From assembly GCA_025457915.1 (NCBI GenBank), contig JALOTL010000008.1, forward strand, positions 62,001 through 126,000: a DNA stretch of 64,000 nt, read 5' to 3'. A program made the position numbers and the translations under genes. Origin of the DNA: Spirochaetota bacterium (GTDB lineage: Bacteria > Spirochaetota > UBA4802 > UBA5550). Below are positions 1 through 64,000 of the stretch, one piece after another; the first letter of the stretch is position 1; each line of letters begins with the position of its first letter. Under the pieces are notes generated by a model, which made no database searches, was not told the DNA's origin, and saw only the letters and a program-made list of their open reading frames with translations.

Positions 1-579
1 GCCGAGAATCCTGACGCCAATCTCCCTGATCTGCCTGGCGTAAACGTCGTCGAATTCGTCGACGTCCCTTACCTTGTTTATTATCACGCCGGAAAACTTC
101 ACGTTCCCGGTATTGACGTACCTGTTTATGAACATCAGGTCGTCCACGACCGTGTCGCTGCCGCCGCTTACGACGACGACCAGTTCGGCATCGATATAAC
201 CTGCAACGGATAAGGAATCCAGGTTGAGCGACGCCCCGTACGACAGGTCGCGTCCGCCCTCTATGAACAGGATGTCCTTCCCGGCCGATGCGTTTTCCGC
301 CATTTCCCTGAGGGTGCCCTGGATGTTCTTCTCGTCGTAAACATACCTGAGTTTCGAGTGGTCGAACCCAAGGCTTATGTTTTCCGGCTCCTCGTTAAGG
401 CCGAAAATGTCTATGATGAGGTTGGAATCATAGTCCCAGTTTTTCTTTCTTTTATATATCAGCCTGTCGCCGAACGGCTTTATGTACCCGAATTTTTTTC
501 CGGTCCTGGACATCAGGCCCACCATCAGGCTGGTTTTTCCGGCTCCCTCTCGTATTGATGCAAAAACTATCCTTTTCAT
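1..579 (-). CDS. BioD-like P-loop ATPase, phosphotransacetylase N-terminal type (partial)
   Basis: The gene runs off the left window edge; 193 codons are visible, starting at the ATG complement of 577-579 behind a strong AAGGAGG. The N-terminus MKRIVFASIREGAGKTSLMVGL carries a deviant P-loop (EGAGKT) of the dethiobiotin-synthetase/MinD type, followed by FIEGGRDLSYGAS and VVVVSGGSD strands typical of this fold. Known family: BioD-like domains of the COG0857 type, often joined to DRTGG and phosphotransacetylase domains, and often next to ADP-forming acetyl-CoA synthetase, as here. It lies 12 bp downstream of that gene on the same strand, so co-transcription is likely. Inference: it serves or regulates acetyl-CoA/acetyl-phosphate metabolism. 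The C-terminal domains are outside the window, so the full identity is open. Confidence 0.7.
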   Translation of the reverse strand, partial: MKRIVFASIREGAGKTSLMVGLMSRTGKKFGYIKPFGDRLIYKRKKNWDYDSNLIIDIFGLNEEPENISLGFDHSKLRYVYDEKNIQGTLREMAENASAGKDILFIEGGRDLSYGASLNLDSLSVAGYIDAELVVVVSGGSDTVVDDLMFINRYVNTGNVKFSGVIINKVRDVDEFDDVYARQIREIGVRILG

Positions 580-591
580 CGAATTTCCTCC

Positions 592-2709
592 TTAGGATTT
601 TTTTAATAGTATTCTGACGTCCAGAGCCTTCAATCCCTTGGACTGCTCGTAAACGACTATCGGGTTTATCTCGATATCAGTTATCCGGTCGCACTTCTTT
701 AATATCGTGCCCACCTTTATTATCGCGTCTATAACGCCCTCGATGTCCTTGCGCTTTTCACCACGTACCCCCATCAGGAGGGGATAAGACCTGATCTCGC
801 TTACCATCGAGGCCGCCTCCCTCCTGTTGAGCGGGAACGACCTGAAGCACACGTCCTTCATGACCTCGACGTAAATTCCACCCAGGCCGCACATCACTAT
901 GGGGCCGAACGCGCCGTCCCTGATTGCTCCAACCACCAGCTCCAGCCCCGGGGAAACCATCTCGGCGAGCTCCACCCCCTCTATCACCGCTTCCGGATTG
1001 TAGTTCCTGCAGTTGAACATTATGGCCTCGAATGCGGCCACAACCTCGTCCCTGTTTTCAAGGTTGAGGGCCAGGCCGCCTGCGTCGCTCTTGTGTATGA
1101 TGTCCCTGGAAACGATCTTCATCACGAGGGGGTATCCCATTTTTTCGGCCTTCTCCACGGCCTCGTCGATGTTCTTCGCTATGGCGCTCCCCGGGATCGT
1201 TATCCCGGCCGCCATCATGACCTCCTGCCCTTCGTTGGTCAGAAGAAAATTCCTGCCGTCCGCGACGACGCCGTCTATTATCCTGTTTATCCTGTCAACG
1301 TCGATGTCGGCCATGTCGAAATCGCCCGTGATCTGTTCCCTGTACCTGAAATACCTGTATGCCGTGCCCATGCAGGAAACGGCCGGTTCGACGTCGTTGA
1401 AAACCGGGATGTTTTCCTTCTTGAGCTGCACCATCGCCTTCTCGACCGACTCACCTCCCACGATTGCGTAGACTATCGGCTTTCCCGCGGCCCTGTGTTT
1501 TTTAAACGTGTCCCTGATCATCGGGGCAAGGTTTTCAGAATCGAATGTCGCGGTCTCGCAGTACAGGGCCATGGTGGCGTCCATGTATTCGCTCGTTGCG
1601 GGGGCGCTCAGGGCGAGTTCGTAATCGCCGGCCATCGCGCCGCCGGTTATGTCCACCGGATTCTTCGTGGAGCCGAATGACGGGGTGGCTGAATCGAAAA
1701 CGTATTTAAGAACGTCCTGGTTGTCGTAAAGCTCCACGCCGTATTTTTCGCAGGCGTCGGTCGCCATGACGCCAATCCCGCCGCCGTTGGTGACTATCAC
1801 GCCCCTGTCGCCGCCGGGCTTCGGGCATAAGGCCAGGAACTTCGCCCATGAAAATGCCTCCTCGAGCGTACCGGCCCTGATAACGCCGCACTGCCTCATT
1901 ATCGAATCGAAGATGCCGTCGGACCCGGCAAGGGAGCCGGTATGGGAAGCCGCGGCCATCGCGCCGCGTTTGGACCTCCCTGATTTGATGACTATCACGG
2001 GCTTGGTCTTCGCGGTTTCCCTGAGAACCGGTATCAGGTCACCGCCGTTTTTCACCCCCTCCATGTACATCAGAATGACCTTCGTCTCGTCCTGGGAGAT
2101 CAGATAGCGGAGAAGGTCCGCTTCGTCGATGTCGCACTTGTTTCCCGTGGAAACTATGGCGGACAGGCCCATGTTTTCGACCGCGGTCTTTCCTATCATC
2201 GCGATCCCCAGCGCACCGCTCTGGGTAAGTATGGCCACGTTGCCGTGAAGTATGCCGGTGGCCGAAAAGGTCGAGTTCATCGAGGCCCTGGCGGAAAACA
2301 TGCCGAAAATATTCGGCCCGAGGATCCTCATCCCTGAAGACGCGGCGATCGAGACCATCTCGTCCTCGTCCCTCCGGTTCCCGGTCTCCGAGAAACCCGA
2401 TGTGATGATCTGCACGTTTTTGACGCCCTTCTCGGCGCACTGCCTTACGGCTTCCACGCACGATCCGGCCGGTATCACGATCGAAGCCACGTCTATCTCT
2501 CCCGGGACTTCCCTTATGTCGGCATAACACTTCTGGCCGAGGACTATTCCCCCTTTTGGACTGACGGGATATATTTTACCCTTGTACCCCCCCGATAGAA
2601 GGTTCCTGACAACCGTATGGCCTATTTTCCTTGGATCCTGAGAAGCGCCGATTATCGCAAAACTTTCCGGTTCGAAAAGAGATCTGATAGTTTCATTTGT
2701 ATCATTCAT
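592..2709 (-). CDS. ADP-forming acetate/acyl-CoA ligase, fused alpha-beta
   Basis: This enzyme makes ATP from acyl-CoA, ADP and phosphate, or runs in reverse, a way to conserve energy in anaerobes. The protein is about 705 aa. An N-terminal CoA-binding Rossmann domain (FAIIGASQDPRKIGHTVVRNL) leads into succinyl-CoA-ligase-like domains. ASHTGSLAGSD, around residue 253, holds the likely phosphohistidine. A C-terminal ATP-grasp domain follows (GYPLVMKIVSRDIIHKSDAGG; ending near DIEINPIVVY). The full open frame extends to 2841, but GGAG sits 9 nt before the ATG at 2709 and homology begins just after it, so that start is preferred. Domain order is that of single-chain ACD enzymes. It is followed after 12 bp by a BioD-like gene. 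Confidence 0.9.
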   Translation of the reverse strand: MNDTNETIRSLFEPESFAIIGASQDPRKIGHTVVRNLLSGGYKGKIYPVSPKGGIVLGQKCYADIREVPGEIDVASIVIPAGSCVEAVRQCAEKGVKNVQIITSGFSETGNRRDEDEMVSIAASSGMRILGPNIFGMFSARASMNSTFSATGILHGNVAILTQSGALGIAMIGKTAVENMGLSAIVSTGNKCDIDEADLLRYLISQDETKVILMYMEGVKNGGDLIPVLRETAKTKPVIVIKSGRSKRGAMAAASHTGSLAGSDGIFDSIMRQCGVIRAGTLEEAFSWAKFLALCPKPGGDRGVIVTNGGGIGVMATDACEKYGVELYDNQDVLKYVFDSATPSFGSTKNPVDITGGAMAGDYELALSAPATSEYMDATMALYCETATFDSENLAPMIRDTFKKHRAAGKPIVYAIVGGESVEKAMVQLKKENIPVFNDVEPAVSCMGTAYRYFRYREQITGDFDMADIDVDRINRIIDGVVADGRNFLLTNEGQEVMMAAGITIPGSAIAKNIDEAVEKAEKMGYPLVMKIVSRDIIHKSDAGGLALNLENRDEVVAAFEAIMFNCRNYNPEAVIEGVELAEMVSPGLELVVGAIRDGAFGPIVMCGLGGIYVEVMKDVCFRSFPLNRREAASMVSEIRSYPLLMGVRGEKRKDIEGVIDAIIKVGTILKKCDRITDIEINPIVVYEQSKGLKALDVRILLKKS

Positions 2710-2884
2710 CGCGTTCATCTCCAATTCATTTATAATATCTTGGATTCTTTCCCGCTCTTTCCACCGCAAATCCAGGTGTTTTTTACTTCTCGATAGGAAT
2801 ATACCGCCTGATGGTTCCCGGCGCAATAGGTGAGGATACAATTAGATCATGGGGGATATGATAATTATTTGATGGGGGAAACCC

Positions 2885-3586
2885 CTATTTGTTCTCTCCC
2901 TGCACCCATAGAGTGGCCTGCTGTATGAGCTCTATGGAATTCTTCAGGTCGAGCTTTTCCTTTATGTGGGCCCTGTGGTTTTCAACGGTCTTTATGCTCA
3001 CGTTAAGCTTTTCGGATATCGCCTTTGTGCTCATGCCGGATCCGACCATTCTGAAAACCTCAAGCTCCCTGTCGGAAAGAACGTCGACCGGCGACCCCTT
3101 GGATCCTGGCCCGCCGTCGACCATCCTGTTTATCATTTTTGAAGATATGTTCTCGCTTACATAGGCCCTGCCGCCAAGGATCCGCCTCAGGGCCGATATG
3201 ATCGTTTCAGGCGCCTCCTGCTTCATCAGGTAGCCCATCGCCCCCGTCCGGAGGACCCTTTCCGCATATATGTTTTCATCGTGCATGGAAAGGGCGAGTA
3301 TATGGACGCCGGGGCAGTAGATCCTGACGTCCCTGATGAGCTCCATGCCGCTGCTGCTTTTCAGCGAAATGTCGATGATGGCAAGATCGGGGTTTTCCTT
3401 CTTGATGCCGTTAAGTCCCTCGAGATAGTCTTCTGCCTCGCCGCAAACCTCGAGATCTGCCTCACTGTTTATAAGATACGCCAGTCCCCTGCGGAATATC
3501 GGGTGATCGTCCACGAGGTAGATCCTGATCTTTTTGCCCAGTGACTTTTTATTATCGCCCATATTTTTTACGCCGTCAACCTGCAT
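2885..3586 (-). CDS. NarL/FixJ-type response regulator
   Basis: This is a two-component DNA-binding regulator. The receiver domain has the acidic pair in YLVDDHPIFRRG, phospho-acceptor Asp72 in AIIDISL, and the conserved Lys in GYLMKQ. The C-terminal LuxR-type helix-turn-helix is plain (SDRELEVFRMVGSGMSTKAI, then VSIKTVENHRAHIKEKL). The gene overlaps the end of the upstream histidine kinase by 19 nt, so the two are translated together and form a cognate pair. An internal ATG at 3562 would remove the overlap and still leave the whole receiver; the start is therefore uncertain by eight codons. Targets are not visible. The next gene downstream is the ADP-forming acyl-CoA ligase, which could be a target. 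Confidence 0.92.
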   Translation of the reverse strand: MQVDGVKNMGDNKKSLGKKIRIYLVDDHPIFRRGLAYLINSEADLEVCGEAEDYLEGLNGIKKENPDLAIIDISLKSSSGMELIRDVRIYCPGVHILALSMHDENIYAERVLRTGAMGYLMKQEAPETIISALRRILGGRAYVSENISSKMINRMVDGGPGSKGSPVDVLSDRELEVFRMVGSGMSTKAISEKLNVSIKTVENHRAHIKEKLDLKNSIELIQQATLWVQGENK

Positions 3587-5064
3587 GTCACGGTGGTCCC
3601 GCCCGACCTGTTGCGCCTTATTTCGAAGGACGAGTTTATTATGCTCGCCCTGTATTTCATTATGCCGATGCCCATTCCGCCGTCTCCCTCCCCGGCCCGG
3701 TATCCGCTGCCGTCGTCCGTTATCTCGACGGACATCGCGCCGCCGTCGTCCGTCAGGTTTATTTCAATGTTTTCAGGCATGCCGTGCTTCAGCGCGTTGT
3801 TCACGGCCTCGTTCACGATATAATACAGGTGCGTCGCGGTGATATTGTTGTCGATCGAAAACGATTCATCGTAAACAAGCCTGCAGGACTTCCCGTAAAT
3901 CGAGCTCACCTTGGAAGCCAGGTCCTCAAGGGCGAAGATAAGCCCGTCCGACTGGATATCGACCGGCTTGAGGCCCTTGATCATGGTCCTGGTCTGGTCG
4001 ATGGCCTGCGTTATTAGCCTGTCGATCTCTTCGACCTCGTTAAAATCGGGCATTGTCCCCCCTTCGATTTTCTGCTTCAGAACTTTCAGGAGAAACTTCG
4101 TTCCAACGAGGTGCGGGCCCAGGTTGTCGTGCAGCTCGTTCCCGATCTGCTGCCTTTCCTGCTCGCTGATCCTGAGTATCTCGCTTTCAAGGCGCTTCTT
4201 GTCGGTGATGTTCCTGAAGGAGGCGATGCTGGTCTTCGACCTGGGGACAATGTCTATCGTCATGTAGATGTCCTTGACCGCGCCCGCCCTGTCGATGAAC
4301 CTGAACTCGTAATTCCTCGGCGCGTTGGAAGGATCGGTCCGCCTAAGCCTGTGGTAAGCGAGCATCCTCCTGGCGTCGTCCGATTCCACGAAATCAGTAA
4401 AGCTCATCCTGCCCTCTATCTCATCTTTCGAATAACCGGAAAGATTTTCAAATTCCTTGTTGGCGTAGGAGATCGTGGTGTCCTCCTCGAAGATGGCGGT
4501 GGCGTTGCCGGTGGTCTCGAACATCGTCAGGAAAAGGTCCTTGATCTTGTTCTTCGATTCCATGTCGTAAAGAAAGTAGGATACGGTCTTCACCACATCG
4601 GAGATGATGAGAAACTCTTCCTTGATATCCTGGTATCCGCCGGCAAGGGTCACCGATAGCACGCCGTAGATTATGCCGTGGTAGCTGAGCTTGATCGTGA
4701 CCGAATTCAGGGTCTGCCTCGTGCCTTTTACCACGGCGATGAAATCAAGCAGCGGATCGCGGTTCATGATGGTATCACCGGGATGTATGAGCGCCTCCCT
4801 TACAAAGCCGTCGAAATTCGACCTTGTAAAAACACCCGGGTTCCCGTCGAAGATGGCATCCGATTTATAGAGAAAGAAATCGCTCGTCTGCCCCTTGTCG
4901 TCTATCAGCGCCATCCAGCAGCTCTTGTAGCCGATCGTATCGACGAATATCCTGCATATGGCCGTAAAATCCCATTTCTCCGTGTCTATGGTATCCAGGA
5001 GATACGGGATCTTGTTTATGGCCTTGAGCCTTGCAGTTATGGATTCTAGCTTTTCATCTTCCAT
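3568..5064 (-). CDS. GAF-PAS sensor histidine kinase, HisKA_3 (NarX/DegS) class
   Basis: This soluble kinase of 498 aa partners with the downstream NarL-type regulator. Residues about 25-165 look like a GAF domain and 175-290 like a PAS domain (ATAIFEEDTTISYANKEFENL). The HisKA_3 dimerisation box EQERQQIGNELHDNLGP places the phospho-acceptor at His312. The HATPase domain has an N box (YIVNEAVNNALKHG) and G boxes (ITDDGSGYRAGEGDGGMGIG). There is no transmembrane segment, so the signal is probably cytoplasmic. The start codon overlaps the 3' end of lnt by 19 nt. The ligand of the GAF or PAS domain cannot be told from sequence. Confidence 0.92.
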   Translation of the reverse strand: MEDEKLESITARLKAINKIPYLLDTIDTEKWDFTAICRIFVDTIGYKSCWMALIDDKGQTSDFFLYKSDAIFDGNPGVFTRSNFDGFVREALIHPGDTIMNRDPLLDFIAVVKGTRQTLNSVTIKLSYHGIIYGVLSVTLAGGYQDIKEEFLIISDVVKTVSYFLYDMESKNKIKDLFLTMFETTGNATAIFEEDTTISYANKEFENLSGYSKDEIEGRMSFTDFVESDDARRMLAYHRLRRTDPSNAPRNYEFRFIDRAGAVKDIYMTIDIVPRSKTSIASFRNITDKKRLESEILRISEQERQQIGNELHDNLGPHLVGTKFLLKVLKQKIEGGTMPDFNEVEEIDRLITQAIDQTRTMIKGLKPVDIQSDGLIFALEDLASKVSSIYGKSCRLVYDESFSIDNNITATHLYYIVNEAVNNALKHGMPENIEINLTDDGGAMSVEITDDGSGYRAGEGDGGMGIGIMKYRASIINSSFEIRRNRSGGTTVTCRLTA

Positions 5065-6656
5065 TTTCTCACGCCCGAGACCGCCAGGTCAACCCCCAGA
5101 AAACCGATGAACAGCATGGCGGCATAGAGGACCAGGTCGCCGAACCTCGTATAAAAGGTTTCCCTGTTGAGGCCAAGGTCGACATCGCTCACCAGGTAGC
5201 CCTTGTCAAGTATCGGGATCGATGCCGTGACCCTCCCGTAAGGGTCTATGAAGGCGGTATAGCCCGTGTTCCCGGCCCTGATGTACCAGATGCCGTTCTC
5301 TACCGCCCTGATCGCGGCAACTGAATAGTGCTGCATGTGGCCCCTGTATGTATGGGTCCATCCGTCGTTTGTTATATTAACATAGAATTCCGCGCCCCTT
5401 ATCCTGAACGCCCTGCAAAGCCTGTGGAAGATCCCCTCGTAGCATATCAGGACGGCGAATTTTTTATCCAGGAGATCGAATATGACCTTTTTGTCTCCCG
5501 GGACGAAGCTCGACCCGCCGAATTCATCCACGATTTTTTTCACGAAAGGGAACCATCTCTCGTACGGGAACCATTCCCCGAAGGGCACGAGGTTGATCTT
5601 GGAATAGGTGTTGAGCACCTTGCCGTTCGGATCGATAAGCACGGCGTTGTTCAGGGGAAGTTTCCTTACATAATAGCCCTGGACGTCCTCCGTGACGCCG
5701 ATTTCGCCGGTAAGAAGCGGCCGGTTGAATTTCCTGACAAAATCCAGTACGTCCCTCTCGAACTCGTTCAGGACGCCCCTTTCGTAATCGTAGCTTATGG
5801 TTTCAAGCGTGGCCGATTCCGACCATATCACGAAATCCGGAGACTCGGCCAGCGCGAGCTCAGTGTATCTCTTCAGCTCGTCAAGATAGACGAACCTGTT
5901 CGCCTGCCAGTCTTCCCAGGGGGATATGCACGATTGGACCAGCGCTATCCTCAGGTCCTTCTTCTTGGCCGTTTGTCCGTACATCGTCACCGCGCCGGAT
6001 ATGCATATCGCCGCCGCGAAGGCCGCAAAAACGGCCAGCCTCACGAACTGGGGCATCCTGAATATCTCCCTGTACGCCCTGTCTGTCTTCAAAAAATAAT
6101 AGACCAGGTCGGAAATAAGCCTGTTGGAGACAATGAGTATGAACGTGATCCCCATTATCCCGATCACGGCAGCGGATTGTATGAATGGCAGGAAAGTATA
6201 TTGAGTGTAGCCCCAGAACGGAAGCGGATAGGCTATAAAACCGATCGACTGTATCCATTCCACAATAATCCACACCGAAGGAAATATCAGGATTCTGAAA
6301 TTCTCGAAGCTCCTGGAGAGCATTTCAGCAAGGAATATCTTCAGCGCGAAAAAAACGGTCAGGCTCGGGATGAGGAAAAGAAGCACGACGATGTATCCGC
6401 CTGGCACCTTCGCGCCGAAGTACCCTATCCATTCATAGGTTAACAGGTTTCCGATGAGACCGGCGAGGAAGGTCGCGAAAAAAATCTCCCTCTTGCTTTC
6501 AAGATCACGAATGTATATCAGGAGCGGCACAAGGGCTATCCATCCGAAAAACGGGAATGCCTTGAGCATGAAAAAATCATATGTCGGATAGGACAGAAAT
6601 ATAAACAAAGGCGTCGCGAGATAATAATTCTTCTTCAAAAAAATTTTAATTTTCAT
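5046..6656 (-). CDS. lnt: Apolipoprotein N-acyltransferase
   Basis: Lnt adds the third acyl chain to the N-terminal cysteine of lipoproteins in the inner membrane, a step typical of diderm bacteria. The 536 aa protein has several N-terminal membrane helices (residues about 12-220) followed by a nitrilase-type periplasmic domain. The catalytic triad is recognisable: Glu280 in VIWSES, Lys353 in YSKINLVPFGE, and Cys405 in VLICYEGIF. The C-terminal membrane helix (VLYAAMLFIGFLGV) is also present. It is the first gene of a three-gene overlapping unit with the histidine kinase and response regulator. Several predicted lipoproteins elsewhere in the window would be its substrates. Confidence 0.95.
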   Translation of the reverse strand: MKIKIFLKKNYYLATPLFIFLSYPTYDFFMLKAFPFFGWIALVPLLIYIRDLESKREIFFATFLAGLIGNLLTYEWIGYFGAKVPGGYIVVLLFLIPSLTVFFALKIFLAEMLSRSFENFRILIFPSVWIIVEWIQSIGFIAYPLPFWGYTQYTFLPFIQSAAVIGIMGITFILIVSNRLISDLVYYFLKTDRAYREIFRMPQFVRLAVFAAFAAAICISGAVTMYGQTAKKKDLRIALVQSCISPWEDWQANRFVYLDELKRYTELALAESPDFVIWSESATLETISYDYERGVLNEFERDVLDFVRKFNRPLLTGEIGVTEDVQGYYVRKLPLNNAVLIDPNGKVLNTYSKINLVPFGEWFPYERWFPFVKKIVDEFGGSSFVPGDKKVIFDLLDKKFAVLICYEGIFHRLCRAFRIRGAEFYVNITNDGWTHTYRGHMQHYSVAAIRAVENGIWYIRAGNTGYTAFIDPYGRVTASIPILDKGYLVSDVDLGLNRETFYTRFGDLVLYAAMLFIGFLGVDLAVSGVRKWKMKS

Positions 6657-6703
6657 ACCTTTTCCCGTTTATTATTAATTTTCCGGATCATCCAGACGAA
6701 TCA

Positions 6704-8725
6704 TCACATGCCGGTCTTCCCCACCAGGTCGATGAATTCATCCTCTGTTAAAATTTTAACGCCCAGTTCCCTGGCCTTCTCATATTTCGATCCAGGGGAC
6801 TCGCCCGCCACGACGTAATCAGTTTTTTTGCTGACGGATCCCGAGGCCCTGCCGTTAAGGTCGGCAACCATCTTCTCCGCCTCGCTCCTCGAGAGCCCGG
6901 ACAGGGTCCCCGTGAAGACGAAGGTTTTCCCGCTGACCGGGGAACCGGCAGCCGCCGGCCTTTTTTCGTCCTCGACCCTCAGCCCGGAAGCGAGCATGGA
7001 ATCAATGACATCCCTGTTCGTCCTGTTATTGAAAAAGGAATTCACGGATTCCGCCACGCCCGGCCCGACCTCCATGATTTCCATCAGATCCTCCACGCTC
7101 ATCCCCATGACTTTTTCAAGGCTTAACGCCTCCCTCGCGATCACCGCGGCTATATGTTCACCTACGTTTCTGATCCCCATGCTCTTCAGAAAATGCGACA
7201 GCGGTATCTTCCTGCGGGCATTTATTGATTCAAGTATTTTATCCGCCAGCTTGTCCCCCATCCTTTCCAGGCCGAGGAGGTCCTCCCTGGTTATCCTGAA
7301 AAAATCAGATACGTCCCTCAGCTTTCCTGCCCTGTACAGCCTCATTACTAGCTCCGGACCGAAAAATTCCATGTCCATCGCGTCTTTCGATACGAAAAAT
7401 TTTAGCTTCTCCAGTCTCAGGGACTCGCAATCGGCGTTGACGCACCTCAGGTATATGTCCTCTTTCTTCAATTCGGAGCCGCACGAAGGGCACCTGCCGG
7501 GCGGGTTTATTTTTTTACCCTTCGAGTCGTTCCTGTGGATGACCTCGACCACCTTCGGAATGACGTCGCCGGCCCTTATTACCCTGACCATATTGCCGAT
7601 CCTCACCCCTAGCCTCTCGATCTCGCTGAAGTTGTGAAGGGTGGCCCTCCTGACCATCACCCCGCCGATATTTATGGGGCTCAGGTTCGCAACGGGAGTC
7701 ACCAGACCGGTCCTTCCGATCTGGAAATCCACGGATTCAAGTGCGGTGATGGCCTCCTTCGCCGGGAACTTCCATGCCACGGCCCACCTGGGGGCCTTTG
7801 TGGTGACGCCGAGTTTCTCCCTGTGCGAAAAATCGTTCACCTTGACCACGACCCCGTCAACGTCAAAATGAAGCCTGTGCCTGTTTTCGGCCCAGGAATC
7901 GTAAAAATTCCTTATCTTATCTATCCCTCCGACCTCGTAGAATTCCGGCACCGGGATCCCGAGTGAAGCGAGGGTGCTGAACAGCCCGTCCTGCGAGCCG
8001 ATTTCAATCCCGGACGATCTGCCTGTGCCGTAAAACACGCACTCAAGCGGCCTTGATTCCGTTATCCTCGGATCAAGCTGCCTCAGAGAGCCTGCTGAAG
8101 CGTTCCTGGGATTTGCGAAAGGCGGTTCGCCGGATTCCTCCCTCTGCCTGTTCAGGGCCTCGAACCCGGCGTGGCTCATGTATACCTCGCCCCTCGCGTA
8201 CAGGTATGCGGGCGGATCCGTCGACTTGAGCTTGAGCGGTAGGTTCTTTATCGTCATCAGGTTCGCGGTGACGTCCTCGCCGACATCGCCGTTTCCCCTG
8301 GTCGACCCCCTGACAAGCACGCCGTTTTCATAAAGGACCTCGACCGCGAGTCCGTCGAATTTCAGTTCCATGGAATACTCGACCGTCTTGCCGCCCGTCA
8401 GGTTCTTCCTGCACCTCTGGTCGAATTCATCGAGCTCCTCCGGGGAAAAAACGTTCCCAAGGCTCAGCATCGGGGGATCGTGGGGCACCTCTGAAAAAAC
8501 CGCCGAGACCCGGCCCCCGACCCTCGATGAGGGCGAGTCGTCCCTTTTCAGGCTGGGATACTTATTTTCGATTTCCAGGAGCTCCCACATCAGGGCGTCG
8601 TATTCCGCGTCGTCGACCAGCGGAGAATCCAGGTCGTAGTAATGGTAGTTGTATCTTATTATCCTGTCGCAGAGACCGTCGTATTTCTTCCTGATGTTTT
8701 CCATTCCAGGTTCCCCGGCGTCCAT
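6704..8725 (-). CDS. ligA: NAD-dependent DNA ligase
   Basis: LigA seals nicks in replication and repair. All domains are present: Ia (YNYHYYDLDSPLVDDAEYD), the adenylation domain with the nucleotide-acceptor lysine in MELKFDGLAVEV (the residue after Lys is Phe rather than the common Leu or Ile), an OB fold, a four-cysteine zinc finger (CPSCGSELKKEDIYLRC, then C), HhH repeats and a C-terminal BRCT domain (GKTFVFTGTLSGLSRSEAE). The frame opens at a TTG at 8737. The ATG at 8725 is preferred, and an ATG at 8704 behind GGGGAACC is also possible. The length of about 670 aa is normal. It follows the patatin gene almost without a gap. Confidence 0.96.
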   Translation of the reverse strand: MDAGEPGMENIRKKYDGLCDRIIRYNYHYYDLDSPLVDDAEYDALMWELLEIENKYPSLKRDDSPSSRVGGRVSAVFSEVPHDPPMLSLGNVFSPEELDEFDQRCRKNLTGGKTVEYSMELKFDGLAVEVLYENGVLVRGSTRGNGDVGEDVTANLMTIKNLPLKLKSTDPPAYLYARGEVYMSHAGFEALNRQREESGEPPFANPRNASAGSLRQLDPRITESRPLECVFYGTGRSSGIEIGSQDGLFSTLASLGIPVPEFYEVGGIDKIRNFYDSWAENRHRLHFDVDGVVVKVNDFSHREKLGVTTKAPRWAVAWKFPAKEAITALESVDFQIGRTGLVTPVANLSPINIGGVMVRRATLHNFSEIERLGVRIGNMVRVIRAGDVIPKVVEVIHRNDSKGKKINPPGRCPSCGSELKKEDIYLRCVNADCESLRLEKLKFFVSKDAMDMEFFGPELVMRLYRAGKLRDVSDFFRITREDLLGLERMGDKLADKILESINARRKIPLSHFLKSMGIRNVGEHIAAVIAREALSLEKVMGMSVEDLMEIMEVGPGVAESVNSFFNNRTNRDVIDSMLASGLRVEDEKRPAAAGSPVSGKTFVFTGTLSGLSRSEAEKMVADLNGRASGSVSKKTDYVVAGESPGSKYEKARELGVKILTEDEFIDLVGKTGM

Positions 8726-8727
8726 GT

Positions 8728-9714
8728 TCAGACCCAAAGCCCTATCCTTCTCTTCAGGTTGCCCCTCGCCTTTATGCAGGCCCTGAGTCCAGCGTCAAGG
8801 ATCGAGTCGAAGTCCAAGAAATCCATTGTTCCGTACTCGAGCGCGTCCGGCTCCAGCAGGACGGTGGGAGGATTGTATTTCAGCATCAGCCTCGTATTCA
8901 TGAACTCCATTATATCGAACGACTTCATCAGTATGTCGAAGATGCTCGGCCGCTTTTCCTTTTCCTTTCCCTTTTCCGAACCCAGGTATTTTTCGACTGC
9001 CTTAAAAAAGCTGCCGCCGTCCTCTTCCTTCGCCGGAATTTCCCGAGTAACGTCCTCCATGACAATCTCCAGGTCCCTTGCGTCAACGACCGTCCGCATG
9101 TCGACCGACCTTACGTATTTCTTCAGCCTGATTTTTGAAACAGCCGGATGCAGGTTTACCGCTATGGTGAAACCCGCGCCCATCTTCTTCAAAACATTCA
9201 CCGGAAGGGGATTGGACACCCCTCCGTCTATCAGGTATGTCCCCCTGTATTTTACCGGAACCAGGATCCCGGGAATGGAAATGCTGGCCCTGACCGCATC
9301 GAGGAGGTTCCCCGTCCTGAATATGACGGTCTTACCGTCGCTATAATCCGTGGAGGTGATGGCCAGGCTTACCGGGAGGTCCTCGATCTTCGTTTCAGAA
9401 GGTATGTATTTTTTCATGAATTCCATGAAATCCGCGCCCTGGAGCAGGCCGGATCTGGGAAAAACCGGGTCAAAAAGCGATAGCATGTCCTTCCTGGTCA
9501 TCTTCCGCATATCCTCCTTGAACCTGCCGAGCGATCCGCAGCAGTAGAGCGCGCCCACGAGGGAGCCTATGCTGGAACCCGCGATGTAATGTATCGGAAT
9601 CCCCATAGATCCCAGGAATTCGATTACGGCGATATGCGCCATTCCCTTGGCTCCGCCGCTTCCAAGCGCGAGCCCGACCTTTTTGTTTCTGAATAATTTC
9701 AGGAGATTTAGCAT
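8728..9714 (-). CDS. Patatin-like phospholipase, RssA/NTE type
   Basis: This is a putative serine acyl hydrolase acting on phospholipids. The oxyanion-hole motif GSGGAKGMAH lies near the N-terminus. The nucleophile elbow AGSSIGSLVGAL (GxSxG) and the catalytic Asp in LIDGGVSNPLPVN complete the Ser-Asp dyad. There is no signal peptide, and the C-terminal 100 residues are charged and unassigned. The start ATG at 9714 sits 7 nt behind AAGGGG; a TTG directly before it is less likely. The stop lies 2 nt upstream of the ligA ATG, suggesting a bicistronic transcript. Substrate unknown. Confidence 0.88.
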   Translation of the reverse strand: MLNLLKLFRNKKVGLALGSGGAKGMAHIAVIEFLGSMGIPIHYIAGSSIGSLVGALYCCGSLGRFKEDMRKMTRKDMLSLFDPVFPRSGLLQGADFMEFMKKYIPSETKIEDLPVSLAITSTDYSDGKTVIFRTGNLLDAVRASISIPGILVPVKYRGTYLIDGGVSNPLPVNVLKKMGAGFTIAVNLHPAVSKIRLKKYVRSVDMRTVVDARDLEIVMEDVTREIPAKEEDGGSFFKAVEKYLGSEKGKEKEKRPSIFDILMKSFDIMEFMNTRLMLKYNPPTVLLEPDALEYGTMDFLDFDSILDAGLRACIKARGNLKRRIGLWV

Positions 9715-9854
9715 CAAAAACCCCTTTATTTAACAAACCGGGATTGGTTCATGAAAAAAAATTTCTCCGGTAGAAATCTGAATATATGACTTATCGTGAA
9801 GGTCAATAAATTTTTAAGTAAAAGGGCCATGGAAATGCACCATTTAAAAAAAAG

Positions 9855-9883
9855 TTGACACTACAATCTTATTTTAATACTTT
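9855..9883 (+). promoter_or_regulatory. Promoter of the tRNA-fMet/tRNA-Met pair
   Basis: Consensus -35 TTGACA at 9855-9860, a 17 nt spacer, then TACTTT at 9878-9883. Mature tRNA begins 12 nt further on, the right distance for a sigma-70-type start near 9890. The same hexamer pair and spacing occur at 29448-29476. Confidence 0.6.
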
Positions 9884-9894
9884 GACACCAGTAC

Positions 9895-9967
<73 letters not shown>

Positions 9968-9972
9968 ATTTT

Positions 9973-10046
9973 GGCGGAGTAGCTCAGTAGGTTAGAGCAC
10001 ACGGCTCATATCCGTGGTGTGGGGGGTTCGAGTCCCTCCTCCGCTA
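9973..10046 (+). tRNA. Elongator tRNA-Met (CAT)
   Basis: Acceptor GGCGGAG pairs with CTCCGCT, with one G-U pair at the end. The D arm reads GTAGCTCAGTAGGTTAGAGC, the anticodon loop is CTCATAT and the T arm has TTCGAGT. The D arm and acceptor start closely resemble bacterial elongator tRNA-Met. The alternative for a CAT anticodon, lysidine-modified tRNA-Ile2, fits less well but cannot be fully excluded by eye. CCA is not encoded. It is probably co-transcribed with the initiator tRNA. Confidence 0.88.
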
Positions 10047-10192
10047 ATTCCAGCCTTCTTTTATTTATTGCCTCAATAAAAAATTTCTCGCAAATTCCAG
10101 AACAATGGTTATTATTGTTTGCCTGGAAAAATACTCCCGCCCGTAGCGGGATGTATTCGCGCTCTTCAATTAACAACACGGAGGACATGATA

Positions 10193-10465
10193 ATGGAAAA
10201 CCTTGCGACAACCCTGGCAGGGAACAAGCTTCTTCTCGCCATATTGATCGGAATATTACTGCTCCTGGCATTCGCGCTTATTAAAAAAATAGTAAAATTC
10301 ATTCTTTTCCTGGTACTGATACTCGCCCTCTACCTGGGATACCTGCTGTATACCGGGCAGGAAATCCCCGGGAACAAAAAGGAGACCATCGAATCCATCA
10401 AGGAAAACTCATCCAAGCTCAGGGATACCGGGAAAAAAACCCTGAAAAAAGTACCGAATAAATAA
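10193..10465 (+). CDS. Small membrane protein of unknown function
   Basis: This is a 90-residue protein, or 92 if the ATG at 10187 is used. GGAGG lies 8 nt before the ATG at 10193 and only 2 nt before the earlier one, so the later start is preferred. After a short N-terminus there are two closely spaced hydrophobic stretches (KLLLAILIGILLLLAFALI and FILFLVLILALYLGYLLY) separated by a lysine pair. A charged cytosolic or periplasmic tail rich in Lys and Glu follows. I recognise no family. The gene lies between the tRNA pair and the 5'-nucleotidase gene, 25 nt before the latter. Confidence 0.7.
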   Translation: MENLATTLAGNKLLLAILIGILLLLAFALIKKIVKFILFLVLILALYLGYLLYTGQEIPGNKKETIESIKENSSKLRDTGKKTLKKVPNK

Positions 10466-10490
10466 CCCCTGTCAATTCCGGAGGCATGGC

Positions 10491-12113
10491 ATGACTGTAA
10501 AAAAAATATTTCTTCCTCTTCTGATTGCCGCAGCCCTTACCGCTGAAGGGTATCGCGGTCCCGCGGCGCATGCGGCCGCAGGACCTTTCGGGTTCACCGG
10601 TTCCCGGCATAATGAGAACGGCGCGATCCTGGCAGGGGCGGTGAAGAAAAAGACGCGGCCGTCGAAGAGGTTCCTGGTGACGGTTCTTTTTTTCAACGAC
10701 CTGCACGGCAATCTCCAGCCATTCAATGTGACGGAGGACGGAAAGCAGATCGAGGTGGGCGGGATTGCCCGCATGGCTTACCTCGCAGGGCAGATACGCG
10801 AGGAAAACAAAAAACGGTCCGCTAAAACCTTTCTGCTCGTGGCCGGCGACATCCTGCAGGGAACGCCCATGTCCACGGTGTTCCAGGGCAGGCCGGATTT
10901 CGAATGCCTGAACGCAATGGGCGTCGCGGCAATGACCATCGGGAACCACGAGTTCGACTTCGGTCTCGACAATCTCCTGGAGCTGAAAAAAACCGCAAAG
11001 TTTCCCTTCATCAGTTCGAATATAATCCGGAAGGATACCGGCATGCCCTTCACCGATCCGGGAACAAGTCTCGACATCGGAAACGGAGTGACGCTGAGCG
11101 TCATCGGCGTCACGACAAGCGAACTGCTTACCACGACCGCGCCGGCCAATGTCGAAAAAATTGGCGTGCTTGACCCGGTGAAGTCGGTGAAAAAAGAATA
11201 CGATAAAAAAATAAAAGACGGCCCCGTGATCCTTCTTTCCCACAGCAAGTTCCAGACGGATTCCGAAATCGCTTCCGCGATGCCGGGCCTCCTGGCCATA
11301 ATAGGGGGCCACGACCAGATTCTGTTCGATCCCTGCAAAAAAGTGGCCGGCGTGCCTGTATTCCAGGCCTTCGAGAAAGGGAGATATCTCGGCAGGATTG
11401 ACATCGTTGTGAATCCCGGGACTAAAAAAGCCTGGTTGGAAAAATGGATGTATTACCCCATAACTCCCGGGTTGAAAAAAGACGCGGCCGTCGACGCCAT
11501 TATAACAGGCTACCAGTCCAGGATGGCTGAAAAATTCAGGGAGGTCATAGGACAGACGAAGGTTTTTCTTGACGCGGAAAGGGAAAGGATAAGGTACGAG
11601 GAAACAAATCTCGGCAATTTTGTTTCCGATGTCATGAGGGAGACAACCGGGGCAGATATAGCCCTGATCAACGCGGGCGCGCTGAGGTCGAGCGTGAACG
11701 CCGGCAGGATCACCATTGAGGATGTATTCAAGGTCATGCCATATCCGAACGAGGTGATAGTCGCAAGGCTTACCGGGACGGAGATCGCGGAAGTACTGAA
11801 GCGCTCGGCACAGGGCGGGAAAGCCGACGAAGACGGCGGATTCCTTCACGTTTCAGGGTTGAGGTTCAAAATCGACGGTAAAACTCCTGTTGAAATTTTC
11901 ATGGTTCCGTCAAACGCGGCGCTCGATCCATCCAGGACCTACAGCGTGGCAATAACGGATTTTATGGCATCCGGCGGAGACGGGTACATGACATTCTCGG
12001 GCAAGCCGTCATACAGGACCGGTTCTCCGCTCAGGGAGCTGCTTGTTGATGCCATCAAGAAAAAAACTGAAATAAATCCCGTGAAGGAGGGGAGGATTAC
12101 CAGGATCAAATAA
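10491..12113 (+). CDS. UshA-like 5'-nucleotidase / metallophosphatase, secreted
   Basis: This is a secreted dinuclear-metal phosphoesterase likely acting on nucleotides or UDP-sugars in the periplasm. A signal peptide (MTVKKIFLPLLIAAALTAEG) is followed by the metallophosphatase motifs FNDLHGN, GDILQGTP, GNHEFDFG, a His in LLSHSK and GGHDQ. The C-terminal substrate domain has NLGNFVSDVMRETTGADIAL, NAGALRSS and DFMASGGDGY, the classic UshA/5'-nucleotidase signature. The length of 540 aa is normal. The start sits 7 nt behind GGAGG. A glutamine in place of the last His of the GGHxH motif also occurs in E. coli UshA, so it is no defect. The physiological substrate is not decided by sequence. Confidence 0.9.
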   Translation: MTVKKIFLPLLIAAALTAEGYRGPAAHAAAGPFGFTGSRHNENGAILAGAVKKKTRPSKRFLVTVLFFNDLHGNLQPFNVTEDGKQIEVGGIARMAYLAGQIREENKKRSAKTFLLVAGDILQGTPMSTVFQGRPDFECLNAMGVAAMTIGNHEFDFGLDNLLELKKTAKFPFISSNIIRKDTGMPFTDPGTSLDIGNGVTLSVIGVTTSELLTTTAPANVEKIGVLDPVKSVKKEYDKKIKDGPVILLSHSKFQTDSEIASAMPGLLAIIGGHDQILFDPCKKVAGVPVFQAFEKGRYLGRIDIVVNPGTKKAWLEKWMYYPITPGLKKDAAVDAIITGYQSRMAEKFREVIGQTKVFLDAERERIRYEETNLGNFVSDVMRETTGADIALINAGALRSSVNAGRITIEDVFKVMPYPNEVIVARLTGTEIAEVLKRSAQGGKADEDGGFLHVSGLRFKIDGKTPVEIFMVPSNAALDPSRTYSVAITDFMASGGDGYMTFSGKPSYRTGSPLRELLVDAIKKKTEINPVKEGRITRIK

Positions 12114-12152
12114 AAAATTTTGGCCCCTTAAATCTGGACAGGCAGGAATGGA

Positions 12153-12566
12153 TCACTCTTCATCTTCTTCCTTGCTGTATATTATGAAGTCCTTCAATCC
12201 TATCAGCCTGTTGTCTTTCTTCAGATCGGTCAGGACGATGCGGTATTCGCCGTCCTTGAGACCGGAGATCCTGTCGTAAATGCAGGTCTTTTCTCGAGAC
12301 ACGTTGTCGATCCTGCTTTTTATCTCCACCCAGACCAGCTCCTTTCTCATGAGGAGCACGCCGATTTTCCTGTTGTCCTTCACCCTGTCAAAGGCAAAAA
12401 CCCAGTCGACTGCCACTGAGGACGGAAATTCGACAGGCGCGGTCTTTTTCTTATACACGTCTTCATAGGGCATCCTGAATGCGAATTCACCGGAAAGCCC
12501 GCCGCAGGAGATGAAGGACGCGAAAAGGATGAAGGCAATCGTTCTGACAAAGCCGTGGTTTGACAT
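12153..12566 (-). CDS. Putative small lipoprotein, unknown function
   Basis: This is a 137 aa protein. A signal sequence ends in FASFISCGG, a loose lipobox of the kind seen in spirochetes, with the lipidated residue at Cys21. The rest is a compact charged domain with alternating beta-like segments (VEFPSSVAVDWVFAFDRV, YRIVLTDLKKDNRLIGL) and no known motif. An AAGGTG lies 7 nt before the start, inside the end of the preceding gene. It is the last gene of the operon that begins with the barrel gene at 17073. No function can be assigned. Confidence 0.72.
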   Translation of the reverse strand: MSNHGFVRTIAFILFASFISCGGLSGEFAFRMPYEDVYKKKTAPVEFPSSVAVDWVFAFDRVKDNRKIGVLLMRKELVWVEIKSRIDNVSREKTCIYDRISGLKDGEYRIVLTDLKKDNRLIGLKDFIIYSKEEDEE

Positions 12567-12567
12567 A

Positions 12568-12750
12568 TTATTTCACCTTGTACTGGTCCTTATCAAGTTC
12601 TATGACGCCATTTTCGCGCATCCTGGTTTTCTTCCCGTCACCCGCGCCCCGGCCGGCCGTTCTTACGCCCCTGAAAAGACGGTAACCCAGCCTTACCAGG
12701 GCATAGATCAGATAGACGATTAAAACAAAATATATGAATTTTAAAACCAT
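12568..12750 (-). CDS. Small membrane protein of unknown function
   Basis: A 60-residue protein with one N-terminal transmembrane helix (FIYFVLIVYLIYALVRLGY), a basic Gly/Arg linker and a short tail RENGVIELDKDQYKV. GGGGG precedes the ATG at a good distance and the stop abuts the ribosome-binding region of the next gene, so I take it as real. The tail looks like a conserved peptide, but I cannot name a family. It lies 19 nt after pdxJ in the same operon. Confidence 0.68.
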   Translation of the reverse strand: MVLKFIYFVLIVYLIYALVRLGYRLFRGVRTAGRGAGDGKKTRMRENGVIELDKDQYKVK

Positions 12751-12768
12751 TTTCTAACCCCCGGGTCT

Positions 12769-13494
12769 TCACGACCCGTTTATAACGTCGAGAAGCTCGC
12801 GCACAGCCCCGTCCAGTCCTATGAATACGGACCTGGATATTATGGAATGCCCTATGTTCAGCTCCTCCAGGCCGGCCGCCTTGAGAACGGGAGGAAGATT
12901 CCCCGCGTTAAGTCCGTGGCCGGCGTTCACACCGATGCCGATCTCCACGGCCCTTTCCGCGGAGCGGTATATCCTTTTTATTTCCGCCCCCTCCCCGGGG
13001 CCTCCGAAGACGTTGCAATAGGAGCCGGTATGGATCTCAATATAATCCGCGCCCGCGTCCCTTGATCTTTCAACTGCAACGGGATCGGGCTCGATGAAAA
13101 GCGATATCAGCGTCCCCCTTCCCTTGAATATACCGACCACCTTTTTGATCCTGTCAAGGTTGGCGGCGACATCGAGCCCCCCCTCCGTCGTTATTTCCTC
13201 GCGCCTTTCGGGAACAAGCGTTATCTGGTCAGGCGCCAGCCTCAGGGCGATTTCGATGATTTCATCGGAAAGGGCCATTTCCAGGTTGAATTTCCCTTTT
13301 ACGATTTTTTTCAGCGCCTCAACGTCCCTGTCCTGAATATGTCGCCTGTCCTCCCTGAGGTGGACGGTTATCCCGGCGGCCCCGATTTTTTCGCATACGG
13401 CGGCGCCTTTCAATGGGTCGGGCTCAAGCCCTCCGCGGGCCTGTCTCAGTGTGGCTATATGATCGACATTGACGCAAAGCTTTATTTTCGGCAT
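12769..13494 (-). CDS. pdxJ: Pyridoxine 5'-phosphate synthase
   Basis: PdxJ closes the pyridine ring from 1-deoxyxylulose 5-phosphate and 3-amino-2-oxopropyl phosphate in de novo vitamin B6 synthesis. The TIM-barrel protein of 241 aa has the family's N-terminal LCVNVDHIATLRQARGG, then ITVHLREDRRHIQDRDV, FNLEMALSDEI, ITLVPERREEITTEGGLD, IEIHTGSYC and GVNAGHGLN. It follows the ybbR gene by 10 nt. Its substrate is the product of dxs, which lies 5 kb away. The ribosome-binding site is weak, which suggests coupling to the upstream gene. Confidence 0.96.
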   Translation of the reverse strand: MPKIKLCVNVDHIATLRQARGGLEPDPLKGAAVCEKIGAAGITVHLREDRRHIQDRDVEALKKIVKGKFNLEMALSDEIIEIALRLAPDQITLVPERREEITTEGGLDVAANLDRIKKVVGIFKGRGTLISLFIEPDPVAVERSRDAGADYIEIHTGSYCNVFGGPGEGAEIKRIYRSAERAVEIGIGVNAGHGLNAGNLPPVLKAAGLEELNIGHSIISRSVFIGLDGAVRELLDVINGS

Positions 13495-13504
13495 ATATTA
13501 TACG

Positions 13505-14476
13505 TCATTTCCTGGTAATTTTAACGGTCACCTTTTCTGGATAAACGAAAACGGTATCGGCCTCATCCCCGTTTTTCAACTGAACGGAAACCGGGATGTC
13601 CTTTTCGATGACCTTTTTTCCGGTCTTTTCAAACAACGCCTTGATCCCCGCGGTAGCCACGTCGATGAAAGCCTCCACGTCCCCCTGCGCCACCTTTTTT
13701 TTCTGGCCCCTGAAAAAAATGATCACGTCGGCGACGCCTGGATTATAGATGAAGTTCTTGTCCGGGTTCTTGATTACCAGGGGGGACCTGACCTCGTAGA
13801 CGTTAGCCTGTTCAATTATCTGGACCGATACCCTGACGTTTGTTTCACTGAGGGCAACGGCCTCCCCATCGGCGCTCTTCAGGTCCACCTGCTTCACGAC
13901 ATCTCCGGAAAGGCCGGTTATGTTTACGTCGTCCGAATATATGAAATCTATTTTTTCAAGCAGGGACTGCGGCCCGCTTATCATGACCTTTTCCGGCATC
14001 ACCCTGACCCTGCCGAGGATGTATCCCGGCCTGAAATCTCCGGTAATCCTCGGCAGCACCCTCACCCACTTCTCGTCTATCCTCTCGGCCCTTATATCGA
14101 TCTCCGGGGGAGACAGTGTCACGCTGACGCTTTCAGGTATCATCTGTCTGGTTATGAGTACCGGGTATTTTTTAATCTCACCGATTTTCGGCCTCTGGAG
14201 ATCGACGAAGGCCCTCACCTGCTTTGTATTGAAAGTGCGCAGGGACTCCTTCTTCCCGTCGAGAACGACGCTGACCTGGGTCGTGGACATCTGCGAAACG
14301 GTGAGGTAAGTGGGAAGGTTCCTGATCTCAACCGGGACCTTGAACCTGATCGTCTCGGATTTGCTCGAGGAGACGAATGCCCAGAGAATGACCGACAGGG
14401 ACATGCAGATGATCTTCGGCGCGAAATTCCGTTCCCTGGCGATCATCACCGATCTTTTTGTCATTCTTTTAATCAC
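13505..14476 (-). CDS. YbbR-domain protein (CdaR-like regulator of diadenylate cyclase)
   Basis: This is a 323 aa protein with an N-terminal membrane anchor (FAPKIICMSLSVILWAFVSS) and three or four YbbR repeats in the exported part, each with a PVEIRNLP or GPQSLLEKIDFI-type segment. In Firmicutes the equivalent protein CdaR binds and tunes the membrane cyclase CdaA. Here the gene overlaps cdaA by 4 nt (ATGA), so the two are almost certainly made together. Inference: it senses something outside the inner membrane and adjusts c-di-AMP output. Confidence 0.88.
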   Translation of the reverse strand: MIKRMTKRSVMIARERNFAPKIICMSLSVILWAFVSSSKSETIRFKVPVEIRNLPTYLTVSQMSTTQVSVVLDGKKESLRTFNTKQVRAFVDLQRPKIGEIKKYPVLITRQMIPESVSVTLSPPEIDIRAERIDEKWVRVLPRITGDFRPGYILGRVRVMPEKVMISGPQSLLEKIDFIYSDDVNITGLSGDVVKQVDLKSADGEAVALSETNVRVSVQIIEQANVYEVRSPLVIKNPDKNFIYNPGVADVIIFFRGQKKKVAQGDVEAFIDVATAGIKALFEKTGKKVIEKDIPVSVQLKNGDEADTVFVYPEKVTVKITRK

Positions 14477-15279
14477 AGCCTGTATTCTTCCTCGTACGCG
14501 GTCTTCGGATTAAGGAAAAAAAGTATCATGTTTTTAAGATCTGAAACCCTGATCTTTGAAAGCATTCTGCCGTTCACCATTATGCAGATGTTCCCGGTTT
14601 CTTCGGAGGTCAGTATGACAAGGGCATCGGTTTCTTCGGCTATGCCCAGACCGGCCCTGTGCCTTGCGCCGTGCTGTTTCTTGAGTTGCTTGGAGTCGCT
14701 CAGCGGCAGGTAGCATGCGGCCGCCGCTATTCTCCCCTCCTGTATGATTATCGCGCCGTCATGAAGCGGGGTCAGGGGGAAAAATATCGTTCTTATCATT
14801 TCCTCGGATATCATCGAATTTACCGATACACCGGACTCTATGTATATCTTGAGGCCGGTATTCCTTTCGATAACGATCAACGAGCCGACCCTTTCCTCTG
14901 ACATGGAAACGACAGCGTTTACGACCTCATCAAGGGGAAATGATTCCTTGACGGCTTCGGCGGATATCCAGTTCCTCTGGCCGAACTGCGTTATCAGCCT
15001 CCTGAGTTCGGGCTGGAAAAGGATGATTACAGTTATGACAAGGTAGGATGTTATGTTCTTTATGAGCCAGTCAAGGGTCTCCAGCCTCAGGTAGCTGGAA
15101 AGGACCGCCACCGCGAAAATGATGATGACTCCCTTGACAAGCTGCACCGCCCTCGTGTTGGTTATGAATGTATAGACCCAGTAAAAAATCGTGGCGACTA
15201 TTATTATATCGAGGACGTTCCTTATATAATCCCAGGAGGTCGAGAAAAAGAATATCACTCTGTCAAAATACGCGTCCAT
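14473..15279 (-). CDS. cdaA: Diadenylate cyclase, membrane type
   Basis: CdaA makes cyclic di-AMP from two ATP. The 268 aa protein has three N-terminal transmembrane helices (residues about 18-88) and a DAC domain with both catalytic motifs: Asp174-Gly-Ala176 in PLHDGAIIIQ and Arg206-His-Arg208 in GARHRAGLGI. The operon context (folP before it, ybbR after it) matches the wide bacterial cdaA-cdaR arrangement. Neither a c-di-AMP phosphodiesterase of the GdpP type nor a ydaO-like riboswitch was seen in this window. Confidence 0.95.
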   Translation of the reverse strand: MDAYFDRVIFFFSTSWDYIRNVLDIIIVATIFYWVYTFITNTRAVQLVKGVIIIFAVAVLSSYLRLETLDWLIKNITSYLVITVIILFQPELRRLITQFGQRNWISAEAVKESFPLDEVVNAVVSMSEERVGSLIVIERNTGLKIYIESGVSVNSMISEEMIRTIFFPLTPLHDGAIIIQEGRIAAAACYLPLSDSKQLKKQHGARHRAGLGIAEETDALVILTSEETGNICIMVNGRMLSKIRVSDLKNMILFFLNPKTAYEEEYRL

Positions 15280-16088
15280 CAGGAGACCCTCTTAAGCATT
15301 TCAAGACCGGCCAGGGCCAGCATGTGTTCACTTACGTCATGAACCCTGATGATGTCCGCTCCCTCGAAGATCGAAACCGCGTTAAGGGCGATGGTCGCGG
15401 GAAGCCTGTCGGAATCCACGCTGTAAAGCTTCCCGATGAGGGATTTCCTTGAAAGTCCTATAAGCACCGGGTATCCCAGTCTCTTGATCGTTTTGATTCC
15501 GGAAATGATCCTGTAATTGTCCTCCAGGGTCTTTCCGAAACCTATACCGGGATCCACGATGATATTTTCCTTTTTTACGCCGGCCCTTACGGCCCTGGAG
15601 GCGGCATCACCGAGAAAGGACGTTATCTCGCCGATCAAATCCCCGTAAACCGGGTTTTCCTGCATGTTTTCCGGGCGCCCTTTTATGTGGGCCAGGACTA
15701 TCTTCGCCCCGTATTCAGCCGCAAGGTCCGCCAGGCCTTCATCGAACGTCAGTCCGCTTATGTCATTGATTATTTCAGCGCCGGCCTTAAGCGCCTGTTC
15801 CGCCACATCGCGCTTCGAGGTATCCACGGATATCGGGATACCTATATCTGAGGAAATCCTTTCGATGACGGGTATTACCCTGCCTGCCTCCTCCGCCGCA
15901 TCAACGGGTTTCGAACCGGGACGCGTTGATTCCCCGCCGACATCTATGATGTCCGCGCCCTCGTCCCTTATTTCGTACGCGCGCCTCACGGCCCCTTCAA
16001 TGGAAAAATATTTTCCTCCGTCATAAAAGGAATCCGGGGTTACGTTCAATATTCCCATTATTTTCGTTTTCTCAGGCAAAATCTCCAC
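15279..16088 (-). CDS. folP: Dihydropteroate synthase
   Basis: FolP joins p-aminobenzoate to the pterin diphosphate in folate synthesis. The 269 aa protein shows both signature regions: MGILNVTPDSFYDGG at the N-terminus and GADIIDVGGESTRPGS shortly after. IPISVDTSK, the INDISG strand and a closing DIIRVHDV follow. The ATG of cdaA overlaps the last base of this gene's stop, so translation is coupled. It begins 1 nt after the stop of the upstream barrel gene. Serine/threonine-poor substitutions linked with sulfonamide resistance cannot be judged without an alignment. Confidence 0.96.
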   Translation of the reverse strand: MEILPEKTKIMGILNVTPDSFYDGGKYFSIEGAVRRAYEIRDEGADIIDVGGESTRPGSKPVDAAEEAGRVIPVIERISSDIGIPISVDTSKRDVAEQALKAGAEIINDISGLTFDEGLADLAAEYGAKIVLAHIKGRPENMQENPVYGDLIGEITSFLGDAASRAVRAGVKKENIIVDPGIGFGKTLEDNYRIISGIKTIKRLGYPVLIGLSRKSLIGKLYSVDSDRLPATIALNAVSIFEGADIIRVHDVSEHMLALAGLEMLKRVS

Positions 16089-16089
16089 C

Positions 16090-17073
16090 CTAAAACATTA
16101 TATCAAAAGAAACGGTGTTATACAGGTCGCCGGTTTTCACATCCACCCTGAAGGCATAGGCCAGATCGGATCCCCCCAGCCTCATCCTGATGCCGCCGCA
16201 GGCCTTCATGTCCGAAAAACCCAGCCCGATTGCCAGGTATTCTATCGGCGCGTATTCGATGCCCGCGCCGTAGCCGAATTTTTTATTCCCCAGGTATTTC
16301 GACCCGCTGACGGAAAATACGAATTTCTTCCCGGCCAGGAGCGCGGCGCCCGTCCCGAGAGTCGGCCATACGTATTCCTTTCTGTTTTCCGAAAGCCTTC
16401 CCTTCTCCAGCGGATAAAGATACGAGAAGGCGTCCCTCGCTGAAAACGAAAGCTTCAGCATCGGGAGTACATACGTCTGAAGCCCAGCGTCAGAACCGAA
16501 CCCCGCGCGTGAAGCCTTCCCTGTTTTTTTATACAGCCCCTTGAGGGAGATTCCGACCGACGTGATCCCGAAATTCGTCGCGTATGACATGTAACCGGTC
16601 GAATAATCATGGACCGATCCGTCAAGGCCCCTGATCCTCATGCCGTCCCTGTCAAAACGGCCGTAATATGCGCCTGTGCCGAAAACCCCTCCGAATAGGC
16701 CTGTCGCTATACCCATAAAACCGGATTGCGCGGGACTAATACCGGTATAGCTTGCGCCGATCTGGAAAAATCTATTGTCTGTCCCGCCTCCCGAAAAATT
16801 TGTCAGATCGTCCTCCCCGCCGGGTCCGCTTTTGCCATCCCCGTCCCCGATTTTATTCTTTCCCTTTGCATCGTAAAGGCCGGCGGGGTTCCAGTAAATG
16901 GAATAAACGTCGTCAACCAGCGCGTCGGCCGAACAGCCTGCCGCATTGTATCTCGCGCCCGGACCGCCGTCATACAACGACGATTTTCCATGACCCGCTT
17001 CAGTTCCAAGCACTGCGCCCTGAAGAAGCATTATAAAAAAAACCATGACGGTGGAGAAGGACGCGATTCTCAT
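16090..17073 (-). CDS. Outer-membrane barrel-like protein, UPF0164/PorV type
   Basis: This is an exported protein of 327 aa. A signal peptide (MRIASFSTVMVFFIMLLQGAVLG) is followed by PGARYNAAGCSADALVDDVYSIYWNPAGLYD. That block resembles the conserved segment of PorV/PorQ and spirochetal UPF0164 proteins (a DD..SIYWNPAG core). The rest alternates aromatic and glycine residues and ends in a Phe (VSFDIMF), as expected of an outer-membrane beta-barrel. Known members are FadL-like; transport or secretion roles are proposed. It heads the folP-cdaA-ybbR-pdxJ operon. Confidence 0.75.
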   Translation of the reverse strand: MRIASFSTVMVFFIMLLQGAVLGTEAGHGKSSLYDGGPGARYNAAGCSADALVDDVYSIYWNPAGLYDAKGKNKIGDGDGKSGPGGEDDLTNFSGGGTDNRFFQIGASYTGISPAQSGFMGIATGLFGGVFGTGAYYGRFDRDGMRIRGLDGSVHDYSTGYMSYATNFGITSVGISLKGLYKKTGKASRAGFGSDAGLQTYVLPMLKLSFSARDAFSYLYPLEKGRLSENRKEYVWPTLGTGAALLAGKKFVFSVSGSKYLGNKKFGYGAGIEYAPIEYLAIGLGFSDMKACGGIRMRLGGSDLAYAFRVDVKTGDLYNTVSFDIMF

Positions 17074-17589
17074 AATGACAAAAAATCCTGTATAAAAACC
17101 ATTATTAACGCGCTTGCGGATGGGTTAATAATTACAATCTGTAATATAATAAAATATTTCAAATCGTGATTTATCAGCACACGCCCGCGCGGGGAAATCT
17201 CAAATAAAAAAAACGGCGATACCATTATTCCATCATACCGCGCCCATCCTGAAGGCCCGATGAACGCTTTAAACTATTTGAAAATGGAATCAAATCAAGG
17301 TTACCCGGAAATTTTGCCATTTGCCGGATGTCGATGAAATTATTTAAAAAATAAAACACCGTATCCGGAACAAAAAACCAATATAATGGAACCTCTAATA
17401 ATAAAATCAGGGTGTTCCCTTGCGGGCACTTTGAATGTATAAATTAGATTTTTTCAGTGTTTTAATAATGAAAAATCTAATTTATGAAGGTTTCCATTAT
17501 AATATAACAATCAAATGTTAAAAATGAGGTCAACAAATATTTGGGTTGTTTACCCCTAATTCTTTTTTAAAAGGAGAGGGCCCGCTGAT
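17074..17589. other. AT-rich intergenic region with nested inverted repeats
   Basis: About 515 bp without a credible gene. It separates the operon ending upstream with tlyA from the barrel gene's 5' end. The half near 17381-17505 holds two nested inverted repeats (entered separately). The remainder is AT-rich, with no clear -35/-10 pair I would defend, although the promoter of the barrel operon should be here. Confidence 0.6.
17381..17505. repeat. Nested inverted repeats (MITE-like or structured RNA)
   Basis: Inner arms: ATAAATTAGATTTTTTCA at 17439-17456 and its complement at 17469-17485, with one extra T on the left and a 12 nt loop. Outer arms: ATATAATGGAACCT at 17381-17394 and AGGTTTCCATTATAAT at 17488-17503, imperfect by one base. 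The right arms are nearly contiguous, while about 44 nt separate the left arms. There is no coding capacity. Confidence 0.6.
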
Positions 17590-18405
17590 TCAATCGAGCT
17601 CATCATGGGCCTTTTTTACCGCATCGCCGATCAGGACGTTTAATTCGCCGAAAGCGGGGGAAGCGCCCTTTCCATCGGACACGTTAAAGTATGCGAGAAA
17701 TTCGATATTACCGGCAGGGCCTTTCATCGGAGAATGCGTAAGACCCTTGAGAGACATGCCCTTCGATAAAAGCGATCCGATTACCCGGGCGAGGATGGCT
17801 CTGTGGGCCTCTTCCTTTCTTACCACGCCCTTTTTATGCTCCCCGGGATCGGCCTCGAACTGGGGCTTGATCAGCATGATTCCGTCGCATCCCTGGAAAA
17901 TCTCCATGATTTTATCGTATGCCTTTGTTATGGATATGAAGGACAGGTCTGCGGTGATGAATTCCACGTCGCCGTTAAAGCTGGCTGGCGTGAGGCTTCT
18001 CACGTTGGTCCTTTCCATAACGACCACCCTGGGATCAGACCTCAGGGAATAATCCAGCTGTCCGTATCCCACGTCAACGGCGTATACCTTCACCGCCCCG
18101 TTTTCAAGCAGGCAGTGCGTAAAACCGCCGGTGGAGGATCCAATGTCCGCCGCGGTCATTCCTTTTACGGAGACATTGAAGGTCTTCAGTGCATGAAAAA
18201 GCTTCTCGCCGCCCCTGCTGACAAAAAGACCGCCCGGCCTGAGCACGGTGATGTTTTCGTCCCCGGATACGGTCCTGGAAGGGGTCCTTACCGTCTCCCC
18301 GTCGACCTTGATCCATCCGGCAAGAATCTCCTTCAAGGCCTTCTCCCTGGACTTCGAAAGCCCGCTCTCGGACAGGAATTTATCGAGCCTGGTTCCCTTC
18401 TTCAT
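17590..18405 (-). CDS. tlyA: TlyA-family rRNA 2'-O-methyltransferase
   Basis: This 271 aa protein combines an N-terminal S4 RNA-binding domain (TRLDKFLSESGLSKSREKAL) with an FtsJ-like Rossmann methyltransferase (AADIGSSTGGFTHCLLENGA, then VDVGYGQLDYSLR). FITADLSFISI and LIKPQFEADP complete the family motifs. TlyA proteins methylate ribose in 16S and 23S rRNA and were once called haemolysins. It is the last gene of the rny-ymdB-dxs-tlyA cluster, 8 nt after dxs; a dxs-tlyA pairing is common in bacteria. Confidence 0.93.
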   Translation of the reverse strand: MKKGTRLDKFLSESGLSKSREKALKEILAGWIKVDGETVRTPSRTVSGDENITVLRPGGLFVSRGGEKLFHALKTFNVSVKGMTAADIGSSTGGFTHCLLENGAVKVYAVDVGYGQLDYSLRSDPRVVVMERTNVRSLTPASFNGDVEFITADLSFISITKAYDKIMEIFQGCDGIMLIKPQFEADPGEHKKGVVRKEEAHRAILARVIGSLLSKGMSLKGLTHSPMKGPAGNIEFLAYFNVSDGKGASPAFGELNVLIGDAVKKAHDELD

Positions 18406-18413
18406 GGATCCGG

Positions 18414-20303
18414 TCAGCGCCGTTTTTTTCCGCCCGTTAAAGCGGATGCGATCCTTTCCGTTATGGATTCCTCGTCTATCCCGTGGATCCTGAAAAGCAT
18501 TGAATTGTCGCCGTGCTGGATGAACCTGTCGGGGAACCCTCCGAGGAAAAGCAGTCCCGGACGGAGCTCGGGACTGATCAGGGATGCGATCTGCTCGCCG
18601 ATCCCGCCGGTAACCGTCCCGTTTTCAAGGGTGATGAAGTTCCCGCACCTGCGGATGACCTTTTCAATGCCGTGGATGTCCATGGGTTTCAGCGTCATTA
18701 GATTGACGACGGCGGCGCTTATTTTTTTTCTCTTGAGAATTGACGCGGCGTTGAGCGCCGTCTGGACCATGTCGCCGGCGGCGAGTATCGCCACATCCGT
18801 CCCGCTCTTCATAACCTTTATCATGCCGGGTACGAAATGATTTTTTTCCTCGACGCTGAATCCCTCTATGCCGACCCTGCCCCGCGGGTATCTTATGGCG
18901 ATCGGCCCGGAATCATGCCCGGCTGCGTAATATATCATGTCCCTGAGCTCGCTTCCGTTCATCGGCGCCAGTATCGTGAAATTCGGTATCGATTTTATTA
19001 TGCTGATGTCGAACAGGCCGTGATGAGTCTCGCCGTCGTCCCCGACTATCCCCGACCTGTCGATCAGAAGCCTGACTGGAAGGTTCATCAGCGCAACGTC
19101 ATGTATCAGCTGGTCCACCGCCCTCTGCAAAAAGGTGGAGTATATCGACACGAATGGCTTCATCCCGGAAGAGGCGAGCGCGGCCGCGAAGGTGATGCTG
19201 TGCTGCTCGGCTATGCCGACGTCGAAAAACCTGCCGGAGATCCTCTTCTCGAACTCGTAAAGCCCGGTTCCGAGCTTCATCGCCGCGGTGATGGCGACGA
19301 TCCGTTTGTCGCTCTTCGCGATATGCGCGAGCGTCTTTCCGGCGATTTCGGAGTAGGAGGCAAGATTGCTGTTCCCCTTGGGGATGCCCGTCGACCTGTC
19401 GAACGGCCCGATTCCGTGAAACTTGGCCGGGTTCAATTCAGCGGGAAGGTACCCCTTCCCCTTCTTCGTTATGACGTGGATGAGCCTGGGTCCGGAATTT
19501 ATTTCCTTTACGTTTTTAAGAAGATCGATCAGGGAGCCCAGGTTGTGGCCGTCCACCGGTCCGAAATACCTTATCCCCATATCCTCGAAAAGCTGTCCGG
19601 GGATAATCATTCCCTTGAAGCTCTCAAAAAATCTGGTCAGGAATAAAAAAATGGATTCTCCGAACCTGGGGATCCTCTTCACGAATTCCATCGAGCTGCT
19701 TCTGAACCTGTTGTAAAGGGTGCCGGAAATCATCCTTGTGAGGTATTCCGAAAGGGCCCCGACGTTTTTCGATATGGAATGCTCGTTGTCGTTTAAAATT
19801 ATTATGAGGTCCTTTTTTAGATGGCCGATATGATTCAGCGCCTCGAAGGCCATCCCGCCGGTAAGGGAACCGTCGCCAATGATCGCAACGACCCTGTTCT
19901 TTTTTTTAGCGAAGTCCCTTCCAACCGCGCTGCCCAGCGCGAGCGACAGACTGGTGCTGCTGTGACCGACACAGAAAGTATCGAACCGGGATTCGTTTGT
20001 TTTCGGAAAACCGCTTATGCCGCCGTACTTCCTTATGTTCTTGAATTCGCTCCGCCTGCCTGTCAGGATTTTATGGGCGTAGCACTGGTGACCCACGTCC
20101 CAGATCAGCCTGTCTTCAGGCGTATTGAAGACGTAATGGAGCGCGACGGTAAGCTCCACGACCCCGAGCGAAGAAGCCAGGTGCCCGCCGTTTTTCGCGA
20201 TAACATCAATTATGAGGTCCCTGACCTCTGACGACAGGATCTCAAGCTCTTTAATCCCGAGCCGCTTGAGGTCCTTCATGGTGTTGATTTTTTCGAGGTA
20301 CAC
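18414..20303 (-). CDS. dxs: 1-deoxy-D-xylulose-5-phosphate synthase
   Basis: DXS condenses pyruvate and glyceraldehyde 3-phosphate, the first step of the MEP isoprenoid pathway, and feeds vitamin B6 synthesis through PdxJ. The 629 aa protein has the thiamine diphosphate motif (GDGSLTGGMAFEALNHIG), the FCVGHSSTSLSLALG block, and the DRSGIVGDDGETHHGLFD loop of the transketolase pyrimidine domain. The frame opens with GTG at 20303; an ATG at 20279 is an alternative. Only 1 nt separates it from the upstream ymdB gene, so the two are likely coupled. Confidence 0.96.
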   Translation of the reverse strand: MYLEKINTMKDLKRLGIKELEILSSEVRDLIIDVIAKNGGHLASSLGVVELTVALHYVFNTPEDRLIWDVGHQCYAHKILTGRRSEFKNIRKYGGISGFPKTNESRFDTFCVGHSSTSLSLALGSAVGRDFAKKKNRVVAIIGDGSLTGGMAFEALNHIGHLKKDLIIILNDNEHSISKNVGALSEYLTRMISGTLYNRFRSSSMEFVKRIPRFGESIFLFLTRFFESFKGMIIPGQLFEDMGIRYFGPVDGHNLGSLIDLLKNVKEINSGPRLIHVITKKGKGYLPAELNPAKFHGIGPFDRSTGIPKGNSNLASYSEIAGKTLAHIAKSDKRIVAITAAMKLGTGLYEFEKRISGRFFDVGIAEQHSITFAAALASSGMKPFVSIYSTFLQRAVDQLIHDVALMNLPVRLLIDRSGIVGDDGETHHGLFDISIIKSIPNFTILAPMNGSELRDMIYYAAGHDSGPIAIRYPRGRVGIEGFSVEEKNHFVPGMIKVMKSGTDVAILAAGDMVQTALNAASILKRKKISAAVVNLMTLKPMDIHGIEKVIRRCGNFITLENGTVTGGIGEQIASLISPELRPGLLFLGGFPDRFIQHGDNSMLFRIHGIDEESITERIASALTGGKKRR

Positions 20304-20304
20304 T

Positions 20305-21084
20305 TCAAGTCGCCATTCTTACTATCTGTTCGGTTATGCCTTTTTTATTAACCGTAAACATTACTCCGTTTATCTTCGGGTTGCCCATGGCAGGCTCGTA
20401 TCTGACCCTGATCTGGTTAATAAACCTGTTGATGGATACATTCTTGTCCATTCCTATGACGGAATCGAAAGCACCCGTCATGCCTATGTCGGTTATATAG
20501 CCCGTCCCCCCGGGGAGTATCTCCTCATCGGCCGTCTGAACGTGGGTGTGAGTTCCGAACATCACCGAGGCCCTGCCGTCGACGTACCATCCGAACGCCC
20601 TTTTCTCCGAAGTGGTCTCGGCGTGAAAATCGACGACGATTATGTCGGACTCATCCTTGATCTTTTCATATATCTGGTCGAATTTTCTGAACGGGCAGTC
20701 GATCGGTTCCATGTTGGTCCTGCCCTGCAGATTGATCACGCATATGGAGATCCCGGTTTTACCGGAGATGCAATAACCCTTTCCCTTCACCCCCTCGGGA
20801 TAATTGGCCGGCCTCAAAAGGGATGGCTCGGAATCTATTATGCTGAAGATGTCCTTGTTGTCCCAGATATGGTTGCCGCTGGTGATGACGTTGACCCCGG
20901 CCCTTAGCAGCTCCTGGGTTATCTCCGGCGTAATGGAAAAACCGCCGGCGGAATTTTCACCGTTCGCTATGACAAAATCTATCCTGTGCTGGTCCAGTAT
21001 GCCCTGCAGCCTGCTGAGCAGGACCTCCCTTCCAGCCCTTCCGACGATGTCGCCGATCGCAAGGATTTTTAAAGAATTTTTCAT
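20305..21084 (-). CDS. ymdB: YmdB-family metallophosphoesterase
   Basis: This is a dinuclear-metal phosphoesterase of the TIGR00282/YmdB family. Members hydrolyse 2',3'-cyclic nucleotides, and in Bacillus they influence RNA levels and biofilm. Motifs seen: LAIGDIVGRAGR, IANGENSAGG, TSGNHIWDNK, VDFHAETTSEKRA and MFGTHTHVQTAD. The frame extends upstream to a GTG at 21153, but that extension reads through a GC-rich hairpin and lacks similarity to the family, so the ATG at 21084 is chosen. Its position directly after rny (RNase Y) is the conserved rny-ymdB pairing. Confidence 0.93.
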   Translation of the reverse strand: MKNSLKILAIGDIVGRAGREVLLSRLQGILDQHRIDFVIANGENSAGGFSITPEITQELLRAGVNVITSGNHIWDNKDIFSIIDSEPSLLRPANYPEGVKGKGYCISGKTGISICVINLQGRTNMEPIDCPFRKFDQIYEKIKDESDIIVVDFHAETTSEKRAFGWYVDGRASVMFGTHTHVQTADEEILPGGTGYITDIGMTGAFDSVIGMDKNVSINRFINQIRVRYEPAMGNPKINGVMFTVNKKGITEQIVRMAT

Positions 21085-21111
21085 TAAAGGTATATTTTTC
21101 CCGAAAATGCC

Positions 21112-21137
21112 TTCACCCCCGCACGCGCGGGGGTGAA
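21112..21137 (-). other. GC-rich hairpin between rny and ymdB
   Basis: Arms TTCACCCCCGC (21112-21122) and GCGGGGGTGAA (21127-21137) with a 4 nt loop form an 11 bp perfect stem, 22 nt past the rny stop. On the minus strand it is not followed by a proper T-run, so it is more likely an RNA-stabilising or processing hairpin, or a leaky terminator, than a strong intrinsic terminator. Confidence 0.5.
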
Positions 21138-21159
21138 AAACACGGCTGATCACAGCGCG

Positions 21160-22692
21160 TTATTTTGCGTATTCTATTATTCTCGTTTCCCGTATGACAG
21201 TAACCTTTACGATGCCGGGGTATTTAAGCTCGGACTCGATCTTCTTCGCTATCTCCCTCGCCATGCCCTCGGCCTTTTCATCGCTGACAACCGAGTTGTC
21301 GACGATGACCCTGAGCTCCCTGCCGGCCTGGATCGCAAAGCACTTTTCAACTCCCTTGAATCCCATCGCGATCTTTTCAAGGTTGTCGAGCCGCTTGAGA
21401 TAGGTGTCGAGGGACTCCTTCCTCGCACCCGGCCTCGATGCGGATATGGCGTCGGACACCTGGACGATTACGGCCTCGAACGTCTCGGCCTGCCTGTCGT
21501 TATGGTGCGCCGCGATTATATTGACGCACTTGTCGCTCTCGCCGAACTTCTTTGCCATCTCGGAGCCGATGATTGCATGGGCGCCCTCGCCCTCCACCAT
21601 GCTCCCTTTTCCGATATCGTGCAGCAGGCCCGCCCTTTTAGCGAGCTGGACGTCGAGATTGAGCTCCCCGGCAATGATGCCGGAGAAATTGGCGACCTCG
21701 ATGCTGTGCGCCAGCATGTTCTGTCCGTAGCTCGTCCTGTACTTGAGCTTTCCTATGTGGTACAGCGCGTCCTTGCTGAGCCCCGGTATACCGAGCTCAT
21801 AGGCGGCCTTTTCGCCTTCCTCGAGCATGGCCTCCTCGATCTCCTGGGTCACCTTTTCGACGACCTCCTCTATCCTGGCGGGATGTATCCTCCCGTTCTG
21901 GATGAGTCTTTCAAGGGAAATCCTCGCTATCTCCCTCCTGACGGGATCGAACCCGGATATGACGACCACCTCTGGCGTGTCGTCGATGATCATGTCGACG
22001 CCGGTCAGATTTTCAAGGGTGCGAATGTTTCTTCCCTCGCGTCCTATGATCCTGCCCTTCATCTCGTCGGAAGGCAGCGATACGGTGGTGATGGTGCTGT
22101 CAGACGTATAGTCCGATGCGTTCCTCTGGATGGCGGTGATGATTATCTCTTTCGCCTTTTTCTCCGCGGTCCTCTTCGCCTCTTCCTCGATCTTGTTTAT
22201 CAGCCTGGTCGCCTCGAACCTCGTTTCGTTCTCCATGTTTTTCAGAAGAACCGCCTTGGCCTCGTCGGACGTCATGCCTGAAATTTTTTCGAGTTCCTGC
22301 CTGTGTCTTTCAAATTCCTTCTTTAGTTCGCTTTCCTTTTCCTTGATTTCCAGCTCTTCAATCTGAATCGTCTTTTCCTGCTTCTCGATCTGTTCCTGTC
22401 TCTTATCCAGGGCCTCCTCCTTCTGGAGAAACCTTTTCTCAATGTTCTGCAGCTCCATCCTTCTTTCCCTCATCTCCTTTTCGAAGACGTTTTTTTCCTT
22501 TAAGAGCTGATCCTTGGTTTCCAGCAGGAGTTCCTTTCTTTTATTTTCAGCCTCCTTCAGTGCGTCCTGAATGATCCTGTGGGACTTGGCCTCTGCGGAA
22601 TTCAATTTCACTTTTCCGAGATAGGCCCTAATTCCATATCCGATTGTTATGGCCACTGGGAGAGCGGCAATTAAAATTATGATCTCAGCCAT
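21160..22692 (-). CDS. rny: Ribonuclease Y
   Basis: RNase Y is the membrane-bound endoribonuclease that starts mRNA decay in many bacteria lacking RNase E. The 510 aa protein has an N-terminal transmembrane helix (IIILIAALPVAITIGYGI), then a long charged coiled coil (residues about 30-200), a KH domain (GRIIGREGRNIRTLENLTG) and an HD domain (LLHDIGKG, with the downstream AAHHND). The length is typical. GGGAGG stands 8 nt before the start. The gene is followed by ymdB, as in many genomes. Confidence 0.97.
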   Translation of the reverse strand: MAEIIILIAALPVAITIGYGIRAYLGKVKLNSAEAKSHRIIQDALKEAENKRKELLLETKDQLLKEKNVFEKEMRERRMELQNIEKRFLQKEEALDKRQEQIEKQEKTIQIEELEIKEKESELKKEFERHRQELEKISGMTSDEAKAVLLKNMENETRFEATRLINKIEEEAKRTAEKKAKEIIITAIQRNASDYTSDSTITTVSLPSDEMKGRIIGREGRNIRTLENLTGVDMIIDDTPEVVVISGFDPVRREIARISLERLIQNGRIHPARIEEVVEKVTQEIEEAMLEEGEKAAYELGIPGLSKDALYHIGKLKYRTSYGQNMLAHSIEVANFSGIIAGELNLDVQLAKRAGLLHDIGKGSMVEGEGAHAIIGSEMAKKFGESDKCVNIIAAHHNDRQAETFEAVIVQVSDAISASRPGARKESLDTYLKRLDNLEKIAMGFKGVEKCFAIQAGRELRVIVDNSVVSDEKAEGMAREIAKKIESELKYPGIVKVTVIRETRIIEYAK

Positions 22693-22827
22693 TTCCTACC
22701 TCCCAATCCCCGTTTTGACCGCGGGCAGACGTTCATGAACGAAACGCATCACCCACGGAACCCGGGTTAATATTTTTCAGTCATGGACGAAGGTCCCGGC
22801 AAATCGGGGACGCGCCTTATCCAACGA

Positions 22828-23307
22828 CTATTTTGAATACTTTTGTCGGATTTTTTCTTCTACGAATCGGGGGACCAGGGATGAAACATCTCCCTGATAG
22901 CTGGCAATTTCTCTGGCGATATTTGATGATATGAAAAGGTTTTCGCCCCTCGTCATCAAAAATATACTCTCAATTTCCGGTGCCAATTTGCTGTTTATGG
23001 TAGCTATCGAGAATTCGTATTCAAAGTCTGCCAGCGACCTGAGGCCTCTTATTATCAAGTTAACCCCGTTTTTTTTACAGAAATCAACCAGCAAACCTTC
23101 AAATGACGACGACTCTATGCCGCCTATATCCTTGCAACAGTTATTGATAATCTCCAGTCTTTCTTCAACCGTGAATAGTGGTTTTTTTGAACTATTAATT
23201 GCTACAGCTATTATAAGTTTATCGCAAATCTCCCTTGATCTTTTAATAATGTCGATATGACCTTTAGTTAAAGGATCAAAGGATCCCGGATAAATTCCAA
23301 TTCGCAT
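22828..23307 (-). CDS. coaD: Phosphopantetheine adenylyltransferase
   Basis: CoaD makes dephospho-CoA, the fourth step from pantothenate. The 159 aa protein shows the nucleotidyltransferase core at the very N-terminus (MRIGIYPGSFDPLTKGHIDI), the RGLRSLADFEYEF block and a C-terminal ISSNIAREIASYQGDVSSLVP. GGAG lies 4 nt before the ATG. A consensus promoter sits just upstream (23332-23360), so it is probably the first gene of its transcript. Confidence 0.97.
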   Translation of the reverse strand: MRIGIYPGSFDPLTKGHIDIIKRSREICDKLIIAVAINSSKKPLFTVEERLEIINNCCKDIGGIESSSFEGLLVDFCKKNGVNLIIRGLRSLADFEYEFSIATINSKLAPEIESIFLMTRGENLFISSNIAREIASYQGDVSSLVPRFVEEKIRQKYSK

Positions 23308-23331
23308 AAAACTCCGACAAACTCTTACACA

Positions 23332-23360
23332 AAATTAAGTTTTTTTATAATTTATGTCAA
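23332..23360 (-). promoter_or_regulatory. Promoter for coaD
   Basis: On the minus strand TTGACA (complement of 23355-23360) is followed after 17 nt by TAATTT (complement of 23332-23337). The expected start is about 15 nt before the coaD ribosome-binding site. Consensus -35, fair -10. Confidence 0.55.
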
Positions 23361-23509
23361 GAAATATTATCAGGGAACCTCTATTATTTGGATTTAAGAA
23401 ATTCCCCGTACGGGAAACTCATGTAAAATCCTGGGCCGGATATTAAAAAACCGGCGGATACTGGTTTTACAGGCGCCCGTTATGCTTTGTTGATTCTGTG
23501 CGGGACCCG

Positions 23510-23980
23510 TCAGCTTCTTAAAAAAGTCACCGAGCCCGCATACCTCCTTTTCCAGTATTTGTTATTGATGTCTGCATACGATACTTTTTTCCCGCTCCTA
23601 GGGGAATGTATGAATTTCGTGCCGCCCAGGTAAATGCCGACATGGGACAGGCTCTTCCCGGTTGTATTGAAAAAAATAAGGTCTCCAGGTTTGGCCTGTC
23701 TTATGGATATCTTTTTTCCGGCATAAAACTGCTTATGTGAAGTTCTTGGAAGATCGATACCGTTCTTATTATAAACGTACCAGACATATCCCGAGCAGTC
23801 AAATCCCGCGGGACTAACTCCCCCCTTTTTATATTTGACGCCGATATATCTTTTAGCGGTAACCACGATGCTTTTTCTCGAGCCGCCTGAAGAAAACCAG
23901 CCGTCCCTTCGCAGTCCGGGTACGCATGAAACGAAAATCACCAGGACAGATAAAACGGCCGGAATAATCTTTTTATTCAT
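23510..23980 (-). CDS. NlpC/P60 cell-wall peptidase, lipoprotein
   Basis: This 156 aa protein probably cuts the peptide stems of peptidoglycan. A signal sequence ends in IFVSCVPG, which puts the lipidation site at Cys19. The NlpC/P60 domain has the catalytic Cys in PAGFDCSGYVWYVY, the His in LSHVGIYLG and a third polar residue in FIHSPRSGKK. The ORF continues upstream to 24016, but AAGGA stands 5 nt before the ATG at 23980 and the signal peptide begins there. It is a compact single-domain enzyme with no SH3 or LysM part. Confidence 0.9.
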   Translation of the reverse strand: MNKKIIPAVLSVLVIFVSCVPGLRRDGWFSSGGSRKSIVVTAKRYIGVKYKKGGVSPAGFDCSGYVWYVYNKNGIDLPRTSHKQFYAGKKISIRQAKPGDLIFFNTTGKSLSHVGIYLGGTKFIHSPRSGKKVSYADINNKYWKRRYAGSVTFLRS

Positions 23981-24385
23981 ACATTCCTTGCAACCAGGAT
24001 TGTCCGGCACCGGCATTCTTCATGCCTTTAATTTCGGGCCGGCAAAGACCTGCCGATGCGGCTAAAACGTGGCCGATCATTTTTTCCCGTAAAACCACGG
24101 ACCATGCATCAAACAAGTCCCCGATTAATATATCGGGCAAAGCTTATGCATAATTTAAAGAAAGCATCAAATACTAACAAAATATTAAAATTGTATAAAA
24201 AATAATCTGCGGTTGGATTATTTAAATATCCTCTTCGGCCGAAACGGGTCCGGATTAGTCACGGTGATTTCATTTAGCTTGACACTTGAAAATCGTACAA
24301 ATTTTATGCATTATATAAAGAACAGATTTTCCGGATCAGGGTAAAGGTCTCCGGCCGGACAGAATTACAAAAAAAAGGGGTTCAC
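23981..24385. other. Divergent intergenic region
   Basis: About 400 bp between the NlpC/P60 lipoprotein (leftward) and the Fe-S protein (rightward). No gene is credible here. A plus-strand promoter candidate lies at 24279-24307 (entered separately). The middle, about 24120-24240, is AT-rich and unstructured by eye. Confidence 0.55.
24279..24307 (+). promoter_or_regulatory. Candidate promoter for the Fe-S protein gene
   Basis: TTGACA at 24279-24284, a 17 nt spacer and TTTTAT at 24302-24307 (four of six matches to TATAAT). The start codon follows 79 nt later. Confidence 0.4.
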
Positions 24386-25450
24386 ATGGATAAGGACATA
24401 TATGAAAAACTGAGGGAAAGCATAGATAAATACTCGGTGGGCTTCAACGCCACTAAATCCGGCATCGAGATGAAAATATTGAAGAAAGTTTTCACCCCGG
24501 ATGAAGCGCACGTATATATAAACCTGACCCAGAAGCTCGAGACAGCCGCCGTCATCGCCGGACGCGCCGGCAGGGATGCAAACGAAACAGCCGCCCTTCT
24601 CGAATCGATGAGCGACAAGGGCGTCACGTTCCCCATTAAAAAAAATGATAAAAAATATTACGCGGCGGCGCCCTTCATGCACGGCTTTTTTGAGAACCAG
24701 GCCGTAAGCGGCATGGACAGGGAGCTGGCGGAAATGTACGAGGAGTACATCAGGGACGGCTTTTTCCCGAAAGCAGCGGGACTCAGGGCCGTTCCGATAA
24801 ACATCTCCGTAAACAATAGCGGGCTCGTCCTTCCGTACGACGACATAAAGGACATCATCAATTCAAAAACAAGGATAGGCGTGATGAAGTGCGCCTGCGC
24901 AGCAAAAAAACAGAAGCTTGAAACGGGATGCAAAAAGCCCGACGAGGTCTGCATCGCGTTCGATTTTTACGCGGAATACGGCATAGAGGGATACGGCGCG
25001 GGAAGATGGATAACCAGGGAGGAGGCGCTGAAGATACTCGAGGAGACGGAAAAGGCCGGGCTTGTCCACCAGGTAGGGGGCAGCTCCGGCAATATTGAAT
25101 GCATCTGCAACTGCTGCCCCGACTGCTGCGTGGGACTGGCGATCTACAAAAAGTTTCCGCAACCGGCAAAGGTCGCCGGGTCCAATTACTTCGCCTCCGT
25201 GAAATCCGGGGAATGCACCGGGTGCGAAAACTGCATCGGGCGCTGTCCGATGGAGGCCATAACGGCATCGGACGGACCGATATCGATCAACCCTGACCGC
25301 TGCATCGGCTGCGGACTCTGCGCCGGGGAATGCCCGGTGGAGGCAATCACCCTTCACAGGAAGCCGGAAAACGAAATCAGGGGCCCGATGCCGCCCGAGA
25401 GATATAAATTCATGAGGTCTTCGCTCGATTTCCAGAAGGACATCGAATAG
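24386..25450 (+). CDS. Multi-cluster Fe-S protein with winged-helix-like N-terminus
   Basis: This is a 354 aa cytosolic protein. Residues about 25-110 look like a winged-helix fold (VYINLTQKLETAAVIAGRAGRDANETAALLESM is written here only as its two ends: VYINLTQKLETA and ALLESM). A cysteine-rich middle part has CACAAKK, GCKKPDEVC and CICNCCPDCC. The C-terminus carries two 4Fe-4S motifs, CTGCENCIGRCP and CIGCGLCAGECP. Proteins of this layout occur in anaerobes as electron carriers or redox sensors of unknown partner. AAGGGG lies 5 nt before the start. Whether it binds DNA or just docks a redox partner is open. Confidence 0.75.
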   Translation: MDKDIYEKLRESIDKYSVGFNATKSGIEMKILKKVFTPDEAHVYINLTQKLETAAVIAGRAGRDANETAALLESMSDKGVTFPIKKNDKKYYAAAPFMHGFFENQAVSGMDRELAEMYEEYIRDGFFPKAAGLRAVPINISVNNSGLVLPYDDIKDIINSKTRIGVMKCACAAKKQKLETGCKKPDEVCIAFDFYAEYGIEGYGAGRWITREEALKILEETEKAGLVHQVGGSSGNIECICNCCPDCCVGLAIYKKFPQPAKVAGSNYFASVKSGECTGCENCIGRCPMEAITASDGPISINPDRCIGCGLCAGECPVEAITLHRKPENEIRGPMPPERYKFMRSSLDFQKDIE

Positions 25451-25463
25451 ATACCCGCCTGCG

Positions 25464-25487
25464 CCCCCGGAAGAATTCTTCCGGGGG
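25464..25487. other. Perfect 24-bp palindrome after the Fe-S gene
   Basis: The 12-base arm CCCCCGGAAGAA is followed at once by its exact complement, ending at 25487, 13 nt after the stop of the Fe-S gene. There is no T-run, so it is either an RNA-end hairpin or a protein-binding palindrome. Confidence 0.55.
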
Positions 25488-25598
25488 AATGGTACCGCAA
25501 ACGTCCGCTCGTCAATGCCCCGGATTGTAAAAAAAGTGCTTGAGATTTTCTCCTGCTCCGACATGATATAATAATCAAAAACAGGAGGTCGACACCGG

Positions 25599-26183
25599 AT
25601 GGCCGACAGTAAAATCGCTTCCAATCTCGATAAAAAACTCATGGAAGACGGGATAATAGATCCCGCATACATGGGCGATTACAAAAAGGTCCACAGTCTG
25701 CTCAATAAGCACCTGAGACAGACCGGGAGGATGCTCGACGAGGAAAATTTCAAAAAGGGCGAAGAAAAGCTGAGGAGCTGGCTGTCGGTCCTCCAGAAAA
25801 AAGGCGCAACCCAGGAAAAATTATCCAGCTACCTGCGCTGCGGCCTGGCCCACCTATCTTTCGATTTTATCGAATCGACATACAAATACATTTCTCCGGA
25901 CGATCTTATCACCAGGGCTTACCAGTCATTTAAAAAAAGAGGGTTCCATAAAACTTTCTTCAGGGTATCCGCCGCGGCGAACAAAAAGCCTCCGAAGAAA
26001 AAAACAGCGGCCGGGTCATCCATGAAAAAGAAAAAAACACCTGCTAAAAAGACGCAAAAAACCAAACCTTCCCCCAAAAAAACCGCCGGGAAGACCAGAG
26101 CAGCCGGTGGAAAAAAGAAAAAAGCATCATCCCGCGGGAAAAAAACAAAAAAGGGGATCCTGGCAAGGATATTCGGAAGGTAA
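25599..26183 (+). CDS. Unknown protein with histone-H1-like basic tail
   Basis: This 194 aa protein has two halves. Residues 1-125 form a mostly helical, ordinary domain without a motif I recognise (MADSKIASNLDKKLMEDGI, then LRSWLSVLQKKGATQEKL). Residues from about 128 on are an extremely basic Lys/Ala/Pro/Thr tail (KKTPAKKTQKTKPSPKKTAG) that ends in the hydrophobic patch GILARIFGR. Such tails occur in bacterial H1-like nucleoid proteins and suggest binding to DNA, RNA or another polyanion; this is inference. AGGAGG precedes the start by 10 nt. It lies 36 nt before the small cysteine-rich gene. Confidence 0.65.
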   Translation: MADSKIASNLDKKLMEDGIIDPAYMGDYKKVHSLLNKHLRQTGRMLDEENFKKGEEKLRSWLSVLQKKGATQEKLSSYLRCGLAHLSFDFIESTYKYISPDDLITRAYQSFKKRGFHKTFFRVSAAANKKPPKKKTAAGSSMKKKKTPAKKTQKTKPSPKKTAGKTRAAGGKKKKASSRGKKTKKGILARIFGR

Positions 26184-26219
26184 CGGTCTCTGGGCCCGGT
26201 TAAAAAAAAGGGGGGACGG

Positions 26220-26495
26220 ATGAATAAATTCATTTTTATGACATGCCTGACCGTGCTGATAATAACGAACATCGCGATCTCTGCGGACGAAGGGGATTGC
26301 AACGCATCCTGCGCGGAGGAGCATACCCAGTGCTACAACAGGTGCATGGTTATGGCCGCGGACAACACGGCCTGCATTCAATTCTGCGAAAGACAGCTGA
26401 ACGAATGCAATCTGAGGTGCGACGTCCCGACGAACGACAGAAAAATTGAAGACCCCGAACCGGAAAGAAAACCGATCCTCGAGGAATATCCCTGA
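26220..26495 (+). CDS. Small secreted protein with four CX3C pairs
   Basis: This 91 aa protein has a signal peptide (MNKFIFMTCLTVLIITNIAISA) and a short mature part. Its eight cysteines are spaced C-3-C-6-C-3-C-9-C-3-C-6-C-3-C (residues 27, 31, 38, 42, 52, 56, 63, 67). This equals two copies of a helical hairpin pattern. A Pro/Glu-rich tail follows. The spacing recalls the twin CX3C fold of small Tim chaperones and CHCH proteins, here doubled; sequence homology is not implied. In an exported protein the pairs would probably form disulfides, or else bind metal. GGGGGGACGG directly precedes the start. Confidence 0.75.
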   Translation: MNKFIFMTCLTVLIITNIAISADEGDCNASCAEEHTQCYNRCMVMAADNTACIQFCERQLNECNLRCDVPTNDRKIEDPEPERKPILEEYP

Positions 26496-26516
26496 TACGT
26501 CATTCCGCCCGGGGTT

Positions 26517-27326
26517 TCACTTCAAAGATTTCATTGACGCCCGCGGCTCGCAGGCCCCGTCCCGTGTGAGGCAACTCTTTAAAAACTGTTTATCGAATGC
26601 CTTTTCATCCAGTTTGTCCAATGATATTGTTTCAAGCTCTGCGTCGTCCGCACACCCTTCCAGCATCGTCATGAACTGCGCCGAATCATTGCCGATATGG
26701 CTGCCGTATGTCTCGGTCTTTCCACATCTCCCATCGAAAATGACGCTCCCGTCTTTCCCGTATATCACCGGAGTATACAGCAGGATAAATTTGGGGACCA
26801 CCGCATAAGCCCTGCCTCCGTCCTGGGTTTTAATGAAACAGTAATGCCATCTTTTATTAACGTGCAAATAATGGAAGAACACGGCATCGGCATGATATTT
26901 CTCCGCGATATCCCTTATGAAGCCCTTTTTAAGAGACAGACCGTAGTTGTATTTCCATACATACCCGGAGGGTGATTTGAACTGTTCGCCTTCGGCAGAA
27001 AAGTTATTGCCGGGGTCCGCCTTTACCGGCACGGTATCCAGCTTGAACCTGCCGTTTTTTAATACGTCTTCGGCAACGGAATCGAAAACCTTCCGGTTTT
27101 TCATGATCAACCTGTATAACGCGTTCCTGTATTCCCTGCCGAACCCGACCTGTGATATGCCGGACAGTTTCCCTGAAGGGATATCCCTGTCCACGTAAAC
27201 ATCGAGAACCGCGATCCTCTTTATTTTCCCGCCGAGTTCGCCGCTGCCGTTCCTGAATCCTTCCGAAGCGCAGGAACCCATGGTTATGATAAAAAAGAAA
27301 ATTATTGTTTTTACGGCCGCATTCAT
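26517..27326 (-). CDS. Putative lipoprotein, unknown function
   Basis: This is a 269 aa exported protein. The signal sequence ends in IITMGSCASEG, giving Cys19 as the lipidation site. The first part (KRIAVLDVYVDRDIPSG) and the block LYRLIMKNRKVFDSVAEDVLKNG resemble the strand-helix pattern of TolB-N/CsgG-like lipoproteins. AEKYHADAVFFHYLHVNKRW would then correspond to the usual A.Y.AD.V.....V strand. I treat this as a weak inference. It is convergent with the CX3C gene (22 nt between the stops). No enzyme motif was seen. Confidence 0.65.
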   Translation of the reverse strand: MNAAVKTIIFFFIITMGSCASEGFRNGSGELGGKIKRIAVLDVYVDRDIPSGKLSGISQVGFGREYRNALYRLIMKNRKVFDSVAEDVLKNGRFKLDTVPVKADPGNNFSAEGEQFKSPSGYVWKYNYGLSLKKGFIRDIAEKYHADAVFFHYLHVNKRWHYCFIKTQDGGRAYAVVPKFILLYTPVIYGKDGSVIFDGRCGKTETYGSHIGNDSAQFMTMLEGCADDAELETISLDKLDEKAFDKQFLKSCLTRDGACEPRASMKSLK

Positions 27327-27601
27327 ACGGAGCCCCCGGTATTCCCTTCAGAATTATCATGAAGCAGACAAGCGGCAAAAGCCGCTGACATATAAATAAT
27401 GATACAGACTATCCGCCGGCAGATCAACCCATTAATTGATGCAGGCAGCAAAATAAAAATACCAAAACAAACAACTGTAAAATGAATAATTTTTATTAAT
27501 CATGACGGGTTTATTGAAAACAACCGGATCAGGAATTAATTTGATTGAAATGACGGTATTGTTTTCCCGGTACGGAATTCATGACAGCAGGTAATGCGGG
27601 C

Positions 27602-27943
27602 TCAGGCTTTTTTCAGGTAATCTTCTTCGAATTCCTTTTTTGTGGTAATGGTAAATACCCTGTTGAGCTTGGCAGTCTGGAAAACCTTTATGACTGAATC
27701 GCTCAGGTCGAAGAATATCAATTTGATGTCATACACGGCGGAATCGTTTAAAAATTTGACCAGGGTGCCAATGGCAGGGGAATCGATGAAATAAAGCTTT
27801 TTGCAGTCTATGGCGATGATATCGGGGTTCTTCGCGATGGATTCTTCCCAGATTAACTCGACGTCCCTGATATTGCCCAGAAAGAATTCACCATCAAGCC
27901 TGAAGACAATTATTTTACTGTATTCTTCTACCTTGATGTCCAT
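27602..27943 (-). CDS. STAS-domain protein, anti-sigma-antagonist-like, atypical site
   Basis: This is a single STAS domain of about 113 aa (MDIKVEEYSKIIVFRLDGEF to TTKKEFEEDYLKKA). The position normally reading DSSGIG or DSTGLG reads FIDSPAIGTL. The first serine is kept, but the second is replaced by proline and the glycine by alanine. Such proteins are usually phosphorylated by HPK-type kinases and dephosphorylated by SpoIIE-type phosphatases. The frame continues upstream to a TTG at 28033, but a promoter candidate (28035-28064) would start transcription downstream of that TTG, so the ATG at 27943 is preferred. The extended version adds 30 basic, aromatic residues. Confidence 0.78.
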   Translation of the reverse strand: MDIKVEEYSKIIVFRLDGEFFLGNIRDVELIWEESIAKNPDIIAIDCKKLYFIDSPAIGTLVKFLNDSAVYDIKLIFFDLSDSVIKVFQTAKLNRVFTITTKKEFEEDYLKKA

Positions 27944-28034
27944 TGAAGGCACTTTATCCTGAAAACTCCCGAACAGGTAACGCAGAAACGGGAACTTTTT
28001 GTAAAATAATTTGACCTTTGTTGAAGTGTACAAT

Positions 28035-28064
28035 ATACTAACCCCACAGATGGGCCAAAGTCAA
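28035..28064 (-). promoter_or_regulatory. Candidate promoter for the STAS gene
   Basis: On the minus strand TTGACT (complement of 28059-28064), an 18 nt spacer, then TAGTAT (complement of 28035-28040). It places the transcript start near 28028, which helps decide the translation start of the STAS gene. Confidence 0.4.
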
Positions 28065-28161
28065 CACAATATTTTATTTTTTGCAATAATAATATTAATT
28101 CTGTCAAGAAAATTCTTGAATTGCCCAATTTCATAAAATATCGAAAATTCCGGAGATTAAA

Positions 28162-29352
28162 ATGAAACTTCTGAAGGGCGGACTTGAAAATGTCCCCGGG
28201 TACAGCTTCTCGGCGGTTGAATGCGGGATAAGATACAGGGACAGACTGGACTATTCCATTATCGTCGCCGACGGGCTGTGCCATGCCGCAGGCCTCTTTA
28301 CAACAAACAGGATCTTCGCGGCTCCCGTAAGGCTCTGCCGTGAAAGGATCGGGGGCAGGATAAAGGGGATCCTCATCAACGCGACCAATGCGAACGCCTG
28401 CACCGGGGACGAGGGATACAGGAACGCCGTCACCCTGACAAGGGACATAGCGGAAAAGCTCGAAACCGAACCGGAAAACATTCTCATGGCGTCGACCGGG
28501 ATAATAGGCCGCCAGCTTCCGCTTGAAAAGATGATGGCCTCCCACAATAAACTGGTAGACGGTCTTTCAAGGAAAAACGGAACGATGATTCCGAAGGCCA
28601 TAATGACCACGGATACGGTCCCCAAGTCCGTCAGCGCATCATTTAAAACAAGGACGAGGGAATACGTCATTGCCGGAACCGCGAAGGGATCGGGGATGAT
28701 AGCCCCAGACATGGCCACACTTCTGGCCTTCATCATAACGGACGCGCCGCTATCCCCCGAGGACCTTTATGTCATCTTCAGGAGGGCGGTATCGAAAACG
28801 CTGAACTCGATAACAATCGACGGCGACATGTCCACGAACGATACGGCGATCGTCCTTTCCCCCGTGAGCCTGGACATCATCGAGGACGCTGCCGATCTCC
28901 AGAAATTCGAGGAGACGCTCGAACTGATCCTGGGCGGGCTCGCCGGGATGCTTGTAAAGGACGCGGAGGGGGGAACGAAATTCGTCAGGATCCACGTGAA
29001 AAACGCCGCGTCCGACGACGACGCGAAGAGGATCGCGAGGGCCGTTGCGGAATCTCTTCTTGTAAAAACGGCCTTTTTCGGAAACGATCCCAACTGGGGC
29101 AGGATCGCCGCGGCCGCGGGCTATTCAGGCGCGGAGGTATCCGAGGACCGGCTTTCCATCTATTACGGCGACATACCTCTTCTTTTAAAGGGAACGCCGG
29201 CGGAAACAGACCCTGAAAAATTAAAGTCCGTCCTGGGCGGCAGGGAACTCACGGTGAACATAGACGTCGGCATGGGCGAATACGAGGCCGTCATGATGAC
29301 CTCGGACATATCGGTAGATTACGTCAAAATAAACTCAGAATATGCGACCTGA
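28162..29352 (+). CDS. argJ: Bifunctional ornithine acetyltransferase / N-acetylglutamate synthase
   Basis: ArgJ moves the acetyl group from N-acetylornithine to glutamate (the recycling arginine route) and in bifunctional forms also uses acetyl-CoA. The 396 aa precursor carries the self-cleavage signature KGSGMIAPDMATLLAF, with Thr186 as the new N-terminal nucleophile of the beta chain. Also present are NATNANACTGDEGYRNA, the STGIIGRQLP block and NDPNWGRIAAAAGYSG. GGAG lies 7 nt before the ATG. It is separated from argD-argF-argG by one unrelated gene. Whether it is mono- or bifunctional cannot be read from sequence alone. Confidence 0.95.
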   Translation: MKLLKGGLENVPGYSFSAVECGIRYRDRLDYSIIVADGLCHAAGLFTTNRIFAAPVRLCRERIGGRIKGILINATNANACTGDEGYRNAVTLTRDIAEKLETEPENILMASTGIIGRQLPLEKMMASHNKLVDGLSRKNGTMIPKAIMTTDTVPKSVSASFKTRTREYVIAGTAKGSGMIAPDMATLLAFIITDAPLSPEDLYVIFRRAVSKTLNSITIDGDMSTNDTAIVLSPVSLDIIEDAADLQKFEETLELILGGLAGMLVKDAEGGTKFVRIHVKNAASDDDAKRIARAVAESLLVKTAFFGNDPNWGRIAAAAGYSGAEVSEDRLSIYYGDIPLLLKGTPAETDPEKLKSVLGGRELTVNIDVGMGEYEAVMMTSDISVDYVKINSEYAT

Positions 29353-29447
29353 CGCGGACGATAAATACGTACGCATCCTGATGATGCTTCCCGCCCTGAT
29401 CGCCCGGGCGGATCATCGCGGCATTCACCGGCGGAGATAAATTCAAG

Positions 29448-29476
29448 TTGACATTTTTCCGGATACTTGTTACTTT
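29448..29476 (+). promoter_or_regulatory. Promoter for the TolB/CsgG-like barrel gene
   Basis: TTGACA at 29448-29453, a 17 nt spacer and TACTTT at 29471-29476; the start codon follows 85 nt later. Hexamers and spacing are identical to the tRNA-fMet promoter. Confidence 0.55.
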
Positions 29477-29560
29477 TTGAAAGCGCACGGATAAACCGTT
29501 TTTTGCGGTTTAATCAGCGTTTTTAACGGCGTCAAAATATAATTATCCGTTGTCCTTTTA

Positions 29561-30619
29561 ATGATGAAAAAAATTATACTATCACTCATTATCCCACCCG
29601 TGATGTTCTGCCATGCCTATACCCAGGAGATTAAAAAAGCCGAACCCCCCAGGGAAAGGGCCGTAATATACAATTTCAAGATCAAAAATCAAATCAAGAA
29701 CAGGGATTTCGAATACTACACCGTAATTATTCCTCAAGCCATCGCCAAAACCCTTCAGAAGTCCAACAAGCTGACGGTCATGAGGATACCCGACAGGCTC
29801 GATGCCTCGCTCGAGGGCGATTCAAAGGAAAACATAAAGCTGATAAAGGATCTGGCGAAAAAATACACCGCCGACTACATCATCACGGGCTCCTGCGGGC
29901 TGGTTGAAGGAAAGCTCGTCGTAGACATACACATCAACAACGTTAAGGGCAAAAACTCGGCCGACATCAACAAGGTAAGCGAGGAGACCGGGGCACTCCT
30001 CAAGGACACCATCGACGACCTTGCCAGCGTGGTTGAATTCAAAATCGCGAAGTTCCAGAAGGAAAAAAGGCTCGATTACGAGCCGTCGCCGGTCATCGGG
30101 TTTTACAATATCATCAAGGACACGACATTCGGCATTGATATAGGGAAATACTATCTCAAGGGCGGATGGAGCGATATCTTAAACGACGGCTATTACATCA
30201 GGCCGAACATTCTGTTCAATTCAAGGGGAACCGTCGGAATATCGGCGAACCTGGATTACTTCTCCACAGGCAACAAGGGCAAATACGCCTTTGCAAACAG
30301 CTCGCTCCAGTTTTTCGGCACGACCGGCTCAATAAACTGGATGCCGAAATTTTCAAATTATTTCAGCATGTCGATAGCGCCGGGATTCGGAGCAGCGTTC
30401 TCGAAAATCGACATAAAAAGCGCGTCGGACCTGACCCCGTTCAGAAGGAACCTGGCGCGCGCAAAAAGCACGGATCCATACCTGGATGTCACGGCCGGAA
30501 TAATCATGAACATATCGAACATCCAGCTGAAGTTCGGTTCATCCTATAAGAGGGCCTTCATGAAGGGCAAAGACCTGGAAATGTATACCGTGTCCGCCGG
30601 TCTCGGCTATACAATCTGA
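29561..30619 (+). CDS. Exported protein: TolB-N/CsgG-like domain plus C-terminal barrel
   Basis: This is a 352 aa protein. A signal peptide (MMKKIILSLIIPPVMFCHAY) leads to an alpha/beta domain (residues about 30-170) with the pattern IPQAIAKTLQKSNKLTVMR, then AKKYTADYIITGSCGLVEGK, typical of TolB N-terminal or CsgG-like folds. From residue about 185 the sequence becomes beta-rich with aromatic girdles (YYIRPNILFNSRGTVGISAN) and ends VSAGLGYTI, like an outer-membrane barrel of eight or so strands. The fusion suggests an envelope protein with a periplasmic partner-binding head; function unknown. No clear ribosome-binding site is visible before the ATG. Confidence 0.68.
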   Translation: MMKKIILSLIIPPVMFCHAYTQEIKKAEPPRERAVIYNFKIKNQIKNRDFEYYTVIIPQAIAKTLQKSNKLTVMRIPDRLDASLEGDSKENIKLIKDLAKKYTADYIITGSCGLVEGKLVVDIHINNVKGKNSADINKVSEETGALLKDTIDDLASVVEFKIAKFQKEKRLDYEPSPVIGFYNIIKDTTFGIDIGKYYLKGGWSDILNDGYYIRPNILFNSRGTVGISANLDYFSTGNKGKYAFANSSLQFFGTTGSINWMPKFSNYFSMSIAPGFGAAFSKIDIKSASDLTPFRRNLARAKSTDPYLDVTAGIIMNISNIQLKFGSSYKRAFMKGKDLEMYTVSAGLGYTI

Positions 30620-30790
30620 TACCCCGACTTTGGATATAACAGCCCGAAAAGCCGCTTATCATCCCTGAAACCCTGCAAGATAATAATGTAAATTAAACCA
30701 TACAGGTTCTTATAGGATTTGAGTATGGAAAAACCGTGGTTATACACCTCAATTCCAGGCCACTGATTTATCCCTGCACTCATAAATTTA

Positions 30791-30818
30791 TTGACAATAT
30801 AAAAGCCTGCCTTATTTA
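30791..30818 (+). promoter_or_regulatory. Candidate promoter upstream of argD-argF-argG
   Basis: TTGACA at 30791-30796, a 16 nt spacer and TATTTA at 30813-30818. The expected start, about 30825, falls inside the left arm of the hairpin at 30821-30854, which makes this site a puzzle (see findings). Confidence 0.45.
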
Positions 30819-30820
30819 AG

Positions 30821-30854
30821 AAATAAATCGGGTTTTCCCCGATTTATTTTTTTT
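30821..30854 (+). terminator. Intrinsic terminator or attenuator before argD
   Basis: The 12 bp stem AAATAAATCGGG / CCCGATTTATTT has a TTTTC loop and runs directly into eight T residues. It ends 18 nt before the argD GTG. It may end transcription from the barrel gene, or it may control entry into the arg operon. Confidence 0.75.
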
Positions 30855-30872
30855 GAAAAAAAAGGCGCGCAA

Positions 30873-32090
30873 GTGACATCGCAAAAGCTGAAAAAAATCA
30901 TGGAGGGGGACAAAAAATATCTCTTCCAGAATTACGGCGACAGGCTTCCCGTCAGTTTCGCAAAGGGCAGCGGGGCATACCTTTACGACCAGGAGGGAAA
31001 ACGATACGTCGATTTCTTCTCCGGCATAGCCGTTACCAATCTCGGCCACTCCCACAGGAAATTGTCGAAGGTCCTTCATTCGCAGCTGGACCGTATCATC
31101 CATACCTCCAACTGGTTTTACAACGCCGAGCAGGTTGAAGCCGCGATGCTGATATCCGGCATTTCCTTCGGGGGTAAAACGCTGTTCGTAAACAGCGGCA
31201 CCGAGGCCAACGAGGCGGCAATCAAGCTCGCAAGAAGGCACGGGATCGAAAAGGGGATTTCCGAACCGGAAATCCTGTCATTCTCCAACTCCTTCCATGG
31301 AAGGACCTTCGGCAGCATGTCGGCCACGGCCCAGAAAAAAATACAGGACGGGTTCGGACCTTTATTGCCCGGATTCTGCTACCTCCATTACAACGATGCT
31401 GCCGGACTTGAAAAGGAGCTGGCCGGGAACCGCAACCTGGCGGCGGTCATGATAGAGCTCATACAGGGAGAGGGCGGGATCGTCATTGCCGAAAATGAAT
31501 TCGTATGCCTTCTTTCGGATATATGCAAAAAGCGCGACATCCTGCTGATCGTCGACGAAGTGCAGACCGGAATGGGAAGGACCGGGAAATATTTCGCCTA
31601 CCAGCACTACGGGCTGGAACCTGACGTGATAACGCTCGCCAAGGGCCTCGGCGGCGGCGTGCCTATAGGGGCCATGCACTCCAGGGACGGACTGGTCGGA
31701 CTCCTTGAAAAGGGAAGGCACGGAACCACCTTCGGCGGCAACCACCTGGTCTGCGCGGCCGCGGCTTCAGTCATAAAGGAAATCAGCGGAAAGGGCTTCA
31801 TGGACAGGGTTAATAAAACGAGCGCAAGGATTTTCGGCAGGCTGGAGGATCTCAAAAAAAAATCAGGGATAATAACTGATGTAAGGGGCCTAGGCCTCCA
31901 CATTGGAATAGAGCTCAACGTGCAGGGGATGGATTACGTGAAAAAGGCCCTCGAAATGGGCCTGGTAATCAACTGCACATCTGAAAAGGTTATAAGGATC
32001 ATGCCGCCGCTCAACATATCAGACAGGGCCGTTAAGGAAGGCATGGACATTTTCGAAGAAATCATAACCGGAGAGGTAAAACAGAATTGA
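30873..32090 (+). CDS. argD: Acetylornithine aminotransferase
   Basis: This PLP enzyme of fold type I converts N-acetylglutamate semialdehyde to N-acetylornithine. The 405 aa protein has NSGTEANEAAIKLAR (phosphate binding), SNSFHGRTFGSMS, VDEVQTGMGRTG (Asp228 pairs with the PLP nitrogen) and ITLAKGLGGGVPIGA with the Schiff-base Lys257. The GTG start at 30873 sits behind AAGG; an ATG ten codons in is the alternative. It heads argD-argF-argG. A broader omega-aminotransferase role is possible by sequence alone, but the operon supports arginine synthesis. Confidence 0.93.
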   Translation: MTSQKLKKIMEGDKKYLFQNYGDRLPVSFAKGSGAYLYDQEGKRYVDFFSGIAVTNLGHSHRKLSKVLHSQLDRIIHTSNWFYNAEQVEAAMLISGISFGGKTLFVNSGTEANEAAIKLARRHGIEKGISEPEILSFSNSFHGRTFGSMSATAQKKIQDGFGPLLPGFCYLHYNDAAGLEKELAGNRNLAAVMIELIQGEGGIVIAENEFVCLLSDICKKRDILLIVDEVQTGMGRTGKYFAYQHYGLEPDVITLAKGLGGGVPIGAMHSRDGLVGLLEKGRHGTTFGGNHLVCAAAASVIKEISGKGFMDRVNKTSARIFGRLEDLKKKSGIITDVRGLGLHIGIELNVQGMDYVKKALEMGLVINCTSEKVIRIMPPLNISDRAVKEGMDIFEEIITGEVKQN

Positions 32091-33028
32091 GGATACTAAA
32101 AGTTAAGTCAAAGGATTTCCTGTCGGTCGAGGATTTTTCCGGCCGGGAAATAAACCATATCTTCGCCTTTACCTCGGCGCTCAAGGCGGAAATCAAAAAA
32201 GGCAAAAAGCACAACTACCTGCACAGGAAGTCCCTTGCCATGATATTCGAGAAGGACTCGACGAGGACAAGGGTCTCATTCGAGACCGGGATGACGCAGC
32301 TCGGCGGACACGCCCTGTTCATCAGCGGCGAGGAGATAAAGCTCGGGAAAAGGGAGACCGTGCACGACATCGCGAAGGTCCTTTCAAGGTACGTGGACGG
32401 TATAATGATAAGGACCTTCTCGCACGCCAACGTCGCCGAAATGGCGGCCTATGCAACCGTGCCGGTGATCAACGGGCTTTCGGACTCCTTCCATCCATGC
32501 CAGGCGCTTGCCGACATCTTTACGATCTACGAAAGGGAAAAGGGACTGCGGGGCGTCAAGCTGTCCTATGTCGGTGACGGAAACAACGTGGCGAATTCCC
32601 TTCTCCACTGCGCCGCGCTTACCGGCGTCGACATATCGATCGCCTGCCCGAATGGATACCGGCCGGATGAAGGAGTGGTCGAATTTTCAAGAAATGCCGC
32701 GATGAAAACCGGATCAAGAATCGAAATAACCGACAGGATCGAGGAGGCGGTCAAAGGCTCCAATTACATCTATACAGACGTGTGGATCAGCATGGGCCAG
32801 GAGAGGGAGTCCGCCAAACGGAAAAAAATATTCGCAAAATACAAGATATCCAAAAGGCTGCTTTCGGCCTGCGCGCCGGGCTGCAGGGTCATGCATTGCC
32901 TCCCCGCGCACAGGGGAGAGGAGATCGACGCGGACGTGCTCGATTCCGAAAGGTCCATAGTGTTCGACCAGGCCGAAAACAGGCTGCACGTCCAGAAGGC
33001 CATCATGTGCGCCCTTATGACAAAATAA
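32087..33028 (+). CDS. argF: Ornithine carbamoyltransferase
   Basis: It makes citrulline from ornithine and carbamoyl phosphate. The 313 aa protein has the carbamoyl-phosphate loop KDSTRTRVSFE (Ser58-Thr-Arg-Thr-Arg62), FHPCQALADI, YVGDGNNVANSLL and MHCLPAHRGEEI, the last being typical of ornithine rather than aspartate enzymes. The start is a TTG that overlaps the argD stop (TTGA), behind GGAGAGG, so translation is coupled to argD. Confidence 0.95.
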   Translation: MRILKVKSKDFLSVEDFSGREINHIFAFTSALKAEIKKGKKHNYLHRKSLAMIFEKDSTRTRVSFETGMTQLGGHALFISGEEIKLGKRETVHDIAKVLSRYVDGIMIRTFSHANVAEMAAYATVPVINGLSDSFHPCQALADIFTIYEREKGLRGVKLSYVGDGNNVANSLLHCAALTGVDISIACPNGYRPDEGVVEFSRNAAMKTGSRIEITDRIEEAVKGSNYIYTDVWISMGQERESAKRKKIFAKYKISKRLLSACAPGCRVMHCLPAHRGEEIDADVLDSERSIVFDQAENRLHVQKAIMCALMTK

Positions 33029-33043
33029 GAAACGAGGTTACAT

Positions 33044-34249
33044 ATGAAAGCTAAGAAAGTTGTACTCGCCTATTCGGGCGGACTCGACACCTCCATTATC
33101 GTTAAATGGCTGGTTGAAACATACGGATGCGAGGTCATAGCGTTCGCGGCGGACGTCGGCCAGGAGGAGGAGCTCGACGGGCTTCCTGAAAAGGCGAAAA
33201 AAACCGGGGCCTCCAGGTGCTACGTCGAGAACCTTACCGAGGAATTCGTCAGGGAATACGTCTTCCAGGCGGTCAAGGCCAACGCCATATACGAAAACAG
33301 GTATCTCCTGGGCACATCGCTCGCGAGGCCCGTCATAGCGAAAAAGCAGGTCGAGATAGCGCTGAAAGAGGGCGCCGACTCGGTCTGCCACGGATCGACC
33401 GGAAAGGGAAACGACCAGGTAAGGTTCGAGATGGCCTACATGGCGCTCGCGCCGGAGCTGAATATCATCGCGCCGTGGAGGATCTGGGACCTCAATTCAA
33501 GGTCAAAGCTTTTCGATTACGCCAAGAAGCACGACATACAGGTTCCGGTGTCCAAGGACAAACCGTACAGCATGGACAGGAACATACTTCACATATCCTA
33601 TGAAGGCGGGATCCTCGAGGACCCGTTCAACGAGCCGGATGAAAGCATGTTCATTCTCACCAGGTCCCCTGAAAAGGCGCCGGACAAGCCGACCTACGTG
33701 GAAATAGATTTCGAGCGGGGAGCGCCTGTCGCCATCGACGGACAGAAACTCGGGCCCGTGGACCTGATGAAAAAACTCAACAGGACGGCCGGGGAAAACG
33801 GTGTGGGCAGGGTCGACATAGTCGAGAACAGGCTGGTGGGAATAAAATCCCGCGGGGTATACGAGACCCCGGCCGGGACCGTTCTGCTGACGGCGCACAG
33901 GGACCTGGAGGCCATAACACTCGACAGGGACACCCAGCACCTCAAGGACAGGCTCGCAATAGAGTACGCCATCCTGGTCTACAACGGGCTGTGGTTTACG
34001 AAAAAAAGGGAGGCCCTCGACGCGTTCATAAATGAAACACAGAAAAACGTCACCGGCACCGTCCGCGTAAAACTCTACAAGGGCACCTGTTCGGTCGTCG
34101 GGAGAAAATCAGCGGTCACCCTTTACGAACCCGATATAGCGACCTTCGACGAAAGCACCCTGTACGACCAGAAGGACGCAACCGGATTCCTGAGGATATT
34201 CGGTCTTCCCTCCAGGGTCGAGGCGCTGCTCAAGAAAAAAAGAGAATAG
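33044..34249 (+). CDS. argG: Argininosuccinate synthase
   Basis: ArgG joins citrulline and aspartate at the cost of ATP. The 401 aa protein begins with the PP-loop [18 protein letters not shown], followed by [37 protein letters not shown] and [18 protein letters not shown]. The length is normal. It lies 15 nt after argF. The last step (argH) is not in the window; the next gene is instead a dehydrogenase-like one. Confidence 0.97.
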
Positions 34250-34253
34250 CCCC

Positions 34254-35159
34254 ATGACCGCATTCCTTGAATGGATCCGCGCCGGGTACCATGACCGGTG
34301 CGGAAATCCGGCGCTCCAGAAAGAATGCTGGAAAAAACTCCTTGCGGAGTATCCCCCGGTTCTGAAGCCCCGTGAAGAAAGGGCTTCCACACTTATATCC
34401 CGCGAGGCGGGAGACCTGGGCCTTTCCCTCCTCTGGATAGTCCAGGCGGCCCTTGTGGGCCCGATAATCTCGGAGGCCGGTTATGCCACTCCCGGCGGAA
34501 CTGGAGGAATCGGGGCGCTCGCCCATTCTGAAAAAATCGACCCGGTAATCCTGGACGGCGATCTCACCCTCAGCGGAAGCAAGAACTACATCACCGGCGG
34601 AAGAACATCGGATTACATCATCGTTTCCGCGCGTAGGCCGGGGGAGGACAGGATCAGCGCGATGGTTTTCATCCGCGCGGACAGGCTCCCCGAAGGTTCG
34701 CTTTCGTCGCTTGACCTGGGCTCGCTCAGGACAACCGACCACGGAAAGCTGGTTTTGAAAGGGTTCCAGGCCGGAAAAGAAGACATCGTCATGGATGACG
34801 GAGGAGCGGTGAGAAGCGCGATAAGGAGATGGAGCATAATCGAGAGGAGCCTCATACTGGAATCATACCTTCATTACATGTATTACCTTTTCAAAAGGAC
34901 CAGAGAAGCGGGGGCCGTTCCCGGACTTGAAGCGGGAGACCTGGAACTCCTGATATCGGAACAGGAAAAAACTGCGGACAGGCAGATAGAATCCGCCGCT
35001 AACAGGGAATGGATTGAAGAAGCAGGGACGGACTTCATGAAAATCATATCTTCGGCAAACACGATCCATGAGGCCGCAATGAAAATTAAACCATTGCCGG
35101 AAGAAATGCGGTACAGGCTTTCCGACCTGTCTTTTCTCACAAAGATGAGGTATCACTGA
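34254..35159 (+). CDS. Degenerate acyl-CoA dehydrogenase-like protein
   Basis: This 301 aa protein begins 4 nt after argG. Its middle part reads ILDGDLTLSGSKNYITGGRT followed by SDYIIVSAR, the flavin-contacting strand block of acyl-CoA dehydrogenases (G.K.YITNG..AD...V.AR). DHGKLVLKGFQAG and a helical C-terminal part also fit that fold. It is about 80-100 residues shorter than normal members (about 380-400 aa), the usual motif before the flavin (T.P.AGSD) is replaced by YATPGGTGGIGALAH, and no catalytic Glu motif can be seen. It may be a non-catalytic relative or have a new substrate. Its tight link to argG is unexplained. Confidence 0.62.
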   Translation: MTAFLEWIRAGYHDRCGNPALQKECWKKLLAEYPPVLKPREERASTLISREAGDLGLSLLWIVQAALVGPIISEAGYATPGGTGGIGALAHSEKIDPVILDGDLTLSGSKNYITGGRTSDYIIVSARRPGEDRISAMVFIRADRLPEGSLSSLDLGSLRTTDHGKLVLKGFQAGKEDIVMDDGGAVRSAIRRWSIIERSLILESYLHYMYYLFKRTREAGAVPGLEAGDLELLISEQEKTADRQIESAANREWIEEAGTDFMKIISSANTIHEAAMKIKPLPEEMRYRLSDLSFLTKMRYH

Positions 35160-35284
35160 ACCAGCGTAAAATCCTTTCCCGGAATCGGCTGAACCCCCGC
35201 GGGCCGAATTTATGACTTCCCCTAAATAAATTTCTTGCCAAATCCCAGCCATGTTCTTCAATGTTTAAACAGGCGGTGACACAG

Positions 35285-36193
35285 ATGTTTCAGAACATAG
35301 ATATCACAATAAAGGCCCTTGCCGGCGAAAAATACATAGCATCTCCGGATATTGCCACTACCGTGTACCTGGCCCTGAAGATGGAGAAACCGATACTGGT
35401 CGAGGGGCCGGCCGGCGTGGGCAAGACCGAGCTCGGGAAATGCGTGGCGGGCGCCCTTGACATGAACCTCATAAGGCTCCAGTGCTATGAAGGACTGGAC
35501 GAATCCAAGGCTCTGTATGAATGGGAATACGCCAAGCAGCTCCTCTATACCCAGATTCTCAAGGAAAAGCTCTCATCGCTCATGCAGAAACAGGACACCC
35601 TCGAAGAGGCGGTAAACAGGCTTTCCGAAGAGGACGACGTCTTCTTTTCAAACAAGTTCCTGCTGCCGCGGCCCATCCTGAGCGCCATAACCAGCAGCAA
35701 AAGATCGGTGCTGCTGATAGATGAGATCGACAAGTCCGACTCTGAATTCGAGGCATTTCTCCTGGAGGTCCTTTCGGATTTCCAGGTGACGATCCCGGAG
35801 ATCGGCACGATAAAGGCCAGGCACAAGCCGTTCGTCATACTCACATCCAACAACGCGAGGGAAATGTCAGACGCGCTGAAGAGAAGGTGCCTGCACCTCT
35901 ACATCAACTACCCGACCAGGAGCCTAGAGGAGGAAATCGTCGCGCTCAAGGTGCCGGAATGCGGGAAGAAGCTCGCGGAAAGCATCGTGAGGGCCGTGCA
36001 CAAGATACGCGTCCTGCAGCTCAAAAAGGAGCCGAGCATCAGCGAGACCCTCGACTGGGCGAAGGCGCTCGTGATCATGGGCCACGAAGAGCTTTCCCAC
36101 GATGTCGCCGTGTCGACGCTGAATTTGATACTCAAGTACGAAAAGGACATCGAGCTGGCCAAAAAGCATTCAGGCGAGATATTCGTCCATTGA
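35285..36193 (+). CDS. MoxR/CoxD-type AAA+ ATPase
   Basis: This is a 302 aa AAA+ protein. Walker A is EGPAGVGKTELGKCVAGAL, Walker B is SVLLIDEIDKSD, followed by sensor ILTSNNAREMSDALKRRC with an arginine finger. An insertion after Walker A (EEAVNRLSEEDDVFFSN) is acidic. MoxR proteins work with VWA-domain partners as chaperones that insert metals or mature complexes. The next gene is such a partner and overlaps this one. The ORF opens at 35261, but AGGCGG lies 8 nt before the ATG at 35285, which I prefer. Confidence 0.9.
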   Translation: MFQNIDITIKALAGEKYIASPDIATTVYLALKMEKPILVEGPAGVGKTELGKCVAGALDMNLIRLQCYEGLDESKALYEWEYAKQLLYTQILKEKLSSLMQKQDTLEEAVNRLSEEDDVFFSNKFLLPRPILSAITSSKRSVLLIDEIDKSDSEFEAFLLEVLSDFQVTIPEIGTIKARHKPFVILTSNNAREMSDALKRRCLHLYINYPTRSLEEEIVALKVPECGKKLAESIVRAVHKIRVLQLKKEPSISETLDWAKALVIMGHEELSHDVAVSTLNLILKYEKDIELAKKHSGEIFVH

Positions 36194-37571
36194 GGTCTAT
36201 ACGGAACACCAGCCGTCAATAAATTACAGGCTTTACGATTTTATCGACATCCTCAGGGACGCCACAGTCACCATATCCACGGACGAAGTACTTTCCATGT
36301 TCGGCGCAATAGACCACGTGCCGGCTTCGGACAGGAACATATTCAAGCAGACGCTGAAAACCACCCTGATCAAGGACTTCACCGACATCCCGATTTTCGA
36401 TAAATGCTTCGATGAATTTTTCGGAACGAAAAGCGACATGAAATACATGCTGAGGGACATCTCCATCGACAGGGCCGCCGATATCGGCAGGATGAAAAAG
36501 GACCCGAACATGACCCGCAGCGAGATGGAGATGATGGAAGACCTGATGGACAGGTTCATCGAGTCGCTGTCCGAAAACCTGATTTTCCAGAAAAGCGCCG
36601 AGGAACTGCTGAAAATCTTCATGGAGGACGAGATGACGACCTCCGGTTCTTCCGGCGGCATGGGAATGGCGCTCTTCAAGGCAAGGAACGACGTCATCCA
36701 GTCCCACGACAACTCCATGGCCGGGGATTCGGAAATGGAGCCGGACGAAGACATGATGTCCGCGCTCAGGATGATGATGGGCAACAGGCTTTTGAAGAAA
36801 AGGACCGGCACCACCATAAAAAACCGGGAAAACTACCTCCTGAACAAAAACATCTATAAGATAACCCCTGACGAGATAAAGGAGATGAGGGAGCTGATCA
36901 GGAGGTTCGGACAGAAGCTGAAAAACAGGATATCCCTTAGAAAGAAAAGGGTCAAGCACGGCGGGATCGACATCAAGAGGACCTTCAGGTCCAGCCTGCA
37001 GTTCGGCGGCGTGCCCTTCAGGCTGTTCTTCAAAGACAGGAAAATCGACAGGCCGCAGCTCGTCATACTCTGCGACGTTTCAGGATCGGTCAACCAGTAC
37101 ACCAGGTTCATGCTGCTCCTCACCCATACCCTTCAGAGCCTTTTCTCGAAGGTCAGAACCTTCGCCTTCATCAGCAACATGGTGGAGATCACGAAACTCT
37201 TCATGGAGATGGATCCGGAGAGGGCCATAAATTCCATTTTCCATGATACGAACTTCACCTACGGATGGGGCAGCAACTACGGAAGGTGCTTCAACCAGTT
37301 CATGTCGAACCACAGCGACTCCCTTACCGGAAAGACCACGGTCCTTATACTCGGGGACGGCAGGAACAACAACCAGGACCCGGGGCTGGACTCCTTTATA
37401 AGAATAGGCGAAAAATCAAGGAACATGTTCTGGCTGAATCCGGACAAAAAGCACCTCTGGAACTGGAGCGACAGCCTGGCATACCTCTACAGGGAGCATT
37501 GCAACGAGATGAGGGAGGTTAACAATTTTCTTGATCTTTCAGAGTTCATCGATAAATTATTTCTTGATTAA
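36189..37571 (+). CDS. CoxE-like VWA-domain protein, probable ATT start
   Basis: This is the partner of the MoxR-type ATPase. The first ATG in frame is at 36297, yet the 36 codons before it read YRLYDFIDILRDATVTISTD followed by EVLSMFGAID, the usual N-terminus of CoxE-like proteins (FLRALR.AG..VS..E.LDALRAL). The only candidate start that keeps this part is ATT at 36189, which overlaps the stop of the ATPase (ATTGA). The C-terminal VWA domain has the MIDAS motif in LVILCDVSGSVNQYTRF. The predicted length is 460 aa. The pair probably matures a metalloenzyme or acts on an envelope complex; no target gene is adjacent. Confidence 0.85.
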   Translation: MEVYTEHQPSINYRLYDFIDILRDATVTISTDEVLSMFGAIDHVPASDRNIFKQTLKTTLIKDFTDIPIFDKCFDEFFGTKSDMKYMLRDISIDRAADIGRMKKDPNMTRSEMEMMEDLMDRFIESLSENLIFQKSAEELLKIFMEDEMTTSGSSGGMGMALFKARNDVIQSHDNSMAGDSEMEPDEDMMSALRMMMGNRLLKKRTGTTIKNRENYLLNKNIYKITPDEIKEMRELIRRFGQKLKNRISLRKKRVKHGGIDIKRTFRSSLQFGGVPFRLFFKDRKIDRPQLVILCDVSGSVNQYTRFMLLLTHTLQSLFSKVRTFAFISNMVEITKLFMEMDPERAINSIFHDTNFTYGWGSNYGRCFNQFMSNHSDSLTGKTTVLILGDGRNNNQDPGLDSFIRIGEKSRNMFWLNPDKKHLWNWSDSLAYLYREHCNEMREVNNFLDLSEFIDKLFLD

Positions 37572-37622
37572 TATCCACGCCCGGTTTCAACTGACATCGA
37601 TTCTGCACATTATAATTTATTC

Positions 37623-37651
37623 TTTACAAATTTCGGCGTCCGTTGTTTAAT
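37623..37651 (+). promoter_or_regulatory. Promoter for the STAS gene at 37678
   Basis: TTTACA at 37623-37628, a 17 nt spacer and TTTAAT at 37646-37651 (five of six matches at both hexamers). An AAAGGAAAG ribosome-binding site follows before the ATG at 37678. Confidence 0.55.
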
Positions 37652-37677
37652 AATAAATCGACAAAAGGAAAGAGCCT

Positions 37678-38001
37678 ATGGAGATAGATTTCAGGGAATT
37701 AGGCGATCATAAAATAATTGAGGTCAGCGGCGAGGTTGATCTTTACAATGTGAGCGAGCTGAAAAAGGCGCTTTTCAGCATTACGGACGGAAATTACCAT
37801 AGCGTTATAGTCGATCTTAAAAACGTCAACTACATGGACTCGTCCGGGATCGGCGCCCTAGTGGCCGGACAGAAAAAAATGCGCGCCCATAACGGGAGAT
37901 TCGGGCTGATGAACATACACGAGGACGTGCTGAACATCCTGCGCCTCGCGACCCTGGACAAATTCTTCAAGATTTACGACAGCGAAGAAGAAATTATCTG
38001 A
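37678..38001 (+). CDS. STAS-domain anti-sigma-factor antagonist
   Basis: This 107 aa protein is a single STAS domain with the canonical phosphorylation loop VNYMDSSGIGALVAGQKKM. Unphosphorylated forms bind an anti-sigma kinase and free its target. The convergent neighbour, one base away, encodes a SpoIIE-type phosphatase that could dephosphorylate it. No RsbW-type kinase is in the window, so the switch is incomplete here. It has its own promoter. Confidence 0.92.
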   Translation: MEIDFRELGDHKIIEVSGEVDLYNVSELKKALFSITDGNYHSVIVDLKNVNYMDSSGIGALVAGQKKMRAHNGRFGLMNIHEDVLNILRLATLDKFFKIYDSEEEII

Positions 38002-38002
38002 A

Positions 38003-39565
38003 TCACTGCACTCTCTTCAAAACAAGTATCGTCATGTCATCATGGGGATTGGCCTCCCCCCTGAAGCCGTCCACGTCCTGCACCAGGAAATCGACGAAAT
38101 CGCTGGCGTTCATGTAATTCTTTTCAAGAAGGTTTTTAAGCAGCCTGCTCAGACCGTATTCCTCCTTTTCGGTATTCCTCATTTCCGTTATGCCGTCGGT
38201 ATTTAAAACAATCATGTCACCGGGATTAAGCTTGATTCTTGCCTGCTTGTACCTGACCTCGTCCATTATGCCTATGGGAACATCCTCGATCCTGGTCGCG
38301 GTGCAGGTCCTGGTCTCGGCCCTGTAGCAGTAAAGCGGACCGTGTCCCGCGTTTGCGAAGGACAGCTCCTCGGTCTTCCTGTCGTAGATCATGAAGAACA
38401 GGGTCGCGAACTTGTCTATCGCGAAATCCGCGCTCAGCGCGTCGTTGATGGCGCTCGCGACGCTGGAACAGTCCACGTCGCCGCGGGAAATATAGGAGGT
38501 GAAAACAGTCCTTATCATCACCATGACCAGGGACGCCGGTACGCCCTTGCCCGACACGTCGCTTATAAGCGCCCCCACCCTGTTTTCGTCTATATCCTTG
38601 TAATCGAAATAATCCCCCCCGACCCCCTTGGCGGCCCTGGTGAAGCCTTTTATCTGTATGCCGGCCTTTTCATAAAAGCCCATTGGATTCAGGCCCTCCT
38701 GGATGTCCCGGGCCATCTCCAGCTGTTCATCCAGTATCCTGGATTCGATCTCCTTCTCCCTGGCGGTCTTGATCATCGAAGTCATGAGATTGAATTCCCT
38801 GGCCAGCTGGCCGAGCTCGTCGGAGGTGCTGATCCCGATCTTGTAATCGAGGTTTCCGGCGCCGATGATCGCTGCTCCGCGGGATAGCTCCCTGACCGGC
38901 TTGATGGTGATGCTTGCAAGGACTATCGATCCGATTATCGACAGGCCGAGGAAAATAAGGGATATCGGAATGATCACCATGAGAAGGTTGGCGACCTCGT
39001 TTCTTATGATGATGTCGGATAGACCAATGACGACCGCGCCTATCTTCCTTCCGGTCACTTTACTGGTCACGATCTTTGAAAAGTCGGATATGTCCCCGAT
39101 CCCGCCGGGATCGTCGTAAGCAATTATTTTTATCGATTCATCCCCGGTCCTGTTCTTAAGCCTCCTGTCCACCCCGTCGTTGAGGAGTTCCCCCATGGCC
39201 CTTTTCTGCCTGCGGTCGAAATACTGTATTACGGTGTCATCCGCGCCCATGACGAACGCGTATTTGATGTAAGGTATTTTTTTTAAATCATTTACCGCTG
39301 AAAACATCGCCAGCTCGTCGACATTGATCGACTGCTGCGCTGTGTTGGACAGGTGGACCACCTCCCGTTCCACGAACTGGATGATCTGGTTCTCGAGGAG
39401 GTTCCATTCCCTCCAGATGACGAAAAGGGTTATGGTCAGGATTATGAACGTCGCAAGGCCTATTATGGCGAGCGAGAACTTAATCCTGAGGCTGAACCTG
39501 ACCCCCTGTTTTGCCGGTGAAGAAACGGGCTTCACGTTTTTGTTTGCCGCATCGGATTTTGCCAT
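38003..39565 (-). CDS. Membrane SpoIIE/RsbU-type serine phosphatase with HAMP
   Basis: This is a 520 aa receptor phosphatase. Two transmembrane helices (IKFSLAIIGLATFIILTITLF and LLMVIIPISLIFLGLSIIG) bracket an extracytoplasmic sensor of about 130 residues. A HAMP linker (VRELSRGAAIIGAGNLDYKI) and a PP2C-like SpoIIE domain follow: AAKGVGGDYFDY, GALISDVSGKGVPASLVM and NPHDDMTILVLKRV supply the metal-binding acidic residues. It should reverse phosphorylation of STAS proteins such as the convergent one at 37678 in response to an envelope signal. It is separated by 1 nt from the TPR gene upstream, so the two are probably co-transcribed. Confidence 0.93.
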   Translation of the reverse strand: MAKSDAANKNVKPVSSPAKQGVRFSLRIKFSLAIIGLATFIILTITLFVIWREWNLLENQIIQFVEREVVHLSNTAQQSINVDELAMFSAVNDLKKIPYIKYAFVMGADDTVIQYFDRRQKRAMGELLNDGVDRRLKNRTGDESIKIIAYDDPGGIGDISDFSKIVTSKVTGRKIGAVVIGLSDIIIRNEVANLLMVIIPISLIFLGLSIIGSIVLASITIKPVRELSRGAAIIGAGNLDYKIGISTSDELGQLAREFNLMTSMIKTAREKEIESRILDEQLEMARDIQEGLNPMGFYEKAGIQIKGFTRAAKGVGGDYFDYKDIDENRVGALISDVSGKGVPASLVMVMIRTVFTSYISRGDVDCSSVASAINDALSADFAIDKFATLFFMIYDRKTEELSFANAGHGPLYCYRAETRTCTATRIEDVPIGIMDEVRYKQARIKLNPGDMIVLNTDGITEMRNTEKEEYGLSRLLKNLLEKNYMNASDFVDFLVQDVDGFRGEANPHDDMTILVLKRVQ

Positions 39566-39566
39566 G

Positions 39567-41501
39567 TTATTGCCCGAGAAAAACCAGGACCTTCCTTATG
39601 TTGTTTTTTGCCTTGATATGATCCGGGTCGATCGCTATGACCTTTCTCCATTCATTGATTGCCCTTTTAAAGTCATTGCCGGCATAATAGCTGATGCCCA
39701 TATAATAATATTTCCTGACCAGTTCCTCCTCCCTCGGGGTCAGTTTTTTCCTGGCCTGGGCGACATCGATGTCGCCGCCCCTGAGCTGGGTCTCAATCTT
39801 GTTGACGCTTATTGCCGCCTTAATGTTGTTCGGGTCCTTTCTTACTATCCACTGGAATTCAGCAAGGGCCTTTTTCGCGTTCTCAAGGCCGCCTGCCTGG
39901 TAGTAATTCATAGCCAGCCCGTACCTTCTTTCAATCTCCTTCTGGTCGGCCTGGTTGACCGCGGCGCCCTCGCCCTCCCTTATCCCGCGGTTCGCCTCTG
40001 CAAGGAAACCGTCTATGCCTGGATATTTCGGGTTCATGGACTTGACTATCTCGAAGGTCATCTGCGCGGCCCGAAATTCCTTTCTCCTCAACTGCTCCCT
40101 TCCCTCCGCGGCCTTTTTTTCCACGGATCCGCCCGTCGCGGCTGGATTGATCTTCAATTCGCACTTCGCGATGTATTCGTTCGCCATCCTGTTTTTTGGA
40201 AACAGCTTGAGTATCTCGTCCCACTTTCTTTTTGATTCGGCATAATTGCCCTTATCATAAAGGCTTCTTCCGGAAATTACAAGCGAATTTATCAGGTTGT
40301 AATATGGGGAATTTTCGTCCACCCTCTCCTCCTCCTCGATAAGCCTGGCCTCCCTCGCCCTCTTGAGATACTCCCTGGCCTGGGTGTTGTTTTTATCTAT
40401 GGAAAGTACCGTTACGAATGAATTGATCGCCTCTTTATATCTCTGGCGGGAGTATGATATGATGCCCTCCTGGAATATCTGGTTGATCTCCTGCATCTTC
40501 CTGGTTTTCTGCCTCTCCATGAAGTCCTTTCTCAGCCTGTCGATCGAGGCCAGCCTCTCTCTCGCGTCCCTGTAATTCTTGACGGCCGCCAGGCAGCTCT
40601 CGAAATCGTCCTGGGCCTGGTCGAAATTGTTGTTTTTCAGATTATTGATGCCGGACAGATAGAATTCCTCGGCCTGCCTGGCCCTCTGGTCCGAAAGCTT
40701 CCTCTCCTCGAGTATCTCGTCTATCTTCTCGATCATGTCCCTGGCGTCCCTGTTCTGGGGATCAAGCTTCAGAGCCTGCGCGAATTCATTGCGGGCCGGC
40801 CTGTACCTTTTAAAGTTGAAATGGTCCCTGCCCCTGGCCATGAATCCCCTGATGGTCTCGAACTTCAGCCTGTTGTCTATGGCCAGCCTGCAGTTTCTAA
40901 CGCCGTCCTCGGCCTCCCTGTCCCTGGGGATATAGGACAGAATGTCCTTCCAGATCTTCAGGGCGCCCTCGTAATTTTCACGCTCCATCTCTTTAACCGC
41001 GGCCGTTTTCAGTGCTTTTACCTTCTCCCTTATGGCTTTGGACAGGCGGACTTTTTTCTCGGCCGCGGTTATGTCGATTTCGAGCCTTTTCATGTCGTCG
41101 AGCATGTCCTTCAGGTCCTGGTCATTCGGGTCTATCCTGTAGGCTATTTTGTAGTTTTCGATCGACTCCTTCCCGGACTTGATCCCGGCCTCGAGCGTAT
41201 CATCGTCGGCCAGCCTCCTCCTGGCTATCCTGTAATCCAGCTTCATCCTCTGGAAGGCCAGGTCCTTTTTCTGCTTGATCTCGTAAACCGCCTCTATCTT
41301 CTGCTGGACCTTTTCATTTTCCGGGTCGTCCCTCAGTATCTCTATCCACAGGGATACGGCCTTGTTGTAGTCCTTTTTTTCAAAATGCTCCCGGGCCTGC
41401 CTGTCCAGCTCCCTCCCTGTTTCCAGCGCACTGCCGTCCGGCTGCGCCAGCCAAAACAGGAGCACGGAAAAAAAGGCGATGGATATCGCATTGATTTTCA
41501 T
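39567..41501 (-). CDS. Exported tetratricopeptide-repeat protein
   Basis: This 644 aa protein has a signal peptide (MKINAISIAFFSVLLFWLAQ) and then at least eight TPR-like helical hairpins, for example AREHFEKKDYNKAVSLWIEI, INNLKNNNFDQAQDDFESCL and GRSLYDKGNYAESKRKWDEI. It ends with YYMGISYYAGNDFKRAINEW. It is rich in Arg, Lys and Glu, with coiled-coil-like linkers. TPR proteins scaffold complexes; its pairing with the SpoIIE phosphatase suggests a sensor partner in the periplasm. No enzymatic motif was seen. Confidence 0.88.
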   Translation of the reverse strand: MKINAISIAFFSVLLFWLAQPDGSALETGRELDRQAREHFEKKDYNKAVSLWIEILRDDPENEKVQQKIEAVYEIKQKKDLAFQRMKLDYRIARRRLADDDTLEAGIKSGKESIENYKIAYRIDPNDQDLKDMLDDMKRLEIDITAAEKKVRLSKAIREKVKALKTAAVKEMERENYEGALKIWKDILSYIPRDREAEDGVRNCRLAIDNRLKFETIRGFMARGRDHFNFKRYRPARNEFAQALKLDPQNRDARDMIEKIDEILEERKLSDQRARQAEEFYLSGINNLKNNNFDQAQDDFESCLAAVKNYRDARERLASIDRLRKDFMERQKTRKMQEINQIFQEGIISYSRQRYKEAINSFVTVLSIDKNNTQAREYLKRAREARLIEEEERVDENSPYYNLINSLVISGRSLYDKGNYAESKRKWDEILKLFPKNRMANEYIAKCELKINPAATGGSVEKKAAEGREQLRRKEFRAAQMTFEIVKSMNPKYPGIDGFLAEANRGIREGEGAAVNQADQKEIERRYGLAMNYYQAGGLENAKKALAEFQWIVRKDPNNIKAAISVNKIETQLRGGDIDVAQARKKLTPREEELVRKYYYMGISYYAGNDFKRAINEWRKVIAIDPDHIKAKNNIRKVLVFLGQ

Positions 41502-41701
41502 TTATGGATTTTTCCGTTTGCAGATGGGATGGTCATGTTGGGAAAAATAACCTCATCGCCCGATAATGTCAAAAAAGAAATTTTCCAATGTGATTTTTTT
41601 ATCAAACGGAGGCATTCGGCCCTGGGCGAAAAAGTTAAAAATGAAGGGCCGGGAAAAAAATTTCTTGCAAAAAAACGATCGTTAAAATTGGCTATAACCA
41701 A

Positions 41702-41773
41702 GCGGGTGTAATTCAGTGGTAGAATGTCAGCTTCCCAAGCTGAACGTCGAGGGTTCGATCCCCTTCACCCGCT
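41702..41773 (+). tRNA. tRNA-Gly (CCC)
   Basis: The cloverleaf is clear: acceptor GCGGGTG with CACCCGC, anticodon stem TCAGC/GCTGA around the loop TTCCCAA (anticodon CCC), T arm GAGGG-TTCGATC-CCCTT, and discriminator T at 41773, as expected for glycine. CCA is not encoded. Its T arm and 3' part recur imperfectly at 46526-46546, and an integrase-like stump lies 108 bp downstream. Confidence 0.93.
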
Positions 41774-42632
41774 CATCTAAGTCTTGATTAATTCAGGACT
41801 TGTAAAAGCTACCGGACCGCCGGCGCTTCTTAAAACTAACAAGTGTGATAAAAGTGTGACATGTCACAGGGAGGATTAAGATGACGCCGGGAAAACCTTT
41901 CTCATTATTCAAACGAAAACGCATTTATTACGCTTGCTTTAAATTGCCTGATGGTCAATGGAGTACTCACAGAACAATCAGATCGGACCTGAACATATCC
42001 ACACTTACTCCAGGCTGTTAAGGTTCATCGATAAAGGCATAGTCAAACCCCAGCTTATATATTTTCTTCAGTCAATGAATCAGTGTGCTGCCTCAACTTT
42101 CTTATTTTTATTATGGAAAAAGCAGCCGCCAACGCGCAGGAAATTATAAAAGCCAGGACATCAGGGTCTTTTCCATTTCAGACAGGGAGCATGCCGGTCC
42201 GCGCTGAATACCATACAAGGCCCTTAACCAGCGAGATACAACCGCCCGGCCAGCCTTCTTTTACGCCTCGTATCGTTTTCATATGAGCCTCACACACTGG
42301 TTTTTTACTTATTCATATTCTATATCCTTAAAAAAATAATTTTTGTCCGACAATACCGGCTGTTATTTCAGGATAGATTCATTCCCTGGAAAAAATTTCA
42401 TTCTTTGTGTTTTTTTCATTTCCAGGCGTATCCTTTTAATCCCGATCGTCGTATTACTATTATATTCATGATAGTTTTAACAGCTGAATAATTGCAATTA
42501 TCGGGGAATTCCGCATAATTGGAATATAAATCAGCATGCCGGCCCGCTGGATATGATAAATTTGCGGTAACCGGCATCGTAAAAAATCGAACTGAAATAA
42601 CAAAGAAACAAATACTGAAAAAGGAGTACGTG
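41774..42632. other. Non-coding stretch after tRNA-Gly with an integrase stump
   Basis: About 860 bp. It contains the truncated recombinase-like frame at 41881-42021. Beyond that, 42022-42632 is AT-rich and has only short frames (63 and 67 codons) without a ribosome-binding site or recognisable content. Decayed remnants of the integrase are the likeliest filler, but I could not align them by eye. Confidence 0.55.
41881..42021 (+). pseudogene. N-terminal stump of a tyrosine recombinase/integrase
   Basis: A good AGGGAGGATTAAG precedes the ATG. The frame gives 46 residues beginning MTPGKPFSLFKRKRIYYACF and continuing KLPDGQWSTHRTIRSDLN before a stop at 42019-42021. The pattern PFSLFKR..IYY..F....G resembles the first strand pair of spirochetal phage-type integrases; the catalytic domain is missing. 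Its place and direction just behind a tRNA gene fit an integrase of a tRNA-targeting element. The call rests on pattern memory, not a database hit. Confidence 0.5.
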
Positions 42633-43100
42633 ATGAACACCATGATAAACGAAAAAGCAAACGAACTACTTCCGGTCCAGAACGAAGTCCCAAATTGCTT
42701 CGTGTGCGGGCAGGAAAATCCGCACGGACTGAAACTCAGGTTCACGAAAGAATCCGAGACGTCCCTGAGCACCGAGTTCACGCCGCCGGATTACTGGACC
42801 GGCTGGGGGAGTATGATGCACGGCGGGTTCCACGGCCTCCTGCTGGACGAAACCATGTCATGGATCGCGTTCGGCCTCATGGACGTCAAGGGGTTCGTCA
42901 CCAAGGAGATGACGGTAAAATACATCCGGCCGGTATACGTCGGGCGAAAACTGAAAGTGACCGGGCACCTTGAAGAAGATACCGGCAGGGAAATCCGCAC
43001 CCGCGCGGAAATCAGCGATGAAGAAGGAAACGTACTGACCATGGCGCAGGCGACCCTCGCGCGCGTGGATATCGAAAAAATGAAAAAAATCATGCAATAA
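42633..43100 (+). CDS. Hotdog-fold thioesterase, PaaI-like
   Basis: This 155 aa protein has the N-terminal NCFVCGQENPHGLKLRF typical of one PaaI-like subgroup. The hotdog core follows (MMHGGFHGLLLDETMSWIAF) and then VTKEMTVKYIRPVYVGRKL. Such enzymes hydrolyse acyl-CoA or acyl-ACP thioesters. The long open frame begins at 42519, but AAGGAG lies 6 nt before the ATG at 42633 and homology starts soon after it. It sits inside the suspected island, 81 nt before the polyferredoxin gene. Substrate unknown. Confidence 0.85.
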   Translation: MNTMINEKANELLPVQNEVPNCFVCGQENPHGLKLRFTKESETSLSTEFTPPDYWTGWGSMMHGGFHGLLLDETMSWIAFGLMDVKGFVTKEMTVKYIRPVYVGRKLKVTGHLEEDTGREIRTRAEISDEEGNVLTMAQATLARVDIEKMKKIMQ

Positions 43101-43181
43101 GACATCCCGGACGACAGATGCGGGTTCATCCGCGGATTCGAGATTCAAATCAACATTTTAAAAGGAACGGGTTCAAGTTTT

Positions 43182-44216
43182 ATGAAAAAAGTTTTATTGT
43201 TAACAGGCGTTTTTTTATTCGTTTTCGGAATCGCCTGTTTTACAAAGGAAGTTACGGGCCTGCTCATCCCCATCGTGGGCTATTATTATTTTCGCGGAAT
43301 TCCCGCGGAGCCGGACAGAATGCCGGACAAATTTTTTGGCGTCTACAGTCATGTTCCATATGTACTTATCGGAGCCGGACTTCTGTTTATGATAATCTCG
43401 CTGTTACTTCCCAAAAACGGCGATGAAACCCCGATAAAATGGAATTTCAAATTACCGAAATTCAAAACATGGAAAAAAAGACGGACCGTTTTTCAACTGG
43501 TCGTTCTCGGATTGATTGCCGTGCATATCATCCTGTTTACGCTTGGCATCACCAGTATAAAAGCCATCTGCCCGGCCGGACTTGCCATAGGAGCGATAAA
43601 AGGAACTTTCGGGATTGCGGCCGTCTTCTGGTCATTCATTCTTATCGGTACAATTTTCGGAGGAAGATTTTTATGCGGCTGGCTCTGCGTTTTTGCGCCA
43701 GTCCAGGAAAATGCCGACAATATTTTAACCGCCACGGGAAACAGATCCAAGGCAAAAAAACACCTTCACCCGGCATTTATCTATACCGCCGCTTTCATAT
43801 TCTGGGGAAGCGTCATTTTTAATATTATCATGAACATCAACAACCTGACTTTCGATATTTACAGCGGCACCTCTAACCCGATCGGCAATATCTGGATGTT
43901 TATCGCCGGGCTTTTAACAGTAATTCCCCTGGTGATGTTTTTTATTTTCCTGTGGGGCAGCAGGTTTTTCTGCAGAAACGTATGTCCCATCGGCGGGCTT
44001 CTCAGGATATATTCCAGGTTCAGCTTTTTAAAGATAAAAATCGACCATGATAAATGCACGGATTGCTCGGCCTGTTCCAGGAATTGCCAGATGAACGTCA
44101 ATATTGACGGCTACATCAAGTCAGGGTCCGCGAGCATAAAAGACGGCGACTGCATCGTGTGCGGCGACTGTATCGATAATTGCCCCAAAAAGGCCTTGAG
44201 TTTCGGCATCGCGTAA
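43182..44216 (+). CDS. NapH/MauN-type membrane polyferredoxin
   Basis: This is a 344 aa inner-membrane Fe-S protein with about six hydrophobic helices. Two membrane-edge cysteine motifs of the NapH family are present (FLCGWLCVFAPVQE and FFCRNVCPIGGLLRIY). A C-terminal ferredoxin part has CTDCSACSRNCQ and CIVCGDCIDNCPKKAL. Relatives pass electrons from quinols to periplasmic reductases or maturation systems. No partner reductase is adjacent, so its donor and acceptor are open. The base composition is more AT-rich than that of neighbouring core genes, in keeping with an island origin. A strong terminator follows. Confidence 0.85.
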   Translation: MKKVLLLTGVFLFVFGIACFTKEVTGLLIPIVGYYYFRGIPAEPDRMPDKFFGVYSHVPYVLIGAGLLFMIISLLLPKNGDETPIKWNFKLPKFKTWKKRRTVFQLVVLGLIAVHIILFTLGITSIKAICPAGLAIGAIKGTFGIAAVFWSFILIGTIFGGRFLCGWLCVFAPVQENADNILTATGNRSKAKKHLHPAFIYTAAFIFWGSVIFNIIMNINNLTFDIYSGTSNPIGNIWMFIAGLLTVIPLVMFFIFLWGSRFFCRNVCPIGGLLRIYSRFSFLKIKIDHDKCTDCSACSRNCQMNVNIDGYIKSGSASIKDGDCIVCGDCIDNCPKKALSFGIA

Positions 44217-44250
44217 ACGGGACCGGAGATAAAATTAAAATCACCCTAAA

Positions 44251-44290
44251 AAGACGCCGCGCTTAGATGCGCGGCGTCTTCATTTTTTTA
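44251..44290. terminator. Bidirectional intrinsic terminator
   Basis: The 12 bp stem AAGACGCCGCGC / GCGCGGCGTCTT has a 6 nt loop and is followed by CATTTTTTT on the plus strand. On the minus strand the stem is followed by TTTTTAGGG. It serves the convergent polyferredoxin and propeller genes. Confidence 0.88.
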
Positions 44291-44308
44291 TATCCTTGGA
44301 TGATACGC

Positions 44309-46324
44309 CTACAGCATGTACCACCGCCATCCGGCCGCGGGCGTATAGGCGCAGCAGTACAGGTTGTTGTCCGTACCTTGTGCCATTATGTTCACTCCGT
44401 ACTCACTCACAGACATGGTGGGCGCGGAGGCGATCGAGCCGCCCAGACAGGTCTTCACCCATCCGCTACCGGACGTCCAGGCATAATAATACAACTGGTT
44501 GTCCGTACCCTGAAATGCTATCGCAGTCAATCCGCCGTTTATAACAAGAGACGGCGCGGAGGCGATCGATCCGCCCTGGCATGTCCTGACCCAATTCGTG
44601 CCGGAGGTATATTCATACAGGTAAAGCTGGTTGTCCGTACCCTGAAACGCTATCGCGGTCAATCCGCCGCTTATAACAAGGGAGGGTGAGGATGCGATCG
44701 AGCCACCCTGGCATGTCCTGACCCAGCCCGTACCTGATGTATACTCATACAGGTAAAGCCGATTGTCTGTACCCTGAAAAGCTACCGCAGTCAAGCCACC
44801 GCTTATGGTCAGCGACGGCGGGGAAGCTATTGATCCTCCCAGGCATGTTCTGACCCAACCCGTATTGGCTGTTCCGGAATAGTAATACAGCTGATTGTCC
44901 ATCCCTTGAAAAGCAATTGCAGTCAACACCCCATTTATGGTCAGTGACGGCGAAGAGGCAATGGACCCTCCCAGACAGGTCCTGACCCAATCTGCACCTT
45001 GAAACCTATTGTAATAGTACAGCTTGTTATCAGTTCCCTGAAATGCCACACTCAAACTGGACAAGCCCAGACCATTGTTGAATGTTGCAATTGAAGGCGA
45101 GGAAGCAGCAGAACCGCCTATACTGGACCAGACCCAACCTGTAATCGATTGCCATATGCAGGAGTATAATTGTTTATCAGTTCCCTGTACGGCTACGTTT
45201 ATTCCACCACAACCAAGGGCCATACTTGGTGATGTATTGACTGTGTAAGAATCAACATAAATTGATCTAGCACCTCCAGAATTAGTACCATCGGAAAGGG
45301 AAACGTTTGTGCCATTCTTCCAATAGCAACTTAAAAGGGTGCCGGCAGAAGGAAAATTTCCAATTCCAGCTATATATGCATCATTGCCAGATACATAAAT
45401 CGAATTAGCAGTTCCTCCCTGAGATCCGTTCATTAAAGAAACCGCAATACAGTTCTTCCAATAGACAGCGTTTCCATTTATTTCTCCAGCAACATAAATA
45501 TCGCTGCCGGATACATATATTCCACTTGCAGAAGCATATTGGGATTCATTTGTAAGAGGAACAGCAACGCCATTTTTCCAATACTTAGCAATTGAGGTGG
45601 TTCCAATATTTTCAGATCCAGCGATATATACATCATTGCCGGATACATAAACCGATGTGGCAAAACTCCCATTTATAAGTGGAATTGCTGTGCCATTCTT
45701 CCAGTATTTCGCTGCCCAGCTTGTCCCATTCCATTCGAATCCAGCAACATACACATCATTGTTGGATACAAATATGGAATTGGCTTGCGCAGTCTTTGTC
45801 CCATCAGTTAACGAAACAGGAACGCCGTTCTTCCAGTATTTCGCAACATCTTCTGTTCCGTTAGACTCATATCCCGCAACATATACATCATTGTTTTGTA
45901 TATTAATTGAACAGGCATAAGCCATATGAGATCCATCAGTAAGAGAAATTGCCGTTCCGTTTTTCCAGTATTTTGCAACATCATTTGTTCCGTTAGATTC
46001 ATATCCTGCAACGTATACATCATTGTCAAAGACGTATATTGATGAACCTACTGCATCATTGGTCCCATTACTGAGAGAATACTTCGTTCCATTTTTCCAA
46101 TATATGGCCGCCATATGGCTTCCAACATATTCATAACCCGCCACATAGACATTACCATTGTTCGTCCCTATCCCTACATCGCTACCGCCCACCAGATTGT
46201 TGGCGATCCCCATCAATTTACTGCCCAGACCGAATCCGCCCCTGCCATCTCCGCCGCACCCGGATATGGCAAAAATCAGTGCCGTGAATACGGCAAAAAC
46301 CCAGCATTTTACCATTATTTTCAT
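44309..46324 (-). CDS. Lipoprotein of two tandem seven-repeat beta-propeller modules
   Basis: This 671 aa protein has a signal sequence with lipobox AISGC (Cys23). Module one (residues about 45-350) holds seven repeats of roughly 42 residues built on VYVAGYE.NGT...KYWKNGT..SL.DG. Module two (about 370-671) holds seven repeats with QGTDNQLYLYEYTSGTGWVR followed by TCQGGSIASSPSL, like PLL/DUF346-type propellers. Each set of seven would close a seven-bladed propeller. Part of the sequence, especially module one, is visibly more AT-rich than its neighbours. AGGGGAGGAAT stands before the start. Likely a surface-exposed binding protein; ligand unknown. The two repeat types differ, so it is a fusion rather than one expanded array. 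Confidence 0.8.
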   Translation of the reverse strand: MKIMVKCWVFAVFTALIFAISGCGGDGRGGFGLGSKLMGIANNLVGGSDVGIGTNNGNVYVAGYEYVGSHMAAIYWKNGTKYSLSNGTNDAVGSSIYVFDNDVYVAGYESNGTNDVAKYWKNGTAISLTDGSHMAYACSINIQNNDVYVAGYESNGTEDVAKYWKNGVPVSLTDGTKTAQANSIFVSNNDVYVAGFEWNGTSWAAKYWKNGTAIPLINGSFATSVYVSGNDVYIAGSENIGTTSIAKYWKNGVAVPLTNESQYASASGIYVSGSDIYVAGEINGNAVYWKNCIAVSLMNGSQGGTANSIYVSGNDAYIAGIGNFPSAGTLLSCYWKNGTNVSLSDGTNSGGARSIYVDSYTVNTSPSMALGCGGINVAVQGTDKQLYSCIWQSITGWVWSSIGGSAASSPSIATFNNGLGLSSLSVAFQGTDNKLYYYNRFQGADWVRTCLGGSIASSPSLTINGVLTAIAFQGMDNQLYYYSGTANTGWVRTCLGGSIASPPSLTISGGLTAVAFQGTDNRLYLYEYTSGTGWVRTCQGGSIASSPSLVISGGLTAIAFQGTDNQLYLYEYTSGTNWVRTCQGGSIASAPSLVINGGLTAIAFQGTDNQLYYYAWTSGSGWVKTCLGGSIASAPTMSVSEYGVNIMAQGTDNNLYCCAYTPAAGWRWYML

Positions 46325-46525
46325 ATTCCTCCCCTTTAATACAAGTATTCAGGGATGAGTTCCCCTACGAATAAGCGTCGTTTTTCGCAAAAAAAAGACG
46401 AAAAATTTTTAGGTTTTTTGCAAATTTTGATGAAAATGGAGGGAATTTTCCGGTCTGGTTATCGAAAAAATTATAAGTTCAGGAATGATAAAAAAACATT
46501 ATTCAATGATCGGGTTTACGGCGCC

Positions 46526-46546
46526 GGGGATTCTATCCCCTTCACC
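46526..46546 (+). repeat. Imperfect copy of the tRNA-Gly T-arm/3' segment (possible att site)
   Basis: Compared with 41749-41769 in the tRNA, 18 of 21 bases agree and the last 12 (ATCCCCTTCACC) are identical, in the same orientation. It also forms a small hairpin (GGGGAT/ATCCCC). Agreement breaks down just before the tRNA's CGCT end, so the copy is partial. Confidence 0.45.
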
Positions 46547-46555
46547 GGGCCCGCA

Positions 46556-48922
46556 TCATTTTCTTCCGAATATCAGCCTGTAGGTATTGGCAGTCCTGAA
46601 AAGAAAAAGCCTGAAATAAAAATCGATTTTCCTGCCGAAACCCAGCGCTCCCACCGCAAGGACCGCGGCAGCCAGGCACAAAAAGGCGATGAAAAACCTT
46701 CCTGCCAGCCTGTCCCTGACGTACTCGAACAGTCCGCCCAGCGGGGAAACGCGCGAATAGGGATCTATCCTGACCCGGTGATAGCCCGGTTCGGTCCACC
46801 TGTATCCCGCTCCTCCTTCAGCATACCTGCACCTTATCCCTATGAAATAATCGCCGCCGCCGAATTCAGTGAACTCCACCGCGCTCCCCCTGTGGTTCAC
46901 CACCGCGGGCACGTTCCCGATCGCCCTTGCAACGCTTATCGAATACCCGTCGACCGCGCGCGGGTCCAGGTTCCTCACGCCGATGGACGCCCTGAAGGAC
47001 GAATCGCCGAAGGGTTTGGAGACGTCAAACGGAAAGGTCAGGAAAACCGAAGGCCGCCCACCGCCGCCCGGGACCTCTCCCCTTGCGATCTTCTTGATCT
47101 TCTCTATGTCGATTTCCTCAGCCCTGCCCACTATGAAATAGTAATTAGCCACCTGCCCGATCTGGTTGGTCTTGTCCACGGCCGCGAGGGTGAAGAAATA
47201 TCCGCCCTCCTTGAGGCCGGAAAAGGCCTTTTCAAAATCGGTCGTGAAGACGTCCGGCCTTTTAAAAGACTGCCTGGAAATGTTGTAAAGAAAGCCCTTC
47301 AGCCTCTCCCTGCCGTCAACGTTCCACCTGAACAGCGGGGAATCCGAATCCGCGGCCCTGCCCTCGGGATGCGTCGGGGACGTTATTGAAGGCAACGGCA
47401 GCGGATTGGAGCAGACCTGAAGCCTGTAATGGACAGTCCTGCTCGCGTTCCCGGCGCCGTCGAATGATCTTATGTGAAAATAGTGGACGCCGTCCTCGAG
47501 CTCGGGCGTGGTTTTCGCGCCGACATAGGGCTTCTCGTTCATGATCGGGGGATTGGTATAGGGGTTCCCGTCGACCATTACAGCGTAGCCTGCTATTCCC
47601 GACTCATCGGGCGGGGATTTCCAGTTAATCACGGCCACCGGGCGCCTGGACCAGGCGTTCACCGGGTGCGTCGCGGAATAGACGTTCGGGGGCTCCACGT
47701 ACACGTCGGAGGGCCTCGCCATTATAACACCCCCCTCCTCCCAGAAAACGACCACCCGGGGGCCGGAGGCTATTATCGCCGGGTTCCTCGCCGGGATTTT
47801 TCTTTCCGACACCTTCACCTCGGGAAGCGATTCCTTCTCCCTCAGGGGGAACCTCCTTGCGAACACCCTTTCCGATCCCTCCCTCACGTCGTACCAGGAG
47901 ACGAAGACGTCATTGTCGGAAACGGCGACCCTCGGAAAATAGCAGTTCGCGCTGGTGGTTGAAACGGAAAACGGCTTTTCCTTCCAGTCACCGCCGAAAT
48001 CCAGGCCCCTCCTGAGCTTTATGGACCAGCTCCTGTCAGCGTTGCTCTGGTATGCCAGGTAAAGCACGTCCCTGTGCAGGGCCAGCGAGGGGGATACGCT
48101 GCTTCCCCTTCCCTCGGTGATCTTCCTTATCCCGCTCCAGCTCTTCCCGCCGTTTTTTGACCTCATGAAAAAAAGGTCGTCCGTATAATACTCGCCCTTG
48201 CCCTGCCATACCATGTAGATGTTTCCGCCTGACATGCAGATCGCCGGAAAAAACGCTCCCCTGACGCTGCCGTCCAGCTTCACAAGGTAACCGGTATTCT
48301 CAAGTCCCGCGGCCGACTGACCCATGGCGTGATAAAGCCTTATGCCCTCGCCGTCATCGCCCAGGTAGAACAGGTGAAGGACGCCCGCGTCGTCGTAATA
48401 GACCCTGGGCATCATCTCCATCCTGAATCCCAGGTTGATCCTTGCCGGTTTTGACCAGGTCGCTCCCATGTCCTCTGAGAACGAAGAGAATATCCGGCTG
48501 GATGATTCGGCCTCGATATAATCCTCCCATGCTATGGTTATCCGGCCGGAGCCGGAAACGGCCGCGGATGGATTGCCCGCGATCCTGGGATTGACCGCGG
48601 ATATCCTTGCCGGCGCGGAAAAAGAACCGCCCGCGTTGAATGAAACCACGGCCCAAACGGACGGCATCCCGCCGGCGGTCTCGTATACCGCCGCCATGAG
48701 ATTGCCCCTGGAAGTGACCCTGACGTTCCTGGCCCTTGCATCGTAAGCGGAAATCTGGAAGATCCTCTCCCATCCGGCAGGGTTGGTTGAAAGCTCCACC
48801 CCCTGGAAAACCAGCACGCTTGCGAGAGAGAAAAGGAACAAAAATATCAGGGACCACATCAGCTCCCTGAAGTGTTTCATCTTGAAGTATGATCGCAATA
48901 TATATGATAGAATTCTGTTCAT
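46556..48922 (-). CDS. Large membrane-anchored protein with Asp-box and Fn3-like parts
   Basis: This is a 788 aa protein of unknown function. An N-terminal membrane segment (LMWSLIFLFLFSLASVLVF) is followed by a sialidase-like beta region with Asp-box-type motifs (SSFSEDMGATWS, RSKNGGKSWSG). One or two fibronectin-III-like modules follow (DGVHYFHIRSFDGAGN, GGYFFTLAAVDKTNQIG). A C-terminal transmembrane helix (FIAFLCLAAAVLAVGALGF) ends in a basic tail. With a helix at each end, the main part is extracytoplasmic and both ends are anchored. A second ATG 14 codons in is possible; neither start has a strong ribosome-binding site. Its stop codon abuts the tRNA-like repeat at 46526. Confidence 0.75.
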   Translation of the reverse strand: MNRILSYILRSYFKMKHFRELMWSLIFLFLFSLASVLVFQGVELSTNPAGWERIFQISAYDARARNVRVTSRGNLMAAVYETAGGMPSVWAVVSFNAGGSFSAPARISAVNPRIAGNPSAAVSGSGRITIAWEDYIEAESSSRIFSSFSEDMGATWSKPARINLGFRMEMMPRVYYDDAGVLHLFYLGDDGEGIRLYHAMGQSAAGLENTGYLVKLDGSVRGAFFPAICMSGGNIYMVWQGKGEYYTDDLFFMRSKNGGKSWSGIRKITEGRGSSVSPSLALHRDVLYLAYQSNADRSWSIKLRRGLDFGGDWKEKPFSVSTTSANCYFPRVAVSDNDVFVSWYDVREGSERVFARRFPLREKESLPEVKVSERKIPARNPAIIASGPRVVVFWEEGGVIMARPSDVYVEPPNVYSATHPVNAWSRRPVAVINWKSPPDESGIAGYAVMVDGNPYTNPPIMNEKPYVGAKTTPELEDGVHYFHIRSFDGAGNASRTVHYRLQVCSNPLPLPSITSPTHPEGRAADSDSPLFRWNVDGRERLKGFLYNISRQSFKRPDVFTTDFEKAFSGLKEGGYFFTLAAVDKTNQIGQVANYYFIVGRAEEIDIEKIKKIARGEVPGGGGRPSVFLTFPFDVSKPFGDSSFRASIGVRNLDPRAVDGYSISVARAIGNVPAVVNHRGSAVEFTEFGGGDYFIGIRCRYAEGGAGYRWTEPGYHRVRIDPYSRVSPLGGLFEYVRDRLAGRFFIAFLCLAAAVLAVGALGFGRKIDFYFRLFLFRTANTYRLIFGRK

Positions 48923-49248
48923 CTGTTACCGGCCGGTGAGATATTACGGTGCGGAAAGGATCCCTGACCGCTTTCCCCGGTATAACTTAACGGCATTTCA
49001 ACTGTATATAATTATAAATAAGCCATGATATATTTCAATAATTATTTATTCTGCAAAAAACGCGGGGGAGCCAGCAGTTTTTCCCTGAGAACATTGTCCG
49101 CGTGCGCATATCCGGCCGAAAAGTCCGTCCGTCCGGCAGCTTTCCCGGTAAAAAATAAGTACTTGAACATTTGGACAAATTGTAATTGCAATGGTTGTTT
49201 AAATATTATATTTGTGGAAAGTTGTTAAATCCCGGTTCAATAAAGTCT
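48923..49248. other. Divergent AT-rich intergenic region
   Basis: 326 bp between the Asp-box protein (leftward) and the LysM-like protein (rightward). Only a weak plus-strand promoter is visible: TTGCAA at 49186-49191, a 15 nt spacer and TATATT at 49207-49212. A 67-codon frame at 49025 lacks a ribosome-binding site and is not called. Confidence 0.5.
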
Positions 49249-51618
49249 ATGGAAATCAAGGATATAATAAAAACAGATTCGGACAGGCTGTTCATCGTAG
49301 ACCCTGAATGCTTCATAATATTTACAGGGGACAGCATCGAGGACATAAGGCCCTTCATCAGGATAGGCAACTGGCTCAATATCCCGGTTGAGCTTATCCC
49401 CCTGATCGAAAACATAATTATCACGGACCACGTGATCGGGAACCCGGCCCATGAACAGTTCAACATAGACATAACCAACCTCGCGTCCAACAAATACATC
49501 GGCAGCAGAAACATAGTGAAGAGATACCTTGACTTCCAGAAGGTATTCTCGCTGGACCTCAAGAACGCATCGATAGTCGACATCGAGAAGGACATCCCCG
49601 AGCTTTCAAGGGAGCAGTATATATCCGCGAACGACCAGTTCATTGGGGTCTTCTACAGGGACGGGAATTTCAAAATAGTCAAAAACGCGAAAACCATCCT
49701 CGACATCAAGGAGGTCGGCAGGGAATTTCCCGATTTTCCGGCCATGATCACGTCCCTGTCGGAAAAAAACGCCGCGGCCGGGAGATACGGAGGCGCCGGG
49801 ATGACCCTCCAGGGACGGAACCCGTTTTTCTACCAGGGCGGGACCTTTGCCGCCTACATGATGCCCCAGAACATGCTTGATTCGTTTTCACGCCTGGAAA
49901 TCGACCCTTCAGCAATCAAAGAGTTGATATACCCTTCCTCCAACATCATAAACCTGGCGATGTTCTACAAGTGGGCTGACACGAGAAAGGCCCGCCTGAG
50001 GATGATGGTTAAAAACAGGGACATCCTTGTCCCTGCCGGCAGGCTGTTTTCATCCGCATCGGTAAAACTGGAAGGCTTCGACGGGTTCTCCATAAAAACC
50101 GAGAAGGGACTCGCCATAAAAAATTATACCAGAAGCTTCAATCTCAGGGCGGTGTTCTCTACGGCCGGCCGGGATAAAATAACCGCGGCCTACGTCAAGG
50201 GCTCGGTCGGAATAAAAAAAGTCCTCGCGGACGACCTTGATCTGATTTTCATGGAATTTTCCGTATATGAAGAATGCAGCATGCTTCTTAAATCCGTCAC
50301 CGCCCCGGTCATCGTGATAGATGACGGCAGTAAAAACCTCCCGAAAATGGTGGAGGCCAGGCCGGTTATCGGCCCGGGCTTCCAGTATGAAATAACAAGG
50401 ATTTCATCTGCGCGGGAAGCGTTCAGCCTTGCGTTCGCCGATGGGGAGTTTTCAGGTGAGGATGCCGGGGACAGGATCATAGGAGAACTGGAAAAAACCA
50501 GGGACAATCCGGAAGCCGGAAGCGAGGGATTGATCAGGGCGTTCAACCTTTCATCGCTGGCCGATATCGTATTGTCGGAGACGGCTGACAGAAAAAAAAC
50601 GGGGAGAATCAAAAAGGCCCTTTACGAAACCGCGGCCAGGTATGACCTGCTTAAAAGTTCCGCCGGAAAGACCGGCAGGGTGATAATCGCTCTGTACGGC
50701 GGCGGGGCCTATCCAATTCTTGCAGGAAGCGCCGTTCCCGGGACCGCTTTTCTCGACGAGATCGGGTGTTTCGACGGGCAGAGGATGGACCTCGATCCCG
50801 CCGCATTCGGGCTTTATAAAAAAATCAGGACGGACAGGGAAAGGCTCCGCATGCTCCTCGATCTGTTCAGGGAATCATCGAAAAGCTTTTCTGAAAGGAC
50901 CGGTGATATTGAAAAGCTAAGGGAATCAATGGAAAGAAGACGCGACGCCCTTTTAAGAGAGGGGATTGAAGATGCTGGATATCCGGTGGAATATGTCGAA
51001 TCAGTTTTAAGGTCCGGCGACGACAAAGCCGCGGCAGCCGGGCGCGGGGATGAGGCGACCGGCAGGACCCTGCTCAAAAAAATTGCCGGGAAAAAACATT
51101 TCAAGCCATTGCTCGCCGCGCTCCTGGTGATCGCCGCGGTAGCCGCCCTGATCATTTTCCTTTTCATGGAAACGGGACCGTCAAGAATCGCGAAGCATGA
51201 TGAATCCAATTTTTTCGATAAAAAGAAAATCATGGCCATCAATGAAGGCATCAATATCGCCGTAAGCGACACGGATATTTTCAATTATGCGAACAGCGTG
51301 GCCATGAAAAACGGCTACAACAGGATATCGTTCTCAAAGATAAAGATAAAAAACCCGGACTGGATATACCCCGGCAACGTATTCACCATGCTTGACGGCC
51401 AGGGGGTAAAGGTGAGTCACGGCGACACCCTGTGGGACCTCTCGAAATACAAGCTCGTCGAAATGAAAATGAACCTCAACAGGGCGCTTGAAAAGATAAA
51501 CACGTCATCCGGCGACGGCAGGAAAGCGCTCATACATGAAGCAAGAAAATACGCGTTTTCCAAAAAAGACATCAACACGCTCAACGAGCTGGAGTCCGGA
51601 ACGGATAAGAAAAAATGA
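49249..51618 (+). CDS. Bitopic protein with large cytosolic domain and LysM-like C-terminus
   Basis: This 789 aa protein belongs to no family I recognise. The first 615 residues have no signal peptide and read as mixed alpha/beta globular domains (MEIKDIIKTDSDRLFIVDPE; VIIALYGGGAYPILAGSAVP). A single transmembrane helix at about 617-640 (LLAALLVIAAVAALIIFLF) follows. About 150 extracytoplasmic residues end the protein, with WIYPGNVFTMLDG and SHGDTLWDLSKYKL, a LysM-like pattern that suggests peptidoglycan contact. Topology: inside large, outside small. The frame extends 21 codons upstream to 49186, without support. Its stop overlaps the next gene (ATGA). Confidence 0.78.
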   Translation: MEIKDIIKTDSDRLFIVDPECFIIFTGDSIEDIRPFIRIGNWLNIPVELIPLIENIIITDHVIGNPAHEQFNIDITNLASNKYIGSRNIVKRYLDFQKVFSLDLKNASIVDIEKDIPELSREQYISANDQFIGVFYRDGNFKIVKNAKTILDIKEVGREFPDFPAMITSLSEKNAAAGRYGGAGMTLQGRNPFFYQGGTFAAYMMPQNMLDSFSRLEIDPSAIKELIYPSSNIINLAMFYKWADTRKARLRMMVKNRDILVPAGRLFSSASVKLEGFDGFSIKTEKGLAIKNYTRSFNLRAVFSTAGRDKITAAYVKGSVGIKKVLADDLDLIFMEFSVYEECSMLLKSVTAPVIVIDDGSKNLPKMVEARPVIGPGFQYEITRISSAREAFSLAFADGEFSGEDAGDRIIGELEKTRDNPEAGSEGLIRAFNLSSLADIVLSETADRKKTGRIKKALYETAARYDLLKSSAGKTGRVIIALYGGGAYPILAGSAVPGTAFLDEIGCFDGQRMDLDPAAFGLYKKIRTDRERLRMLLDLFRESSKSFSERTGDIEKLRESMERRRDALLREGIEDAGYPVEYVESVLRSGDDKAAAAGRGDEATGRTLLKKIAGKKHFKPLLAALLVIAAVAALIIFLFMETGPSRIAKHDESNFFDKKKIMAINEGINIAVSDTDIFNYANSVAMKNGYNRISFSKIKIKNPDWIYPGNVFTMLDGQGVKVSHGDTLWDLSKYKLVEMKMNLNRALEKINTSSGDGRKALIHEARKYAFSKKDINTLNELESGTDKKK

Positions 51619-52196
51619 TCGACGGCAAAAAATATTTTTACGTGGAGCCGGTTGAAATTGAAATCTACCTGAAAAAGGCAGGCAAGGTGCGGACCGTGAT
51701 AAGGGACCTCAGCATCGAGCTCATCGACGTGGAGCCCATAAGCGAGAAAAGCCGCGAGATCTTCAATTATTTCAGGGAGCGGAAAGAGCCGATCGACCTG
51801 ATGGAAGTCCAGAACCAGTACCCCGAACTCATCAAGTTTATCTACGACTCATATTATAAAAACATGGACCTGTTTGAAAAGCTGAGCATGCACTTCAAAA
51901 CGGGACTCGGGGGAAGCCTGGACTCATGGAGGCTTGCCATTTACTTCACTGAACTGCTTCTCAAGTACGAACCGACGGTGGCGTCCACTAAATACATCGG
52001 GGACTTCCAGACATACAACCTAAACTACCTGATAATGAAGCTCAACCGGACAGGTGAGAAATTTCTCCTTGAAGATTCCACGGTGGCGTATCTGATAAAA
52101 AGAAAAAACCAGGCCTACCGGGACCAGCCGCGCGACAAGGAATTCGACAAGCTGGTGGAACTCTGGGAGTTCAATATCAAGGAAAAATTTTTCTGA
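51615..52196 (+). CDS. Unknown cytosolic partner of the LysM-like protein
   Basis: This 193 aa protein lacks a signal peptide and membrane helices. It starts IDGKKYFYVEPVEIEIYLKK and is rich in Tyr, Glu and Lys, with a helical C-terminal half (LAIYFTELLLKYEPTVASTK). The ATG overlaps the stop of the preceding gene by 4 nt (ATGA), so the two proteins are made in step and may form a complex. No motif or family was recognised. Its stop is 1 nt from the stop of the convergent FecR-PEGA-PQQ gene. Confidence 0.75.
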   Translation: MIDGKKYFYVEPVEIEIYLKKAGKVRTVIRDLSIELIDVEPISEKSREIFNYFRERKEPIDLMEVQNQYPELIKFIYDSYYKNMDLFEKLSMHFKTGLGGSLDSWRLAIYFTELLLKYEPTVASTKYIGDFQTYNLNYLIMKLNRTGEKFLLEDSTVAYLIKRKNQAYRDQPRDKEFDKLVELWEFNIKEKFF

Positions 52197-52197
52197 T

Positions 52198-55100
52198 CTA
52201 ACGGAAAACCTCGACCAGCGTGTATCTTACCGCGGTCAGGCCCCCGTTTTCAAGACCGAAATATATATCGTTTCCGATCACGGTCGGCGAGGTCCTGATC
52301 CTGTTTCTTGAAGCATAGGCCCATTCCCTTGCGCCGGTTTCAGCGTTGAGTCCGAAAATGCTGTTGCCGCTTGAAACAAAAACCAGATTTCCGGAAACGG
52401 CGGGTTCCGTGCTGATCCTGCTGCCGGATGCGAATGTCCACAAAAGCTTCCCGTCATCTATTGAAAAGGCGTAGAGGCTCCCGTCGTTGGAACCTATGAA
52501 TACCCTGTCCTTGTATGTCTCGGCGGTTGAAAGAATCGAATCCCCGGTCTTGTATGACCACCTCTCGGATCCGTTCCTGGACTTGAGCGCGTAAAAGGTC
52601 CCGCTCATGGATCCGATGAAGAGGGTCTTCTCGTGCACCATCGGAGACGAGGAAACGATCCTCCCGTCAAGCTTGCGGGTCCAGTCGACATCGCCGTCAT
52701 CCGTGTCAAGCGCGTACACGCGGCAGTCATCCCCCGCGAGGAAAATCTTTTTGTCGCCGTATGCCGGGCTCACGTAAATCCCGCTCTCTATGTCCGCCAC
52801 CCATATCTGTTCGCCCTTTTCGGAAAAGGCGTATGTTTTCCCCGAGCTTGTCGCGACGTACACCCTGTCTTCCACTGCAAGCGGTTTGGACTGGAATATC
52901 AGGGAACCCTCGAGTTTTTTCTTCCAGTTGATCCTTCCGCTGTTGAAGTCTACGGAGTAAAGCTCCCCGTTGTTCTGTACTACATAGACGCTCGATTTCC
53001 CGACCTCCGGTGCGGATTCCACCCTGCTCGGGAATTTCACGTTCCACAACGCCCTGCCTTCATTGCTTACCGCCGAAAGGGTGCCGTCACCCCTCACGAC
53101 TATGACCCTGTCATGCAGAAAAACTGGCTTGGAAAGAACCGTCGTGTTAACCCTCTCCTCGAATTTGACCCTGTTGAGAGCCCTGTCGGTCTCCATTACG
53201 GCCTTTATTTCCCTGGTCTCGCCCGGCTTTAATTCAAGGGTCGTATTGTAGCTCTTGAATCCGAGTGCCTTGATCTCGACGGCTATCTGCTTTCCGGATC
53301 CGGGCATTATCACCACCCTGTCCGCGCCAATGTATTTGCCGTTTACGAAGATTTTGCTGTTTTTAACTGGAGATATCACGGTCAGCTTGGCACCGCCGAT
53401 AAATTCAGCCTGGATCGTTCTTTTTTCGCCTTCCGCGAGCGATACCTCTCTGGAAAATTTTTCATATCCTCCTGCATCCACCTCTATCAGCAGCCTCTCC
53501 CCCGGCAGGGGATTTATGGTCACGCTGTCATGGCCCGCCAGCCTGGAATTTATGTAGATAGAACTCTGGGGCACCGGGGATTTAACGGTAAGCTGGGTGA
53601 TTACTTTTTTCGTCATTTCAAAAGAAATGACGTCGCTTGAAACGATCTCGCTCCTGTCCGAATCCAGCAGCTTGACCCTCCAGTAATAAGCCCCGGGCGC
53701 GAGATTTGCCGCAGTTGCATCGGATTTTTCAACCAGGGAACTGCTGATAACGGATGTAAAAGCCTGGTCCTTCGACAGCTCGAAAAGATAAAGTCCCTTT
53801 GTGACCGACTCCTTCCATTTGAATGTCTGCGATGGATTTTTTTCGTTTTCGTCGATGTTGATGCGGGATTTATCCTGCGGCGAAATCACCGAAATCCTGT
53901 CGGCGTCAAGCACAGAAAACCTCCGGGTGGGTGAAAACGCGGCCTCATCCACCTTCTCGCTGACCGGCCTTACCCTCCAGAAATAGTCTCCCGCCTTGAC
54001 CGGTTCGGTAAAAGTGAAAAAATTACCGCTGCTCTTCGCGCTCAGGACGATCTTCTGGAACTTCTCGTCGGAGGAGATCAGTATCTCGTAGTTTTTAACC
54101 TGCGGGTCCGCCTTCCAGCTGAAGATGAAATCCTTTTTTTCCAGCATCAGTCTGCTCACCCTTTTCTGGTCCTTCGGCGAAATCAGTTCGGGCGGCTCTA
54201 CCACGTTCTTCTTTTCGACGACCAGGGCGTGGACGGGGCTGGCGCCCCTGTAACTCCTGTTGAGGCTGACGTTGGTCCTGATCCTCCAGAAATACCTTCC
54301 GGCATCAAGGTCGTCCACCGATATCTCGGTGAGGGGGGTCTGTACGGATTTTATTATTTTAGAAAAATTCTGGTCGCGTGAAACCTCGAGGGTATAGTCA
54401 TTGGCTATATCGTTTTTCCCCCACCTGAACCCGATTATCGGCGGCTTGACTGTATAGGATACCGCCTCATCCGGCAGAGGATTGAGAAGCCGGACCGGCC
54501 TGTCCCCGATTATTGAAACATTCCATGTATCGCTGAAATCCTCCGACCTGGTCGCAGGGTCAACCGCCTTCAGCCTCCAGTAATAGCTGCCCTCGGGCAG
54601 ATTTACAGCGGCAGTGTCGGAATCGACCTTCAGGTATGTCACCCTGTCCCTGAAGCCGCTCGACCTGGAAATCTCCAGGAAGAGGTCCCCGCCCTTTGCC
54701 GCTTCCCATGAAAAGCTGACCGGGACCGTTTTTTCCGTCGTGATGAACAGGCTGTCCATCTGCGGGCCCTTAAGCCTGATGTTGAGTTTATAGACCCTGG
54801 TCTCCCTGGTCGCGTCGGAGACCACCAGTTTTTCGTCCTTCCCGATTTTCTTTTCATCCTTCCCGGTTACCACGGTCGCGGACCCCCGGGTGACAGTCAT
54901 GTTGAGGTCCCGGGTTTCCGTCTTTGTCAGCTTGACGTCGCTCTTATCCATGGACACGGTGGTGTCCCTGGACTGTATGTTGAGTCTCGCCACGTCATCG
55001 CCTGACACATCGTTCCTCGAGGCGGATATGGACCCCTGTGTAAAGTTGATATTTATGGCGTTTGCGCCGAAAGAAAGAAGTATCATGCTGTTCTCATCAA

Positions 55101-55395
55101 GATTGATCTTGGTGCCGTCCTGGAGGCTGACCGTAGCGATGGAGAGGTCTGATGTCCTGAGGGAGTCGTTATTGTAGACGGGTGAATTCTGCTGGACGTC
55201 CTCCCAGACAACCTGGGCCATGTATTTCCTCTGGGCGACTTTTTTCTTGAAGGAAATGGTGCCGATTTTTTTCGCCGACCCTGCCTCGATTTTTCTTGTA
55301 AAGTCGAGATATAAAAGCAGGGAAAAAGTGGTGATTATCAGCGCGCTTATCCCGAGCACGAGATGGTCGGGATTTATTTTATTCAAGGATCTCAT
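52198..55395 (-). CDS. FecR-Fn3/Ig-PEGA-PQQ multidomain envelope protein
   Basis: This 1065 aa protein is anchored by one N-terminal helix (LVLGISALIITTFSLLLYL). Domains in order: a FecR domain (about 60-165, with SLQDGTKINLDENSMILLSF); several Fn3/Ig-like modules ending in YYWRLKAVDP or YFWRIRTN-type strands (about 205-595); two PEGA domains (about 600-665, SSIYINSRLAGHDSV, and about 672-740, SKIFVNGKYIGADRV); and a PQQ/BamB-like propeller (about 760-1065, repeats such as VYVVQNNGELYSVDFNSGRI). The start overlaps the cyclase gene by 17 nt. Inference: an outer-facing scaffold or sensor whose state is read by the adenylate cyclase made from the same mRNA. Confidence 0.85.
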   Translation of the reverse strand: MRSLNKINPDHLVLGISALIITTFSLLLYLDFTRKIEAGSAKKIGTISFKKKVAQRKYMAQVVWEDVQQNSPVYNNDSLRTSDLSIATVSLQDGTKINLDENSMILLSFGANAININFTQGSISASRNDVSGDDVARLNIQSRDTTVSMDKSDVKLTKTETRDLNMTVTRGSATVVTGKDEKKIGKDEKLVVSDATRETRVYKLNIRLKGPQMDSLFITTEKTVPVSFSWEAAKGGDLFLEISRSSGFRDRVTYLKVDSDTAAVNLPEGSYYWRLKAVDPATRSEDFSDTWNVSIIGDRPVRLLNPLPDEAVSYTVKPPIIGFRWGKNDIANDYTLEVSRDQNFSKIIKSVQTPLTEISVDDLDAGRYFWRIRTNVSLNRSYRGASPVHALVVEKKNVVEPPELISPKDQKRVSRLMLEKKDFIFSWKADPQVKNYEILISSDEKFQKIVLSAKSSGNFFTFTEPVKAGDYFWRVRPVSEKVDEAAFSPTRRFSVLDADRISVISPQDKSRINIDENEKNPSQTFKWKESVTKGLYLFELSKDQAFTSVISSSLVEKSDATAANLAPGAYYWRVKLLDSDRSEIVSSDVISFEMTKKVITQLTVKSPVPQSSIYINSRLAGHDSVTINPLPGERLLIEVDAGGYEKFSREVSLAEGEKRTIQAEFIGGAKLTVISPVKNSKIFVNGKYIGADRVVIMPGSGKQIAVEIKALGFKSYNTTLELKPGETREIKAVMETDRALNRVKFEERVNTTVLSKPVFLHDRVIVVRGDGTLSAVSNEGRALWNVKFPSRVESAPEVGKSSVYVVQNNGELYSVDFNSGRINWKKKLEGSLIFQSKPLAVEDRVYVATSSGKTYAFSEKGEQIWVADIESGIYVSPAYGDKKIFLAGDDCRVYALDTDDGDVDWTRKLDGRIVSSSPMVHEKTLFIGSMSGTFYALKSRNGSERWSYKTGDSILSTAETYKDRVFIGSNDGSLYAFSIDDGKLLWTFASGSRISTEPAVSGNLVFVSSGNSIFGLNAETGAREWAYASRNRIRTSPTVIGNDIYFGLENGGLTAVRYTLVEVFR

Positions 55396-57256
55396 ACTTC
55401 ACTTCGTCCTCTACCGGTCCGGCAGGTTTCCCGGTAATTTCTATCTTCAGCATCCTTCTGAGGTCTTCGAGGCTCCTTGGAGAATCCGAATCCTCCAGGC
55501 GGCCGAGAATCGCATAGATCTGCTGCGGTTCGGCCTTTCCCTTCACTTTGATTTTCTGCATGGGCTCGGCCCTGAAGATGTCCTTAACCGATTCATATGT
55601 TTCCTCGGACACCAGTATGTCGGTGCCGAAGGGCTTGTTGAGAGACTCGATCCTTGAAGCAAGGTTGACGGTGTCTCCTATAACGGTATACTCCATTCTG
55701 TCCTCGGTTCCGATCTGACCCGCGAGAACCGGACCGGTGTTGATGCCGCATCCGATCTTGATTACCGGCTTCTTGTCGCCTCCGCGCCCCACGTTGAACT
55801 CCATCAGTGCCTTTCTCATCATGAGGGCGCCGTTTATCGCGTTCTCAGTATCATTGCCCCTTGAAACCGGCGCCCCCCATACGGCCATGATGGCGTCCCC
55901 TATGTACTTGTCGACGACCCCGAAGGTCTGGTTGACGCAATTTACCATTCGCGTCATGTACTGGTTCAGAAACTCGACCACCTCTTCCGGTTCAAGCTTT
56001 TCCGAAATGGCCGTGAACGATCTTATGTCGGAAAAGAAAACCGTGGCGTTTTTACGCTCGCCGCCCAGCTTGATTTCACCCCTCAGCACCTGTTCGGCGA
56101 TTTCCTTGTTTACGAATTTGCCGAAGGCATCCTTCATCCTCTCGCGCTCCTCGAGGCCGCGGCCCATGTGCACGAAGGAGCTTGTAAGATCGCCTATTTC
56201 GTCCTCGGTGGTCGGCACGATATTGATCCTGAAGTTGCCTTTCTCTATCTCCTTGGTGGCCCCGAGGAGTTCGATGATCGGGGTCGTTATCGTCTTGCTG
56301 AAAAAATATACGATCAGTATTGCCAGGTTGAGGACGATGACCATGATGAATATGTTCCTTCTCTGGATGTTGAACACCTCTTCAAAGGCCTTGTCCTCCT
56401 CGACGGATGCTATCACGCCTATGCCGCTGAATCCGGTTTTTTTAAACGAACCTATGTAATAAACGCCCTTCTCGTTCCTGTACCTGGTCTGGCCGTTGTC
56501 CAGGCTGCTCTTCTTCATCATCTGCACTATGGGAAGGTTTATGTAATTAACCTGCGACATCACAAGCCTGCTGTCGGTGTGAGTTATTACGTCGCCGTGT
56601 TCATTGACCATGAACTTCTCGGTGATGCCTGAACTTTTAAATGCCGACATGAGCTTGTCGAGCTTCATGCATCCGACAAGGATGGAATTTACCGTATTGC
56701 CTGCCCTCTGGAACGGCATTCCGATCAGGACGGCGGGGGACTTCATGTTTGACGATATATTGATTACGATGACATCGTTACCGAAGGACTTCATGAGGGA
56801 TTCGCCGTTTGCGGAAAAAAAGGCGTCGATCTCCCCCTGCTTTAACTGGTTCTGGCCGAAAAATGACTTGTTGTAAATTGAGTTCACGATCCGTATTGTT
56901 TTTCCATCAGGATTCCTGTAGGCGATGCCGACGGAGATGAGGTTGGGATCGTTTGCGAAAAAGAGGTCCGTGAACAGGTTTTTCTGCTCGACGTGAAGCA
57001 TCGCAGTTCCCATCAGGTTCATCTTTTCAACAATCGCGATAAAATCGGTCTGCACCTTGAGTGCGAGAATGTCGGCAACGCTCTGGTTGTTTTCCTTGAT
57101 TCGAATTTCACTGTCATTCTTGAAAAAAATCGTGGCCAGTATTATCATTCCCGTAAGTGAGGTTATGATGATCATGGAAATGATGGTTATCAATTTTGAC
57201 CGGATTTTCATCCTGGAAAAAAATTTTTTAAAAATGTTTTTGCCGCCGTCTTCCAT
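55379..57256 (-). CDS. Receptor-type class III adenylate cyclase
   Basis: This is a 625 aa protein. Two transmembrane helices (residues about 20-42 and 298-318) enclose a Cache-like sensor of about 255 residues, followed by HAMP (TTPIIELLGATKEIEKGNF) and a class III cyclase domain from about 400. Both metal-binding aspartates are present (FFSDIRSFTAI and YIGDAIMAVWGAP), and the EYTVIGDTVNLASRIE block completes the site. AGGGG precedes the start. It sits directly upstream of, and overlaps, the FecR-PEGA-PQQ gene. ATP rather than GTP use is likely by family but not proven. Confidence 0.92.
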   Translation of the reverse strand: MEDGGKNIFKKFFSRMKIRSKLITIISMIIITSLTGMIILATIFFKNDSEIRIKENNQSVADILALKVQTDFIAIVEKMNLMGTAMLHVEQKNLFTDLFFANDPNLISVGIAYRNPDGKTIRIVNSIYNKSFFGQNQLKQGEIDAFFSANGESLMKSFGNDVIVINISSNMKSPAVLIGMPFQRAGNTVNSILVGCMKLDKLMSAFKSSGITEKFMVNEHGDVITHTDSRLVMSQVNYINLPIVQMMKKSSLDNGQTRYRNEKGVYYIGSFKKTGFSGIGVIASVEEDKAFEEVFNIQRRNIFIMVIVLNLAILIVYFFSKTITTPIIELLGATKEIEKGNFRINIVPTTEDEIGDLTSSFVHMGRGLEERERMKDAFGKFVNKEIAEQVLRGEIKLGGERKNATVFFSDIRSFTAISEKLEPEEVVEFLNQYMTRMVNCVNQTFGVVDKYIGDAIMAVWGAPVSRGNDTENAINGALMMRKALMEFNVGRGGDKKPVIKIGCGINTGPVLAGQIGTEDRMEYTVIGDTVNLASRIESLNKPFGTDILVSEETYESVKDIFRAEPMQKIKVKGKAEPQQIYAILGRLEDSDSPRSLEDLRRMLKIEITGKPAGPVEDEVKYEILE

Positions 57257-57578
57257 TTAAACCCCTGGGAATTTTATTCTGCTGTGATATAAAAAAACCG
57301 CAGCAGTTTAATTGCTGTTCAATAAAAAAGCCAGTACAGAATATCCAGAAAAATCAGAGTCATGAATATTATGGAATACGCAATAAAAATGTTAGTAAAA
57401 ATTTTCCTCATTTTTAAAACCGCCGGTCCTGGATATTGAAATTTTCATTCTAACGGGAATCCAATCAAACATCAATGAAAATACATTTTTGTAGGTCCCG
57501 GCCTCTTTCCGGATGCCGGAACCTACAAAATGTAAATAATCATTCTCTTAAAAAAATTTCAAGACATTTTTAGGGGAT
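57257..57578. other. Intergenic region with inverted repeat
   Basis: 322 bp between the cyclase gene and a 60-residue frame. It is AT-rich. The only structure is the near-perfect inverted repeat at 57484-57532. The cyclase promoter should lie here, but no consensus pair stands out. Confidence 0.5.
57484..57532. repeat. Imperfect 18-bp inverted repeat
   Basis: Left arm CATTTTTGTAGGTCCCGGC (57484-57502) and right arm GCCGGAACCTACAAAATG (57515-57532) pair apart from one mismatch and one extra T, with a 12 nt loop. There is no T-run after the stem on either strand, so it is not a standard terminator. Confidence 0.6.
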
Positions 57579-57761
57579 TCAGCGGGGTTTTCTGACATCC
57601 TCTATCATTTCAACCATTATATTGACGTGTTCGGCAAGAAGTGGAATGAATTCTGAAGGATTATCCGATTCTTTGATCATGTAGTATAGATCGGCAATCT
57701 GTTTGCGAAGCCTTTTATCGACTGCAATTATTCTCGCGATTTGCTCTTGCTTGTTATCCAT
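57579..57761 (-). CDS. Small helical protein of unknown function
   Basis: A 60-residue, mostly helical frame (MDNKQEQIARIIAVDKRLRK, then YMIKESDNPSEFIPLLAEHV). Charge pattern and codon use look protein-like and no other gene covers the spot, but only a weak AAAGAT precedes the ATG. No family recognised. Confidence 0.5.
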   Translation of the reverse strand: MDNKQEQIARIIAVDKRLRKQIADLYYMIKESDNPSEFIPLLAEHVNIMVEMIEDVRKPR

Positions 57762-57837
57762 ATCTTTAACACCATATTCCGTATATTAATAAAAACCTCC
57801 GGCATGGGCCCTGCAGAGCATATGCCCCCTGCTGGAA

Positions 57838-57868
57838 TAAAAAATTCACCCCGGTATACGGGGTGAAT
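57838..57868 (-). terminator. Intrinsic terminator of the 57903 gene
   Basis: On the minus strand ATTCACCCCG / CGGGGTGAAT form a 10 bp perfect stem around a 5 nt loop, followed by TTTTT. It lies 35 nt past the stop of the exported-protein gene. Confidence 0.88.
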
Positions 57869-57902
57869 CTATCATGCCTCATATCATACAGTCCCGGCAA
57901 GT

Positions 57903-59186
57903 CTATTTCTTTTCCGGCTGCTTGACGGAATCGTTCTTTTTGACGTCCGGTGCCGGCTTATCATCCGCGACTTTATTCCTCGACTCCGCGTCCTTTTTTT
58001 CATCCGCAGGCCTGTCGGTCTTTTTATCCGCCTCCCCTTCCTTCTTCTCCCCGGTCTTTTTAAGATCGTCCTCGACCCTGATCTTCCCCATGAAACCCGA
58101 AATCATCGATTCCCTTGAAAGCCTGGCATAATTATCGAGAAGGTGGACCTTGTACTGGTTATAATCGAACCTGTCTTCTGATTCCGGCGCGGGTTTTTCG
58201 CCCTCGTGCTTCTCCTGGGGACCGGAGCTGAGCACCTCGAACGCGGCCGTTATCAGCTTGTAATTGAAATCGCTGACGTATTTTCTCATGATATCCTCGG
58301 CCTTGTCGAATTCATAGTTGAGCAGGTACCTCCCGGTCCTTGTCTCCTGCCTGTATCTGACCCTCTTTTCCACGTTGCTGTCGAACGTCTTTTTTTCAAC
58401 GGACGCAGCTTCATTCTTAACTTCCTTCACCGCGCCCGCATCCTTTGTCTCCGCGGGCGTCTTTTCCGTTTTCTCGTCCTTTCTTTTTTCAAATTCATCG
58501 TATGTAATTGAAAGTTCCTTGATGAAGTCGTCATCCTTGAGATCGAGAAAACGGTTCAGAAAAATATTCCCGTCTTTCCTTTCATTCTTAAGAAGCTGTA
58601 TGTATATGGCCTTTTTTACCTGGTCCTTCTGGCTCTCAAACATGGCGAGGAATCCGTATCTCTTGGCCCTTCTGGCCATTTTAATCCCCTCGACGTATTT
58701 ATACAGCTTGTATGAATGAAGCTTCGGATTTGAAGACTCGCCGATGGTAAAATGAGTCCAGCTGACGGTCCTGTCCCTGTATCCGAGAGTGAGAAAAAGC
58801 CTCGCGCGGGGATTTTTCGACTTGATTATTCCAGGAGCGAGTTTATCGAGGATGTTTTTCGAGTCCTCGAGGTAGTAGTTCTTGAGCATGTCCTCGTAGA
58901 GCTTCGACATTTCAGTCTGCGAGGAATAAACCCTTTTGTAGGTCCTCCTGTAATCACATTGCAGGTACGCGACATCGGCATTGAAATGCTTTTCATATAT
59001 TTTAAAGAAATCATCTTTTTTACTTTCACCGAAATTCGTCATGCATACGTTGACAAAATCGATGAACTCCTTGTTCTCGCGCAATATTCTTTCAGACGTG
59101 GTCTGGTCGGCAAACGGATAAAGGCTTGACGACGACAGGATTATCGCCGCCGCGGCCAGACATACGGAAATATAGGTTTTTTTCAT
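57903..59186 (-). CDS. Exported protein with charged C-terminus, unknown function
   Basis: This 427 aa protein has a signal peptide (MKKTYISVCLAAAAIILSSSSL). A helical, Lys/Tyr-rich body follows (FFKIYEKHFNADVAYLQCDY), with a low-complexity charged break (KRKDEKTEKTPAETKDAG) in the middle. A second helical part and a long Lys/Glu/Asp/Pro tail ending VKKNDSVKQPEKK complete it. No known motif was seen. The tail is probably disordered. It is followed by a clear intrinsic terminator. Confidence 0.75.
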   Translation of the reverse strand: MKKTYISVCLAAAAIILSSSSLYPFADQTTSERILRENKEFIDFVNVCMTNFGESKKDDFFKIYEKHFNADVAYLQCDYRRTYKRVYSSQTEMSKLYEDMLKNYYLEDSKNILDKLAPGIIKSKNPRARLFLTLGYRDRTVSWTHFTIGESSNPKLHSYKLYKYVEGIKMARRAKRYGFLAMFESQKDQVKKAIYIQLLKNERKDGNIFLNRFLDLKDDDFIKELSITYDEFEKRKDEKTEKTPAETKDAGAVKEVKNEAASVEKKTFDSNVEKRVRYRQETRTGRYLLNYEFDKAEDIMRKYVSDFNYKLITAAFEVLSSGPQEKHEGEKPAPESEDRFDYNQYKVHLLDNYARLSRESMISGFMGKIRVEDDLKKTGEKKEGEADKKTDRPADEKKDAESRNKVADDKPAPDVKKNDSVKQPEKK

Positions 59187-59274
59187 ATGGCAGAGCTACC
59201 CCTGAATAATTAATAATTTTTCATGAATTCCCGATCATATTCCATGATCGATGGACGACTTTTACCCGTAGAAA

Positions 59275-59793
59275 TCATTTAACTTCAAAGTCCTTTATTG
59301 CAACGCTCTCATTGTCCAGATAAGCCCTGACCCTGTATTTTCCGGGAAGTTTGAAGTATTCATCCGGAATATAGCAGGAAATCTTCTGGAAATCCCTGTT
59401 TATTTCATAGGATATCTGCTTGTAATGAGCGTAATCGGTATCTTTAAATACCTCGATTTTAATTATGAAGACGCCGGCATCCAGCTGTTTTTTATACCTG
59501 CTTATCATGAAATATAATTTCTCGCCGGCCTTGAATTCGGTCTTGCTCAGCCCTTCATCCGCTGAAGTAATTTCCGAGTCCGAAATGATGAAACTGGCCT
59601 TTCCGTAAACGGATTTGTAATAAAAAAAATAGGCCGCGATACCGATCAAAATCAATACAATTACTGCTTTTAAAAAATGCCCCAGTTTTTTCCTGTCGCT
59701 TATGAATTCCATCCCGGCTCCCGCCAATCTTCCAAGCCTGCCGCCTGCGCCACCGGACGATCTGACCTGATTTGTATTATCACCGCTTGCCAT
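59275..59793 (-). CDS. Single-pass membrane protein with beta-rich exported domain
   Basis: This is a 172 aa protein. A Gly/Ser/Arg-rich cytosolic leader (SSGGAGGRLGRLAGAG) precedes a transmembrane helix at about 40-58 (FLKAVIVLILIGIAAYFFYY). About 110 beta-rich residues follow (GEKLYFMISRYKKQL; YRVRAYLDNESVAIKDFEVK), which look like one Ig-like sandwich. GGAGG stands 7 nt before the start. No family recognised. Confidence 0.75.
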   Translation of the reverse strand: MASGDNTNQVRSSGGAGGRLGRLAGAGMEFISDRKKLGHFLKAVIVLILIGIAAYFFYYKSVYGKASFIISDSEITSADEGLSKTEFKAGEKLYFMISRYKKQLDAGVFIIKIEVFKDTDYAHYKQISYEINRDFQKISCYIPDEYFKLPGKYRVRAYLDNESVAIKDFEVK

Positions 59794-59992
59794 TTGTATT
59801 CCTCCGGAGCGAAAGCGCCATTTGTTTAAAAAACAATGGTTTTTTCTATATAATATATATCGTAAATAATCCGTAAAACAAATAATTTATTTTTTTTCTC
59901 CGGCCTAATAATCAATTTTGCCGGGCAATCCCGACGGCAAATCCGGCGCCCCCCGGCCCATTTCCGGCATACCTGCCCTGAACTTTTTTATA

Positions 59993-60020
59993 TTGACATG
60001 ATTTTAATCAATGTTATTAT
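59993..60020 (+). promoter_or_regulatory. Promoter of the 60056-glnA-oxidoreductase operon
   Basis: TTGACA at 59993-59998, a 16 nt spacer and TATTAT at 60015-60020 (five of six matches). The expected start, about 60027, leaves a 29 nt leader with GGAAG before the ATG at 60056. Confidence 0.6.
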
Positions 60021-60055
60021 TTGTGTATTCTATTTTATCCTGTTCTGGAAGATAA

Positions 60056-61054
60056 ATGAACTCCGAAGCGACTCAATCTGAAAACAACATGCTCATGATC
60101 AAGGGAAGGTTTAAATCAACCGCAACGAACCTTTACGGCCAGTTCATGATTACGTTTAATACAGTTCAAAGCATTGAAACCTGCAATGCCATAATATCCT
60201 CCTTTTCAAACCTGTACGACATAGAGCCCCATACGGAATGGAACATCTGGGAAGAAAAAATAGCCGATCTCAAATGGAAGGGCAACTTCAATAAAAACAT
60301 GACAAGCTCCCTGATGGACAGTTTCAGGGGCCTTTCGGAAAACAAGGGTTCGATGTCGATGCTATACGAACACGCCTATGATTATAATTACGACGAACTG
60401 GACATGATCCTTTTCGACATGATAAACAGGCTTATAAAGGATAAAAATCTCGTACTCGAAAGCGGGATCCAGGAGGTTACGCTCCTGGAATACCAGAAGG
60501 TCAGGGCCGACAGGAGCAAGCCGAAGGAAAGCAGTGAGCAGAAATCCCTGGCCGAGGAATACTCCCTGGAGGAAGGCTCGGTGATACTGCAGGTCAAACC
60601 CATCCTGGCCCCCGTCAGCGGCAAGCCCATATACGAGATGAAAATCGGCGACAAGATCATAATCAAAATCATAGCAAACACCGACAGGTCGAATTATTTC
60701 ATCGACCTCATGAACCTCAGGGACGCCAACGAGATCAAGCCTGTTCCGGCCGAGGTGATCGACATCAGGACCCTTCCTGAAAAAAATAATCCCCTGGAAG
60801 TCCTGACATTGATCGGACCCGGCATATACGGAAGGCTGATCGAAGAAGAAAAACAGGTCAAGCTCAGGATGTATGATCCCCTGGTCGATGCGTCCATAAA
60901 AACAAAAAAGGCCGGCGCCCCTGCCCCTAAAATTGAACCGGACCAGAAGGATAAGGAATCCAAGCCCATCTTCTCAAAAAGCATCCTGGCCATGTTCGCC
61001 CTGTTTGTCTTAATTCTCACTCTGTTCATTATCCTTATTTTTATGAGCATATAG
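60056..61054 (+). CDS. Tail-anchored protein of unknown function
   Basis: This is a 332 aa protein. There is no signal peptide. The N-terminal 120 residues form an alpha/beta domain (MLMIKGRFKSTATNLYGQFM), then a Lys/Glu linker. A beta-rich part follows (VILQVKPILAPVSGKPIYEM; IGDKIIIKII), and a single hydrophobic helix sits at the extreme C-terminus (ILAMFALFVLILTLFIILIF). The latter makes it a tail-anchored inner-membrane protein with the bulk in the cytosol. It lies 28 nt before glnA behind a shared promoter. No family recognised. Confidence 0.75.
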   Translation: MNSEATQSENNMLMIKGRFKSTATNLYGQFMITFNTVQSIETCNAIISSFSNLYDIEPHTEWNIWEEKIADLKWKGNFNKNMTSSLMDSFRGLSENKGSMSMLYEHAYDYNYDELDMILFDMINRLIKDKNLVLESGIQEVTLLEYQKVRADRSKPKESSEQKSLAEEYSLEEGSVILQVKPILAPVSGKPIYEMKIGDKIIIKIIANTDRSNYFIDLMNLRDANEIKPVPAEVIDIRTLPEKNNPLEVLTLIGPGIYGRLIEEEKQVKLRMYDPLVDASIKTKKAGAPAPKIEPDQKDKESKPIFSKSILAMFALFVLILTLFIILIFMSI

Positions 61055-61082
61055 CCTTCACCCATTCATCAAGGACAAAGAC

Positions 61083-62387
61083 ATGGATCACGACAAGGAA
61101 TATATTCTCAAGCTGGCCCACGAAAGCAACGTGAAATTCATAAGGCTCTGGTTTACGGATATACTGGGTTTTCTCAAAAGCTTCGCGATAACGATTGAAG
61201 AGCTTGAAGACGCCCTGTCGGAAGGCATCCGCTTCGACGGCGCCACTCTGCAGGGATTCATCCGCACGGACGAACGCGAAATGATAGCCATGCCTGACGC
61301 CTCCACTTTCAAAATACTTCCCTGGAGACCCAAGGAGGATTCGGTCGCCAGGATGATATGCGATATCTACCAGGTAGACATGACTCCGTACGAGGGGGAT
61401 TCCAGGTACATACTTAAAAAAAATCTCAAGGCTGCCGCCGACGAAGGCCTTACGTTTTATACCGGGACGGAGATAGAATTTTTCCTTTTTAAAAATTCCG
61501 TCAGGCCGGAGGTGCTCGACAGGGGCGGATACTTCGACCTCACCCCGCTCGACACAGCGGCGGATTACCGGCGTCAGATAGTCCTGACAATGGAGGAAAT
61601 GGGCATAGACGTCATCTCCTCGCATCATGAAGGCGCTCACAGCCAGCATGAGATCGACCTGAGGCATGAAGACGCGCTGACATCGGCGGACAACATCATG
61701 ACGACCAGGCTGATCATAAAGGAGATCGCGCAGATCAACGGGATACACGCTTCATTCATGCCGAAGCCCTTTACGGACCAGAACGGCTCGGGCATGCACC
61801 TGCATCAGTCCCTGTTCAAGGAAGAGGAGAACATTTTCTTCGACAAAAAGAAAAAATTATTCCTGTCGCAGACCTGCGAGCATTACATCGCCGGCCTCCT
61901 CAGGCACTGCAAAGAATTTTTCGCGATTACCAATCAGTGGATCAACTCGTACAAGAGGCTGCATAAGGGGTTCGAATCTCCTACGCATATGACCTGGAGC
62001 AGCACCAATCAATCGGCGCTCATAAGGGTCCCGCTTCTGCGATCGAACAAGCCCGGATCCATGAGGGTTGAGCTCAGGAGTCCGGACCCGTCATGCAATC
62101 CATACCTGGCATTTTCCGCCATTCTCGCAGCGGGCCTCAAGGGAATAAAGGAAAAATACAGCCTGCCCCAGGCGGTGGATTCCATTCCCGACGGGCCGTC
62201 GGCCGAAAGCCATGTTCCGAGACAGCTCAGTGAAGCGCTTCAATACTTCAGCGACAGCGATCTTATGAAAAACACGCTCGGCCCGACCATCCACGGCAAA
62301 TTCATACAGAACAAGCTGCTGGAGCTTGAACAGTACAACAGCTACATCACGGATTATGAAATCAACACCTATTTCCCGCTGCTCTGA
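61083..62387 (+). CDS. glnA: Type I glutamine synthetase
   Basis: It makes glutamine from glutamate, ammonia and ATP. The 434 aa protein has the beta-grasp part (IRFDGATLQGFIRTDEREM) and active-site blocks GTEIEFFLF, HHEGAHSQHEIDLRHEDAL and MPKPFTDQNGSGMHLHQS. RVELRSPDPSCNPYLAFSA supplies the conserved arginine and glutamate region. The adenylylated-tyrosine motif of enterobacterial enzymes (NLYDLPP) is replaced by KEKYSLPQA, and the chain is shorter (about 434 against 470), as in the GSI-alpha class. Control by adenylylation is therefore unlikely. AAGGAC precedes the start. Confidence 0.93.
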   Translation: MDHDKEYILKLAHESNVKFIRLWFTDILGFLKSFAITIEELEDALSEGIRFDGATLQGFIRTDEREMIAMPDASTFKILPWRPKEDSVARMICDIYQVDMTPYEGDSRYILKKNLKAAADEGLTFYTGTEIEFFLFKNSVRPEVLDRGGYFDLTPLDTAADYRRQIVLTMEEMGIDVISSHHEGAHSQHEIDLRHEDALTSADNIMTTRLIIKEIAQINGIHASFMPKPFTDQNGSGMHLHQSLFKEEENIFFDKKKKLFLSQTCEHYIAGLLRHCKEFFAITNQWINSYKRLHKGFESPTHMTWSSTNQSALIRVPLLRSNKPGSMRVELRSPDPSCNPYLAFSAILAAGLKGIKEKYSLPQAVDSIPDGPSAESHVPRQLSEALQYFSDSDLMKNTLGPTIHGKFIQNKLLELEQYNSYITDYEINTYFPLL

Positions 62388-62393
62388 AATCAG

Positions 62394-63470
62394 ATGAAAG
62401 CCGCCCTTATAGGATGCGGAAGGATCGGTTTCCTTCTCGAAGATGACCGCCTCAGGAAAAAACCGTGCACGCATTTCGGCGGGGCTAAAGCCGCCGGCAT
62501 AAAAATCAATTACGCCTGCGATATAAACCGGGAGCGGCTCGAAAAATTCGCCAGAATTGCGCGTATCCCGGAAGAAAATCTTTTCACTGAAAGCTCGGCC
62601 CTCCTGGGGACCGTGCGCCCGGACCTTGTGATCATTGCCACCTGGACGGAGAGCCACGCATCAATCTGCATGGATGCGGCGGAAAACGGGGCCGGGGTGA
62701 TTGTCCTTGAAAAGCCGATTTCACCGAGCCTGACCTCCGCTTCCGCGATCCTCAGGGCATGCAGCGACTCAGGCACCCGGCTCATAATCAACCACGAGAG
62801 AAGATTTGACGCGAGGTACAGAAGGCTCAGGGATTTCATGGATTCAGGCGGACTCGGGGAAATAAAATCCGCGCGCGCATCGATCCTTACATCCGGTTTT
62901 AATGGTGAATCCCGTCCGGAAGCCGGCGGAGGCCCGCTCCTTCACGACGGGACGCACCTCGTGGACCTGATCAGGTTCCTGTTCGGAGATATTGAAAGCG
63001 TAAGGGGCGAATTCTGGAGACATGGAAGAAAAAACGGATACGAGGACGGTGCGCTTGCGTGGATGAAGACTTCGAAAGGGATTGACGTATTTCTCGAGGC
63101 CGGCGGCCGAAGGGACTACTTCGTGTTCGAACTCGACATTTCCGGAACATCAGGAAGGATAATGATCGGCAACGGTTATGAAAGGCTGTACTTAAAGGGA
63201 AGGTCGAGGCTCTATATTGGATTCAACGATCTTATCGAAAAACCGTTCCCCGCATATGACAGAAAAAAAAATTGCTTCAGGGAGCTGTATATCGAAACGG
63301 CCGGCGCGCTCTCGGGAAAGCCCGATGCCCCGGCTTCAAGCGGCATGGACGGATACAGGGCGCTGGAAGCCATTCATGCCGTATACCTCTCGGCCCATAA
63401 AAAAAAGGAAATCATCCTCCCCATGGGGAAACACGATGCGGATTTGAAAAAAATATTCGGCATCCGTTAA
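62394..63470 (+). CDS. Gfo/Idh/MocA-family oxidoreductase
   Basis: This is a 358 aa NAD(P)-dependent sugar or polyol dehydrogenase-like enzyme. The N-terminal Rossmann motif is ALIGCGRIGFLLEDD, followed by VIIATWTESHASIC and the conserved VLEKPISPS lysine motif. The C-terminal domain has GGGPLLHDGTHLVDLIRFLF with the catalytic His. It starts 6 nt after the glnA stop. The link to glutamine synthetase is conserved enough in spacing to suggest one operon, but the substrate cannot be told. An amino-sugar substrate would fit the neighbour, as inference only. Confidence 0.88.
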   Translation: MKAALIGCGRIGFLLEDDRLRKKPCTHFGGAKAAGIKINYACDINRERLEKFARIARIPEENLFTESSALLGTVRPDLVIIATWTESHASICMDAAENGAGVIVLEKPISPSLTSASAILRACSDSGTRLIINHERRFDARYRRLRDFMDSGGLGEIKSARASILTSGFNGESRPEAGGGPLLHDGTHLVDLIRFLFGDIESVRGEFWRHGRKNGYEDGALAWMKTSKGIDVFLEAGGRRDYFVFELDISGTSGRIMIGNGYERLYLKGRSRLYIGFNDLIEKPFPAYDRKKNCFRELYIETAGALSGKPDAPASSGMDGYRALEAIHAVYLSAHKKKEIILPMGKHDADLKKIFGIR

Positions 63471-63510
63471 AAAGTTTTGACATCATACAAACCGATGATA
63501 CCATAATATC

Positions 63511-64000
63511 ATGAGTGATCAGATCTCCAGCATAAGGCCGCCGATCATAGACAATTACGCCAGGATAATCCAGAGTCTGATAGAATCAGGCCGCACTGGT
63601 TTCATATACTATCTGGTCCAGCCTCTTACAAAATGGTCCGGGCAGGTCCCTGTCGAGCCGCTGGACAGGCTTTTATCCCTCATAGATCAGGGCATCCAGA
63701 AAAAAAGCTCCAGGCTTCCCCTGCTCTTTAAAATGGCGCTGGTCAAATCAGTGGCGCCGGACCAGTTTGACATGAATATCCCGGGAAAAATAGTCCTCGA
63801 TTTTCTCAGGGTCACGAGGGGGATCCCGTCCGTCGCGATGTCAAACGAGGCCCTGGAATTTTTCAACCTGCTCCGCGATTCCTTCAGGGAATATTCCGAA
63901 AAAGAATTCCAGAAAATGAATAAAAAATTCGAATCCGAAATAAGCTCGGCTGACACCGTGGAGGTCGAGAAACTCATCAAGATACACGAGGGCAACGAAT
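63511..64000 (+). CDS. Unknown protein, cut by the window edge
   Basis: 163 codons are visible, from MSDQISSIRPPIIDNYARII. The sequence is helical and charged, with no signal peptide and no motif I recognise (LDRLLSLIDQGIQKKSSRLP, FFNLLRDSFREYSEKEF). There is no ribosome-binding site before the ATG. TTGACA at 63477-63482 and CATAAT at 63502-63507 (a long 19 nt spacer) would put the transcript start almost at the ATG, so translation may be leaderless. It begins 40 nt after the oxidoreductase gene. Confidence 0.65.
   Translation, partial: MSDQISSIRPPIIDNYARIIQSLIESGRTGFIYYLVQPLTKWSGQVPVEPLDRLLSLIDQGIQKKSSRLPLLFKMALVKSVAPDQFDMNIPGKIVLDFLRVTRGIPSVAMSNEALEFFNLLRDSFREYSEKEFQKMNKKFESEISSADTVEVEKLIKIHEGNE

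Follow-up and report, generated by a model that had tools for sequence, protein, structure and literature searches.

Does the block of about 4.78 kb (41775-46551), made up mostly of foreign-looking genes, that runs from a tRNA-Gly(CCC) gene to a decayed copy of the 3′ part of that tRNA in an uncultured spirochaete derive from a mobile element, and what is left of that element? The block lies within a window of 64,000 nucleotides, which is the whole stretch of DNA analysed here, and a preliminary description had read it as a possible island with the layout of a tRNA-targeting integrated element that has lost its integrase. The element reading is supported by empty sites and occupied sites in other genomes, an integrase stump, an element left arm and a decayed tRNA fragment (Table 1). 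Based on the fragment, the empty sites, perfect 44-base tRNA copies in relatives, the stump, the left arm and the terminal repeats of related islands, we consider it very probable that the full account is as follows: an integrative element of the anticodon-loop class, which targets tRNAs, has left this island as a remnant in which most of the integrase is gone and which contains three accessory genes. This kind of element is already known and the event is an ordinary one, for which the evidence is unusually clear.

Table 1. Features of the tRNA-Gly(CCC) locus, in window coordinates
Feature	Position	Strand	Remarks
TPR protein, conserved left neighbour	39567..41501	-	
tRNA-Gly(CCC), intact; integration target, attL side	41702..41774	+	ARAGORN
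Element left arm	41775..41880	+	resembles left arms of related islands; spacer comparison; fold z -3.2
Left arm, hairpin 1	about 41778-41802		
Left arm, hairpin 2	about 41806-41828		
Left arm, 11-base tandem repeat	about 41841-41860		AAGTGTGATAA/AAGTGTGAC
Integrase stump	41881..42021	+	~33 N-terminal tyrosine integrase residues, unrelated tail, stop
Stretch without recognised gene or remnant of genes from the other islands compared	42022..42632	.	
Hotdog-fold (4HBT) thioesterase	42633..43100	+	155 aa
NapH-like membrane ferredoxin protein	43182..44216	+	344 aa
Repeat-rich predicted lipoprotein	44309..46324	-	671 aa; one DUF346 stretch above cut-off
attR, decayed displaced tRNA 3′ end	46522..46551	+	46522-46546 aligns 21/25; last five bases by position only
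BNR-like repeat protein, conserved right neighbour	46556..48922	-	open throughout

The tRNA gene was found by ARAGORN where it had been reported, and the 21-base segment near the far end matched it exactly as described, in 18 of 21 bases with the final 12 identical. No other site in the window besides the tRNA reached 18/21 on either strand, the runner-up being a 17/21 match at 38740 on the same strand. When the 231-base intergenic stretch was put through 2000 dinucleotide shuffles, one of them gave a 17/21 match and no shuffle did better. Local alignment lengthened the match to the 25 bases given in Table 1, with a score that was not equalled in any of 5000 shuffles. The fragment is decayed yet beyond chance, and it lies downstream of the tRNA in the same orientation. 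The ungapped match ends at 46546, and the fragment may reach the tRNA end only with a small indel; of the expected 44-base attR, the left 14 bases are unrecognisable. The preliminary description had named as its weak point that the match stops before the final bases of the tRNA and that a T-arm-like hairpin could arise by chance. The match does stop short, while the shuffles speak against chance. Because the fragment sits at the spot where relatives have their tRNA end, which would fall 4 bases from the stop codon of the neighbouring gene, the early stop is most simply explained by decay.

At the other end, the spacer between tRNA and integrase stump measured 106 bases rather than the 108 bp given earlier. 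The stump itself was confirmed as an open reading frame of 46 codons (41881-42018 plus stop), with 65% identity over 32 residues (E 1e-10) to the 381-aa integrase of G012, and one member of its integrase family matches PHROG integrase families. When 20 relatives were used as queries for further integrase pieces in the island, the best match beyond the N-terminus, among the matches listed (queries L032-L035 and part of L036), had E 0.35. There is no complete integrase gene inside the island, and since only ~33 N-terminal residues are left, the locus was filed as a remnant. Most of the integrase is indeed lost, as had been claimed, but ~33 start codons and the arm upstream of them remain. In 16 aligned integrase relatives the R, K, H, R, H and Y positions, which presumably have functional roles in this tyrosine recombinase family, are invariant or nearly so; the stump aligns to the integrase N-terminus and contains none of them. 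Elsewhere in the same genome (96% complete, 50 contigs), the integrase family is represented by broken fragments and one weak C-terminal match, which lies within an open frame of 307 aa.

In the left arm, hairpins 1 and 2 precede an 11-base tandem repeat, and a purine-rich stretch follows up to the integrase start. It matched the left end of the G003 island, which is located at another tRNA, with 80% identity over 83 bases (E 9e-13). Among 20 spacers compared, the 11-base repeat was present in 16 and hairpin 2 in 13, so that this module is not universal. The spacer alignment comprises 13 of the 20, picked for resemblance, with left-side trimming in some; among the seven outside it, G017 has hairpin 2 (19/24 bases) and the other six do not (11-14/24). 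The tandem repeats are putative arm-type sites of the integrase. Repeats with a period of 9-14 bases were also looked for on the attR side, and none were found.

The same site was then compared in a sample of 59 genomes, none of the same genus, in which 19 other genomes belong to the family. If an element had been inserted, an empty site was expected to join the tRNA directly to the right neighbour gene, and this was the case in 9 of the 19, where the TPR gene, tRNA-Gly(CCC) and the right neighbour are directly adjacent and the stop codon of the latter falls between 2 bases inside the tRNA and 46 bases past it. In three further relatives (G002, G011 and G015), the last 44 bases of their own tRNA are copied beside the right neighbour gene with 44/44 identity; in G002 an integrase lies 118 bases past the tRNA. 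The opposite outcome, relatives carrying the same genes in the same place, was not observed: neither the thioesterase nor the NapH-like protein nor the lipoprotein was found at the tRNA-Gly site in relatives among the matches listed (E 1e-5 or better). G014 and G016 hold other DNA at this junction (20.5 kb and 4.2 kb, respectively) and were first taken as occupied sites, but were dropped as integrase insertions because no att repeat was detected (search threshold 17/21 in G014; one 16/21 match in G016). The junction thus also gains DNA by other means. Five genomes entered neither count: G001 and G004 have adjacent neighbours with no tRNA recognised between them, neither neighbour gene was found in G007, the tRNA of G008 is cut by a contig end, and G013 has 1.2 kb between tRNA and neighbour with no repeat found.

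The stump also led to elements at other positions. Of the 29 loci that were retrieved with it, 18 have an integrase, open or cut by a contig end, at a distance of 86-251 bases downstream from a tRNA. Nine related islands were examined, and four of them terminate in direct repeats of 42-44 bases that are copies of the tRNA 3′ half, and a tenth has a 42-base repeat with one mismatch.

All three proposed cargo identities are supported: the thioesterase by 4HBT (E 2.6e-8), the NapH-like protein by TIGR02163 (E 1.8e-25, although its score of 90 bits is below the cut-off of 213), and the repeat-rich predicted lipoprotein by its DUF346 stretch (E 9e-6) and a lipobox-like start in the sequence. The thioesterase is 65% identical to G018:C76, which is sited elsewhere in the G018 genome, and the best relative of the NapH-like protein outside its own genome, from another family, has 33% identity over part of it. 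Against plasmids, the NapH-like protein matched 17 records, but in no case did the match span 80% of the protein, and identity was 24-29% among the 8 matches listed. A comparison by sequence of the lipoprotein with solved structures returned weak, unconvincing matches only. No replication, packaging or capsid genes were recognised in the window's island, which is therefore not classed as a phage satellite, and no defence families were found among the cargo. Two gaps, one at 42.0-42.6 kb and the other on the right, were compared with 27 stretches from other islands, relatives' loci and viral contigs and gave nothing better than E 0.01. The cargo had been described as looking more AT-rich than the flanking core genes, and the block does have a G+C content of 45.2% against 51.0% for the rest, with 3.4% of 237 overlapping tiles of island length at or below that value; its tetranucleotide deviation, proposed earlier as a check, exceeds that of every tile (step 500). 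This bias is not uniform, however, since the thioesterase is core-like (GC3 0.72, compared to 0.56 for the NapH-like gene, 0.44 for the lipoprotein gene and 0.72-0.73 for core neighbours).

In the history that we favour, a mobile element whose tyrosine integrase belongs to a family that is common in these spirochaetes would have inserted at the anticodon-loop region of tRNA-Gly(CCC). The gene would have been made whole again by the tRNA 3′ half that the element brought along, and the original 3′ half of the host would have been pushed to the far end, beside the convergent neighbour gene. Later, the integrase except for ~33 codons would have been lost, together with any genes for replication or structure that the element may have carried, and the displaced fragment would then have drifted. 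The block is probably now fixed, holding the three accessory genes and the left arm. The cargo would have arrived with the element, but considering that no phage or satellite gene was recognised and that the thioesterase has a core-like GC3, it may be later than the element or separate from it.

That possibility can be extended to a history of two events, in which an integrase element decayed to its ends and the three genes were added afterwards by ordinary recombination, the junction between the tRNA and a convergent gene being tolerant of insertions. Such a course is conceivable, at somewhat less than an even chance, and because it shares the integrase insertion with the remnant reading, the confidences in the two overlap. 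The mixed GC3 values agree with it, as do the other DNA without att repeats in G014 and G016, the lack of any cargo match inside the other named islands among the matches listed, and the PHROGs results, in which two of the three cargo proteins matched only families without a known function and the thioesterase matched none. Yet left arm and attR enclose the entire block, the arrangement that a single insertion gives, and no second boundary was seen.

Continued mobility through an integrase supplied in trans appears very unlikely: the left arm is well kept, including the putative arm-type repeats, but much of the attR core is lost and the genome offers only the integrase-family fragments and the weak C-terminal open-frame match mentioned above. 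We find it harder still to believe that no mobile element was involved, and that a chance T-arm-like hairpin adjoins ordinary lineage-specific genes. The fragment is short by itself and matches only up to a point short of the tRNA end, as such an account would allow; its position, the shuffle tests and the stump point the other way, and the empty sites together with the integrase left arm already contradict it.

Beyond the locus, we tentatively regard the remnant as the scar of a spirochaete lineage that might target tRNAs for Gly, Arg, Val, Thr, Met and Trp, many members sharing one left-arm module and the small complete ones being phage satellites that encode a capsid of their own; once the integrase is lost, these elements could become permanent donors of genes at a tRNA-Gly site that is used repeatedly. 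As part of the same tentative picture, the hairpins might insulate the integrase from tRNA transcription, and the two putative arm sites would lie 11 bases, about one DNA turn, apart. This little-studied branch presents together the state before insertion (empty sites), active-looking elements (open integrases and matching ends) and an end state, the remnant, in which the insertion is apparently domesticated. The left-arm module, common to many such islands, could help to detect elements after integrase loss. As far as the accessible parts of the literature go, neither this locus nor comparable spirochaete islands appeared to have been described, which leaves their absence from it unproven.

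Islands with the same integrase family (G002, G003, G010, G012, G020, G023 and G035 among others) share the integrase N-terminus with the window's island, and most of the related spirochaete islands have its left arm with hairpins and 11-base tandem repeat, with G010 lacking hairpin 2 and showing a weaker repeat only. In those whose far end was found, the att core extends from the anticodon loop as far as the 3′ end of the tRNA. Their integrase is still long and open, unlike that of the window's island. In three small ones (8.6-9.5 kb) there is a phage capsid gene, as in phage satellites, and the window's island has none. Capsid-forming phage-inducible islands are small tRNA islands with their own integrase, replication and capsid genes; they resemble some relatives of this element, whereas genes for structure, packaging or replication were not recognised in the island itself. 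Islander (PMC4383910) is a catalogue of tRNA-targeted genomic islands, described with length limits of 2-200 kb, within which the present island falls; the empty site in relatives is a criterion of the present analysis and does not belong to the Islander filters. The present island differs from the catalogued ones in that its integrase is cut to ~33 codons and its tRNA fragment is decayed, so that the integrase filter, as described there, would reject it. It resembles them in the intact tRNA gene, the 3′ fragment downstream in the same orientation, the integrase reading away and the anticodon-centred subsite, and damage near the 3′ end of the fragment is described for Islander islands as well.

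The remnant keeps the tRNA, a decayed copy of the tRNA 3′ part at its far end (the attR fragment) and an integrase stump, and the preliminary description of a tRNA-targeting integrated element was upheld. The genome comprises 3.66 Mb in 50 contigs, and the named relatives in a search with the neighbouring TPR protein were spirochaete metagenome assemblies at 21 of 22 loci, the remaining one being a weak match labelled Omnitrophica.

Features of the tRNA-Gly(CCC) locus (window positions) and related islands carrying a far repeat
Feature	Position	Strand	Size	Remarks
TPR protein gene	39567-41501	minus		conserved neighbour
tRNA-Gly(CCC)	41702-41774
Integrase stump	41881-42021, incl. stop		46-codon ORF
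Hotdog thioesterase	downstream of stump		155 aa
NapH-like ferredoxin protein	after thioesterase		344 aa
Predicted lipoprotein		opposite to thioesterase and NapH-like genes	671 aa	repeat-rich
BNR-like protein gene	46556-48922	minus		conserved neighbour
G023 island	L195 (G023:C8) 182-8869		8,688 bases	tRNA-Gly TCC; far repeat
G010 island	L206 (G010:C38) about 2420-11891		9,472 bases	tRNA-Gly TCC; far repeat
G020 island			13,897 bases	tRNA-Thr; far repeat
G002 island			24,585 bases	tRNA-Arg; far repeat
G035 island	L244 (G035:C56) about 888-9521		~8.6 kb	tRNA-Met; 42-base repeat, one mismatch

The attR fragment had been reported to match tRNA-Gly in 18 of 21 bases, which was borne out as described, and it was the sole place besides the tRNA itself to reach 18 of 21 on either strand of the window. 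The match extends to 21 of 25 bases (46522-46546), and none of 5000 dinucleotide-shuffled versions of the 231-base intergenic stretch scored that high. In relatives, the same spot beside the same BNR gene is the tRNA 3′ end, which adds to the case for 46522-46546 as a tRNA copy. An anticodon-centred model predicts a fragment from 46508 to 46551, of which the left 14 bases can no longer be recognised owing to drift and the last five are assigned by position only.

The empty site proposed as a check, in which the TPR gene, tRNA-Gly(CCC) and the BNR gene are consecutive on a single contig, was present in nine of the family's 19 other genomes (G003, G005, G006, G009, G010, G012, G017, G018 and G019), where the BNR stop codon lies from 2 bases inside the tRNA end to 46 past it. 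The tRNA and BNR gene also adjoin, at 71 bases, in G020, which belongs to another family. In G002, G011 and G015, the BNR gene has next to it a copy of the last 44 bases of the genome's own tRNA (44 of 44 identical, with identity continuing 0-3 bases leftward and 2-4 rightward), and the tRNA itself is on a different contig. Metabolic-looking genes occupy the junction in G014 (20.5 kb; L179-L180, G014:C7) and G016 (4.2 kb; L181, G016:C179), where an att repeat was looked for and none was detected. By eye, the DNA at both junctions holds a cysteine-synthase-like and an Rrf2-like gene. Outside this count of empty and occupied sites were G001 and G004 (neighbours adjacent, no tRNA recognised between them), G007 (neither neighbour found), G008 (tRNA cut by the contig end) and G013 (1.2 kb between tRNA and neighbour, no repeat found). 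Cargo genes at the same place in relatives, which at core-like divergence would, by the preliminary description, speak against insertion, were looked for in 58 other genomes; with an E threshold of 1e-5, none of the three cargo proteins had a match at the tRNA-Gly/BNR locus.

The stump matched the N-terminal 32 residues of a 381-aa integrase of G012 (65%, E 1e-10), confirming the integrase-like reading. Twenty-nine of the stump's matches, all outside the window, were fetched as loci. At 18 of them a tRNA is followed, 86-251 bases downstream and in the same direction, by an integrase that is open or cut by a contig end. At L059, where the match is weak and contains a stop, this distance is about 200 bases, and no tRNA was found in the other 10 fetched loci, some of them at contig ends. 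The window's own 106-base spacer between tRNA and stump gave 11 matches in relatives, self not counted. Seven lay immediately 5′ of such an integrase (G003, G012 twice, G005, G015, G045 and G002), as did one in G035:C56; near another, in G023:C56, neither tRNA nor integrase was found in the 3.5 kb examined. The last two matches are in G040 and G032.

Many islands at different tRNAs share a module that lies between the tRNA and the integrase (window 41775-41880) and consists of hairpins and a tandem repeat of 11 bases. Among 13 of 20 spacers, picked for resemblance and aligned, a nine-pair second hairpin (hairpin 2), near GAAGCTACCGGACAACCGGCGCTTC, was present in 12 and absent from G010, with changes on both sides at four pairs; one of the seven spacers outside the alignment had it and six did not, giving 13 of 20 overall. 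Its 22-base core also occurred, 95-100% identical, in L238 (G023:C56) at 1813-1834, G040:C5:24581-24602 and G032:C47:898-919. Next in the module comes the tandem repeat: one of period 11 (at least 8 of 9 bases) was present in 16 of 20 spacers, compared with a mean of 0.29 and a maximum of 3 rows in 300 shuffled sets and at most one row for each other period from 6 to 20, the rows not being independent because the spacers are partly kin to one another. The repeats are putative integrase arm-type sites, and the hairpins may serve as insulation from tRNA transcription. This left-arm module may aid detection of remnants without an integrase.

Further broken fragments of the integrase family were found on contig 44 of the window's own genome. 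One of them (L239, G000:C44, 9281-9562) comes straight after tRNA-Ala(CGC). Overlapped by a weak hairpin 2 match (E 0.018), it is a second decayed insertion in this genome. The window's own genome also has one weak C-terminal match to the family, in an open frame of 307 aa that may at a guess be an Xer-type enzyme. The integrase of the G011 island at tRNA-Gly(CCC) also appeared broken by eye, though in a different way from the window's, with a handful of codons from its start and a piece of its C terminus left; thus, in two genomes the integrase was lost at this site and the neighbouring DNA kept.

The thioesterase gene is core-like in composition and has a relative (65%) at another locus in G018, with no tRNA in the 10.8 kb examined there. 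The genes for the NapH-like protein and the lipoprotein appear to be foreign, and the three cargo genes may have arrived with the element, or later or separately. Judged by their families, the three products would, at a plain guess, be an acyl-thioester hydrolase, a membrane electron-transfer protein and a surface protein. A further low-G+C stretch at 55500-62000 (about 44% in 4.75-kb tiles) is slightly below the island's own value.

Four of nine examined islands of the stump's integrase group had a far repeat, 42-44 bases long and reaching from the anticodon loop to the end of the tRNA, and a tenth island, in G035, also had one. No such repeat was found within the fetched sequence of the other five of the nine, among which the G005 piece lacks a complete tRNA and the G014 integrase is not beside a tRNA. 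A gene for a phage major capsid protein is present in all three small islands (G023, 8.7 kb; G010, 9.5 kb; G035), which are candidate phage satellites. The G023 island further has one replication-initiation-like gene and one tape-measure gene, that of G010 a Nu1-like small-terminase match under the family cut-off, and that of G035 apparently, by eye, replication- and prohead-protease-like genes. No portal or large terminase was found among the ORFs searched, a part of all ORFs in the capsid-bearing islands, and the 13.9-kb G020 island had no match to their capsid. The far repeats of these related islands fit the anticodon-centred class tallied in the Islander paper (PMC4383910), and the window's island is real and ordinary, a decayed new member of a class already known, the tRNA-targeted integrative islands.
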